A stretch of 64,000 nt of DNA from Cymodocea nodosa. Its lineage: Eukaryota > Streptophyta > Magnoliopsida > Alismatales > Cymodoceaceae. The translations under genes and the position numbers were made by a program. Shown here piece after piece: positions 1 to 64,000 of the stretch; positions within the stretch are counted from its first letter, which is position 1, and each line of letters begins with the position of its first letter. The notes beneath the pieces were generated by a model, which did not search any database, was not told where the DNA came from, and saw only the letters and a list, made by a program, of their open reading frames with translations. Where the stretch lies: NCBI GenBank assembly GCA_036874045.1, contig CM072338.1, forward strand, positions 14,840,501-14,904,500. The letters run 5' to 3'.

Positions 1-712
1 AAAATAATGAAAAGGTGAAGACAAAATAATAAAATAGAAGGAAAAATTTTAAAAATGAAGTGAAAAATAATGTGATTGTAAAGTGAGAAAGTGATTATGT
101 AAGGTAAATAATTACGAACAAGTAAGTATTTTTGATGTTGTGTAACATGATTATACATATAACTGACATATATTTTTCTAAATTTTCATTATTTTCTGTC
201 AAATGTATAAATAACTAAATCTTAATTTTTGATAAATATACGAACATAAGAAAAATGTTCTCTTTAAAAAAAAAAATTATCATTTATTTTATTTTATTTT
301 CTTCGTTTCCTTCATTTTCTTTTTCTTTTTTTTCTCTACAAAAAGATCCCTAAAAGAATCTAATGTTTTTTATACTTAAATTATAATAAAAATAAATAGC
401 ATCACTACCTTTCACAGTTAGATTTTCTTTTGTAAAAATTTTATTTTATGTAGTAAGTCAAATTAAAATCTTCACTTTTAAAGAAGTCTTTAAACACGAT
501 TCTTACAGGAAATTAATATAACAGCCATCTGAATTTAACTTGAATGAGGTCTGGCGGCCGCGGGGTTTGTCACTTCTTCACTCGCGCATACCACCATTCT
601 CTTCCTCGATGTTTGCCCTGAACCGATGGCTCCAGATGTCGCTGTCGATCAAGTCGCCATCTCCATCGCGGTACGGTAGCAACAACACGATCGCTCTCCA
701 CACTTTACTCCA
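1..712. other. AT-rich region upstream of the RecX-family gene
   Basis: No coding exon is recognised here. The first 530 bases are A/T-rich with homopolymer runs. Base composition then changes sharply to GC-richer sequence from about 545, as is usual at a plant first exon or 5' leader. The promoter and 5' untranslated region of the gene starting at 713 must lie here, but no single TATA box can be assigned. A short reading frame at 540-785 overlaps the chosen start in another frame. It could be an upstream ORF or an alternative N-terminus, but it does not splice in frame to exon 2. Confidence 0.5.
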
Positions 713-3700
713 ATGCATCGTCCTCCGTCTCGTCTCTATCCATTCTCTTGCTGCTGGTTCTTTGGTGGTTCGGTTTCTTCCTTAACAAAACAAAACGATG
801 ATGATGTTGTCCACGACAGGGCAAGGAGGCCATGTACGTCGGCATGCCCTCTGCGGTGTAGTCCGTTCGAGGCCAGGGACAAGGTATCGTCTGCTAGGGA
901 TGGTGTAGCCTTTTCTGGTCCAGGAGATGCTTCTGTTGGTGGCGGATTTCGCATCGGGAAAGTGCCTGGCGCTGAATCAGGTCCTTTCCGTGTTTCCATT
1001 TCGTAGTTATTTTAGGAACAAGTTTTCAAGGTTGCTGGTTTGTTGATTTCTATACTGCAAATAATTCATTGCTTATGCTGTCCTTTTTGGTTCCATTTCT
1101 CCCAGAACTGAACTTTTCAAAATAATATTAAATTTTTTTTAAAAATAGACCTCTCCCAAAAGCTTGTTCAAAAAGTAGACTTCCTTTACTGTAGCCAGTT
1201 GAACTCGATAGTTCAACTGCTGAGTTCTATGATTTTTTTTATTATTTTGTTTTAAATTCCTCCGTAGGGTATTGAGTTCTAATGTAAGAATTCGACACCT
1301 GAGTTGCAGAGTTCTACGGAAGTTTGCCTATTAGAGCAAAATGACTCTTTAAGAAAATAAGAAAAACTCGTAGAACTTGGCAGCTGAATCATCGAGTTCT
1401 GCTTGCATCAAGGTTCCGAAGATTTGAAGTCAGTAAAACAACATTACCTTTGCATCAAGGCTTACCCTTCTTGCATTCTTCGTGGTGATTTATTCTACTG
1501 GCAATTATTCTATTATTCTAAATTTTTTCTGTTGTCGATTGCATACTGTTCCACTTTTTTGTCTGTCACATCCTTTTGAGGTTTGGCATTAAATAAAATG
1601 CACGTGAATGGAATCTATCACTGCACTTTTGTACCTTTTTTGTTTTGTTGGGACAAATTAGCACATTTAATCTGCTGGTCCTTTCTCAGAGTTGGAGGAA
1701 ATTGAGTGTGATGATCTGGATTCATCAGATGGCACTGCTTCAAAAGGTCCTGGTGGCAGTAGGATAAAAGAAATTGTTCAAAATGAAGCTGTTAAATTAC
1801 TTGCAGCAAGGTAAAGGATCTTCCTGACCAGCTAGTTGATTTCACTTCATTAAAAAAACCTAGAATATGTACTGGATGCCCAACAAATGGAGGGAAGAAG
1901 AGATGGCCTTCGGACCTAGTCTTATGAGGTGATTCAAAGCATGGTTATTTAGGCACCTAGGTGTAATGGCTTGCCTTTTTTATTTTAACCCGGTCCTAAA
2001 TGGATATGGGAATGAGCTTTAGCATATTATTTGTGTTTAATGAGTTTGTCCTTTGAAAATTATTGAATCTTTAATACTAATGAATATTTTGACTCTTTAC
2101 AATGAATGAATATTGCTGTATTATAGATTAAAAATATATAAACATATATATGCAAACATACTAAAAATAAAACACACATACACATATATGTACGTACGTA
2201 CGTACATAGATGAGGATGATAGGTGGAATCATGGAAGATTGATGATATATTAATCACTAATAGGACTTCATTATATAGAAACTACATATAAGCATTATAT
2301 ATAATAAGCAATGTGAAACTAATTCATAACTCTAATACTTTACCTCAAGTTGAAGCATTTAACTTGTAACAAGCATAAATACACTTAAAACAAAAGGATA
2401 ACATGTTATAAATGTATATGTATGAGGGTGTAAATGGGTATTTAGATTCTATGCCTAAAACCAAGCTTCTGTGGAATTAATCGTGATATTAGACAACAAC
2501 TTGAAGCTCCTGAGGAGGAACTTAATCCATTGAATCTGGGCAGCAGTGTCATCAGCATATTAAAGTAAAGCCAGATTAAGGCTCATACTGTCCGTCAATG
2601 CTCTGGTCCTACATCCATCCATGCTCCCTCATATTTTGGCACACCTGAGCAAGCATGTTCACCCTGTAAGTTGTACAAAAGTGGTGAAGGGGGTTCACCT
2701 TGTCTAATCCCCTGGTGTATGGCAACCAGATCCCCGTTCCTCTTTCTTTTCTCATCTTTGTACTTGGTGTGCAATAGCATTTCCTCTGGCGTCTGCCATC
2801 TAGCAAGAAGCCACCAGGTCATTGAATCTCTTGATCTGCATATTCCAGGCAAAAAGGGATCCTAAACAGGTCCTCATTGGTTTCCACCATAATTGGGATG
2901 TGATCTGAACATGGTCTGGAAGACCACAAACTACAAGATGGGAATAGAGGGCTTCCCCGAAGTTGTCAATCAAGACACAATCCAGTCTAGACATCTTAAG
3001 AGGACTCTGAATGATAGACATAGTGAATCTATTCCCAGTATTGGGAAGGCTTATAAGGCCAGATCTAGATGGAAAAAGAGTGCATGCCCTCTGTGAAACC
3101 AAGGAAGAATGCATGTCCTCTGTGAAACTTACCTAGTGTGTCTCTCATCAGGCCCCTGATTCTGTTGAAGTCACCCAGGATTACCCAGGCTCCACTCCAT
3201 GTACTCCTGACCTCAGAAAGCTCCAGAAGCAGCTTAGGTTTCTTGGCTACAAGCACAAAACCATAACCATGGTGATCATCCCTTACAGTTGGTAGCACAT
3301 ATCAGGATAATTTTTTTGTAACTACTTGGAAAGCTTTTGGGTTGATGCATATCCTTCTATTACTTGTGTTTATTTATCTCTATATGAATCATTTTATGTG
3401 TTCTTATGTTCTGCTATCTATTCATGCACCACTTATATGCAGAGTGTTTTCATCAAGGGCATTACACAAAAAACTAATGAACAAGAAATTTCCCATTAAA
3501 GAAGTTGATTCCGTGATTGTGGATTTGCAGGAAAGGTCAGCATCTAATTTGCTCTCTTTCTCTCTCTCTCTTATGTTGAGTGAATATTTTCTGTGAAAAA
3601 TGCAAACATTAAGATTTGACATTTAATAGATTGCAAGGGTAGAACTAGCTCTTGATCATAAATGGCACATTAATGGCTGCTTTATTAATCAAAAAAGAAT

Positions 3701-6700
3701 TTTTAATTCAATTTGGATGCATTAGGACATATAACAAAAAATTCAAAAGGTGAGTTTGGGGAAAGTTCCTTTTTCTCTCCTAAATAAGTTACTAACAATG
3801 AGAGTGGGCGTTTCCATGCAATGATAAACTTGTTCTCTTGTGACTTGGAAGTCATAGATTCAAATCCTAAGTAACAGTATATCCATTTATGGAGATAGCT
3901 AAACAAGAAAATATGGCTTTAACTATAGGCAAAAGTGATGGCTAACAATAAAAGCATGGTAAAATAAATTTAGCCATGGGTTTTGTTTGTGGCTAAAAAC
4001 CTCATGTTTAAATTTAGCCATAACCTTGTATGGTTGTAACATTTAGAAATATGCAAGTAGTTTTCCCTACTACAAAGTGGATTGGGACTTGTTGACATGT
4101 ATCTCCTTGTGCACGACCTTTCCTCTAGTTTAGGGAGGATAGACTAGAAGGATGGTGGGAGAATGATGTAAAAATTAGGGTCGTCATCTAATCTTTGATA
4201 GGTAAACCAATAAACCTAAAAGGGGTAGAAGCAGTTCCTTCTTCGAAAAATGCCTAGTGACACAAAGGGTCAGGTAAGGTTCTGATTATTAGTTGAAAAT
4301 GTGTTAGACACTCAACTAGCTTGAGCGATGTTCAACCTTTTAGTTGTCTTCATTTACTTGCAAAGGCACGTAAATGCCCTAAACATGTCGAATGATGCCA
4401 CTCATGTGGCTTGATGCAGTCTAATGTATGAGATTGTATGTGAGGTGATACAGACTTGTATAGAATGGGGGAAGTCTAAGGAAATGGACATGCAACCTAG
4501 ATGACTTCCCCCAATTCCTTCTTTGTGTAGGAGAGAAGGATAGAGGTTCAATGCAGTGTGACCTATTTATGTAGACCCTCTAATGTATGCAACAATGACA
4601 AGGAAAGCAAGGGCAAAATGTAAGCTAAATGTAGTGCCAATAAGAAAAATGGTAAAAAGGTGGGCCAAGAGTGATCACAATAGCTTGCATGAAACCTTGT
4701 TAATAAATGCATAAGCAGGTGTGAAAAGTAGTTAGACATGTATGAAAAATCAAATGATGATAAAAACAACCAAAAGTTTTGATGGATCCAAAACAAGGTG
4801 ACATCATAGAACTACCGCAACAAGGAAAACTTGTGGTACATGAGTTGCTCAACTTGAAAACACCAAGTGCAACCATTTAGGGTCTGTTAGGTGATGTGGG
4901 GACTTAATGAAAACATGTATTTCAAAAATGAATTAGAAATCCACAATGTACATCAAGGAAAATGAGTCAAGGTGACATTCAAATCTTAGAGGAGCTCAAT
5001 GGAGATTGTCTTGGAATCTCTATTGACAAAGTGAAACCAATTGAGTTTGTAATGGAGCCTCAACTAGTCACAATGTGATTGCACTACTTCCTCTCTACCA
5101 AGGGATCCTTAAGATTGTCATGGGACCCCTCCTCCTCCTCTAGGAAGTTAGTTGTCAATGTAAAGTGATAATTTGTGTATATTTAGGTAGGTTAATTCAT
5201 GCATTTTAGAGATTAACTGATTAAACATTATAAATCTTTAAGTCATATTACATGAATTGCATATTTTTATGGACTTACATGAATTATGGGCTTAAATGAT
5301 ATAAAGTGCACAAATTAAACTTTACTTAATTAGGATTTCATTTCATCATTTAAATGACACATGTATTAGTTTAGTTTTATTTTCTTATTGTTGCTAATGT
5401 TCTCTTGAGTTATTATTTTTTTTATGAAAGATGAAGACAACATTTATCTTAGGTAATTTGCAACTCAAGTCAAGGGCAAGAATGAAATTAAAGAACTTAG
5501 GCCACATCTATAAAAGCTCCTAAGGCTGAGAAAGAGAACTCCTCTTTTCTTCTCCATTCTCATTTCTTCAAGGTGTAATCGTTTACTCTTCTCTCCTTTC
5601 CAACAACACCTTCTCTTCTTGGTGGGATGAGCTTCTTCCTTTGGTGGATCTTTATGCAAGCACTCCACATTTAGGTTGTGTGAACCTCTTCTCTTCTTGG
5701 TGGACATGGAGCTAAGGATTGAAAGGAGGTTGCCTTCACATTTTTCTCCCTTTTGGATGAGCCCCTCTTCTTGGTAGATCTTGGTACAAACAAAACATTT
5801 GAAGTGTGTGAATCTCATTTCTTATAGTGGAAATGTGGAAGGCAGCAACAATCTCCACTATTTGTAGCTGAAAATAAGCTCTTTTCCTTAGATGTAAAGT
5901 AAGGAAGTGATAACCTTTGAAGCCTATTGTAAGGAAAACGTGAATCCTCAATTTTAGACCTACTACAAGGAGTTTGTAGCAAAGATTAAAAGGTATAATT
6001 CCCTGAAGATGAGATTAAGAGACACTAATTTAGTCATTAGTTAATTTTATCTATGTTTGGTAGAGTTGACATAACATTTTTATGGGTTATAATTTTAGAT
6101 TATGCTTTACATTTTAGATGTTTGTTTAATGATACTACACCTTCATTTTCTTGAATATAGATATTCATTTATGGTGAATGAATATTTATGTTTAAGAATA
6201 TGCTTGCATAAGTGTGAATATGGTGCATAAAGCTAATTTCTAACCTTTATGAATGCGTATATGGTGCTTGTAAATTTTAGTATGAATTTTGTTTTCTAAC
6301 TTATTGTATAATTTGATGTCACTGTACAGAGTCGATCTCAATCGTCCATGAATCTTCCTCTAACATGTATCATCAACCATACCCAAAAATGTAAAAAAAT
6401 ATTCTATTTATGATTGAGATATATTACTTTAAAATTCATTTACGATAAAAAATTATTTTTAAAACAAAGAGATATTTCTCTCGGTAAATCGACTTCTCTC
6501 TTGTCTTTAATAAAATAACTACCTATTACTTTTAAGTATGATGTGAATAATATATGATTAGAACTTTATTATGGATTTAATAGTGTAGATATTTTATTGA
6601 ATTATCATTTTAATAAATTCATTTAAGACAAGTTCTTTGTAGATTCAACTTGAATAAAATAATAAATCTATTATTATTTTATAATAATAATAATAATCTA

Positions 6701-9700
6701 TTATTATTTATTTTATTATTTTATTTGATGCACCCTTTTAATGCAATTTTCATGAAACATACTAGATGTTCATATGCTTGAATGTATGATTTAATAATTT
6801 TTAGGTCAAGAAAGAAATTTTAAAGGTCATCAATGTATTGAAATAATTTGATATGGCCACATTTATTTTACACACTATGGTTATGAACTTGTGGACATTA
6901 AATACAATAATATGACATTGATTATGAATAATTTTAAATACATGTTATTAATTGATTCATTCATAGATGAGCTTACATTTCACATTTGTAAACATGTTAA
7001 AATGAATGTTACATACCTTAGAAATAAATGCATCTCAAGTTCATAACTAGAGTTATTTTTGGCATGTATTATTAACATTACATGTATGAGTTAAATGGAA
7101 TTTGTTATAGGTGAATGTTGGCCCTTGGATCAAGCTTTGGGATCATCAACTCTTGGATGATCAAAAATCTCTATAAATAGGCCTTGTATCCCACAAGTTT
7201 TCTCTTCTCTCCAACTCCAAAATTCGGAATCTCCCTTAATGCTCCAAGCAAGGAGGTGAAAGAGCTCCACTCTTGGTGTTTTCTCTTCCAAACGGCTCTT
7301 GGAGGTAGGTCTCTTCCTTTCCTTGTCTTCTCCACTTCCTCCTCCGGCATTCTTCACCATTAGGGAGGTTGAATTGCTGCTGCAATTACTCCTTGAGGTG
7401 TTAAATCCATGGAGGAGAGGAGCATTGGAGAGACAAGTAAAGGTATAGTGAAGTATCTTTAAGAGTGTACTCCCTTGTTCTACACGTTGCTGCATTTCTT
7501 TTGGCGTTGGACCTCTAATCCGTGGGAGGAATAAGCTGCATTAGACGTAGAGAATTGGTGGAGAAGGTAGATATCTTTGGTGACTGAAACAAGGAGGTGA
7601 CATCCCTTGTGGAAAGATCATTGGAGATGTGGGCTTAAGGTGAGAAGATGGACTATGAGTTGAGATGGAGTTGTTTGTATTTTTTATTTTGATGTTGTAT
7701 GTTGTGTTTTCAGCCATAAAAATGCCTATGTTTACTCTACCAAACATGGATAAAACTAACTAATGACTAAGTTAGTATCTCTTAATCTCATCTTCAGAGA
7801 GTTTACTTTTTAATTTTTTCTATAAACTCTTTGTAGTGGGTCTGAAATTAAGGATTCACGTTCTTACAATGGGCTTCAAGAGCTATCATTTTTTTGCTCC
7901 ACATTCAAGGAGAAGAGCTCATTTTAAGTTACAAATGGTGAAGATTGTTGTTGCCTCTATGCCTTCCACATTTCCACCATGAGGGACGAGATTTACACAC
8001 TTCAAATGTATTACTTGCATCAAGATCTACTAAGAAGAGAAGCTCATTCAAAAGAAAGAAAAATATGAAGGCAACCTCCTTTCAATCCTTAACTCCACAT
8101 CCACCAAGAAGAGAAGAGGTTCACACAACCTAAACGTGGAGTGCTTGCACCAAGATCCACTAAAGGAAGGAGTTTGTCCTACTAATAAGAGGAGGTGTTG
8201 TTGGAAAGGAGAGGAGAGTAGACAACTATACCTTGAAGAAATGAGAATAGAGAGGAAAAAATGAGTTCTTGTTTTCAGCTCTAGGAGCTTTTATAGATGT
8301 GGCTTAAGTTCTTTAATTTCATTCTTGCCTTTGACTTCAGTTGCAAATTATCAAAGATAAATGTTGTCTCCACCTTTCATAAAAAAAATTATAACTCAAG
8401 AGAACATTAGTAACAATAAGGAAATAAAACCAAGTTAATACATGTATCATTTAAATGATGAAATGAAATCTTAATTAAGTAAAGTTTAATTTGTACACTT
8501 TATTTCATTTAAACCCATAATTCATGCAAGTCCATAAAAATATGCAATTCATGTAATATGACTTAAAAGTTTATAATGTTTAATCACTTAATCTCTAAAA
8601 TGCATGAATTAACCTACCTAAATGTATATAAATTATCACTTTATAAATACCCTTGTATCTAAACTTTGCTAGTCCTTAATTATAGAAAGGCTACAAATGA
8701 TTTAAACAATATATGAGAAGTCACTTTATTAATAAAAAGAATTTCTAACTCATTTTTGTGGGAATCACATTTGTACTTAACATGTACAACAAATCGTTAA
8801 AGCCTTAAGTTACCTTAATGGTTAAGTATTGTCTTTGAAGGGTTTTCAATAGATAGATTCATAAAATCCAAAATAAAATATAAAACAACACAAATAAAGG
8901 ATAAAGATAATGAAAATATGCTCTTAGTTTTCTAAATATAGATAAAGTTACTCTTAAGTAGTCTTGACCTATTAACTTCATCTTTATTCAATCACCCTCT
9001 CATTTTTCTAGTTTAGATCTAAATAATCATTCAAGTTCTATCATAAGAAAGTAAGGTATCATATAAATAAGTATATATGAAAATGACCAAGACTAAGAAA
9101 TAACTTACTCAATTTCCTCTAAGTCACCTAAATAATCTAAAAGATCTATCATTAAGTCCATTGTCTTTTTATTTTTACTTTTTCTTTTCTTTTCACTTCC
9201 TTTTTTTTCACTATATCATTTTTTTTCTTTTTTTTTTCTTTTGTCATTTTTCTTGTTTTTTTTTCCTTACCCTAACCCTCTACTCTTAAAAGTACCTCCC
9301 ACATCATTATGTGGGAATGGTCAATTTTAAACTTAGCCTTTTTATTTTACCATTTTCATAGAATTACACTAAGGTATATTTTTAAGTTTTTACTTAAGTT
9401 TTCTTTCAAGAGTAGTGATTGCTTCTTAGTCAAGGTTTCATGTAAGTATAATATTACATATACACTCAAAAATATGGACGACCTTAAATTTTATTCTTTT
9501 CCTTCCTTTAAGGTTCAATGTTTCTTTCCTAAATGATTCACTTTTAGGTCTTGACTATACCTAAGAAAACTCTGTCTATTAGGACCTAAGAGTATATATA
9601 AAACATAATAAACAAGAAAAAACACAAAATCAAAAAAATAAACTGTCGTCAAATGCCTCTCTTCATACCTAAATTTTGTATTATTCTTAATGTAAAAGAA

Positions 9701-12700
9701 ATCATTTAGGTGATAAAATAAAAAACATGAAGACGATAAAAACAAAAGAAATAAATCACAAAAAACAACAAAATAGCACACTCTCGTACCTAGCATGTAA
9801 TCCATATGTACATGCTTTTGCGTGTTGTTAAATTAAATAACTAAAACGTAAATTTTATATTTATATCGCAAACACACAATGTTCATTGTAATAAGCAATG
9901 CAAGTATGAGTCAAATCTACAAGAAGCTTGTCTTAGATGAATTTATTGAAATGATAATTCAGTAAAATATCTACACCATTAAATACATAATAAAATTTAA
10001 TCATATGTTATTAAGTGACATTATGTAAATACACTAAAGAATTCAAAGATAGTCTAAAATTTATTAAGTTCCTAAAGTTAAGAGTTAGAAAACTCAAGCT
10101 AATCAATGTGTCTCATCTTTGAAATTATAGAAATTAAGCTTAATTTTTAACTCTCCTTACTTCCAGATATTGAAAAATTCAGATAAAATATTGGTTAGAA
10201 GGGTCATTGAGTTATCTTTAAAATAATAGTGATTTCTTAGATTAACTCATTTTAGAATGCTATCAAAATTGAATTTATGAATAGTGTGCAAAAGAGTACT
10301 AAAAACTTTTCAAAAAGGGCAATGGCACAACTATCATAACAAGGAAAACTTGTGGTACATGAGCTACTCAACTTGAAAACATCAAGTGCAACTATTTAGA
10401 GTTTGTCAAGTGATGTAAGGACTCAATGAAAACATACATTTCAAAAATGAATTGGAAATCTACAATGTACATTGAGGAAAATGAGTCAAGGTGACATTCA
10501 AATTGAAGAGGAGCTCAATGGAATCTTTATTAACAAAGTGAAACCAACTAAATTTGTAATGGAGTCTCAACTAGTCACAATGAGATTGCACTACTTCCTC
10601 TTTGCCAAGGGATCCTCAAGATTGTCATGGGATCCCTCCCCCTCCTTTAGGAAGTTAGTTGTCAATGATCTAAGTATTCTTGAGTGTGGCTGGGTATAGC
10701 ACTAGTTTGGAGGCTCAAGTAACGTTCTCTCGTCATTAGTGTTAGAGTGCCAAGAATTGAAGTGGGACAATGAAAGCAAAAGTTGAAGATGACCCCTATG
10801 TATTGTCTTCTTTGTTTTTATAGGAGGGGTACTTGACCCTTTGTTTGGTTGATTCCCCCATTTTGTTCAAAACTACTCAATAAAAGCATTTGGATGGGGA
10901 CCATTGGATGGGGCCAAGGCAAATATGATCATTTGATAAAAAGGTGGATCAAATGGGATTTGTCAAATGAGACCTATAGGTGGTGAGACAAAGATTGTCT
11001 AAATGAAGTATGGGTGAATGATTGGATCAACATCGTCAAATAAAAAGTTGTCAAACCATGGCCATAGAATGATGTCTTAAGGATAGAAATAGCAGTGTTC
11101 CTTATTGTTGCTATCATTATTTTGAGAAATATGCAGTCTTTATATGTAATAGGTAGTTATTGGAGGGAGGTGGTTGCATCGTTTCAAAGCGATGTTGAGC
11201 TAACGACCTTTATTAGCAATTGATTGTAAAGGATGGGATAGAGACTTTAAATGCACATTCAAAGGTTTTGGTATGACCCTTAGGGGAGAGTCTTGTGGTG
11301 GCTCTAGGAGAAACCTTTCTCTTGGAAATTGAGTTCTTTAACTTGATTAGAGGGAGGCCAATGAACATGATGAAGGGTGCTTCTTTTGTAAATAGATCAA
11401 TGTTTGTCTTACTAGGGTTTAATAGGATTTAGGAAGACATGTGGTTGTCATGTGGTGTTGACATGTTTGGCGAGTTGATAGGCATGTCAACAGGTGGTGT
11501 TGAAAAAAGGATGGAATCTTTGGATGTATGTTCAAAAAGTCTAGATGGAAGGTTCAAGGAGGTTACCCTAAAGGTTCTAAGGGAGGTTGCCCTCTTTGTT
11601 TATCAAGTTAGCTCACTTAATTAAGGATCTAACGACCTAGTGAAGGAGGCATCTTTTGAAAAAGACTAAGTTTTGAACTGTTGAATGTTTAGCAAAGGGA
11701 TACAGGGACACATGGTTGCTTGTTGTTTGCGGAGTAGATCCACTTAATGTTGATATGTCTAGTTAGGTGGCAGACATGCTAGAAAACAATGTTGAGAAAA
11801 GGGTAAAGTCTCTGGACATAGGTTCAAAGAGTCTAGGTGGAAGGTCTAGAGAGCTTACCCTAGAAGTTTTGAGAGGAGTTGTCCTCTTGGTTTATCAGGT
11901 TAGATCATCTAATTAAGGGTTTGATGGCCCATTGAAGGAGACATCCTTTAAAAAAGGCTATGTTTTGAAACGTTGAGTGTTCAACAAAGGTAAATAGGGA
12001 CACATGATTGCTTGTTATTTAAAGAGCGGATCCATATTGTGTCGACGTGTTTGGTTAGGTGGTGGACATGTTAGCAAGTGATGTTGAGAAAAGAGTGGAG
12101 TCTCCAGATGCATGTTTGAAGAGTTCAAATAGAAGGTCCAAGGAGGTTACCCTAAAGGTTCTAAGAGGAGTTGTCATTTTGGCTCATTGGCTTGAATCAC
12201 CCAATTAAGGGTCAAGCAACCCATCAAAGGAGGTATCCTTCAAAAAAGGCTAAGCTCTAGATCATTGAGCATTTAATGGAGGGAAGCAAGGACACTTGAC
12301 TACTTGCTATTCATAGAGTGGAGCAGGAGTTGTTCATAGACTCGAATAATATATAAATACAAAATGTAAAAGTGGAGCAGGAGTTGTTAAAGAGGGGCTT
12401 GTATATGGTGAAAAGTGATAGAAAAAGATGGGAAGAAAAGTAATAGAAAATTAAGACAAAATGTAAGATGTTTGTATGCGATGGAAAATAAAGAAAAATT
12501 TTATAAACTTTTCGTCTCAACTTTTTTCATACATTTTTTTTGACATTGAAAAGTGTGAAAGAGTCTGAAAGTGACGACTTGTCTCTATTATATGTTGAAC
12601 AAAAATTTTCTTTTAATTTCTTTATGAATCACATGTTATCATCATAAATCATAAAAATCATATTTTAGCATCTTAAATCATATTTTATCATCATAATTCA

Positions 12701-15700
12701 TAAAAATCATATTTTATCATCATAAATCATAATAATCATATTTTATCATTTAAATCATATTTTATCTTCTTCTATCTTAAAAATCATATTTTCTCATTAT
12801 AAATCATAAAAATCATATTTTATCATCTTCTATTATAAAAATCATATTTTATCTATAAACTTGTTAAAACAGTTGTATTTTAGTAAATATTTTCTATTAA
12901 ATTTCTTATTATACACAAACACCTATTGACTTTCGGTAACATTCTCTTTTATCATTTTCTATAACTTTGTAAAAAAAATTTCTTTTTTTTTTGGGTACAC
13001 AAACAAATCCTAAAAGACATACACTCCTACAAACATTAATACAACTATCATCAATTATCTAAGAATGATCTCATGGAGGAAAAACAACTTTGATAAAGCA
13101 ATATTGTTACAATGTTGAGACATACAAAAAAAAGTACAACTAATTTTCTTTTTGTCTTGGAGGTTGATAGTATTAGACTTTTTTTTTTCTGTCTTGTTTT
13201 TCACTTGTCATAAACACAAACCTTTGAACACTATTGTGTCATTTTCCCTTTCCACTATGACTTTTCAATTATTCAACTTCTTGAAGTTGGAGTTGTTGAG
13301 AAGGTGTAATGTCCTCTTGATTCTTCCACTTCTTCTTCTTTATTGGTAGGCTCCAACTTCACTCTCCATAGCTTCACTCTTCTTGTAGAGAAATTTATAG
13401 AGAAGCCATACAAAAATCATGTCTAGTTCCTAGACTATCTTTTTTTCATTTCACAATTTCATTTTTTATTCCATAATAGTGTTCCTACTGAGCCTACCCT
13501 TATTGTTGTATGGAATTTATTAGATGACAATTTTCATTCTAGTATCCATTCCATTATTCGATTTGTTCTAGTTCCATAGAATTTTTGATGGTTATTCTTT
13601 TTTTCATTTGATGGATATTGGTGTTTATACTTTGAGACCATGTTAATTAGGAGAGGAAAAGTATTTTTCATTGCTAGGGCGTTTGCTTGTATATAATAAG
13701 GGTAACTCTTACATGAATACCCATCAAATCCATATACCTACCTGATAATATACATATAATAATGTATTAATGCTTATGCTTTTGAATAAGATTAGTAATC
13801 TTACAAGTTACTAATAACTGGTGTTATTGTAATCACAAAGTGGAAATTATAGACTTGCAATTCTCTACAGGGGACTATTGAATGATGAACTTTACGCAGA
13901 GTCATTTTCTCGCTCTCGATGGCTTTCATTGAGTTGGGGTCCACAGAGGATCAAGAGAGTATGATCATTCTTGTAATTGTTTTCATTAGTTATTTTTCCT
14001 TGTGTTAGTGAATCATGTTTCTTTTTATTCTCAAAAGTTTTTCTATTACAAGTTTAGTAATATTTATGACTAGTGAGATAAAAAGAATAGAGGAATTTTT
14101 AATTCTATCATTGTTTTATGACATGTTGGGAGATTTAAGTTGAGGAAAATGGTAGAATTTGCTAACAATATTGAAGAGAACATTGAATCATGGAATTGAG
14201 TGTGTAAATATCATTGTTTATGCATTGAAATGGCAAGCTAAAATCAACAAAGTTAAGCAAGATTGTGGCACATCACATGTAAGTTTTAGACAATGTGTAA
14301 TAGATCACACTTAGTTTTCATTAAACAAAATAAGAAAAGATATATCATTCTTATGGTATATATGCATATCAAAAACTAATGAATACCTTGGAAAGAGCTT
14401 TGTCATCAAAGACATAGAGGTTCTTATACACTTACAAGGGCTTAGTGTCTGATAGAAAGTCCCCATCGGAAAGAAAAGTTTTTAAATTCTGGTAGATGAG
14501 ATGTTAGTATATATCAAAAATGATGGAAATGAATGTAGAGGAATTTTAATCATATAAAAGGAGGAAGTTTCCTTTCTGTCTTTTCCTTTCCCATCGCTCG
14601 ACATCCAAAAGTCTCCTCTCACTTGAAGAACACAACCTTTGCACAAATGAACATTCCTCTCACTTGACGACATCGATGAACGCAAACCCTCATCGTCAAA
14701 AACCCTTGTCGTCGATGGAACCTTGCAAATCCTCGTCTAACGAAAACTTCTTCGCGATCTTTCATTCATGCGACATGTAAACATCCTTCCTTTTGGCTAT
14801 CGTGACCCTCTCTAGTACTATCGCCTATGATCAATTGAAGTTCGCCTATGGCTATGCAAACGTCCTTCCTTCCGATGAATAGTTGAAGGTGCGTTATTGA
14901 TTTTTACATAGCATTTTAATAAATTAATGATGGTTGATGTTTGTACTAATCAAAGAAGATGGTTGCGATGGTTACTGAAAACTTGTGAGGTTTCTTCAAG
15001 GGTTTATTTGTACAGATGCTCTTATGAAATGCGAGGTTCCTGAAACTTTAGGGTTTTTCCTGAATTTGTACTGAAGCTTGCAATGTTCTTTATGAAATAC
15101 AGTGCAATTGCAGTTTATCATTAGTATTCAAATGGAGTACTCTGCAATTGAAATCTTCTTTGTATATTGTTATTTTTGATAATCTGCAGATGGAGTACTA
15201 TTCAAATTTTCAACATGTAGATTTAGATCTTTTTTATAGATAAATTGAACCACTTTCCAAATGCAGGAAAATGTTGTTTTGTTAGATTTTTATTTTTAAT
15301 CAAATGAAATTTGATCATCAATAATCCTTAATCTGAAAATGACTTTGGGTTTAGGGTTCTTGATTACAGTTCTTTATGCTGGATATTACTATATACTAAA
15401 TTGTTCAAGAAAAACCTATATAACAAGATTGAGGTATTGATTAATATTGTTCTCTTGAAAATATATGATCTATTTATAGTTGTGTTCAAGGGAAACTAGA
15501 GTAAAGGAGATAAGCTAAATGCCCACCTCCTTTCTTGTCAATAACTATTGATTTTACACGTTTATTTCTATGTAATGATTTTTAAATATATAGTGTTTAC
15601 CTTATTTGCTGTTAAAATATTGTCTTATGTAAATTAACAATTTTCATTGATGTTTTCTTAAATTTAAAGTAGGTGTATTAGTGTCATGATACTATTATTA

Positions 15701-18700
15701 ATGTGTTATTTGTTTATATTTTGATCTAAATAAGCCAGACAGTAGTTATATTAACAATGCTTATGATATTTTGGGCAAATTAATGTGTTATACTATTACT
15801 TATAGGAGATAATGTATATCTTGATAAACAAATATATGTAGTCTATATATATATGCCTGCGTCAATAAACCAGACATAATCTACAATTAACTTCACATGT
15901 TATAAAATAAACAATGTAGAAAACAATATTTGTATGTTGTACATTGAACCAGGATTTCATTGTATTTCATTGTTTGAATGATAAAAAAAAACACAGGTTC
16001 TCATGTGCCATATGTATGTATAAGTTCAATTGTTGTATGATCTTCAAGATTGAATTGAAAAATCTACAAGATTTACCTAACTTGTTTAATCATTGCCGTA
16101 AGTATTGATAGGAAAAATCTACAGGATTTATCTGAATGATAAAAAAAAACACAGGTTCTCATGTGCCACTTGTAAGTATTGATAGGTTCACTTGTTTTCA
16201 AGATTGAATTGAAAAATCTGAAGGATTTATCTTCAAGGTTGCTGAGTTTATCTTGTGGTGCTGCTGGATTTGCGAATATCTAAGTATTGTTTGTTTTGTA
16301 ATACGACTTTTGCATCTAGCAACATTACTTTCCTAGAGTGCATGAATTTATCTTTAATGATTTCACACTAGAGGGGCATTGATAGGAAGTTTGCCCAAGC
16401 CACCACATCTCTTTGGTCGACACAAGGTTTTTCAATTTTGAGATACGCCACATGCATGCTTAGGTTATTTTGGCAAAAAACAATTAGGTTTTGCCTTAAG
16501 TTTAAATAGTAAGATCTTTAAGATGAGTTAGAAGAATTTAATATTACTGATGATATACAATCAATAAAAGTACATATGAAATCAAATACACAAGTTGAAA
16601 TGAGTCAAAAATGAAAAAAAAATTAGCAAATAAGATGTGTGAAAATATGATAATCGTAATGGAGGATGGAAAGACTATTTTATATTATTTATGTTGTAAT
16701 TTTAAAAATGATTTACTAGAAAATGTTTTTGTATTTTTGAACAAATTTTGGATTTTAGAAAAATCTATTAATATGTGATATTTGTATTTTTTATATCAAT
16801 AATATTATTTTAATTTTAAAATTCCAAAATAAATAGTGATATATCAAACATTCTATTTTAGATAGTATACAATTTTTTTCTCCAAATTTTAACTTTCAGA
16901 ACTTCCTACATGTACTAAATCCTTATAGGAATTTGAACTTTCTAGACTTTCCGACATGTGCACTAAACTCTACAAGAAATTTGAACTTTCCAAGCATTCC
17001 ATTTTCTTTCTTTCTATTTAAACATTCTATTGTACACTAATGAATCCATATGATCAAATTTTAAATATAGGAAAGACAAATGATACTCTTTCAAAGGATG
17101 TAGGCTTTTGATTTTCCTAGAGACATGCTACCTAGCATTTAAGCCTCAGAAAACTCCTATTATCACCGATCTAGGTTTCTAGGATGATAGTTCTGATCCA
17201 TTTGATGATAGTAGATGATGTCGCCAACTAATTAGAAAGCTTATTTACTTGGTCCTTATATCTCTTGATATCTCCTATGTAGTGAGACTACTAAACTAGT
17301 TCATGCATAAGCCTTAGGCCATTAAAGGGAAAGAAGCATTATGTGTTCAATCTCAGGCACACATCAAGAAAGGACTAGTAATTACTGGAAGTAGGGATTT
17401 ATTTATTTTATGACATACTCCGATTATATAGGTGACCAAGAGTATAGGATGTCCACATCTAAGAACCACAATTATATGGCATGAAACCTGATTACCCAAA
17501 GTAAACAACAAAGTGCATTGTCCAAGTGTATTGTTGCAAAATATAGGTTCATGGCACAAACATCTTGTGAGTTGAGGTTGAGTGGTTCTCCATCATGGAG
17601 TTAGGCTTTACAGTAAGCTTTCTTAAAGACATTTTGTGATAATCAAATGATAATTTTCATTGCCAATAATCATATTTTTCATTAGAGAACCAAATACATA
17701 GAGATAGATCATCGCTATGCCAAAAAAACAATTATTATGGATGAACTTTGCCTTTACTCCTTAGTCCTTACCTCTTCAGTGCAAACAACGAATATTTTCT
17801 CCAAAGGATTACCCTAAGAAACCTTTGAAACCAATTTAAGAAGTTGGCCTGATCAATGTATATATGCCCCAACATTAGAGGGAAGTGTTAGAATTAATTA
17901 GATAATAGTCTCACATTGAAAATTTGTGCTAATGTCGTGACAGACCTAAATTGAACATTTATACCTCCCAAACCACTATGTAATCACTATGTGATGTGAT
18001 AATTTAAAGGGGATTAATCCCAAAGTATAAGATCATCTCTTTCATTTTTTTCTTTTCTATCCCTTAACATTGTACCAAATCTTGTCCTTCAGACGAATGA
18101 ACTTATATATAAATAAAAATTTGCATTGATGAGACCATGAAATATTTTCTGGATAAAATGTTCACATTAAACTCTAATGTGGGGTTTGGAGAGGGACTAT
18201 GATCATGAAACATTTCAAGAATTATTATTTACATACTAACAAAAAAAATTAATTAACTTATTTGTTTTGGGTGGGTAGATGTCACTCATGTTGTCTGTGA
18301 AAAAGGTTATTTTATTTATTTGTTTTATACAATTCATTCATAAAGTTAATCATGTATTAGACGTGTTTCACATATATCTATCATGTATTCATTTGTTTTA
18401 TGTATTTAATTTTTTATGGCTACAAATTGACCCATTTAACAATCATGTACGATACATTGACACAAGTTTGGCATGACATATAATAAGGATGAATACAAAC
18501 ATTCTTATGTTGTATCATGTTATAGTATTATATCAAAGATTGCAAGGTGTAGGGTGCAGGGCTTTCCAATGGGAAAGCAAAATGCAACTTGAGTCAAAAG
18601 CAATTTTGATATTTAAAAATCTGAGAACCAAACATTGGCACCTAGGACCATTGCTGCAAAGAGAGAGAATAGGTGGGTCATCGTTTGGCTGGCAAGCTCT

Positions 18701-19173
18701 GATAATTATGTAGCGTTACTGCACAAGTGTACTGTATATAAATGATCATCAATTTCATTTGTATAAGGTTTGGAGATATCTTTGATTGTGCACAACATAT
18801 GTATAGCCATGCTATCTGATGTTGCTCAGGCTATATGATATTGGTGTCCTTAAATATGCTATATTGACATCAATATTTTTGGGTACAGGAACTTCTAAAT
18901 AAGGGGATAAATGAAGAAGATGCAAATAGAGCAACATGTCATGTGTTTCAGGACAAAGGCTTGATTGAAGACGGACACGAAATGCATTTTGGCATGTCAA
19001 AGCTTAACTTTGATCGGCTTTTTGAGCAAGCTTCGAAGCAGTGGCATAGAAGCTGTAATAAAACACTTGAAAACCGAAAATCTAGTATGATCAGATGGCT
19101 TCAATACCGAGGATTTAGTTGGGAGGTGACCAAGTTCATCGTGAGGAAGCTCGAGACTGAACAGCCGTCATGA
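713..19173 (+). CDS. RecX-family regulatory protein, organelle-targeted type (5 exons)
   Basis: Exons are 713-980, 1690-1810, 3443-3535, 13871-13958 and 18889-19173 (TGA). They join in phase with GT..AG introns to give 284 residues. The first 115 or so residues are low-complexity and basic, with no family match, as expected for an organelle transit peptide plus linker. From residue 116 on the protein reads as RecX three-helix repeats. Diagnostic pieces are SSRALHKKLMNKKFP (133-147), GLLNDELYAESFSRSR (162-177), GPQRIKRELLNKGINEEDA (184-202) and the C-terminal WLQYRGFSWEVTKFIVRKL. Bacterial RecX binds RecA filaments and limits them. Plant members are inferred to act on organellar RecA, which is not shown by this sequence. 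Introns 3 (10,335 bp) and 4 (4,930 bp) are filled with repeats. In-frame stop 677-679 upstream supports ATG 713. The N-terminus is the least certain part. Confidence 0.87.
1120..1430. repeat. Intronic sequence with repeated hairpin motif (RecX intron 1)
   Basis: Several copies of a motif around GAGTTCTACG / GAACTCGATAGTTCAACTGC occur in both orientations at about 1200-1232, 1284-1320 and 1367-1401. The outer copies are inverted with respect to each other and could fold into a stem. The family is not identified. It may be a small non-autonomous element. The rest of intron 1 (981-1689) shows nothing else recognisable. Confidence 0.4.
2191..2205. repeat. (TACG)n microsatellite
   Basis: Short perfect TACG repeat of almost four units in RecX intron 2, inside a TA/CA-rich stretch at 2130-2210. 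Confidence 0.85.
2465..3300 (-). mobile_element. L1-type LINE fragment, internally deleted
   Basis: Minus-strand translations resemble plant L1 LINE proteins. At 3170-3250 the endonuclease-like WVILGDFNRIRG appears, followed at about 2900-3020 by SRLDCVLIDNFGEAL, which matches the C-terminal part of an L1 endonuclease. At about 2690-2740 a reverse transcriptase block reads GIRQGEPPSPLLYNL. The expected spacing between endonuclease and reverse transcriptase is well over 1 kb in L1, but here it is a few hundred bases. The copy is therefore deleted internally and frameshifted, and is certainly inactive. It sits in RecX intron 2, antisense to the gene. Confidence 0.75.
3785..3900 (+). mobile_element. 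Au-like tRNA-derived SINE remnant
   Basis: The segment has a degraded A box (around CAATGATAAACTTG, 3819-3832) and a B-box-like AGATTCAAATCCT (3857-3869). These are spaced and surrounded as in plant Au SINEs: the stretch CTTGTGACTTGGAAGTCAT before the B box, then AACAGTATATCCA after it. It is short, diverged and in the sense orientation in RecX intron 3. Confidence 0.5.
3901..4807. other. Unclassified repeat-like intron sequence
   Basis: No coding exon is visible. The part at about 4150-4330 resembles terminal or leader sequence of a Ty3/gypsy-type LTR element, by general look only. The rest is unassigned. It ends at the left copy of a long direct repeat (4808). Confidence 0.3.
4808..5160 (+). 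repeat. Long direct repeat, left copy (partner 10327-10667)
   Basis: About 350 bp is shared in the same orientation with 10327-10667 at high identity by eye. Shared stretches include AAGGAAAACTTGTGGTACAT, AATGAGTCAAGGTGACATTC and GGAAGTTAGTTGTCAATG at the right end. The two copies enclose the large inverted repeat. The left copy stops exactly where the left inverted arm begins (5160/5161). The length suggests an LTR pair, but no TG..CA ends or primer-binding site were seen. Confidence 0.75.
5161..6085 (+). repeat. Large inverted repeat, left arm
   Basis: The reverse complement of this arm is found at 7716-8643. The outer ends pair as TAAAGTGATAATTTGTG with its inverted near-copy, and the inner ends pair around the TATGTTTGGTAGAGT motif. 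The match runs along the whole 0.9 kb with scattered changes and small indels. It includes a C/T-rich internal block with several TCTTCTTGGTGG-like units. No protein is encoded. The arms with their 1.6-kb loop could form a long hairpin in the RecX pre-mRNA. Confidence 0.85.
6086..7715. other. Loop between the inverted arms
   Basis: AT-rich, with no protein signature. It includes an (ATA)n-rich stretch at about 6660-6725. A segment at about 6540-6650 recurs inverted at about 9895-10015. A promoter-like CTATAAATAG lies at 7171-7180, followed by C/T-rich leader-like sequence. The TATA-like motif may come from a non-coding LTR-type element, but boundaries were not found. Confidence 0.4.
7716..8643 (-). 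repeat. Large inverted repeat, right arm
   Basis: Inverted partner of 5161-6085. Outer end at 8631-8643 (AATTATCACTTTA) pairs with 5161-5173. Divergence is moderate, so the pair is not recent. Short reading frames inside the arm are incidental. Confidence 0.85.
8644..10326. other. Unclassified AT-rich intron sequence with an inverted partner of the loop
   Basis: No genes recognised. Poly-pyrimidine stretch at about 9170-9270. The segment at about 9895-10015 is an inverted match to about 6540-6650 (shared core GTGTAGATATTTTA in one orientation). This shows that the fold-back region was rearranged beyond a simple two-arm structure. Confidence 0.45.
10327..10667 (+). repeat. Long direct repeat, right copy
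   Basis: Same-orientation partner of 4808-5160. To the right of this copy the sequence continues as ATCTAAGTATTC, whereas to the right of the left copy the inverted arm begins. Confidence 0.75.
10668..11435. other. Unclassified intron sequence
   Basis: No exon, no recognisable transposon protein. Composition (G-rich on the plus strand, with GGTGG/GGAGG words) resembles the tandem array that follows, so the two may belong to one repeat family. Confidence 0.35.
11436..12310 (+). repeat. Tandem array, period about 290 bp, three copies plus a partial
   Basis: Unit starts are at about 11436, 11707, 11999 and 12291 (GACAYATGGTTGCTTG-like). Each unit contains a GTTGAGAAAAGGRTGGARTCT-like block, an AAGGTTCTAAGRGGAGTTG-like block and an AATTAAGGRTC block. 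The copies differ by many substitutions, so the array is old. Spacing is 271, 292 and 292 bp. Short frames in it are not conserved between units. Confidence 0.8.
12505..13013 (-). mobile_element. Harbinger-like MITE with internal ATCATATTTTATC minisatellite
   Basis: The right end, read on the minus strand, is GGATTTGTTTGTGTACC preceded by TTA. This is the terminus style shared with other Harbinger-like elements in this window. From about 12625 to 12858 it consists of degenerate units of TCATAAAAATCATATTTTATCA-type sequence. It is the opposite-orientation counterpart of the element at 54946-55610. The left end is less clear. Confidence 0.55.
13014..13870. other. RecX intron 3, last part
   Basis: No gene or transposon recognised. 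A T-rich stretch leads into the acceptor at 13869-13870, just before exon 4. Confidence 0.4.
13959..17080. other. RecX intron 4, left part
   Basis: Mostly AT-rich with no protein signature. Two features stand out. First, a C- and CG-richer island at about 14560-14900 resembles a gene 5' leader. Second, a near-identical 35-base segment occurs at 15976-16010 and 16134-16168 (AATGATAAAAAAAAACACAG core), with neighbouring AATTGAAAAATCTACA-type pieces also repeated. This indicates a local duplication of about 158 bp. Confidence 0.45.
17090..18060 (+). mobile_element. Ty1/copia retrotransposon fossil, 3' part
   Basis: Plus-strand translation in pieces matches the end of the copia polyprotein: reverse transcriptase tail, RNase H and the short region before the 3' LTR. 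Recognisable blocks include the RNase H AKYRFMAQTSCEL-like segment at about 17535-17575 and the following DNQ..FIANN and HIEIDHRYA-type blocks at about 17640-17720. It is clearly broken in many places and old. The 3' LTR probably begins near 17885. It lies in RecX intron 4 in the sense orientation. Confidence 0.7.
18061..18888. other. RecX intron 4, right part
   Basis: AT-rich, no gene recognised. Leads to the exon 5 acceptor at 18887-18888. Confidence 0.4.
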
Positions 19174-19389
19174 TGGTCTTAGCCGTCGGCAAAAGGGCTG
19201 CTGTCGCAGCAACAGTATGGGAGTTGTTACTGCAGCATTGTAACTACAGTGCAGGAGCCCAAGGGACTGTTGTCTTGCAGTTCTTGAAAATAAACTTAAA
19301 AGAGAAGAATCTGCTCTCATGACGAGTTCCCACGTATGTTACATCTTTGTTCTTTCCGAGATTGTTACGTCTTATCTTTGGCACGTTTT

Positions 19390-21347
19390 TTACATGAATT
19401 TCCGTTGGAAAAGTAAATGACAGTAATTATTAGAAATGTTGTCGATTAAAAAATTTAGAAAATGACAAAAAATTTACTGTAAGTTAAGAAATAACAAGAA
19501 ATGATAAAAAATTTGACATTTGCTAGAATAGTAAATGAAATGATTAAAAATGATATGAAATTTTGATGTGTTTATATATATTTTAATAATTTTTTGATGA
19601 AGTAAATATTAGTATAATTTTAAAGTAATATTTTAAATAATAAAATATATATTAATTATATTAAGTAATATAATATAATATATAATACATAATTATTTTA
19701 TTCAACTATAAATTTTTTATTACAAATATAATTCATTACATCAAATATTTAATAAATAATATTTCAATTTCTTTCTCACATAATATATAATATGATTTCA
19801 TTTTCTATCAATTATTTTTTTTCTTTATTCTACATTCATATTATTAGAACTTATAATTTCTTCAATAACATTATCAATTATTTCTTTAAACATTTTAACA
19901 TTTACTTGAATTAATTCTTTTGTTAGATCTTGAAGTCTTCTCAATATGATCTTTTAATGAAATTATGTATAAGAAAATATACTAATATAATTTTAACTTG
20001 TGTTTGGAATAGATATGACATGTAATCTCATAAAATAGTAAATCGATATTTGATCATTGCAAACTTACATTCAATTATATTCTTTAATTAAGAGTATCTA
20101 TAATTAAAATTCTCTATTGTATTATTTGAAGCAAGATTTTGATCATATTCTAATAAATAATATCAAATATTACGAAATAGAGAAATAAATTTAGGACAAT
20201 TTAGAAAGTTTGCATTTACCAAATAAAATTTACTTGCATCTACCTTGTCTATAATTTCATTAGAAAAATATATCTAGCAGATTTACTTGAAGAATTAATA
20301 GATGAATTAGGTGAAGAAAATGTTACATTGTATGAAGAATTTGTTAACATGAAGAAAATAACATATATTGTATTGGTAACCTAAGTATGGAACAAAGAAA
20401 AAGAGTAGATGTAATATATGAAAGAATTATGTATTTCATGTAGGAGAAATAGAATATCACATGACATGAATTTAAATAAATTGTGTAATTTTCATGTTTT
20501 AGCTCTTCCAATTTTGGTATTCTGGATTTTCATGTTTTATGTTTATATTCTTTTTATGCTAATTTTGTGTTAGATGACAATTGAGCACTTTGTTTTGCTT
20601 AAATATTTGCAAGATTGAACGTTATTAGCTTTATGTATTTTATTTCAGTTCATGCTCAAAGATTGAATATTTCCGTGCCAATGCACCTATTTTTGGGTCT
20701 CTCCATGTTGGAAAGCATCATCTTGAAATGTTAAAAACGTAAAATCGCAAAATATTTGAAGTTCTCTAAATGCCACCTTAGATTTGAAACACACAGATGA
20801 AATGTATTAATATATTTGAAACACACATATGTAAATATATCCCAAGTTTAACTAGCTAACATGTATTATTCATGCAATCATAGAATAAGTTGTAACTTAA
20901 TGGATTATGAAATTACTTCATCATGTAATATATGTGATGCCAATCAATTACTAATGGAAACTTTTAGAATTTTAAATGTTTCATGAAAATGTTGATGTCC
21001 ATTATACTTTTAAGAGTATGGAAAGAAAAGTTGACACATCGTTTACATTTTAATGCATCAGCAAAAAAAAGAAATGGTAAATAATATATATAACCAAATG
21101 ATGTTATATATATAAGAACATCTTAATTTATGATGTATTATCGGAAAGATGTAAATATTATTGAGTTATGAAGTTATTCATAAATTTCTCTTAAGTATTA
21201 AATTATTTTATTTTATTAAATTCATATTCTATTACTTTTTAATTAATTTTATTAACTTTCTGTGTTTTTTTGAAACATTTTCTTCCTTCACTTTTTATAA
21301 CTTTCTAAAACTTTTTTTTGTTACTTTCAATAAACGTACATAAATAA
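19390..21347 (-). mobile_element. Strongly decayed PIF/Harbinger-like element
   Basis: It lies between the convergent RecX and SFT2 genes. The right end read inward is TTA then GGGTTTATTTATGTACG, the terminus style of the Harbinger elements here. A similar but weaker sequence lies near 19390-19420. Internally, 19940-20140 aligns by eye with the transposase end of the better preserved copy at 60720-60900. For example, AGATATGACATGTAATCTCATAAAA corresponds in position to its GGATACGACATATGTCTTCG. No open frame remains. The rest of the 19174-22097 intergenic space shows no gene. Confidence 0.45.
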
Positions 21348-22097
21348 ACCCTAAGGATCAATTAAGATAATCGATGAATTCATCCGATAATTCTCAAAAG
21401 AATAGTAATACCAAGTATTTTACACCTTTTGGGTCGTAGAAACGGAAATGCAGGTGCAATTAACATCCTAAACAATGGAAAACTCAAAACGTGCAAAAAA
21501 TTAAAAAAAACACTACGATTCCGAACCATCGTCAAAAATCTTCGGGAGCAAGTGCACTTAAATTTTTTGAATTTATTTTAAAGCCTTATCGATTTTTATA
21601 TTATTGAACATTTATTGCATTTTATCCCTGTTATTAAAGAAGGTTTTTCCAACACGATAGAAAAACGTACGGGCTTGTTCATACTCAACGTAAGGAGATA
21701 TTGGGTTGAGATTTAAGAGTGCATTAATCGAAACGGCTCTTCCAAAATATACCAGCGATCATTATTCTGACTTTCAGCTGAATAATGGTCCAAATTTCTG
21801 TTGCAGGAAGTGGAAATTTGTTTACCATTGAATGAGTTAAATAAGAGCCCCTCGCTTTGAGACCGACCAACCTTGCCCATGCATCATATGTGTAACACGA
21901 TTAGTCTAACTTTATCCTATAATAAGTTATACGAGAGAGGAAATCATGAGATTCAAATCCAAGTAGAAAACATTCAGTATCTAAAAAAAACCAAGATCGA
22001 ATGAAGAATACAAAGACCCTCATACATTTTGAACAGTATGTATGATGCAGCTCTAGGGGATGGATAAGCCAAAAAATTGAGACAACCATATCACGGT

Positions 22098-25000
22098 CTA
22101 TCTCCCAAAACATTTCATCACTGATGATGTAATACTTGAGGACAGGAACTTCAGTCCAGCAGATCCACCGGGGAAATATGAGATAACATAGTATGAAAGA
22201 GCAAGAACCTAAATGTGGAACAGCATATTAGTTCCATAGGTTTAATTGCAGTTATCCTCTGCCAAACCTTTGAAATTCTAACGATGAAAAATGGTTATTT
22301 CACAAAAGTGAATTTTAATTACCTGAACAACAGAGAATAGCACAGAGAGGACGTAACTATGAAGCACCATGGATACATATAACGTTCCCAACATGCTGCC
22401 AAGGAATCCCAACGTAAAGGGAAGCCTCTGCAACATGAAAAAATATCAAAAGAGTGAATTGTGTCATGTTCATGTATGAAATTAAAAAGAACCATTCTGT
22501 CAGTACCCCTACAGCATAGGAAAAAATATATACTTTTTGGCTAACAAAAGAGAGGCATCAAAAGGAAGATCACAAAATTGTTACTGGCAACGTAAGTTTT
22601 AACTGTTAGAAATCAATACAGCCAGAAAATCACTTTATCCATGTCTAAAGATTCATTGCCACAGTAAATCTCCACATGGAAAATTGTAGCATTGGTTACT
22701 ACTCAAAACACACATTTTACAGTTGCTAGCTCCAGAAAAACATGCAGTCCTTGATACCTCCAAGAAAACATGCAGTACTGGTTGCACATTGTGTCATGAT
22801 TTATTCAAATAACCTAGAATGCTTTAAATATCCAAGCTTCAAGTATGAATGAAATTACAACTAATGACGTATTTTCATCATCTCTTCAATTCTACAAGTG
22901 ACCATTATGTAATATCCATTAATGAGTTAAAACCTAATCTTGAAACATATATTGAACCTTTATAAGATACCTCTTTAGAAGACATGTGAGAGAGTTGCGT
23001 TCTCGGGCCCTTAAGAACAAAAAATGATGCAATTATGAATCCACAACCAAGAGTGAAGCTTATTGCAAATTTCTGTGGCATTAGAACCATGACAGGAAGG
23101 AACATAGTAAATGCAATGAAAACAAAGAAGACCCCGGTGGCCTGCAGCAATCCAAAGTACATCAGGGACTTCCCAGAAGGAATATTGCTGGTAGCTGACT
23201 GGACACTACCAGGTAGTTCCTTCACACCTTTTGACACCCTGGTAAATCACCAGTAGCAATATTAACCATTTGCCAGGGAGAAATGGAAAATGAAATTGTC
23301 ATCACTATGCAAGTTACACGAGCATATTTGAGATAGCATTGAAAAATAAAATAAGCATGACAAATTACTTATTATTGTAAATAAAAAACTTAAAAGATTA
23401 TACTTTATATATTGGATAGATGTTTTTTAAACCAAACTGAACTGGCTGGTTGAACCAAAGTAACTCAAAATCAGACATAAAACTGGTTTCATTTTCAAAC
23501 TATTAAGCCAGAGTGAACGAGGTTATATCAGATTGGACTGGCTAATCCAGTTAGTTAAACCACTCAATTTAACCAACAGTTCAATTTGAACCCTAACTTT
23601 GGTACTGTCAGCAGCCTAGAAGTTGGGCTATTGATGGTTGGAAGGTGGCTAGGGTTTTTCTCCTCCTTATCTGGATCTCTTACACTTTTTGAACTCTCAA
23701 AACTTAAGCTTTAATATCATGTGGGAATACAAAAAATAAGCGAAAATTGAATTATTCATTAGCAAACATACGAGCTTCTATAATATAAAAGCTACATAGA
23801 GAAACAAATATAACTTAAGCAATATGAGACTAAACTCACATACAACATACACATAATATCTTAATACACTAACAATATATAAATACTCAAAAAATCAGAA
23901 AAATAGAAAAACTACATGCATTAACTTGGAAATTCAAATCTGTTATGACCAACTGAGAAAATATGAAGCAATATTTATTACGCTTAATCCTTTATAAAAC
24001 AACAACAAACCAAATCATAATCCCACTATGTAGGGTTGGCCACATAAATTTTTTTCCTTCCAAATATTTCTATCTATTACCAAGTCTTTTGTTAAATTAC
24101 ATAAATTTAAAACTTTTTTTATAAGTATTAACCAAGAAGTTTTAGACCTAACTTTACTTCTTTTAATTTCTTATACTCTAATTAAATTTCCTCTCCTAAC
24201 TAATGCATCCTTTGGTTTCCTAAAGATATGACCAAATTACTTAAGTTGATTTTTTCTTATTTTATCTTCAATAGGTGCAAATCATATTCTATTCCTAATA
24301 AAATCATTTTTTAACTTATGCCTTATAATATTACCACTCATCCATTTAAGCATATGCATCCATGCTTTACAACCCAATATTTTGAGCCATAAAGAATACA
24401 CATATATCTTCAAAATTTATCAAGAAAATCAGTGTAAATCATTTATGAACTTTCAAAAAATGCTCAAGATGATTAATCGATTGATTCACTGATAATGCTT
24501 TAAAGAAGTAATCACTGGTTGAACTACTTTGAATGAACTGTTGAAAACACTTTGAATCAAATTTGATGCCTTTGGTGGCATTGACATCCCAGCCAATGCA
24601 TTCCTAGCCATGTTCTAGGCTGGAAACCTGTTTCTACATCTTTATACATGGATACATGCTGTCCACTTGTTTTCTTGTGCCCCAGGCCTTGGTCATGTGT
24701 GGCCAGGTGGCTGTTAGTGCAGATTTTATCTCTCACATTCACAAAACAAGGTGTTCTGTGCAAATCAGACCATCTTTGCATGGTTTTTGCCATTTTGTGT
24801 GGCCTATGGCTTTATCTTCTATGATTCAAGTCATTAGAGAAGAATTTGGGAAGCACATTTGTGAAACTCAATGATGGAATTATCTAGTTTGATCTCAAGC
24901 CTTTAGTCCTTCATTGGAGTTCACTAGAACTCTAACTCACAACCCCCCACCTGTCAAATTTCCAATGATGTAGTTTATGAAGATAGGTTTGCCATTACCA

Positions 25001-27619
25001 GAACTATTATCTTTTGGCCTGCTGTTTGCTTGCTTCTACAACCATTTATAGCTGATATCCCCAAGGTGAAAGAGTATCAAGAAAAGTAAATTTTGACTTT
25101 GTTTTTGCCTAGTCTTGAGTTGGCTTCACATATATGAGAACAAATTCATCATGCTGATGCAGTTTGATTTCAAAAGTTTACCTTACATAGAGTATTGAGT
25201 TTTTCTGCTATTGCAACTTAACTCCTTCAAATCAGTCAATGATGACCACCTATGATTATGCTGGTAGTGACCACAGTGGTAATAGCAACGTAGAAGGAGA
25301 AAATCATCCTAACTTTTTTGCAGTTATTGTAAGTATACATCAACTTAATCATGGGGATGATCCTTTAATAATTTAAGATGAATCTATGTTACTCATGGTT
25401 ATTTGATTTGGTATGAATCAACATTGTGCAGTGCACCAGTGCACTTAATATGTAGTGTTAATCATGAATTTCTGGCATGTTGAATATATCCAACGTCAAA
25501 ACATGTTCTCACAACATAAGACATAGAATATGTTCTCACATATCAAGCTTTTAGTAGGAAATATCTATTGTGAGACCATGCATTGAATATAGAACTAAAC
25601 TAGGACATGTTTATGCACAAAAAATAGTTTGATGTTAATATAGGGACAGGATTTGCATAACCTATTGTGCATCAACCAGAAAACATGGACACAAGAAATT
25701 GATATAGGAAAACAGCGAGTCTCCTAAATGTGGCTTAAAGACAAGAAGGAAACAAGGTAATATATGTTAGAGTAATTTATAACTAGAAACACAGGCTAAA
25801 TCAAAATGGGATGAAGTATAATACTAAAACAATCAAGTGTATTCAAAATTTGAGCCATAGAAAAAAATTCCAATTAAAATTTCCCTATTTAATTGTACAC
25901 CTCTTGATTTCTGATGAAACTAATTTTAAGTAAAATTAATTTATCAATAGATCATGAATTTTTGTATAAAGGATACATATGAAAGAGCAGTTACTAAAGT
26001 TAAAACTATAGAAATAAATTAAGGAATTTCCATAATTTATAAGTTTTTACCAAATGTCTTTTCTAAGTTTACACCTGTTTGTCTTAGTTATAGATGAAAT
26101 AACTAAAGAAATTCATGAAGAACTATCCTGAAATATACTATTTGTTGATAACTTAATTTTGATTAATGAATGTAAGGCATGAATTAGTTCCAAATTAGAA
26201 TTATGGGAAGATACTTTGGAGTCTAAAGGATTTAGATTGAGTGGATCAAAAAATAAATATATGGAATGTACGTTCAATGAAAATAGAAATAACGATGAAG
26301 GTATATACTTTGATAATCATGAGGTTCATAAAAGTAACATTTTTAAATACTTCAAATCTATAACAAGTAGAAATGGAAAAATTATAGAAGATGTTATTCA
26401 TAAGATTAAAATAGGGTAGATGAAGTGGAGAAGTGCTTCTAGAGTGTTATGTGATAGAAGATTACTCTTAAAATTAAAAGGAAAATTCTATAAAACTGTT
26501 ATTCACTTAATCATACTTTATAGTTCAGAATGTTAGATGATAAAACATGGTTATATACAAAAAATTAGTGTTGCAAAGATGCTAATACTTGGATGGATGA
26601 GTAGGAGTACTAGAAGAGAAAAGTTGAAAATTAATTTTATTAGGAATAGAGTTGGAGTTGCACTAATTGAAGATAAGATTAAAAAAAATCAACTTAGGTG
26701 GTTTGGTTACATACTTAGGAGGGCAAAAGCTACACCATTTAGGAGAAGAGAATTAATTAATAGAAGAAGAAATTAAAAGAAGTAGAGAAACTCCTAAAAC
26801 TACTAGTTTAAGAATTTTGAGAAAAGATTTGAAATTATTTAAGTTAACTGAACAGTTAACCATAGATAGAAATATTTGAGAGCAAAGAATTGATGTGGTT
26901 GACTCCACATATTGAGATCATGGGGCGAGCCATTGTTGTTGATCAATCATGAATGCTTGACATAACTTAGATGTATAGATACATTAGGAAACCTTCCATT
27001 CAAGAAAGAAATCCAACCTGATCTGCACGATTCGTTAGTTTTTCCAGTGCCCTCACGAAATCTCTTTTTAGGAGAATCTCGATGGGGCAATGTCTATTGG
27101 CTGCTCTTTTATCACTTGTAAAGTGTACTTCAAGTTGCAGCTATTTAGGGGTAGATCATGTACGGGTCTAAATAGAATTTCTATTGGCTGCTCTTTTATC
27201 ACTTGTAAAGTGTACTTCAAGTTGCAGCTATTTAGGGGTAGATCATGTACGGGTCTAAATAGAATTTCGCAAACAGAGTGATAGGTACCAACCAGATCCA
27301 AGGCAATCGGGCATAGATCCTTCTAGGGCAAGTAAGGAAGATCCAAAAAAAGAAGCCATGACGGTAGCAGTGCTTACACTTGGAAAGTGCCGGTGACCTT
27401 GTCGTTGGCCGTCCGGACGGCAGTCTCGAGGTCGAACCCGAGGGACGAGGCGCCGGCTTCCTCGGCCGATTTGGAGGAGGCGTAGGAGTTCCATTCGGAC
27501 AAAAGCGAGCTGGACTGAGGAGCAGAAGAAGAAAAAGAAGAAGATGATGATGATGAGGGGTCGGGATGGCCAGTGGACAAGGGTGCCCAAGAGAACCAGG
27601 ATTCCACGGTCTTCTGCAT
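22098..27619 (-). CDS. SFT2-like vesicle transport membrane protein (4 exons)
   Basis: Minus-strand exons in transcript order are 27619-27378, 23238-22971, 22427-22323 and 22208-22098 (TAG). They are in phase and give 241 residues. The N-terminal 80 residues hold MQKTVESWFSW, a serine-rich run and a conserved LLSEWNSYAS block. The SFT2 domain follows: KELPGSVQSATSNIPSG, then about four membrane spans (roughly 108-132, 138-156, 172-194, 195-215) with FMFLPVMVLMPQKFAI-like signature, the loop GPRTQLSHMSSKERLPFTLG, YFPGGSAGLKFL and the end VMKCFGR. Yeast Sft2 works with Got1 in endosome-to-Golgi traffic at the SNARE fusion step, and the plant protein is inferred to act likewise in Golgi membranes. 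Length agrees with plant homologues. Intron 1 is 4,139 bp and holds two RTE fragments. It shares a 1.4-kb upstream region with the divergent FKBP gene. Confidence 0.93.
23428..23615. repeat. Degenerate AACCGGTT-type repeat in SFT2 intron 1
   Basis: Repeated words of the kind AACTGGCTGGTTGAACC, AACTGGTTTC and CAGTTAGTTAAACC alternate in both orientations. Such sequences are common in small plant repeats. The family is not identified. Confidence 0.35.
23998..24370 (-). mobile_element. RTE-type LINE, 3' end
   Basis: The reverse complement ends in the same 3' sequence as the copies at 26080-26946 and 46690-47515: ATGTGGCCAACCCTACATAG, a GGGATTATGATTTGG-like block, and a (TTG)n tail (AACAACAACAA on the plus strand at 24000-24010). 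Upstream in the element the minus strand translates to reverse transcriptase C-terminal pieces such as NQLKXFGHIF-type. Truncated at its 5' side. It is in the sense direction of the SFT2 gene. Confidence 0.7.
24371..26079. other. SFT2 intron 1, middle part
   Basis: No exon or transposon protein recognised. Of more even composition at 24540-25250, AT-rich after that. Confidence 0.4.
26080..26946 (+). mobile_element. RTE-type LINE fragment, C-terminal reverse transcriptase and 3' end
   Basis: Plus-strand translation reads through in two frames as the C-terminal part of an RTE reverse transcriptase: LWEDTLESKGFRLSGSKNKYM, then IRNRVGVALIEDKIKKNQLRW followed by FGYILRR. The 3' end has GATGTGGTTGACTCCACATA and ends GCCATTGTTGTTGAT with a short (TTG)n tail, as RTE elements do. 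It is broken by several stops and 5' truncated, and lies antisense in SFT2 intron 1. Confidence 0.85.
27093..27266 (+). repeat. 87-bp tandem duplication in SFT2 intron 1
   Basis: Two essentially identical 87-bp units, 27093-27179 and 27180-27266 (start CTATTGGCTGCTCTTTTATC, end GGGTCTAAATAGAATTT). No difference between the units was found by eye, so the duplication is recent. It lies about 110 bp downstream (in transcript direction) of the SFT2 exon 1 donor. Confidence 0.92.
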
Positions 27620-29056
27620 TGTCTAGGAGCACCGCATGGGATTGAAGCGGTCCGCCTGAAACCCTAATCCGGTGGTTGCAGCGATGTGGAAATGTTACGA
27701 ATTGGAACCTAATTCAGAACATCATCCATGGAGCCCCATCCTAGGACTATATTCAAATCATCTGTGTTAATCTCGCAAGGTTTCTTGTACCAACATCATT
27801 TATCGTTGATTTACTTTAAATATTTCTACGGACGGATGGAGAATCTATCTTCAATATTTAGTTATCACTTCTGTCCTTTAGGTTACTTTTTTCGACATCT
27901 AATTTATATTGTGTTGACATCGATATCAATTATTATAATTTAATAGAATCATCTTTAAAGATTGATCCGACAAAAAGGAGAGTTCGTTCATCCCATCTTT
28001 AAAGATTACATTAATATTTTATATCACCAATGTAAGATTATTTAATCTCGTATCTAAATAATTTATATCAAAAAAAGAACTCATAAAATTCATTCATTAT
28101 TTAGTATATCCAGATGGTACTGTCAACTTATCTTGTGTATACTAAACTTTAATATTATGTAGTACTGGTAATAAACATTAACTAACATGAACCAAGAAGA
28201 TTCCTTACCAATAAGGCATAAAACATCCTTTTTCCTCTCCACCAGGATTAAATAATATCATCAATATTCAATGACAGACGCATAACTCTTGAATATATAT
28301 ATATATATATATATATGATCCGAGAGCATATCTCACGATGAAAGAAGAAGAAGGGCATGAGAGGCTGGGAGGGATGAAAAGAGAGGGAGAGAATTGCATC
28401 TGAATTTATGAAACTTTACATAAGATTATTGACCTGTAGCAATCAACTAGATGGTAAGAGAACTAAATGTTTTTCAAGCAGATATCCATCTAGATCATTA
28501 TCACTCAATTTTATAAGGCATCTACTTTTGTTCCTCTAATTTTCTCTGTCCATTGCTTCTTCTAATTTTTTTTTTTCTATTTCTTTAGGTTTGAAATTTT
28601 GGAGATATCACCATAGTCTACCTTCCTTAAAGAGAAATTTGCATAGCGTATCCAGCATGAACTTATAATTATTCAAGACATATTCATGTATTTAGTTATT
28701 GTTACATTAGAACATAATATATAGAGAATTTAATGTTGTTGTAGATACCTGTCATTAAAAATGTTATAGATATCAATCTATAATTTAAATATATTAACTT
28801 AAATTTTATTAACGACGAAGATTATATTTAAAATAAATGTTTATAAAAAATATTTATTTATTTTAGATATAACATTCATTGTTAATGTATATTAAATTGT
28901 AAAATTAATATCTACGGTGTTTTTAATCGTGAGTATTTATCATCATCCCTTTTTTTCTCTCGAACCCGAACCATTTCCGGCGTCATCCATCTCATTCTCT
29001 GTTGTGCTGTGGCTCACGTCAAATCCTACTCTACCTTCTTCCTCCCCTACCTGACG
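27620..29056. promoter_or_regulatory. Shared upstream region between divergent SFT2 and FKBP genes
   Basis: 1.4 kb between the two start codons. It must hold both promoters and both 5' leaders. An (AT)12 microsatellite lies at 28293-28316, and GA-rich sequence follows at 28340-28395. No transposon or further gene was recognised, and no core promoter element can be assigned with confidence. Confidence 0.5.
28293..28316. repeat. (AT)12 microsatellite
   Basis: Uninterrupted AT dinucleotide run of about 24 bases in the divergent intergenic region. Confidence 0.95.
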
Positions 29057-32000
29057 ATGGGAACTTGCTTCCTCGAGGCTACTGTTCTTCCCAGCAAGGT
29101 GAATCAAACTTCCTTTCTTTTTCCATTCCTGAATGTTCCAGTAGAACACCATCGACTATGTGTATTATACTCCAAAAACCGTCACAAGCAACCAATATCT
29201 GCCATTTGCGATCATTACAAAGGTGCTGAAATGGGCATTAATAATTATAGTATCAAACATGATTTGGGTTTGGGTTAACTTTATTTTTTAAGTTATGAAC
29301 CGATAAACTTGGTGGTAAACTTATGCTCTGATGGGTACTAATAGGATAACTAGCCTGCAAGGTAAATTTAGAATGTGCTTCTATGTGTTTGTTACCTTCC
29401 ACATGAGACCAGTTTTGTGAACTTTTTCCAGGCGAAAACCTGGGACAAGGATCTGCCAAGGAGATGCCCTTCAAGAATATACTGTGGAGTGTCGAGGAGA
29501 AGATTGCTTTCAGAACCTGTTGCCCTTGGATCTCGAGTACTTTACATTCTTCCCTTTCTCTCTGAACCCATGCTAAGAGCAGAAGAGCCTGAAAGGTAAC
29601 GAGATATGTATCCCCAGCTAGATGATAAACCCATTTCTGTACGCATCATGCTGGGGATGTGTTGGATGGTTATGCTTATTCATGACTATTGAATTTGATA
29701 CATCAAAGTTTCTCATTTCTTTTGAAAGCGCTTAGCTCAAATGTGAAGCTTTCAGATATCAAAAGCTGGAAAATGGAGTGAAAATTCAAGGTAGCAAAAG
29801 AATTTCTTATTGTGATACTTGTCAATTCATCAATGTCAGTACATAGTGAAATGTTTTGTCTCCATAAAATCCAAATGCCAACACTTATGATTGGCAATGC
29901 TATTGAAGCATAAACATTTATTCTCCTCCTTAAAATCCAAATGCCAACACTTATGATTTCCAATGGTATTGAAGCATGAACTTTTATTCTCTTCCTTATG
30001 TTGGAAGATATCATCGATGGAGAAGGAGCAAAGGTGAAGGAAGGAGATGTAGTCGAAGTCAACTATGTGTGTCGACGCTCAAATGGATATTTTGTTCACA
30101 GGTTACTTTTCCCTCCTTTCTTTTAGAAGAATATCTCTTATGCACAAGGGCATCACATACCACAGTAGATTAGTTGGCTTTGCATGAAACAGATTAAAAG
30201 CTTGTTTAATATAATTTTCCTCTAATAAAAAAAGTTTTGAATTCAAATGCAGTACTGTTGATCAATTCACTGGTGAAAGCAATCCTGTGGTTCTTCTTCT
30301 AGATGAAGGGGAGGTCAGAATATTATCATCCTTATTTTTTTGTCTATTTGCTAGCCAGTAAGCACTACAATCTAATTGTACATTACTTCATGCTAGAGCC
30401 AATTTTCCTTTATTTGAAACCAGAGTATTAACCATAGTATCAATTTGTTTAATTTAAAATAAGCTCCCAATTTGCAGATAATAAAGGGACTAAAGGATAC
30501 ATTGGTTGGCATGAAGGTTGGAGGTCTGTTAAAATGCTATATATTGTTTATTTTCTATTATATTGTGAAATTACAACTTGTTTTGAGGTAAAGATCACTC
30601 TATGTATATTTATTTATTTATTAACAATATTTCCTTGTTTCACGTGAAGAAATGTGTATAAAATGTTTTTAGCTGCATATGTGGTCTTGAAACACTATAG
30701 AACCCATAATGTTTCTTCTCTACATAATATCTCACATCTTAGTGTTATCAAAATGGGAAATTTAAGCTTTTAGAATTTCAAATTGTGGATGACTGCATAG
30801 CTGATAATTGACAAAAATCAAATGCATCATATTGTGCACATATGATACGCAAATGTAGTTTTGAAGATTGTATATTTGGTAGGTAATACAAGATATAGAG
30901 GATATGGGGATTGTAAAAGCTCAAAAATACTTGTTAGTTAGCTTTCCAAAAATTTAGGCTATTTTTCAATGCTGAGCTTTTGTACAAGACTTACTGAGTC
31001 TATTTCTTTCTGCCATGATATAGTCAGCATTGGTTGAGTAAATTGTCTTGTATAGTTGATTTTAGTGAGACACCATACTGTATCAAATGAGTGTCCCCAG
31101 TATGCCTGTTATGTCCTAATATATTTAAGGAAACATGTCACCGTGGGAAATCATATCAAAAAATATTGCGTGTGTTGATCTCATGTAAAACTCCCATTTG
31201 CATGCCTTCTGCTCCCATGACCTACTTTTGCTTGTAGGCATCATGAATTACATGACCCATTTCTGCTTATTGATGTTGTGAATCACATAGCTTACTTGCA
31301 CTTGTCAATATTGTAAATCACACAAGGTTGTGCCTCTTCTTTTCCTTTGAATTGTATAGGGGGTGTATTGAAATCAAATTCAATATGTCATTTTGAATAC
31401 CCACAATAAAAAATATTGTGTGTGTTCACAACAAAAATGGTCTCATATAATTAAGAGTTCTCATTTGATGTTAGAAACATTTTTTGCTACTTTTATGAGA
31501 TATCTTTTTCCCTCTTTATAAATTTTTCTCTTTTGGGTCCATAAACTAGGGTCACAAGAATAAAGTGTATCCATAAGTTAGATCCAATCAAGAAACTAAT
31601 AGTTGGTCCATTAATAACAAACCTTTTGGCAATGTTGTCAAGGTGGTTGCCTATGGCAACTAGACTAGGTGTTTTTTGGTCCTTTTGCCTTAAGAACTGG
31701 TTTGGCAATCTCCTTCAACTAGGTGATAACAAGCACTTGGCATTTTGTTAATTTGGCACCTCTCAACTTTGGTTCAAGCAGTCGCCTTGAAGACAGGTAA
31801 ATGGGTCATTTGACCTGATTAAAAAGAAAAAAGCCTAATGAGGTATCATAGGTCTTTCATGTTCTTGCTCTAAGTCAGCCCTTGTCAACTGCTCCTCAAT
31901 GGTCTTCTCCTCCTCAACTTTCCTCCTTTAACTCCTACCCCATTTTTATTTACTTGTCTTTTTGGTAATGATTTCAGTAGATTATTTCTTTTTTTAGTAA

Positions 32001-35000
32001 TTATCTTGTTTTATTGTGATTAAGTGACCATCATTAATGGAATTATTTCTTAGATGGAATTGATAAGAAAATCTTTATTGCTCTTTTATTGATCTATTAG
32101 ATTACATTAATAGTTAAATTGAACATCATAAGTTAGGAGATTGTGATTTGCTTTGCATATGTTGTAGATGTGTAGTATTGTCTATTTTATGTTTTGAAAA
32201 CTTTGAAATAATACAAAAATTGGTTTCACCATAACAATCAATGCATTACATTATTCTTTAAAAATTAATAAATCATTATTGCCTCACTTCAATCAAGCTA
32301 TCACCTTATTGTTGCCTTTCACCTTGGGCAATTTTAGAGGTGATCACCTTAGTGCCACCATTCACCTTGATAGCTTTGCTTTTTGGTGGAATGCTGTTAT
32401 TATGTAAAATATCTTGAGTTCAAATTTTACATATAGGTCTACAGGACATAGAAAAACAAGATAATAAATTTAGTATGTCTTTTGAGGAGGCACTTAATTA
32501 CTACATAACAAATCTATCCATTTTTTAATTTGATGGTTGCATTGTTATTTAGGTGGGTACCTACGCACAAGGTATGACTTTTTCATGCCTTGGAGGCTTG
32601 TCTCACCTTTTAATTAAATGGATCTATTGGATCTGTTTAATTAAATATATTTTTTAAAGGTTTTTATATTCTTCATTGCAAATAAAACTTAAATATATTT
32701 TTGATGGAATACTTCTAAAATATTCATAATTATCAAAATAGATAAGTATATATACTATTGAAATATACATGGTATTATTATGCTTCATTCTTTGATGTTA
32801 TCTTAGGATTCTTTATGTATTTGAACTGGACACCTTGGTAACCTTGGGTGGTTGGTTGTTCATGTACTTATTTTACTTACCATTTCTTTTTTGAGTCAAT
32901 ATCAGCAACATGGTTCATCCAACAATAAACTTAATTGAATTAGCCAGTAATGGTCCTCAAGAATGAATGATATTTACAATTGTACATACATAAAAGGATA
33001 TTTCACTTCATAAAACTGTCCACAATGTTAGGGTATGCTTATCTATTTTTTGCACAATTGAATGGGGTTTTTATAGTATTGTTTGTTTTTTATGCTTCTC
33101 AAGTAAATTTTATTTTTTTTGAAAAATGGTGAAATTTATTTTTGAAGCAAGAAAATCTGTTCAATCTGTTGCATCTATATCTTGCAAGTTTTGGGTGAAT
33201 TTCAGGAAAAAGAAGAGCACTTATTCCACCTACTCTTGGGTACATCAATGAAAGCTTGAAACCAATTCCTAACGAGGTATGATATTTTCTTCAAATACTG
33301 CTTTTATGAATCTAATCCCAGTGATGAAGATTTTACAGCATTAGTTGATCTACTTTCAGTATGTAACGAGCATGATGCTTACATTTTGTATTTTCCCTTG
33401 TCAAAATAATCATCAGTCTGTTGAGAAGTGAAATAATATTATAATGTAATGAGGAAGTACACAATCTCATATGATAGAACTATTATTTAACCAACAAGAA
33501 ACAAATTAATTAGGCTATAAGTAACCCAATTAAAATCGATATAAGTTCTACTTATTCTAACAATATCCATTTACTCAACACGGTTCATCAAGTTAATGTC
33601 AGATGTACAGTTTGCAGCAAATCCAAAACACAGCAGAAAATAAGGAAACAATTGTGTTAAGAGTCATATATTAGATGTTTTGTCGTTAGAGTACAGTCAC
33701 TAGATTAAGGGATAAATAGATATCTCCTTATCTTAAAGGTCTATTGCTCATCATATATGTGTAAACCTCAGTTAATCAATAAGATGATTCATTATCTTCC
33801 TTTCAATACGAAACTAGAGCACAGAATGAAACCTTAGGATAACAAACCCTAGTGATCACCTCCTAACTTCTGTCTTTCACCTTCCAACTACTAGCCATCC
33901 CTGCAGGATACAAACCCCTTTTCTACCATCACCAGGGGCTTCTACCCACTTCTCAGTCATACTAGGTCTTCCCAGCCCTAACTGTTGTCGTCCACTTCAA
34001 TAGGGCTAAAAGGGTCTTCCTGTTGTCCCTCCTCTATGGTGGTTCTTTACCATTGACATCTTGGCCAATAAGCATGCCATTGAGCAGCCCATGGTATGAA
34101 CTTTCCATTTCTACTACTACTGAGGGTAGCTCTTCCTTGTCCACCTCTCTTACTGCCTTTGAGGTTTGGTTCTCTACCTCCTTGGGATTGTTTTGCATCT
34201 GGATTGTCACTTTTTGACACCAGACAGATCTGATTTCATTCTTTGAGTCCTAGTGGGTGTAAAGGTTCTGTCCAAAATTCTAAGTGGCTTCATTATTGTT
34301 TCAGTAGGCAGCATCAAAAATAAAAAACTTCCAAAAATCAATTTGCTTTCACAAACATCAGGCATCTATGTGTGAGATTTCGTGTTGAGTTAGTCCATTG
34401 TTTCCTTCAATTGTTCTGAATAGCACTAGATGAATATGCCAACTTCCTAGAGGAGGAAAGTTCTTGTTGTGACATCATACTTTCGGACACCTTGTTTGAT
34501 CTCTAATTATCGCAGCATCATTTTTCAATTTAATATGAGTGTTTTCTTTTTTTGCTTAAGAATTTTTCATCTTACTTTTACCAGTCAAAGGTTCTTATAT
34601 TTATTTATGTGTGAAAATTCTTATTTAGTTAATTCATTTTAATATTTGTTCTTGCTTTCAATGTGACCAGAGAAGTGATTAGGACTTAGGAGTTCGAGGA
34701 CCCCAGTGAAGGCATCATCCTGGTCTCCCATGCATTTAATTTATTAACGTGAAACAAATACTCTTGGGCAAATTAACAGTGGAAGGTCTCCAAACCACAA
34801 CAAAAAATTACCAATAGACTTTTATTTAGAAAAATTTCCATTAACCGTACATCCTAAACAAAATTAATATGATCTAAATCTTACTTGAGTGAATATTGTA
34901 TAAATACAAAGAACAAAAAAAACATAAAAATAAGATTACATTTATGCTGGATAATGTTGCAAAACCTTAATTCAGTATGCTCCAAGATAGGTGGTATCAA

Positions 35001-35688
35001 TAACATAGAGACTAAAGCAAGAGATGAATATAGTTATGGTACATAAACACAGCTTAGGCTAAGACAAGTATGTTGACTAGGCATGCCTTTCGTTAGCATC
35101 TTGCCTAGGCGTTCAACTTCTTGATAGTCATTTGGTTATGCATGTTGGTGAGTTCGCTCTGCTTAGTTCTCAATTCTTCTACACATTCTCAAATGAAGGC
35201 AAAGGACATTATCAGGAAAATTTTCCTGTTTTGCTCAGGTAAGATCTAGTTGTAAAGAAATTAGTAAATTATGGCTAGAGTAATGGGAACGCTTTGAAAA
35301 GGATGGATACTCTTATGAAAGTTGTCATATCAAGTCAGGAGAGAAATGGTTCTAAAGAAATCATCACACATTAGAATTATTTCACCCTCTAATCTATTTA
35401 GCTCCACATATGATGTGCTATTCTGCTTCTCACAAGCATAATATATAATACAAGAGATGTGAGCCATCACACTGATAATTACATTGTTATGGGTAAACCA
35501 TTCTCATCTGCAGCATCTTTAAAACCACCAAAGCTTAAATCATATGCCATGATTTGATTATGAAGTCAATGAAATGCATTGCTTTTGATGATTGTCCTTA
35601 GTTTGGTCCTCGGCGAAGCCTTCTCTCCCATGCTAAGGAGCCACTGGTATTTGAAGTTCAGCTGTTGAAGGTGCTGCATTCTTCCTGA
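29057..35688 (+). CDS. Chloroplast lumenal FKBP-type immunophilin, FKBP16-1-like (8 exons)
   Basis: Exons are 29057-29098, 29432-29595, 29756-29790, 30008-30101, 30253-30313, 30478-30523, 33206-33276 and 35602-35688 (TGA), all in phase, 199 residues. Residues 1-68 form a presequence with basic SRRRLLSE, a hydrophobic stretch (ALGSRVLYILPFL) and a RAEEPE end. This is the layout of a twin-arginine thylakoid lumen signal. The FKBP fold follows: YQKLENGVKIQDIIDGEG, VKEGDVVEVNYVCRRSNG, IIKGLKDTLVGMKVGGKRRA, LIPPTLGYINESLKPIP, and the C-terminal FGPRRSLLSHAKEPLVFEVQ with LLKVL. The FKBP12 tryptophan at the floor of the pocket is leucine here (LKDTL), so prolyl isomerase activity may be weak. Plant FKBP16 members are linked to photosystem assembly. 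The exact subfamily is inferred from the FGPRRSLLSHA tail. The short first exon leaves the start codon less certain. Confidence 0.9.
29865..29996 (+). repeat. 66-bp tandem duplication at an FKBP intron acceptor
   Basis: Units at 29865-29930 and 29931-29996 share TAAAATCCAAATGCCAACAC and TATTGAAGCAT, with about five differences. The second copy ends 11 bases before exon 4 (30008), so the pyrimidine tract of the acceptor lies in the duplicated unit and the first copy carries a spare tract. Confidence 0.9.
30524..33205. other. FKBP intron 6
   Basis: 2.7 kb without coding signal. The stretch at about 31640-32600 has repeated words such as GGCAACTAGACTAGGTG and CACCTTG/CAAGGTG in both orientations and looks like a decayed non-coding transposon. 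Nothing can be named with confidence. Confidence 0.35.
33277..35601. other. FKBP intron 7 with possible copia LTR and leader remnant
   Basis: 2.3 kb without a coding exon. Part of it (about 33640-34260) resembles the LTR and untranslated leader of a copia-type element: AT-rich LTR-like start, then a C-rich leader with CTTCTACC / CCTAGT words similar to 39940-40200. This is a fossil of low certainty. Otherwise nothing is recognised. Confidence 0.3.
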
Positions 35689-36776
35689 AGCAGCATCATG
35701 TGTGCTTTTCGCTAGAGATCATGGTATACTGTATTAATTGATACATGTAGATTCCTAGAATTCGAATGAAATTGTCATGATGCAATAACAAATATGATTG
35801 TGTTGTTTGCGTCTCTTATTCCATGTCTATCAAAAAAAAGGAATAAGGCACTGTTTTTTATAATGATAATAATTTCATTTATATATAAATTTAAGACTTC
35901 ATTTGTTTCAGATTTATGGTGTTTAAATTATACGATTATGATGATGTGAAAATAATCTAAAACAAATATCTTTAACATAACAGATTATGGTTTTTCCTTG
36001 CACATTCCAATGACAGATGCAGAAATCTCTTAGATGGAAATAGGGGAAGTAAATTTTTCTGGGTTGTTTTTCTAAGGTTTTGGAGAAATTTTTTTGAAAA
36101 AACATAATTTTGTATCGATAGCGAAAAATTCTGATATTTTAAGTTACTGTAAAAATTCGTTTAAAATTAAAATTACACATCACATCTGTAATTATTAATT
36201 AGGAGTTTTTCTCCGTGGAATAAATAAGAGAACGATGGAATTATCCTTTTATTTCGATTGGAATCTAATCACTTGCTATTTCACGATCAAAGGATTCATT
36301 TTTCCTATTTCAAAATAAATAAATAAAACAATTTCTGTCAATTATGCAGGCTAATATTGCATATTATATGATTTTTCTAGGGTTCTGTTTCATGGGACAT
36401 TTTAAATTGGTTTTTATCAAAAAAATGTCGGATGTCTCGGTTAGATCAGATGGACGTTAAAAATGTGAGTTTTTGAAAAGCACCATTTTTGTAGCATAAA
36501 ATACTACATTCCAAAACGCTAATTTACTCATTTGAAATAATCTACCTATGAATGACTTATTTATTAAATTATAAATAAACATTAAACGCTTATTTACTTT
36601 AAAAAAGAGATCCCTACAATAAAATAACAAAAAAACCAAGCTTTCCCTCCAAAAATCGCAGAAATCAAACAAGAAGTCCCCAATTCAAATGCTGCGTCGG
36701 CTGCGCTGAGCACCCTACTCCCGCCGATTTGGCGATTTCCGCTTCCCTAAACCCTAATCCCCCGTCCTCACGGGAC
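35689..36776. promoter_or_regulatory. Intergenic region upstream of KNL1
   Basis: About 1.1 kb from the FKBP stop to the KNL1 start on the same strand. AT-rich up to about 36690, then GC-rich leader. It must hold the FKBP polyadenylation signal and the KNL1 promoter. TTTGGCGA at 36728-36735 differs from the E2F site consensus at one position. It would fit a cell-division gene but is weak evidence alone. Confidence 0.4.
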
Positions 36777-39700
36777 ATGGATAGAGGCGAGAGTGCCGGA
36801 GAATCTCACCAGGGGTCGGCGACGGCCGAGGGTTTGGAGGAGCACACCGCCCTCAAGACGAGGTCAAGGCGAGTGAGCTTTGCGGAGACCACGGCGATCC
36901 ACTTCTTCAGGAGGGAGGACGACGACGAGACTCCCCCGGACTCCTCTACCCCTGGGTCCGACATAGATGCTAGGGAGCCTCTGGATTTCTGCGTGGACCA
37001 GAGTGATGGAGACGATGATGGTAACCACGGGAATGGGACAGAGGAGGAGGAAGAGGAGCACGAGTTGTTTGTCAAGAACGTTGGTGATTCCTCTCCTGGG
37101 AGTGGCTTTGGTTCAGCCACTTCGAACGATGGTATGAAAATTTTTGCCTTTCCATTGATGTAAATTTCCTGGAAATGATTGTTTATTTGTTGCAGAAACT
37201 GGAACCCGTACTCAATTATACAACATTTGTTTCGTCTATTACGTGGCCTTTGGTTCAAATAATTTCTCTGTGTATATGTGGTCTGACAGACTTTCTTACA
37301 TTTTAAAATCATCAGATTATAATCTCTTTGGACCTGTATCGACAAGTTTCATCAGGTCAGACCGGACGGAAGGATTATCAGAGAACTCTGAAGATAATAA
37401 TCACGATATCACTCTTGACTCCACAACTTTCTCTATGCATTTCCGCAATGTGTTGCCTCATGATGATTTGTCTATCAATTCAGTGGGAAGCCTCAATACA
37501 CCAACTGGAGTTTATACACAAACCGACCCAGGAAATTTCCCCTCTTTGACAGGAGCAAGAAAAAAGCCATCTGGCATGATATCTGGATGCGATGTGAACA
37601 ATGATAGTGGCATGAGTTTTGTAACACAAAGATCGCAAAAATATGATTATGAAAAACTGCCTCCTGGGTTGGAAAGACTGCTTGTGAAGGCTGATGAGAG
37701 TATGGATATGGCATACCCACAGAGTGGTGTCAATATTACATCATCGTGTGTGGATATAGTTTCCTTAGAGAGTGGGGGTCAAGCTACATCTTTGAACATG
37801 GATAAAGAATCTCCAAAGGGTGATGCCAATATTGTAGTAGTTTGCATGGACAAAGTATCACCAAAGAGTGGAGGCAGGGTTTCATTATTTAGCATGGACA
37901 AAGGACCTCCAAAGAGTGGTACCAATATTGAAGAAGTTTGCATGGACAAAGTATCACCAAGGAGTGGAGGCAGGGTTTCAAATTTGAGTATGGATAAAGG
38001 ATCTCCCAAGAGTGGCACCAATATTGGAGTAGTTTGCACGGACAAAGTATCACCAAGGAGTGGAGGCAGGGTTTCATCTTTTGGCATTGACAAAGAGTCT
38101 CCAAAGGATGGGAACATTGTTACGTATTCAAGTATAGATATAGTATCATCAATGAACAGTGGTAATATTGCGTCATTAAACATGGGAACTGTGTTCCCAA
38201 AGAATGCCAATGAGCTTGAATCATCACATTCAACTAGAAATGATTCTTTGGAGCAGCAGGAGATGGCAAATAATGAAAAGCTACATAGAATACATGATGG
38301 CACTGAAACAGCTAATATGATGGATAAAATTTATGTTAATCCAGGGTCTTCAAGCAGTAATTTGTCGGGAAATGCATTTCAACCAGATACTTCATCTAAT
38401 TCTCAAACTAGGACTGGATTAAGTATGTCTGCAGAATCACCAAATGCTGTTAAAGGCAATGTAAGGTTTTCACCTGCTTGTTTCAATGTAATCAGTTATA
38501 TTTGAGATTCTGTTACTAGATGCTGTGTGCAAGTATCTTCATGTTTTTTGTTCTGTACTTGCTTTGGACTTCCTGATGTTCCCACTTTTTCAGATATCTT
38601 CATCTCATATTTCCAGATGGTAAGGTATTAAGTCTTTTATTCTACATGGTTCTTATTAACTGAAATTCAAGTTGGCACATAGTCAGATCAAGCCTTTTGG
38701 TTTTGTGAAGTCTATATACCTCTCATTTTTTCATGGGTATTGTTGGGAATTATTTTGCACCTTACTTGTACATTTTTAAAATTCTGAATCAACTTTTTTA
38801 GAACACACTTTCTGTAGCGTAAAAAGGTTAATCATAAGTCATTATTCTTCCATCTGTGCTAAATCAGTTCAGGATCATGTATATTATTATTCTTAATTAA
38901 CTGAATTGAGTGGCAAGTTTTGGTCTCTAAGAATTGTCTGAAATTTATGTTGGGATTCAGGTTCAAGCAAGAGGAAGCCCTTACAAATTGCATTCATCAC
39001 CTGTTATTGCACCTCACTTCACTGCATTGTTGACTCTAGATGATCAAAAACAGAGATCACTTCACAGTCAGCTGCATACTCCATATTATTTTTCAAAACC
39101 TGATCAGCTGCCTAAGTCTCCTTTTGGGGGATCCATCATTTCCTTGTCTGATAAGCAACAAAATTTTCTTTTTGACCCAGCAGTTTCATCCAAAAATCAG
39201 TCAATATCTGCTTCTCTTGGAGGGTATTCTGCTCATTCTTTGAAGATTGATATAGATAACCATGGCAAAAGAATCTCGGCCATTAAAAACAGCATCTCAA
39301 AATTAAAAAATAAATCTGTTGATGGTGGATTTAGATCTGAGTTTCCATCACAAAGTAGAAAGCACTTGCAGGCAGAGTTTGAAGCAGCACTTGAGAGAAA
39401 AACATCCTCATCTACTTCAATATGTGATAGCTTTTCCGTTGTCACAAGTAATGACATCCCTATTGAAAACCAATTGGTGAGTACTTTATGAAATGTCAGG
39501 AAAATAATCAATTATCTTGTCTTTTGGTTGTATCTACTAAGTCCATGTTTGGTTCAGTGCTTTTAAGTGTTTTTGGTAAAAAAAAATTAAAAAATGTAGA
39601 AAGCTGAACCAATTGCTCCTAAAAATACGGTTTATTAAAAACTATGCATTTTTGGCCTGCAAAATGAACTCATATGTTAGTTCAAATAATCTTGCTTTCC

Positions 39701-42700
39701 TTAGCTTATTTGTAAACGTTGAAGATATTTCCAAGTACACCCTTGTTTTGCTAGAGTATTTCAATAAAACTAATGTTTAATTGCAAAAAATGTCAATGAA
39801 TATATATTATAGATTACTATCATGTTATTGTATGGTTGTGCATGTTGGTGATAAATGGATATCCAGTTATTTTCTACCCTTATAAATATGTAATCTTGCC
39901 ATTAACAACAGAAATTTTCTTGGTTTTTTCCTCACATGATACCAAAGAAGGGAGAGAGAGCAAGCCCTAGTTGCCACCACCACCCATCATTATCCAAACC
40001 CTAGCCTCCCACCCAAAAACACCATTGACCACCTGTGCTCCTGCCTGGTTTTTCCATGCCTGGACCAGCAGGAGTTTCTACTGGTTGTCTCAGGGCTTCC
40101 AGCCCTCTTCCTCACTCTCCACCAGGTCTGTCTGCTCTCCTTCACACCAACTGAGGGCCTGACAACCCTCTCTTAACTGCTCGCTCCCTCTACCAGGCCA
40201 TCAGGCTTGGTTGACAGCTTCCCTAGGGGTCATCCTTTGCTGCTGCTGCCACTGGCCAGACTGGTGGCCGCTTTTCCTGTTGTCAGCCTCCTGGTTGGTG
40301 AGCTTTATTCCCAAGAAGCCTTTGTTTAGGCTGTGATATCCTCTTCTACTACTGCTACGAGTGTATTCCAACCATATCCATATGCCCTTCCTTCAGCTTG
40401 GGGGATTACCATTACTCTTTAAGGCACTTCTGCATTAACCAGGGCTGATTTTTTGGCTGTTGAACCATTTTTCTCTATTCAACTATTCAGATTAGATTGA
40501 TTTTGTGTGACCGAAACTCATGGTGAACAAGGACCTTGTTAAAAACCTTAGTGGAACTTCAAAGAAACTCTGAGGAGATTTACTTAATGTAGGCATAAAA
40601 TTTTCAGACATTCATTACAGCATATAAGAAGATTAGACATTTGACACCTCTTCTAAACATCAAATATAGTTCCTATGATGATTCATACATGGATGAGTCT
40701 GCAGTTGTCCTCTGTATGGCAAATAGCATAGAGCTCAGTGGAGCTTGAGCTATGATGTTGTGCCCTGTTAAGAAGATTTGAGACACTGAAGAATATGTAT
40801 GTGTATAAGAAAATATTTGTCATCTTTGAGATATATGAACAAATCTTCACTTTACACATGGAAGAAAGCATTGTCTAAGATCATTATACTATCTTTCATG
40901 CCCTGTTGGAAGAATTGGAGGTGTATTAGCTTCTAACAATAGATATTGAAACTATATGTCAATACTGTGGGGAGTTAGCAATTGTAGTTTACAATGCTAG
41001 ACTGACTTCAGAATTGTTATCTCAAATTTGAGGATAATTCTTGGGAGTAGATTCCATGCAAGATCTTGAGACCACATTTTGCAAAGTTCTATTTGTTTCA
41101 ACCAAAGCATCGATGACTATAATAGAAATTTTACTATGTTTGCTAAACGTAAATGTGATTGTGGCTTTACATGTGGGCATATTGATAGTAGGGGATGCAC
41201 TGCATGTGTGCACTGTAGTTGATTCCACCATTAGTTGGATCATTGTTGGGAGACATTTGAGAGACTGTGTGGGCCCAAGTCTCTATGGAGACATTGAGTA
41301 CCTCTACTTTCGCTATTAATTCCACTTTTGTGAAACCTTAATAGTCACTCTAAATCAGGATGAGTATGCACGGTTCTTGTTTTGAGAGCATCAGTCAATT
41401 GCCACAGCCTCTTTTGCCTCTGCACCACCTCAAGTGCTATTGCTTTCTTTGCTTTTAGAGATAGTTCTTGAATCATGGACTTCAGAGTTTCCTCTCATGT
41501 GCAAGTAAAAGGATCACTTTATTGACCTATTTGAATTATCTGATATTAGATTTGTTGCCATTGTCAATGGAAGAATTTGTCAAGTCTTTGGATAAGACAT
41601 TCTTTAGGTGATGTTACAATTGACCTTAGACAAAGTTCTAAAAATTTCTTTTAGTCTTTTATTCATTAATACAATCGCTGAACAATTACTTTGTTGTGTA
41701 ACCTTTTTTTTGTTTCACTATACCTTTCACAATCTGTAGATGAGGAGGATTTGTTTAAGGCATAATTGAGGTCATGAAGTCTATCTATTGGTTTGTGATG
41801 GTATCCCCAATGGACTTACATCTTTGGCATCTTCTGTGAAGCCTTTCATCATTTCTGTTTGGGTCATCTTTCTTACAAGAATTTGTAACAAGTTCTTTCA
41901 TATAGTTGGATAAACATTACTAAGCTACCTTTAGTTGTCTTTTTCTAATCTATGGTATGTGTGTATTTGAGTTAGTATATTGTGATGTATAAGGTCCAAG
42001 TAGAGTTTCATTTGTATCATGATTTTATATATTATATTATCTTGATTGATGATTTTTCTTGAATCTCATGGGTGTACTTGTTATAAGATAAAGTTAGTAT
42101 TCTTGATGTGGTTAAAAACATTTTTATAGAAATAATAAATTAGCATTCTGTTACTTCAAATTTTTTTTGTATTGATAATATTTTAAAATATTAACATGAT
42201 CTTCGAAGTTATTGTGAATTTTTGGTGTTTTGCATCATGCCACTTGTCCACATTGTATCTATTGATGTTATGTTCTTTGAATCTCGACATTTCTTTGTCA
42301 TAGATGGGTTTGCTTTCTAAAGCCTTCCTTTTGCTTGCTCTTATTGATATCAATGGTGATGATTCTTACAATGGCCATGATGATTTGCCTATTGAGCAGA
42401 CAAAGATATACCATCCTTTGTAGGTCTATCAATGCTTGTAGAGATATCTTGCTTCTTAGATGACTTCAATTGAACCATTCTTAAGGTTTGTAGATCTACC
42501 ACTTTCAGACTTAGATCTTCTAGTTGCTTTCTGAAAGGTACACATGCTTTTCTTAATTTTGTTACTTATGATGAACTTGACCTTGTCTACTGCACCTTTT
42601 CCATGTCTATTTCTTTGGTGTCTTTGCCTTAGAACTATGACAAGGCTCTTTTTATTCCACAATGGAAGGTAATCATGGATAAGAAGATGTAGGCATATGT

Positions 42701-45700
42701 GTCACACGATATGTGAAATCTCCTCTCTCCACTTACATGAAGTAACACAGTCACTTGTAGATGAGTTTTTATTGTCAAGTATAAATTGGATGGTACGGTT
42801 GACATGTACAAGCATGCTTGGTGGCATGAGGATTCATGTAAACATATGGGGTTGATTATGTAAAGACATTCTCATTAGTTGCATGTTTGAATTCTCTATA
42901 AGTCATTCTCTTCATTGCCATTAACTAGTCTTGAGAGCTGAGTTAATTAGATGTGAAGAATTCTTTCCTTTATGATGACGTGACAGAATAGATCTTCAGA
43001 AAGCAACTTCTTAGATATTCTGTTCAATGAGAGATTAGGAGTGCCTTCTTAGGAAAGCAAAGTTCATAGACTTGATTTGAAAAATTTGGTAGCTGTGAAA
43101 TCCAACTTAAAATTAATTAGTGGTGAGTAGAGAGTCCAACATCATATAAGCCTAGGTTTTTCTCTTTTTAATCGATGTGGGAATTTTACTAACACATCCT
43201 TTGACTTGTGGCTTATTTATATGACAATAAGTACCTACATCATGAACCTACTCTAATACCAAGTGAAAGTTCAACTCATAGCTAATTGGCAAAAAAATAG
43301 CAAGTCTTCTTTCATATAAGGTTAACTTATTTTTCTTTTATATTGATGTGGGACTTTGTCTCAACACAACCCTTCACTTGTAGTTTTTTCATATTTTATG
43401 TCTATAAGTGGTCCACAATGGAAATTGACTTTGATATCATGTGAAAGTCTAACTTAAAAACAATTGCCAGTGAATGGAATGTGAAACATCATATAATCCC
43501 AGGTTTTCTCTCTTTTAAATTGATGTAAGACTTTTATTCAACAGTAGCATTGTTACCTCCTGTGGTTTTACATGACAACTTGGGAGGTGTAGTACAAATA
43601 AACCACCATCGGTAGTTCAAAAATGTTGGCTGAAAAACATTGCAAACTATTCATAGCTTATCAAAAAATGCTGAAGAAAAAATGCCAAACCTAATGCTAC
43701 GTAAGTTTCCATGTTTACACATCCTTTTGCATGCTTCTTTTTATTTACTTGGGAACCTCATATGTGTTGTTCTTTATGGCTATATGTTCTTGCTGCCATT
43801 CTGGTGTGATTTTCTTTTTCTTGCAATTCTAAGCTGACTTTTAAAATAAATTCTTGGATCCTGCCTCAATGTTAGGTGTCTAGAAATGTGAGAGTTCAAA
43901 TTCCTGCAGAACAGACACATCCAATCAATGATGGGTTAGTTCCTGTCCATCCAAGGGATCCAATTCCTAGATTACTAACAAACTCCTGTCATAGTCATGA
44001 TAACCATCAGTATCCTGAAGCTTTGCACAAGTCGATTCCTTGTTCTGATACTAAAATTATTGGAAAGAGGCAAAGCAATGAAGAGCTATCACTTATGAAT
44101 GAAACTGAGAGGGCTCACAAGCATAGGAAAACTATATCTGAAATTAAAGATGGAGCTTCTGCTTCTTCCTTCCGTCACACTGTTGCAAGTGAAGCCTTTA
44201 ATACTCAAGTTGAGGTATTAGCAAAGGATTGGAATTTAGTAAGTATTACAGAAGGATGGTTATTGTTTTTCTTAGTATAACTTATCATGTGCAATTCAAT
44301 TACACACTTCAAAAAATTTATTGATCTGGTAAATTCTTTCTCTATATTTATAATTTTCTGATCAAACATTTTGCTTTTATAATCTGGAAAATCTAGCAGG
44401 TTTTCTCCAAGGTATCAGAGATTGCAGAGAAGCTGCTGCCACCAGCTAATGCAATAAATCTAGCAGAGGTACAGTTTACATTTGTGAGCATGCTCATATT
44501 TATAATATTGATCAAAATGCAACTTTGTCAATTTAGCCAACTTTTTCTGATTACCAATTCTTTTCTTGTAGCTAAGACAATTTTGTTTTTTTATGTCTCA
44601 TTTAAAGATTGATACACTTGAAGATAAACTGACTGACCTTCAGAGGGCTAGGAAGTTTCATAGGCTTTACATTGACATGCAGTCCATGGTACGCAAATTT
44701 CTGCTCAACTGACTTGTCACTTTATCTTACCATAATAGTATACTTTAGGCCTTTTTTAACATGCACACATGATATAGTTTCTGATTATGACTTTACTATT
44801 TCAGATGAAACGACATAAGCAGTATGATGAACTGCAAAAAAGGTAATTGATTTTTAGGATCTGTTATGAGACCATTTCTCCTGCTGGTTTTACTTTATTA
44901 TACCATATTATAGAATCAAGATGCGTACCAAATGCAGCCTATAACTTCTTAAGATCTCGCAGAGCAGCTGAAGTAAAAATTTTACAAGATATGTTTGTGT
45001 ATGAGAAGACAAAATTACAGCTAGCAATAGCAAAACGGGATGCATTGCTTGTAAGTATCTAGATCACTGGATTTTCACTCTTTAGAATGGTTTTAGTTTC
45101 CAAATTTCATAAGTTTCTTGTTTGTTTTCTGCAGAAAAAGACGCAATATTTGCAGTCAGGAATTGAGGAATGCAATAGATTGAAATGCGCTTTTACAAAG
45201 AGTTACCCTTCCTATATTGGGAAAAGCAAACTGATGAGCTCCCTTCATCATTCAACTCATTCAACCATTAGATGTGATGTATGTTATTTCTTTATCATGT
45301 AGGCTTTTGAAGTATCCTTTGTTTGTAGTTTCGTTCATTTATGTAAAATTATATGAAATCACCATTTTCTGTTTTCAATCTACAAAAAATAGTTTGCATA
45401 CAAATACACAACAATAATCAATACCTTTTTCATGCATTTTCTCCATGCCAAATACCTTTTTCTTCATCTTATTTTTTTCTTAATGCCGAGTGTGTGTATT
45501 GATCATGGGTGTATGCCCTCAACATCAATGTCCATTGTATTCATTTCAGAAAATCATGCTAAGTGGGATTGTGGGGTTGGCAATGGCAATTTGTTCTCTC
45601 ATTTAGTTATTATCATCATTATATTTCTTGACCTTTGATAAATTTTTTTTAAATTTAACCATTTTATTTATGATCTTCCTTTACCATTTTTAAGCTCACT

Positions 45701-48700
45701 TAGATCTACTAGCTCTCTTCCTTACATATGTGCTTTATAATCTAGTATTCTGAGTCAAAGTGATTTGTGTCACCAATGCAAGTAACATGTGTCAACAAAA
45801 TTTTGGTGCAAGTAAAGAAAAGTAAAATCATTTAAGAAAAAAAGGAAGAGAAGAAAGATGACGGAAAAAGGAAAATTTCAAGTTTTTAGGAAAGTTTTTA
45901 AGTTTTGTGTTTGCAGGTGCTGTATGTATTAACTGAGTCTAATGATGTTAACAAATTGATCAGTGTTTACACTTGTGAATGTGTTGTGTAGGTTTTTACC
46001 TATGTTGATTAAGTTTGAAGATGTCAACATATTGATTACTGTTTATGTCTGTCAATTATCTATCATAAGTATTGTTGTTGATCGAGTCATGTGTAGGCAG
46101 ATTAAGGCAACTGATGTTCGTGCCTTCTTGCATTGTCGTCAAAGTAAATGACCATTGTTTATGCTTAGAAGTTGGTGTGCTGCTGTCTTTATTCTAAGTT
46201 TGTTTATGTTTTCCCTTTTTTCATTTATGTTTGAGTCATTGTAAGTCATTTTAGATGCTTTAGACTTTAGTTTAAGTGGAAATATTTGAGTATATGAATA
46301 AATAGATTCTTATACAAATTGTATTGTATGCATGGCGGCCCTATAGACCAAAGGTTAAGTGATATGTTAAATAGTACTCGTTACAGAAATTCAATTGGAG
46401 GGCAGTCTATAGTCCCATATTCTCTTCATGGTCTGCAGTCGTACAGACCAAAGGTATTTTTATGTAATTCATGGCACCTTGGAGTCCATTATACCATGTA
46501 ATCCATAATTACTAAATTTTTATGTATATACTATATATTCATAATACAAAAGTAAATTTAAATTTATATTATATATACATTTCATTTTATATATTTATAT
46601 TAAAACAAAGGAATTTTCAAGAGACATAGGTTTACATTAAAGGCTTTTTTAAGTCCATATTTGTTTGTTTTGGTTATGAATTAAATAATTATAGAAATCT
46701 AAAGAGATATACCTTGGTGTATGCTATTTGTTGATGACATAGTTTTGGTTGATAAAAATAAGGTAGAAATTAGTTTTAAACTAAATTGTGGAAAGATATT
46801 TTAGAGTAAAGATTTAGATTGAGTCGGTTAAAAATTGAATATGTAGATTTTAGATTCAACAAAAATAAGAATAATGATGAAAGCATATAATTAGTTGATC
46901 ATGATATTCATAATGATAAGACTTTTAATTACCTAGGATATATAACAAATAATAATGGAGAAATTGTAGTGGATATCATTCATAGGATTAAAGTAAAGTA
47001 AATAAAGTGGAGAAATACTTTTGGAGTATTATGTGATAGGTGAATACTTTTAAAATTAAGAGGAAAATTCTATAAAACTGTTACTTGCTTGGTCATGCTT
47101 CATAGTTCAGAATGTTAGGTTGTAAAATATGAATATTTTGCAAAAAGTCAGTGTTGTTGAGATAGCATGTTATTAGATGGATAAGTGATAATACTATAAA
47201 TGATAAATTTAAAAATAATTTTATTGGGAATAGAGTAGTTGTCCCTATTGAAGTTAAGATAAGAGAAAATTGGCTTATATGGTTTACTTATATCCTTATA
47301 AGGTAAAAAATATACTATTTAGAAGAGGAGAATTAATTAGGGTAGAAGAAATTGAAAAAGGTTTAAAACTACTTCGTTAGGAATTGTAAGACTAGATTTA
47401 AATTTATGTAATTTAATTAAAGATTTAATCATTAGATAAAAATACAGGAAAGAAAAAGATTGATGTGGTCAACTCTATGTAGTGGTATTATGACTTGGAT
47501 TGTTATTATTGTTGACACTCCCATTTTTGGGCTCCCTCTTTTTAATCCAGTATCCTTTTATTTAGGTCTCACAACTTTCATTTGAGTCCATAAATCCACC
47601 TTTTCGCTTTTTTCAAGCCTCATAGCTCATCCCCCTTTTTGTGGGTCTAAGAGCTCAACTACCTTTAGGCGTAGGCCTTATGACCTAATAATTTTGCATG
47701 TGGGTCATGTGACTTGTAATTTTTCTTTTGGCACCCTATATTGTGTAAATTTACCCTTCAAACCTTGAAATCCATATTCACCTTTTGTTGGGAGTCCAAA
47801 AGACATTTTTTCTACCTTTTTTTGAGCTTAAAGTTTGTCATCCTTTGTTTGGGTTTTAATAGTCCATTACCATTAGAAATGGGGAAAATAGCAATTGTAT
47901 GTGATAACCTATTGGTAAATCTCTTTCTTTTAAACTTGAAGATCATAAGTTCATTCTCCACCAAGTGTGCCAAAAAATTTCAATTTTTAGGTGATGTTAG
48001 TATTAGCATCATGTCATCGCCACCTAGGCATCACCTAGGCATCATGTTATTGTCACTAAATGCCTTGTTAGTGCCTCATCATTATCGTAGAAGTTACTTG
48101 GTGTCATGTCACTACCAACTAGACGTCACATGAATGTTATATCATTGCCACATCAATGTCATATCATTGTTACATGGCATCTCTTCATTAGGGATTTATT
48201 TTTTGAGTCATCAATATTTTCCACTAATCAAGTGTCGCCACATTATTGCCTTGTCAACGTCACATTGTCGTTACATAGGTACTATATCATTGTCACATCA
48301 TCATCTCTATTCTTTTATATATTAATGGATCTGACGACCTTGATTTATTTATATAGATTTGATCCAATGCTCTAGATTATGTCATTTGGAATCAATCAAA
48401 TGGTCTAGATTGCATCATCTCATTTATTGATTCAATTGCTCAAATCGAATCATCCAGATTACATCTGATGGTGGACAACTAATTAGTTTTTCATCTAATG
48501 GTCAAGATTGGATCTAGGATTAGCAACAAAGATTGAGCCACCTAGATTTGATTGGACCACCTAGATTGCATCTACCTAATTTTGATTACCCCAATCCAAT
48601 AATCAATATTTAATTTACTTTAATTTAGATGATCAAGATGCATTTTTAAATCAATGGTTGAGATCATGCTTCTTTTAATCCATCAAATGGCCTAGATCAC

Positions 48701-51700
48701 ACTTAATCATTGCGATTGAATGATCCTAATTTAATCTATCGATTGAATAAACAAAAGTTGTTCAATCTTCCACTATCTCCTTTGTTGAGTCGACAATCCA
48801 ACTTGCTTACCAGCTTGACCATGTTGAGCAACGAATTGAAGGAGAAATTTATTTCAACGATGCTAGCCAATAAGAAAAAGAAAAGGAGGATCAAAGGAAA
48901 GGGCATGGCATCAACACTTTAGATTTTTGAAACCTCCATTCGTACACCCCACTAGACGTTGCTCATTGCAACTCTGCTACCTGTACACTATCATTGTCCA
49001 CTTCCCTTATTCCATTGGCACTTACCATTGAATTCAAGTATTTGATCGTCAAAGTCTCGTCTTTACATTGTATGATGAGAAACCCTCAAATTTGTAGCAA
49101 CTTCAAGCTTTCAAAATTCCCTTTATTGCACAAAGAATTGTCAATCCATTGGACAATGGAAATTGAACTCCCGTGTTCCTTCCTCATCAAATGACCTACA
49201 CAAACTCTCCAGACTAGACAACTTTCCAAGGTTTTTAGATCGTAACTTCACTATAGTCCTTGATTCACATTGGAACATCACCCTTCACTGCTCGTTGCCC
49301 CAATGCCACTGTAGCTCTGTCACACAAATGTTTTCTTCTTCAACTTCATTGTTGAAACATAGACTCATTTGAGGACTTGTGTACTATCTAGACACTATGA
49401 AAAGCTCCCTTCCACCATCATCGTAGCTCATCATCAATTGCACAAGCCTCCTATGTCGAGTCCACCCTCCTCTTGTAGGTAAACATTGTCGTCTTCCTTG
49501 CCAACAACCAAAATAAGGGATGAACAACATTAGTTTGTCCCTTATGCATTAATTTTCTTTTCATATGATTTGAATGATTATAATGGAAATATTGCATTCT
49601 TGACCTTAAAATATTTTGGAATAAAATTTTGGTCATGTGTGTCTGTTCAAATATTTAATAGTTTTAGGAAGATTTTCTGATATTACATCAGGGTCTTTTG
49701 TTTTCTAGCTTAATAAAGGCTCAAACAGCCTATACTTGCGATTTTTTACTGGATTCCTATTGACTTGGATTTTTAATATTGTATTTTTCTTGAAAAGTAG
49801 ATTCATCTAGTTACAATATCTCTTTTGTTTCACATGATTTCTCTATGATTTTCTTGTTGATAGAATTATTAAATTCGATATTTATGTTCATATGACATGC
49901 TTTGTTTCAATTACTTATAACTTTTGATTGTATCGTTGGATTCTACTAAAATTTTGATATATTGTGGATCATTATTCAAGCTTTCTAACAAGCTAAAGAT
50001 TAGGAAAATTTGATTCTTCAATCAAAAGTTATTAATATTTGATTTATGCCACTTTTGTCTGACTTAATCTGCTCATATTTGTATGTATTTAGCCAATGAT
50101 TTTAAATCCAGCCACTAGATCTAATTGGTATTTTAGTAACTTGAAGCTTGTTTGATAAGCTTTCCAACATATACATTAGGGGGGGCTTGTGTACTCAGAA
50201 TCTAACGAAATTAAAAATTTTTTCCGTCAGATTCCAAGTCATGAGTTGTTTGTGCATTTTGGAATTCATGTGTAAAGGTTGGGAAAATGTTGGAATTCAT
50301 TTTCCAAAAGATTGCTCGACGCTCACCTTCGCCCGTTGAAGTATATATTGTTAATATTTTTTAATTAATTAATTATTTTAATATTATTTTTATTAAAAAT
50401 AAAATATTAATTATATTATTATAATTAATATTATTTAATTTTATAATATTAAAATCATAAATATTATTTAATTTAATTATTATTATTATTTTATTTATTT
50501 ATTATATTATTTAATATACAATATCAAAATTTCAAAAATTATATAATTTTCCTAACTTTCTTTGGCTAATACAAACGAAGTCTTAAAAGTCATTTATGGC
50601 TAATAGAATGTTCAGAATTATATTTTTTTATAATCAAAGTATTTCAATAATTATTTATTATTTACTTTCATTTATTCACTTCATAATAATTATATTTTTA
50701 AAAAAGTTATTTATTATTACATTACGAGGAATATAGAATTTATAATTAACCTTTTGTTGTTTTAAACATGTATTATAACTAAAAAGTTATCAATTTTTGT
50801 AATTTTTGATTTATTTTATATAATGATATACTTAATTAATTGATAAATGATATATAAACATTTAATTTAATAATATGTTCATTTATTAATGCAAGTAATT
50901 CTGCTAACTATAATTAAACTTACATTTTTTTTTCTTTTTATATTCTTATGTTTTTCTACTTACTATAATATATATAATTACTTCAGTTATACTGTTTAAT
51001 TCAGCTACCCTCCTAGAGGAGGCATCAATTTTATTAACAGTTCTGTTGATAGGATTAGGTATTGCTTGCATTGGCAATCCTCCATTAGGTCTAATTTCCA
51101 TTGATTCTTTCTGTCTAGGGGTATATTTCTATTTAAATTTTTATTTTGAATTGCAACATTTCCAAATACAAGATCTAGACGATTGTTTAATTGTTGGATT
51201 ATCTTTTCTAATTTTTCTATTCTAGATCCTTGTTCAATTAAAGCTTCATAACTCATATTTTTGTCATTTATATTTTCTCCACCCTAAAAATTGTTGTTTC
51301 TTCAAGATAAATTCGGATGATTTCTCCAATTAGGGTTATATGAATTTCTAAAGTTATCTTTTTGGTTTCTAGCATAAATAATATCTAAATCATTAACGTT
51401 TGCATTCTTTTCTGCTAGCTTTTGATTTAATGATAACTCTTCTATTTTCTTAGTTAATTTAACTTCAAGCATAGTGCTTGAATCTATTTCATGCATTCCC
51501 CTTGGCAATATTCTTTTATCTGTAATAGCTTTAGCTGAGTTTTCCCACTGTGTAGTTTTTTTGCAAAGTTTTCTAAATATGCCCATGCTTCTTCACTACA
51601 CAATTTTAAAAATTCATTCTGACAAGTAGATTCTAATAAAGATTTCATTGAAACATCTATGCTTTCATAAATTATACCTATTAATTATGCTTTACTCATT

Positions 51701-54700
51701 GCATGATGTGGACATTAAGTTAGTAAATCTTTAAATCTTTCAAAATATTTCCAGAATGATTCTCCTTGTTTTGGGCTACACATTAATATTTCTTTCTTCT
51801 TTTTAATCATTTGATGTGTTGGATAATATTTTTCTAGAAAAATAGAGCAAAATTTAGTCCATGCAGAAATTGAATCAGGCGATAAAGTATATAACCATTT
51901 CTTAGTTGTGTCTTTTAAAGAAAAATGGATATATCTAATTTTAATAGCATCAATACTCATGTTTGGTATTTTCATCATTCGACAAACTTCGTTAAATTCA
52001 TTACATTAATTGATAAATGATATATAAACATTTAATTTAATAATATCTTCATTTATTAATGCAAGTAATTCATTTCTTGATTAATTACATTTTCACTAAT
52101 TACTTTAATTCATTACTTAACTTTATTAAAAATTAATTTCCTTCAATTCTGTCATGTGCACAAACACTTAAATTTCAATTTTTGTCAAATTCCTGAACGT
52201 GCACAAATACCTAGATTTTAAATTTTTTCCATCAAATTCTAGGTGCACAAACAGGCTCTAGATCTAAAATTTATCTAGCAGATGAAAAGATCTGAATCTT
52301 GGTTTATTGCCCTTTGTTGCTTTTTACCTGCCTTGTATGCTTGTTGAAAATAAATTTTCACTTGTGATTTGCCTTTTGTGATTTTTGCTTGCCATTTTTA
52401 TCTTGATGCATATTTGTTAAGTTTTCAAACATTACTTATATTGCGCTTTTCTGATTTGCCACTTGTGAGTTATGATCTTCTAAAATGCACCAAAATCTTT
52501 AGTGCTCTCTATCTGTTGCGTCAACATTGTCTTACTTTCAATCACATTTTTCAACATCTATGGACTTTTAAATATGTAGTCCACAATTTTTCTCATATAG
52601 CTGGTTTGTTAATCTTCTATTTCCAAGTGGAATCATATCATTCCGCCATGTAATTATAGGAGTTTGAATTTTTGAACTTGGTCTTAATTGCAAATGGGTC
52701 ATCTATTTTTAAGCATGCATACTGAGACTATAGTAGTGACTACATTTTAGCTTAACCTAAAAGAATTTATTTCAAATTTTTCCCACTCATCCAATTTTCT
52801 GGTGCTTTTTAAATCATGCTTTTTCGAGCTTTGTGTTTTTCTTTGTGATTTTTTGAAGTTTGCATTGATTTGCAGATGCTATCATAGATTTGTCTTGTGC
52901 TCTTGTGTTCTTTAATTTGTTTGCACTTTATAATCATTCAAGTGTTTTTGCAGTGTATTTTTTCTAGATTGTAGACTCGATGTGCTTCAATCTAGAAGTG
53001 ATATCACATTTTTCTGACAAGTGTGCTTTTTGCTATGATTTTCTGAATTTGTGTGTTTCTGTAAATACTTCAGCAATTGAGGGGCTATTTTCCCTAGTAA
53101 TGAAAATCATATATCATGCATGTGCTTGCTTGTTTGAGTGAATGATTGTAATATCATGCCTATGTGACAAGTTTGATTGCCTATTCATGTCTATTTACAT
53201 TTATCTCTTTGATCATCTTATTACTTTGCACATGTCATGTTATGTTATTTTTATTTACATCATTATTTATAGAAATATTTATTGTTTAGAAATCATATTT
53301 AAATTTGCATTAGACAAGATGCCAGTTAAATCAACTTATATTTTTAAGACAAATAAAATGACATGATTTTTAATTTGAAGCACACTCTTGTTTTACTTTT
53401 TTATGTGGATGGTTGAACTCAAGTGTGAAGTCGCGTGCGTTGCTGCCTTTTATCATCACATGCTTGTTATTTTTTGTGACTTTATTAGTTTTTATTGCAC
53501 ATGGTTGGTCTCAAAAGTGAAGTTACGTGTGCTGCTCATTGTTATGTGCTTTAGATAATGTTTCATGTCATTTTGTTAATACATTTGAAACATGACATGT
53601 AGAAGGAAATCATAGAACGATAGATGACACTTGTAAATTACTTTTTATCTTGAGGATTAAAGAAATTTCTCAACTTTGAGAATGTAGTTAAAATAAGGTC
53701 ATTTTCCTTAGTTAAGTCAAGTCATAAAGATGCATTTGACATCTCATATAGGGCTAATGTCATGTTCACATTTAGTTTTCCTTCTCATTTTTGGTAAAAT
53801 TCTATAATTCCTTATTCTTTAGGTTATCACTTAGGCTTTGCATTTAAACAAGTGATAACCAGTTTAAACATATTAAAATCAATCAAGACAATTTCTTTGA
53901 GAGGGCATGAATGAGCATATCCATTCTACATCACATCATATTCACACCTTACTTTTTGTCTGTTTGCTTGTTTGTTTGGTCGCATCATGCATAGGTCATT
54001 CAAACTAAGATCATATATGATTCGTTCCTCATTCATCACACAAGTGAAGAGATGTTTATATGACCTTCTCCTATATCCTTAGTTTTATTCGTCTTTTGGG
54101 TAAAAATACCACTCTTATCTTCTCTTTTTTCACATGATTAGTTATTTACATGTATCATTATTCACACATTTAAGGATATCTGAGAGACCAAAAAATTAAG
54201 TGTATGAGGTGCCTAACAACTTTTCTACACATATTGGAACACTTATCTAGATTCTCTAGTTAGCAAACTTTTATGAATTCATTCTTTTTACATGTATTCA
54301 TGCATTATATGTAGGTTTTTCCTAATCTTCCCTTATATTAGATTAGGTGGCGACTCTATCTTTTCTTCTTTCTTTTAGAGCCCTCGTCATTCTCCTTTTG
54401 TGACCCTCGATTGGAGTGTTACAATTGTATATTATATATTTATAAATATTTAATAGTAGTTATACATATAAGATCATTGACCAAATATAAGCTTTTCCTT
54501 GGATTGTTGGCTTTATTAATTCATAAATAACATTGAAATACAGAAATAATCTTAAGATAACATCAAAAGAATGAAATGTAAAAATACTAATGTATATATT
54601 TTAAAAATATGTATGATTATATATTTTAATATGTACATTTCAGTGATATGTCATTAATATATATATGTATGTAATTTTTTATGTAATAAAAGATCTTAAA

Positions 54701-57700
54701 ATATTATATATATATATATATTTAAGAGAGTAGGGTGATTCTATTTGAAGAATAATAAAAAACGTGAAAAAGATGTTACAAACCAAAGAAAATAAGAAGG
54801 GAAAGAAACAATGCAATCTACGTTAGATAAAATATGCACTCTTCCACTCTAAAGATTAAAGAGTCCATTGCAAGGACAATCCAATGAAATTTGGTTGTGT
54901 TCCTTGGTAGTAAATCTTCTTTTGATAACATTAAAGATCTGTTTGTGCATCTAGAAAGTAATGAAAATGAATAGAAAGAAAGATTCAAAAAATTACAGAA
55001 AGTGACAAAAAGTTAGCAGAAATATAGGTGTTTGTGTACAATAAGAAATATAATAGAAAGTAATAAAATATAAATTTAATAAAATATAATTGTTCAATGC
55101 TTGTGACAAGTTTATAGATAAAATATGATTTTTACAATAACAGATGATGAAATATGATTTTTATGATTTATGATGGTAGAATCTGATTTTTAAGATTGAA
55201 GATGATAAAATGTGATTTTTATGATTTATGATGATAAAATATAATTTTTAAGATAAAAGATGATAAAATATGATTTTTAAGATGAAAGATGATAAAATAT
55301 GATTTATGATGATAAAATCTGGTTTTTATGATAAAAGATGATCAAATATGATTTATGATGATAAAATAAGATTTTTATGATTTATGATAAAATATGGTTT
55401 TTAAAATAAAGATGTTAAAATATGATTTTTATGATTTATGATAAAATATGATTTTTAAAATAAAAGATGTTAAAATATGATTTTTATGATTTATGATAAT
55501 AACATATGATTTATAATGAAATTAAAAAAAAAAAACTTTTGCTTAATGTCAATGAAAATGAGTCTGTCACTTTTCAATTTTTTCACCTCTTAGAGTTAGA
55601 AATGACAGAAAAATCTTTCCTGGAAAAATTAGAGTGGAAATTTTATTTTATATAATTCTAGATTTCATTCCTTTCCTGAAAAATTGAAATCAAGGTGGAC
55701 TGACCCATATATTGTCGGACAGTTTATTTATATAGGACTATAGATATTGAAAATCCTTATAATCAAACTTTCCTTATGTTTTATCTTAACTTTCTATTAC
55801 TTTTTTTTCCATCTCTTTTCGAAACTTTCCACTGTGCATAAATCTCCCCAAATTATCCGTTAGATAGCATGAAATCTCATTCCAATAACTTGTTTATCCT
55901 CCTTACCTTGCCCTTCAGATGAATAAGGAAACCAAAACAAATGTCATCAGATTTGCTGTTATAGGTAAATGAAGGAAAGGGTAATCTCCATAACTTGGTA
56001 ATAAAAGAGCAGTCCCAGAGCAGATGATTTTAAGATCTCAGGGTAATTCTTGCACATCACACATTTGAAATCTGCACTAATAGGACATTCGTTCCTGTGA
56101 ACTTTCAACAAAACACTGCCTTTGCATACTAGCCATTGAAACAGAATGTCCTCCAAGGGAGTTGTCTCCTTCCACATAATCTTGGTATCTTTCCATGTAG
56201 CAGATGATAACAACTCTTTACTGTAAGTGTGTTGGCACCTTCTTTTAGCCTAGACATCTGATCTATTTCACCTGGAATGGGGCTGAATTTGCATACCTTC
56301 TGAATCCGTAAGGTCACACTTTAGATTTTGTGTTCCTTGGAAAGTTTTCTGTAGTGAAAATCACCTGCCCACTGATCCTTTTAAAATGCTTCATTGAGGC
56401 AACATTGCCTTCTTTGTTATATGATGTTTCTACAAGAAATATGGTGATTAGAACTCCTTTTTTAATGCAGCAGTATCCCATCTGCCTGCCCTTCTTTCCA
56501 AAATAGAATTATACAACCACAATGAAAAAGAATGACTGAGCTTCTTTATAAAAGTTTCTTTCTCAACTCTATGTCAAAAAGTTGATACCAGTTGTGAACA
56601 GTTTGCTTTACCATGTTCATTTGGTATTTTAGCCTTCATAATTTTGATGGACAACAAGTTGAGATCAGCTTCAAATTTCCATAGCCACTTGATCAGGAGG
56701 GTATTGTTAAAATTCCTTAGTTCTTTGATGCCTAATCCTCCGTTTTTGAGAGTCTGACAAGTTCAGCCCATTTCACTGAATGAACTCTCCCTTTTTGTCA
56801 AGCTTAATTTCCTTTCCAAAACTAGGTGTGCATCATCCTTTCCAATGCTAACGCCACATAATCCTTTGGACAACCAGAAGACAGACATGGGAAAATCTGG
56901 CAAGCTGGATAACATGCTTTTCAGCAGGATAAGATGCTCTCCAAATCATAGATACCTGGCCTTCCTTCCATCCAATCTCTGATCAAAAGTATCACAAAGT
57001 GAGCACCAATCAGACCTCGGGGTGTTCTTCTAGGAATTGGGCAAACCAAGATACTTCATTGGCAGGTGTTCCGTTGTGGTATTCTATTCAGAATCCTAGG
57101 AAAATGGTAGATCTTTTCATATGTGAACTTCCATCAATAACTCTTTGAGAAATTCACTTTCAAACCAGAAACCATTTCAAAGCACTCCAGTAGGAATTGT
57201 AAGTTGATTATCTGATCTAAAGAAGCTCTGCAGATTGCCCTAAGACAAGGTGAGATCAGCAGTTATGTGTGACAATATCATGCCTGGGTACTTAAATGCT
57301 GTCTAGGTGCTTGCTTTGATAACACTAATGTAATCCAAGATGAGTGCTCTTCAGTTCAGATATTATGTTGCTCTAGTTTTTTTTTTTTTTTGTAATTTCC
57401 CATACTAGAAAAGCTTATATTTGGTCAATGATTTCCAGGAGCAAAACAAAGTATCATTAATGAGGCAAGAACTAGAAGGCCTAGAAGAAAGGTTGACGGT
57501 GTCTAGAAATGTGTTTGAAACTTTTTGCAACTTAAAAGGATGCACGAGTTTTGATGACATGATAAAGGTGATAAACAATCAATTAAGGAAGAAAAACTGT
57601 TGCAGTCTTATTCTTAAAGATTTGCTGGTAAATGATCTTCTTTCATCTTGATTGTTTATTCTTTGTATTGTCTGTTGTTTCCATCACTAATTTTTTTTAT

Positions 57701-58142
57701 AATTCTCTTAGCCATGGAAGATAGTTGACATACAAAATGAAGCAGATCAATGCCATGTGCTTGTTACTTATCATAATCTTCTCTACCAAAGGTTCCCTCA
57801 TGATCGTGTAATTTTGTTGTGTTAATGTGAAATTTACATGCCTTTTTCTGCTTCCATCTTAGGATGCAACATCCCATCTTTCCTTTCGTGTAACAGGTTC
57901 ACTTGTAAGTCTCTTCCTGGTTCAGGTTTACATTTCAGGAACTCTTTGAATGTTGCCAACATTGAAAAGGTCTACCCTTTGCTGTGCTCTAGTTATGCCA
58001 TTGTGTTGTCTCTTCTTTGACAGTGTATTAGTTCTATCAGAGATTTCCAAAGATGAGAGCTTGCACAGCCTTCAACTTTATCTTCACTACTGAGAATAAC
58101 TGCAGACTGGATGATTTGAAGTGCTTACAACAAGAAACACAA
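36777..58142 (+). CDS. KNL1: Kinetochore scaffold KNL1/Spc105/Spc7 (13 exons seen, 3' end missing)
   Basis: Exons: 36777-37131, 37316-38460, 38961-39476, 43876-44238, 44400-44468, 44608-44688, 44805-44842, 44963-45050, 45135-45278, 57439-57627, 57712-57791, 57897-57969, 58041-58142. All are in phase, 1081 codons without a stop. KNL1 links centromeric Mis12/Ndc80 complexes to checkpoint proteins and PP1. RVSF (residues 32-35) is the PP1 docking motif in KTRSRRVSFAET. NLFGPVSTSFIR and HDITLDSTTFSMHF (148-161) are the plant MELT-like block. Residues 248-423 are an eleven-copy 16-residue repeat. Residues about 794-996 are coiled coil (SEIAEKLLPPANAINLAE, LEDKLTDLQRARKFHRLYI). Residues 997-1081 begin the C-terminal RWD domain (PWKIVDIQNEADQCHVLVTY, FPKMRACTAFNFIF). 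Intron 9 is 12,160 bp. The last coding exon was not found up to 64000. Exon 2 could start earlier at 37197 in the same frame. Confidence 0.92.
37702..38229 (+). repeat. KNL1: KNL1 coding tandem repeat, 11 x 48 bp
   Basis: Eleven consecutive 16-residue units without gaps (residues 248-423). The usual form is [MVIT]-D-K-x-S-P-K/R-S-G, as in MDKVSPKSGGRVSLFS. Central units alternate between a GGRVS type and a GTNI type, which makes a younger 96-bp super-unit at 37841-37936, 37937-38032 and 38033 on. The outer units are more diverged. Serine-proline sites in most central units could be kinase targets (inference). Confidence 0.92.
39540..43080 (+). mobile_element. Ty1/copia retrotransposon fossil in KNL1 intron 3
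   Basis: The sequence at about 39700-39950 looks like the end of an LTR followed by a weak primer-binding-site-like stretch (TGATACCAAAGAAGG, 39936-39950), then a C-rich leader. Further right, short translated pieces recall copia domains: a protease-like SWIMDFRVSS at about 41470 and a pre-integrase-like DLHLWH at about 41814. It is heavily broken and old. Boundaries are uncertain. Confidence 0.45.
43085..43560 (+). repeat. Three tandem copies of a repeat of about 170 bp
   Basis: Units start near 43096, 43263 and 43441 with GTGAAAKYYMAACT-like sequence, and carry a shared GATGTGGGACTTT-like segment and a CTCTTTTAAATTGATG segment. Similar sequence is widespread in plant LTR or TRIM elements. 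Spacing is 167 and 178 bp. Located just before KNL1 exon 4. Confidence 0.65.
45279..46689. other. KNL1 intron 9, left part
   Basis: T-rich intron sequence with no recognisable coding or transposon domain. Confidence 0.4.
46690..47515 (+). mobile_element. RTE-type LINE fragment, third copy
   Basis: Same family as 26080-26946, more decayed. The start retains LFVDDIVLVD-like reverse transcriptase (the YADD-type block) at about 46720-46750. The 3' end has GATGTGGTCAACTCTATGTA and TTATTATTGTTG. Multiple stops. Sense orientation in KNL1 intron 9. Confidence 0.75.
47516..50163. other. Degenerate short-repeat region in KNL1 intron 9
   Basis: About 47980-48310 consists of degenerate words such as ATGTCATTGTCACAT / CACCTAGGCATCA. 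About 48350-48700 consists of degenerate AATGGTCTAGATTGCATCA-like words. Both styles occur in old LTR-element sequence, but no protein domain or clear LTR boundary is seen. The rest shows nothing recognisable. Confidence 0.4.
50835..50901 (+). repeat. 67-bp direct repeat, left copy (partner 52005-52071)
   Basis: Identical to 52005-52071 except for one base (G at 50877, C at 52047). Begins ATTAATTGATAAATGATATA and ends ATTAATGCAAGTAATTC. The pair brackets the gag fragment at a spacing of 1,170 bp. It is far too long for a retrotransposon target-site duplication. Confidence 0.95.
51005..51980 (-). mobile_element. Ty3/gypsy gag fragment (fossil)
   Basis: Minus-strand translation matches the retrotransposon gag family: LKDTTKKWLYTLSPDSIS, then a W..F...FLEKYYP-type block, SFWKYFERFKDLL, and a basic downstream part. 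No LTRs and no pol domains accompany it. It is a broken, isolated piece within the Harbinger-like element. It is younger than the surrounding gypsy-like debris, judging from its clean match to the family pattern. Confidence 0.8.
52005..52071 (+). repeat. 67-bp direct repeat, right copy
   Basis: Partner of 50835-50901, with one mismatch. It follows the gag fragment directly. Confidence 0.95.
52246..54945. other. Probable LTR-element debris in KNL1 intron 9
   Basis: No protein domain. The end of this stretch (about 54200-54430, with GATTAGGTGGCGACTC) resembles the LTR-to-leader region of plant Ty3/gypsy elements, so part may be an old LTR. The family is uncertain and no pair of ends was found. 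A (TA)n run lies at about 54704-54722. Confidence 0.35.
54946..55610 (+). mobile_element. Harbinger-like MITE with internal minisatellite
   Basis: Starts AAGATCTGTTTGTGCATC after ATTA. From about 55095 to 55515 it is made of degenerate GATAAAATATGATTTTTATG units. It is the plus-orientation counterpart of the element at 12505-13013, which carries the reverse complement of the same unit. The right end near 55600 is not precisely placed. Confidence 0.6.
55880..57400 (-). mobile_element. L1-type LINE, 3' half
   Basis: Read on the minus strand from right to left, the order is as in plant L1. First comes a reverse transcriptase tail with CFEMVSGLKVNFSKS at about 57130-57190. Next is GLGIKELRNFNNTLLIKWLW at about 56680-56740. 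Last is the zinc-binding RVT region with LPWRTFCFNGW (about 56120-56150) and residues typical of the CPxC...H block. There are many stops and frameshifts, so it is inactive. It ends about 40 bp before KNL1 exon 10, antisense to the gene. Confidence 0.8.
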
Positions 58143-58827
58143 GTAATTTTTTATTTTTTCTATATCGAACCATTCAGCTTCAATGCCTAGATGTACTTTG
58201 TAGCTAATATTTCCATCTTCCACTTATGCACAGATGCATATCATTCTCTTTACAGTACATTTTCTCGACTTCCCTCAATTATTTGGTTGATACTGTTGGA
58301 CATTTTTTATTGGATGATGTAGGTTAATTTTTTCAAAGTACATACAATATATAAATAGTTTCCTTTGCCTTTGTTCAATTCCTCTTTTACTATACATATG
58401 GAATTTTAGAGTTTTGCTATGGTGGAATCCTTGTGGCTCAGATTTGCCTTTTTTACCTTGTTGAGTTATTGGTCTTTGTCTCTCCTTGTACAGCAGGAAA
58501 GTTAAAAGAGATAAAAGAAATAATTTGTAGCTAATAAATATCTAGACCAGGCAAGCAATGAATAGGGAACACTAGTTTTGAGAACTTTATTTATGATGTC
58601 TAGATCTTAAGCTCTTTGTTCGTACCTTTTGATGAATGAGGTGCCAAAGTTTAATAGGGACCGTTGAAAGTCACACATGAAAGTGAGAAAAGGGACTTAT
58701 ACATATATATGGGAAAGAAAAAGGCTATAAGTAATGGGGTGTTTGTGTATGTTGGAAAGTTCAGAAATGAAGGAAATGTAAAGTTTAGATTCTTGTGAAT
58801 TAGAAAGTTCAGATTCTTGAGAAATAA
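58143..58827. other. Sequence after the last visible KNL1 exon
   Basis: The donor GTAATT follows exon 13. No further RWD-domain exon was recognised here. T-rich and otherwise featureless. At 58740-58760 a GGGGTGTTTGTGTATG word resembles a Harbinger terminus. Confidence 0.4.
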
Positions 58828-58967
58828 AGGGCTGTTTGTGCACGTCTCAGAAACTTAGGAAAGTTAAGATTCCCACAGTGGGGTTTATGCTAGATGGAAT
58901 GTTCAGAATTGAAATATACTTTTTTAATCAAAGAATTTTAATTTATTCTATTTCTTCACATCATAAT

Positions 58968-59138
58968 ACTTACATTTTAAGAAAAAATTTCAAAAACAAA
59001 AATATTTATTTATTAATAATATCATAAACAAATTGAACAAAAGTTGTATTATGTATTACCTATTTGAATATAGCATATCACGACCAATTATTTTTCGAAA
59101 TTGTTAACTAACATAAATAAAATTCACAATGTAAATAT
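58968..59138 (+). repeat. Direct repeat inside Harbinger, left copy (partner 60281-60464)
   Basis: Shares ACTTAYATTTTAAGAAAAAAT, TTGAACAAAAGTTGTATT and TTGTTAACTAACAT with 60281-60464, with roughly 10 to 20 percent divergence by eye. Brackets 1.14 kb of minisatellite filler. Confidence 0.8.
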
Positions 59139-59391
59139 ATTATTCGACCAGGCTAGGTTGGTTCTTGGGTCGATTCGGGCCGGGCCTAGGCTGGCCCGTG
59201 GGCCAATTCGAACCTGGTTAAAATCTAACGGAAAATAAAAAATAGAAAATAGAATATGATACCTCTCTTATATACATTAATAAATGTAAACATAAAAGTT
59301 GATGTATACAAAATTAATAAATGTTAAAGTAAAAGTTGTTAAAAAATTAATAAATGTAATACAAACTTGTTTAAATGTTGAACTTGATGTA
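59139..59391. other. Filler with a GC-rich palindromic patch
   Basis: 59165-59205 is strongly GC-rich within AT-rich surroundings and contains CGGGCCGGGCCTAGGCTGG followed by CCCGTGGGCC, which can fold on itself. Confidence 0.6.
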
Positions 59392-59771
59392 ACAATTGAA
59401 AATTAATAAATGTATTTATAAATAAAATAATGTGTTTGAATGATGAATTGATTATTGGAAATGTTGTAAATTTTTTTTTTTTTTAAATTTAAAATCAAAA
59501 AAATAAATATAAAAAATTAATAATTGAAAATTAATAAATGTATTTATAAATAAAATAATGTGTTTGAATGATGAATTGATTATCGAAAATGTTGTAAATT
59601 TTTTTATTTTTATTTTAATTTAAAATTAAAAAAATAAATATAAAAAATTAACAATTGAAAATTAATAAATGTATTTATAAATAAAATAATGTGTTTGAAT
59701 GATGAATTGACTATCGAAAATGTTGTAAATTTTTTTCTTTTTATTTTAATTTAAAATCAAAAAAATAAAAA
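59392..59771 (+). repeat. Three tandem copies of a unit of about 130 bp
   Basis: Unit phases at 59401, 59529 and 59660 (AATTAATAAATGTATTTATA, then TGTGTTTGAATGATGAATTG, then poly-T and AAATTTAAAATCAAAAAAAT). Very few differences, so recent. Confidence 0.9.
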
Positions 59772-59775
59772 ACTT

Positions 59776-60262
59776 CAATTGGATCGAAGTTGAGATTCGG
59801 TCTAACCGAAAAAAATAAAAAACTGAAAAACTTATGTTCTACCGAAGACTGAACTTCGGTCTGACCGAAGAAAAAAATAGAAAAGTTTCAGTTAGTCGGA
59901 TTGAAAAAATAAATAAAAGAAAAAAAAATTCGGTCGGATCGAAGGAAAAAATTTGGTCTGACCGAAAAAAAAGTAAAAAAACTAAAAAACTTTGGTTGGA
60001 CTGAAGGGAAAAATTTGGTCTGATCGAAAAAAAAGTAAAAAAACTATAAAACTTCGGTTGGACCGAAGGAAAAAATTCGGTCTAACCGGAAAAAAATAAA
60101 AAACTTAAAAACTTCGATCAGACCGAAGTTTAGACTTCCATTTTATCGAAGGAAAAAACAAAAAACACTTCAGTTAGTCGGAGTGTTGAACCGAAGAAAA
60201 ATAAAAATGAAGAAAATTTTGCTGATCGCACCGAAGCTGGTCTAACGGTTTGACCGAAAAAA
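59776..60262. repeat. Palindromic minisatellite, TTCGGTC..GACCGAA units
   Basis: About a dozen half-units of TTCGGTYKGACCGAAG separated by A-rich spacers (AAAAAAATAAAAAACT). Each unit is close to a perfect inverted repeat and the spacing varies from about 25 to 60 bp. Many CG steps occur in an otherwise CG-poor region. Confidence 0.85.
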
Positions 60263-60280
60263 AAATAAAAGAAAAAGAAA

Positions 60281-60464
60281 ACTTATATTTTAAGAAAAAA
60301 TATTAAGTCTTCTTATTTATATTTATTAATAATATCAATTTGAACAAATTGAACAAAAGTTGTATTGTGTATTACCTATTTGAACATAACATATCACAAA
60401 CAATTACTTTTCAAAATTGTTAACTAACATCCAATATATAAATAAAATTCACAACATAAATATA
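60281..60464 (+). repeat. Direct repeat inside Harbinger, right copy
   Basis: Partner of 58968-59138. Confidence 0.8.
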
Positions 60465-60648
60465 AATTGTCAACATACAAATATTCAAATATTGTAACGT
60501 AATAATTTGACAAAGTTACATATGAAATAATTTAAAAGTCACGTCCATCCTACATGGCAATCTTCATGTTGTCATGCATTTCATTTGCTATTTGTTTTCT
60601 TCGTTCTTGTGTCATTTTTAATGTACTATTTATCTGTAAAAGCTCATC

Positions 60649-61895
60649 TTAAATAATTCCAATTTCTTCATTTTCTAGATTAAATTCAGCTAACTCATCT
60701 TCTAATAAATCTACTCTGTTAGCTTTACGTATAAAATTATGTAATAGGAAGCAAGCCATCACAATCTTCGTTTGTGTATCATAAGGATACGACATATGTC
60801 TTCGTAAGATTGCAAAACGATGTTTAACAACTCCAAATGATCGCTCAATCACCGATCTTAATTGTGAATGTCTGTAATTGAAGTTTTCGATTGTATTTTC
60901 TGGAACTCTATTATTTTCATATTCAGATAGATGATATCTCACTCCTCAATATGGACAAATAAATTCAGGTCGATTAGGATAACTAGCATCAACTAAGTAA
61001 AACTTTCATGTATATAATTAAAAATTAGTGTAAATAAAAAATATATATTCAATAATGTCATTTTATACCTGGTGGAACCTTGAATGGATGATGTCTTGTG
61101 ACGACATCTTGAAGGATTCTTGCGTCAGAAGCTGATCTTTCCCAACCACTAAGAATATATGTAAATTCCATATCAAAATTACATGCGGTCATAACATTTT
61201 GACTTAACAATCCTTTTCTATTTCTAAATCTTGTTGTTTGTTGTCCATAAATAGTTGCCTTAATATGTGTTCCATCAATAGCACCAATGCAATTCTGTTA
61301 ACATATGAATAAGAAAATGAGAAAAAAATAATATACAAATCAATTTCATATGACAATATATATTTACCTCAAAATAGGGATACACATTTGAATCATTTAG
61401 TATTCTACTTGGAGTTGATGTTAGAGGCATTGCAAGAAGTTGTTTATGCAAGTTCAAAATTGCATTAAGTACTTCATTGAAGTATGTACTAACAGTCCAT
61501 GCAGACCGAGAGAAGCGCTCCCTTGTTACTCCATATCGTTGGTTTTGACCAACAGTGACAAGAAAGATTGCAAACTTCTCTTCGACACTAACATTGCTTG
61601 TATTTCCCATGTCACCTTCTCTTCGTAACAAATTACAAAAGTTAAGAAATACATGTTGACTCATTCTATATATTTTTCGACAATTATATGCTTGATGTGG
61701 TAATGATGGATCTAATAACCTTCTAATGTAGTCATGTCCTCTACTATAAATGCAATGTGTAATATTAGTCAATGTACTTGACATACATGCAACACTTGCA
61801 AGGAAGTTCCATAGTGAAAGAAGTAACATTCGTCGTCTTTCCGCTTCTTCCTCAAGCATATTCTTTAACAATTCCAAACCATCCATACCATTCAT
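60649..61895 (-). pseudogene. Harbinger transposase (DDE_Tnp_4 type), inactivated
   Basis: Exons on the minus strand are 61895-61368, 61294-61069 and about 61008-60649. The N-terminal part includes CRKIYRMSQHVFLNFCNLLR and GQNQRYGVTRERFSRS. The catalytic domain has GAIDGTHIKATIYGQQ (first Asp), FYLVDASYPNRP (second Asp) and VIERSFGVVKHRFAIL (Glu), so the DDE triad is present. An in-frame TGA at 60946-60948 stands where the family has an arginine codon (ICPY*GVRYHL); CGA to TGA fits methylcytosine deamination. The acceptor of the second intron also looks changed: the family frame calls for a CAG before GAAAGTTTTAC, and CAT is found. It normally cuts and pastes the element into TTA-like targets together with the Myb-like partner. 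It is otherwise well preserved, so the loss is fairly recent. Confidence 0.87.
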
Positions 61896-62272
61896 GATAA
61901 TTATTACCTACAAGAAGTAATGAGATTAGTACACATTTTCCTAAAAATATATAAGAATCTTCAACAATAATAAAAACATTTATTTCACATAACAAGATTT
62001 ATATAAAATATCAAGCAATAAAGCATTCACATATGAAAATCAATAGTCATCATCGTTGTTTAAAATTCAACATTACACATTATTCACCACAATAATAAAG
62101 TTCATCACATCCATCAACATTACTCAATAATAGAAAAGTACATTCATAAGTTGTGATACTTAATCCATTCTACCCTCATATCTATTGGGATGTTAAGAAA
62201 TTGCTTTGCTAGTTCTTTTCTTTCCAATAAAGTCATTGTTTTGAATTTCTCACTGTTGGTAAGACTTTCAAT

Positions 62273-63247
62273 TTACAATAATGCTTCTATAGCTTGTACT
62301 GTAAGACTTCCTTGTTTCACTTTGAAATGCAGCATTTGCTCTTGCACTTTAACTTGTTGTTTCTGGATCTGAAATTCTTTTTGGATCTGAAGTTGTTCTT
62401 TCTGTATGTTTGTTACATTATCATAATATTCTTGTCGAGCTTTAACTTTATCCTCTTCTTTTTCACATAATGACATAATAGCAGATGTAGCTTCTTTAAA
62501 TGAAGATGTCATTAGTTGTGCTGACTCTGCATGTGGTCTTGGACGTTTTCCCTTTTTCACCTCATTGAACCTTCTTGATGAAGACATTAAAGATTGAAGT
62601 TGGGTACCATCTGTATCCATTAGATTATCACTTGGTGGTGTGAAGTATTGAAAATGATTTGGTGGAGGTGTCATTTCATTTTGTTCATTCATAGGTATGT
62701 CTCCTTCATTCTGAGTAATTGTTTCAGAGTCTCTATTGACATTCCCTGTAGCCATATTACTTTCAAATAACAATTGCAGTTGATCATAAATAGGACATGG
62801 TTTACCTTTGAGGGGGGTACAATCTGGGTGTTTCTGCAAGATTAAAAATATGTTAGTATATACAGAACATACAAATTATATTAACACATTCAAAAATATT
62901 ACCTTAATAAATTCATTCCAAACTTCATTTGAAATATCAGTATGACCTTGTATGTAATTCCATCTCCAACCGCTTTGAGACATAATTTTTATGTAATTAC
63001 GATACATCTGTCGTCATGTTTTAATTTGACTGTCAACATTTTTCTTTGTGATACCTGCATTTGTGTTATTATTGTATTTCTCTATTACCTTATTTCATGT
63101 TTCAACTTTAACTTTTCCATCATGTGTTTTTCCATTCACTTCATTTAAAACATCTTCTAATATACCCAAAAATGTGGCATCTGCTTTTACATTCCAACTA
63201 GTATAAGATCTTTGTCTACTTGATACTGTATTATCTGTAGTAGCCAT
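62273..63247 (-). pseudogene. Harbinger Myb/SANT-like partner protein, inactivated
   Basis: Minus strand: exon 1 63247-62903, exon 2 62833-62273 (TAA). The N-terminus MATTDNTVSSRQRSYTSWN leads into a Myb_DNA-bind_3-like domain (ADATFLGILEDVLNEVNG, then YNNNTNAGITKKNVDSQIKT and SQSGWRWNYIQGHTDISNEVW). The second exon gives a polar linker with KKGKRPRPHAESAQLM and a glutamine-rich coiled-coil tail (QIQKEFQIQKQQVKVQEQML). In Harbinger elements this protein binds the terminal DNA and helps the transposase enter the nucleus. Two TGA codons replace tryptophan codons in the Myb-like domain (after KVKVET and after DSQIKT), so the full protein cannot be made. Confidence 0.8.
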
Positions 63248-63330
63248 ATCTAATTTGCAAAACATATATATAAATGAAAAACACATCATTGAAATATGGA
63301 TGACTATGACAACATCAATCATTAACATAA

Positions 63331-64000
63331 AAATTAAATAAGTTATTATTCATTTAATGACAATATGCATTAAAAATGGATAAGAATGAATAACTTAAAT
63401 AAGTTACTAGTCATTCATAACACATGAAATGGCATACATAAGAATTTCATACTTTCTTTCGTTGGATTTGTAATCAAAATATAACTAAAGAAATAAGTTG
63501 GATATCATGAAAATGGAAGCAAATGAAGTAAGAACAAAAGCAAAAGATATTCAAGAATTAACACATAGCTTACACTAAGATTGCTTAGGTTCAAGCATGC
63601 TTTGTTGCTAATGCAAGGCCAACGTAGTCCCTCCTTGTCTAGAGCAAAATCTAAATAATATAGGACCTCATTAATGCAAATTAAGTCATATTGATGACAA
63701 CAAAAAATATTGAGTCATATTAACAAAATCCTAAATCTTCAACAACCTTAGTTCTTACAAAAGATCTTACTTCTTGTTTTTTCAATTTTCCTCTTCTCAT
63801 TAATCTCCACTAACCATATAAACATGATATGAACTTCTAACTTTTATTAACAAAATACATATGTTACAAATGTTACCTTGTAAATAAATTCAGACGACTG
63901 ATACAAAATAAGTTCCATCGCAAACAACAAAAATTATTAGAGGTGATGAATGGATGAAATAAAAAGTTACTCAATTTAAACTTTGGTAGATAAGATAAGA
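63331..64000. other. Right edge of the window
   Basis: AT-rich. No exon of KNL1 and no Harbinger right terminus recognised. Probably 5' flank of the Myb-like gene within the transposon. Confidence 0.4.

Follow-up and report, generated by a model that had tools for sequence, protein, structure and literature searches.

Organization of the KNL1 locus

We have analyzed a 64,000-nucleotide stretch of Cymodocea nodosa DNA (hereafter, the window), whose forward strand carries a gene that encodes KNL1 (Table 1). This assignment, already made in the initial annotation, was confirmed with the spliced 291-aa C-terminal peptide, which matches the Pfam family PF18210 (Knl1_RWD_C) with 36.3 bits, above the cut-off of 27.8 (E 7.9e-9). 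The exons between 36777 and 45278 have consensus borders and keep the phase unbroken, and further exons are found at 57439-58142. A small additional exon (38594-38619) was discarded, since it would break the frame into the next exon. The 12-kb gap between recognized exons (45279-57438) is probably a single long intron, in which a small exon may have been missed. The last coding exon or exons were not found, and the reconstructed protein, of 1084 residues, is incomplete.

Table 1. Features identified in the window, with positions counted from its first nucleotide.
Feature	Position	Strand	Basis or remarks
KNL1 exon 1	36777-37131	+	Start codon, open frame, GT donor
RVSF PP1-type motif (exon 1)	36870-36881	+	Single RVxF pattern match in the 1084-residue reconstruction
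KNL1 exon 2, containing HDIT and the array	37316-38460	+	AG/GT borders, 0 in-frame stops
HDIT, MELT-like block	37402-37413	+	Residue 148
Repeat array	37702-38229	+	Eleven 48-bp units, 16 residues each; all-unit consensus starts M-D-K-V-S-P-K-S-G
Younger core of the array	37798-38085	+	Three 96-bp A+B superunits (units 3-4, 5-6, 7-8), 85-88% identical
Unit 11	38182-38229	+	In register, badly decayed, above chance
KNL1 exon after exon 2	38961-39476	+	Joined to exon 2 in phase 0
KNL1 disordered-region and coiled-coil exons	43876-45278 (43876-44238, 44400-44468, 44608-44688, 44805-44842, 44954-45050, 45135-45278)	+	Splice borders and frame
KNL1 C-terminal RWD exons	57439-57627, 57712-57791, 57897-57969, 58041-58142	+	Borders by eye; PF18210
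Antisense open frame over the array	37779-38330	-	183 codons
Two open frames	61275-62875	-	No Pfam match at E 0.01
Other TRF tandem arrays	59390-59769, 59903-60169, 55117-55516, 27089-27268		131 bp; 62/124 bp; 58 bp; 87 bp

The motif RRVSF (residues 31-35) is the predicted PP1-binding site of the protein. An RVSF near the N-terminus is presumably common in plants, and the HDIT block with its surroundings is presumably typical of flowering plants; this block lies upstream of the array, as initially annotated. The coiled-coil label of the exons within 43876-45278 is our assumption from their position. Searches of PDB sequences, run to E 10 for the C-terminal peptide (with phmmer) and the array and to E 1 for the coiled-coil one, returned no match, and no NCBIfam match came close to any cut-off.

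Exon 2 is 1145 bases long and has no stop in its own frame, with 19 and 36 stops in the other two forward frames, and none of 20000 base shuffles stayed open. The GC3 content is 0.67 in exon 1 and drops to 0.24-0.48 afterwards, a pattern that may point to a monocot. No relative of exon 2 was confirmed in collections of genome and viral contigs that hold no plant genomes. The sole locus in the genome contigs for the C-terminal part was rejected, being a 520-residue frame of a Bacteroidia contig with no tandem repeat, which by eye we take to be a bacterial response regulator.

The exon that follows exon 2 contains the segment KIDIDNHGKRISAIKNSISKLKNKS (39243-39317), which to our eye bears a faint resemblance to the KI motifs known from KNL1 of animals. 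Excerpts of one paper describe maize KNL1 as devoid of KI (PMC11675298). The window also carries several other tandem arrays and, on the minus strand, two open frames that presumably correspond to PIF/Harbinger-type transposon proteins (Table 1).

Architecture of the repeat array

The initial annotation described eleven exact, gap-free units in exon 2. The position, frame, period and number of the units were all borne out, but the units are exact in length alone, since their pairwise identity ranges from 44 to 90% in DNA and from 12 to 81% in protein. The region 37702-38229 divides in frame and gap-free into eleven 48-base steps, with an identity of 0.58 at lag 48 and of 0.71 at lag 96, far over the 0.27 mean (sd 0.02, maximum 0.35) of 2000 codon shuffles, and TRF scores the array 450 at period 96. 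In a leave-one-out profile, unit 11 reaches 2.4 bits, and units 1-10 reach 11.3-35.5 bits, far over what 89300 shuffled windows give as a single-window null. For a step that is in register the fair null is the single window, the maximum-over-all-positions threshold being too strict there, and by this null unit 11 has a p of 0.0006; its DNA identity with units 1-10 averages 0.48, over the maximum of 0.40 among flank windows (n=1612). Therefore, the count of eleven stands, with the last unit decayed. The ends of the array are sharp, because steps 0 and 12, just outside it, are at chance (0.20 and 0.25). A possible extra decayed unit at residue 454 was rejected: it is out of register and scores 5.9 bits, below the 7.7 bits that mark the 95% point of the maximum-over-all-positions threshold.

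The 96-bp super-repeat proposed for the middle of the array corresponds to units 3-8, in three copies that are 85-88% identical, whereas the outer superunits share 56-62%. Units 3, 5, and 7 group together with a bootstrap of 95%, and the group of units 4, 6, 8, and 9 obtains just 39%. When all eleven units are compared, those of the same parity resemble each other more closely (permutation p 0.007 for DNA and 0.005 for protein), but the core drives this signal. We do not claim an A-B alternation outside units 3-8, where outer-versus-core and outer-versus-outer comparisons give p values of about 0.2 and units 2 and 10 pair with a bootstrap of 27%.

The motif [MVIT]-D-K-x-S-P-K-S-G, initially assigned to every unit, holds in part. 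Six of the eleven units (3, 4, 6, 7, 8, and 9) contain D-K-x-S-P-[KR]; unit 5 has P in place of S, and S-P is missing from units 1, 2, 10, and 11. The D is conserved in ten of the eleven units and the third residue is lysine in units 3-9, with units 2 and 10 starting with VDIV and IDIV. The Pfam model RIM2a_ZnF scored 22.1 bits on the array, below its cut-off of 27, and was taken as a chance match. Two further observations concern this region. The antisense open frame that covers most of the array is most simply explained by the scarcity of stops in the repeat. The segment adjoining unit 1 upstream, KLPPGLERLLVKADES (37654-37701), appears helix-prone from its sequence and could, as a guess, be a separate docking motif.

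The synonymous divergence, calculated from few sites, amounts to about 0.09-0.23 inside the classes of the core and to about 0.79 when every pair is included. The array itself looks old, because its outer units have strongly diverged; the recent homogenization initially suggested would apply to units 3-8 and not to the outer units. Plant synonymous rates are roughly 2.6e-9 to 7e-9 per site per year. With these rates and so few sites, the age of the core would be, in rough terms, 6 to 45 million years and that of the whole array much greater, and therefore we predict that related genera share the array.

Constraint on the motif and possible roles of the array

For the study of selection, the nine-residue motif proposed earlier was fixed in advance and the remaining seven residues were treated as linker. 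The pN/pS ratio was taken across all 55 unit pairs and compared with neutral simulations on the unit tree, which was inferred from the same short units. The motif residues (1-9) have a pN/pS of 0.47, against a mean of 0.89 in the simulations, and just 1 of 600 neutral runs was equally low (7 of 600 with a free choice among 16 windows of nine residues). Therefore, the motif appears to be translated and selected as protein. Equally low values were found in 0 of 400 reruns with eleven units and longer branches, in 0 of 400 in each of two sets with units 1-10, in 3 of 400 with units 1, 2, 3, 4, 9, and 10, in 3 of 400 with units 3-8, and in 21 of 400 with the outer units 1, 2, 9, and 10 alone. The motif thus looks to be under a selection-like constraint as protein, the old outer units taken alone giving the weakest support.

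The linker has a pN/pS of 1.28. Its excess was reached in 27 of 400 reruns with eleven units and longer branches, in 43 and 26 of 400 with units 1-10, in 100 of 400 with units 1, 2, 3, 4, 9, and 10, in 6 of 400 with units 3-8, and in 297 of 400 with units 1, 2, 9, and 10. The high ratio is mostly unremarkable across the six reruns and does not establish positive selection on the linkers, which look unconstrained. The motif-linker contrast was matched by 30 of 600 neutral runs with the choice of window permitted, and the ratio for whole units, 0.77, is unexceptional (129 of 600).

The reconstruction has six SP[KR] sites, all of them inside the array, and these are also the minimal S-P sites of the array (units 3, 4, 6, 7, 8, and 9). 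The full CDK consensus [ST]-P-x-[KR] does not occur in the array and is present once elsewhere in the reconstruction, at residue 506. Units 4, 6, and 8 contain R-V-S, which fits the consensus of an Aurora-type site. According to excerpts of the respective papers, KNL1 of Arabidopsis carries phosphate at [S/T]P sites and CDKA;1 was recovered together with core kinetochore proteins (PMC12526889), and phospho-spectra of human KNL1 are most numerous for S32, a residue that precedes proline (PMC13060184). The initial description of the array as phospho-regulated is plausible from its six S-P sites and constrained motif, the phosphorylation itself being presumed.

Our preferred reading, to which we give a probability of roughly 45%, is a multivalent array of proline-directed phospho-motifs. 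We favour it because the motif is constrained, the SP[KR] sites are clustered in the array, and phosphorylation before proline is reported for Arabidopsis KNL1 and for S32 of human KNL1. Against it stand the result of the outer units (21 of 400), the motif-linker contrast (30 of 600), the ordinary whole-unit ratio and the mostly unremarkable linker ratio, as well as the presence of S-P in just six of eleven units and the lack of a full CDK site in the array. On this reading, the array would have begun long ago, when one coding unit of 48 bp was duplicated in tandem in the N-terminal half of KNL1, a half with little structure, and a two-unit 96-bp block would later have been copied to three. 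Each unit would pair a short linear motif, whose ideal form is [MVIT]-D-K-x-S-P-[KR]-S-G, with a linker of seven residues that is free to change. A CDK-type proline-directed kinase may phosphorylate the S-P sites in mitosis, and these phosphorylated sites would modulate partner binding or the charge that the region carries.

The array might instead be a tolerated minisatellite-like expansion, a spacer of little specific function whose pattern comes from replication slippage and the founder unit, which we consider rather unlikely. AlphaFold2 predicts no confident fold and no confident helix in the array, with a mean pLDDT of 41 for exon 2 and of 54 for the array, and this result, together with the unconstrained linker, the abundance of other tandem repeats in the window (57 overlapping TRF rows), the badly decayed unit 11 and the five units without S-P, agrees with a spacer. 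However, a neutral model seldom gives the motif ratio observed (1 of 600; 0 to 3 of 400 in five reruns and 21 of 400 in the sixth), and the 16-codon step has been held over eleven units despite a DNA identity that falls to 44%.

It is more doubtful that the array is MELT-like by function, i.e., that its units serve as docking sites for BUB3 or for proteins of the BUB1/MAD3 family (BMF). In that case D2 would stand in for the glutamate of MELT, and the phospho-switch, which in MELT is threonine 4 under the control of Mps1, would be serine 5 under that of a proline-directed kinase. Such docking is possible by analogy with the animal and fungal KNL1 arrays, which bind Bub3, and the VDIV and IDIV starts of units 2 and 10 and the conserved D point in the same direction. 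In an AlphaFold3 model of Arabidopsis KNL1-BUB3.3, excerpts of the paper put Met-Ser-Ile-Val at the place of MELT (PMC12595034). However, the MELT core [MILV][ED][ILMV][ST] fits none of the eleven units and has no match anywhere in the reconstruction, the array is not matched by Pfam MELT or MELT_2 to E 10 (a synthetic MELT control, written from recall, is matched by MELT with E 4.7e-43), and the lysine of units 3-9 occupies a position that is hydrophobic in MELT. This agrees with the initial view of the array as an expansion separate from the MELT-like block. In addition, maize KNL1 is described in excerpts of three papers as lacking MELT and as recruiting BMF1/2 through a 145-residue region (PMC11794483, PMC11503545, PMC11675298). 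Still more doubtful is the idea that a flowering plant built a docking array in KNL1 anew out of an unrelated motif, with a proline-directed kinase taking over the phospho-switch from Mps1 and with one BUB3, BMF or other partner per unit.

Finally, a folded beta-solenoid of 16-residue coils is very improbable: AlphaFold2 draws faint short strands that recur along the array, but its mean pLDDT is 54 and only 8 of the 176 residues reach 70, and the strands resemble the unrealistic beta-solenoids that AlphaFold2 is reported, in excerpts of one paper, to draw for repeat proteins (PMC11795689). We therefore rank the phospho-motif array ahead of the tolerated spacer, and the latter ahead of MELT-like docking.

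Comparison with other KNL1 proteins and repeat arrays

In the abstract of Tromer et al. from 2015, flowering plants are reportedly said to have no KNL1 repeats, at the low end of the range, and drosophilids about 35-40, at its high end. KNL1 is known to be prone to repeat growth, and the array of C. nodosa is a non-MELT form of this tendency, in plants reported to be free of such repeats. The idea that KNL1 of flowering plants is repeat-free would need qualifying. KNL1 of Arabidopsis and maize is described as lacking MELT repeats in excerpts of three papers (PMC11794483, PMC12526889, PMC11675298), whereas the C. nodosa protein carries eleven units. The RVSF near the N-terminus, the HDIT block, the coiled coil and the RWD domain are features that it presumably shares with them. 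Among the matches listed in the open-licence literature, as far as their excerpts go, we found no report of a repeat array in a plant KNL1, and the motif strings of the array were not found in that literature.

How checkpoint proteins are recruited to plant kinetochores without MELT repeats is an open question, for which the array offers a concrete candidate: with its selected-looking motif, it may be a plant-specific multivalent docking or regulatory region. The docking mode is reported to differ between monocots and eudicots (PMC11794483, PMC12526889, in excerpts). The 145-residue BMF1/2-binding region of maize and the eudicot-specific domain of Arabidopsis are lineage-specific segments of plant KNL1 that serve checkpoint docking, and the array may be compared with them. 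They are not described as repeats in the excerpts available. The maize region is said, in an excerpt, to form a helix (PMC11503545), whereas the array has no confident helix.

Outside KNL1, the array recalls the KSP-type repeats, an analogy only, given the different protein, period and spacing. These repeats, e.g., those of neurofilament tails, also place several S-P sites close to lysine, in a tail that is disordered. The closest parallel in KNL1/Spc105 itself is with the MELT arrays of animals and fungi (PF19221, PF15402), which likewise string short motifs in tandem along the N-terminal, disordered portion of the protein, with uneven decay and candidate phosphosites. The C. nodosa array differs from them in lacking M-[ED]-[LIMV]-[ST], in placing a proline-directed serine one residue later, in the third-position lysine of units 3-9 and in having no Pfam match. 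MELT arrays also grow by multi-unit blocks, as this array has done.
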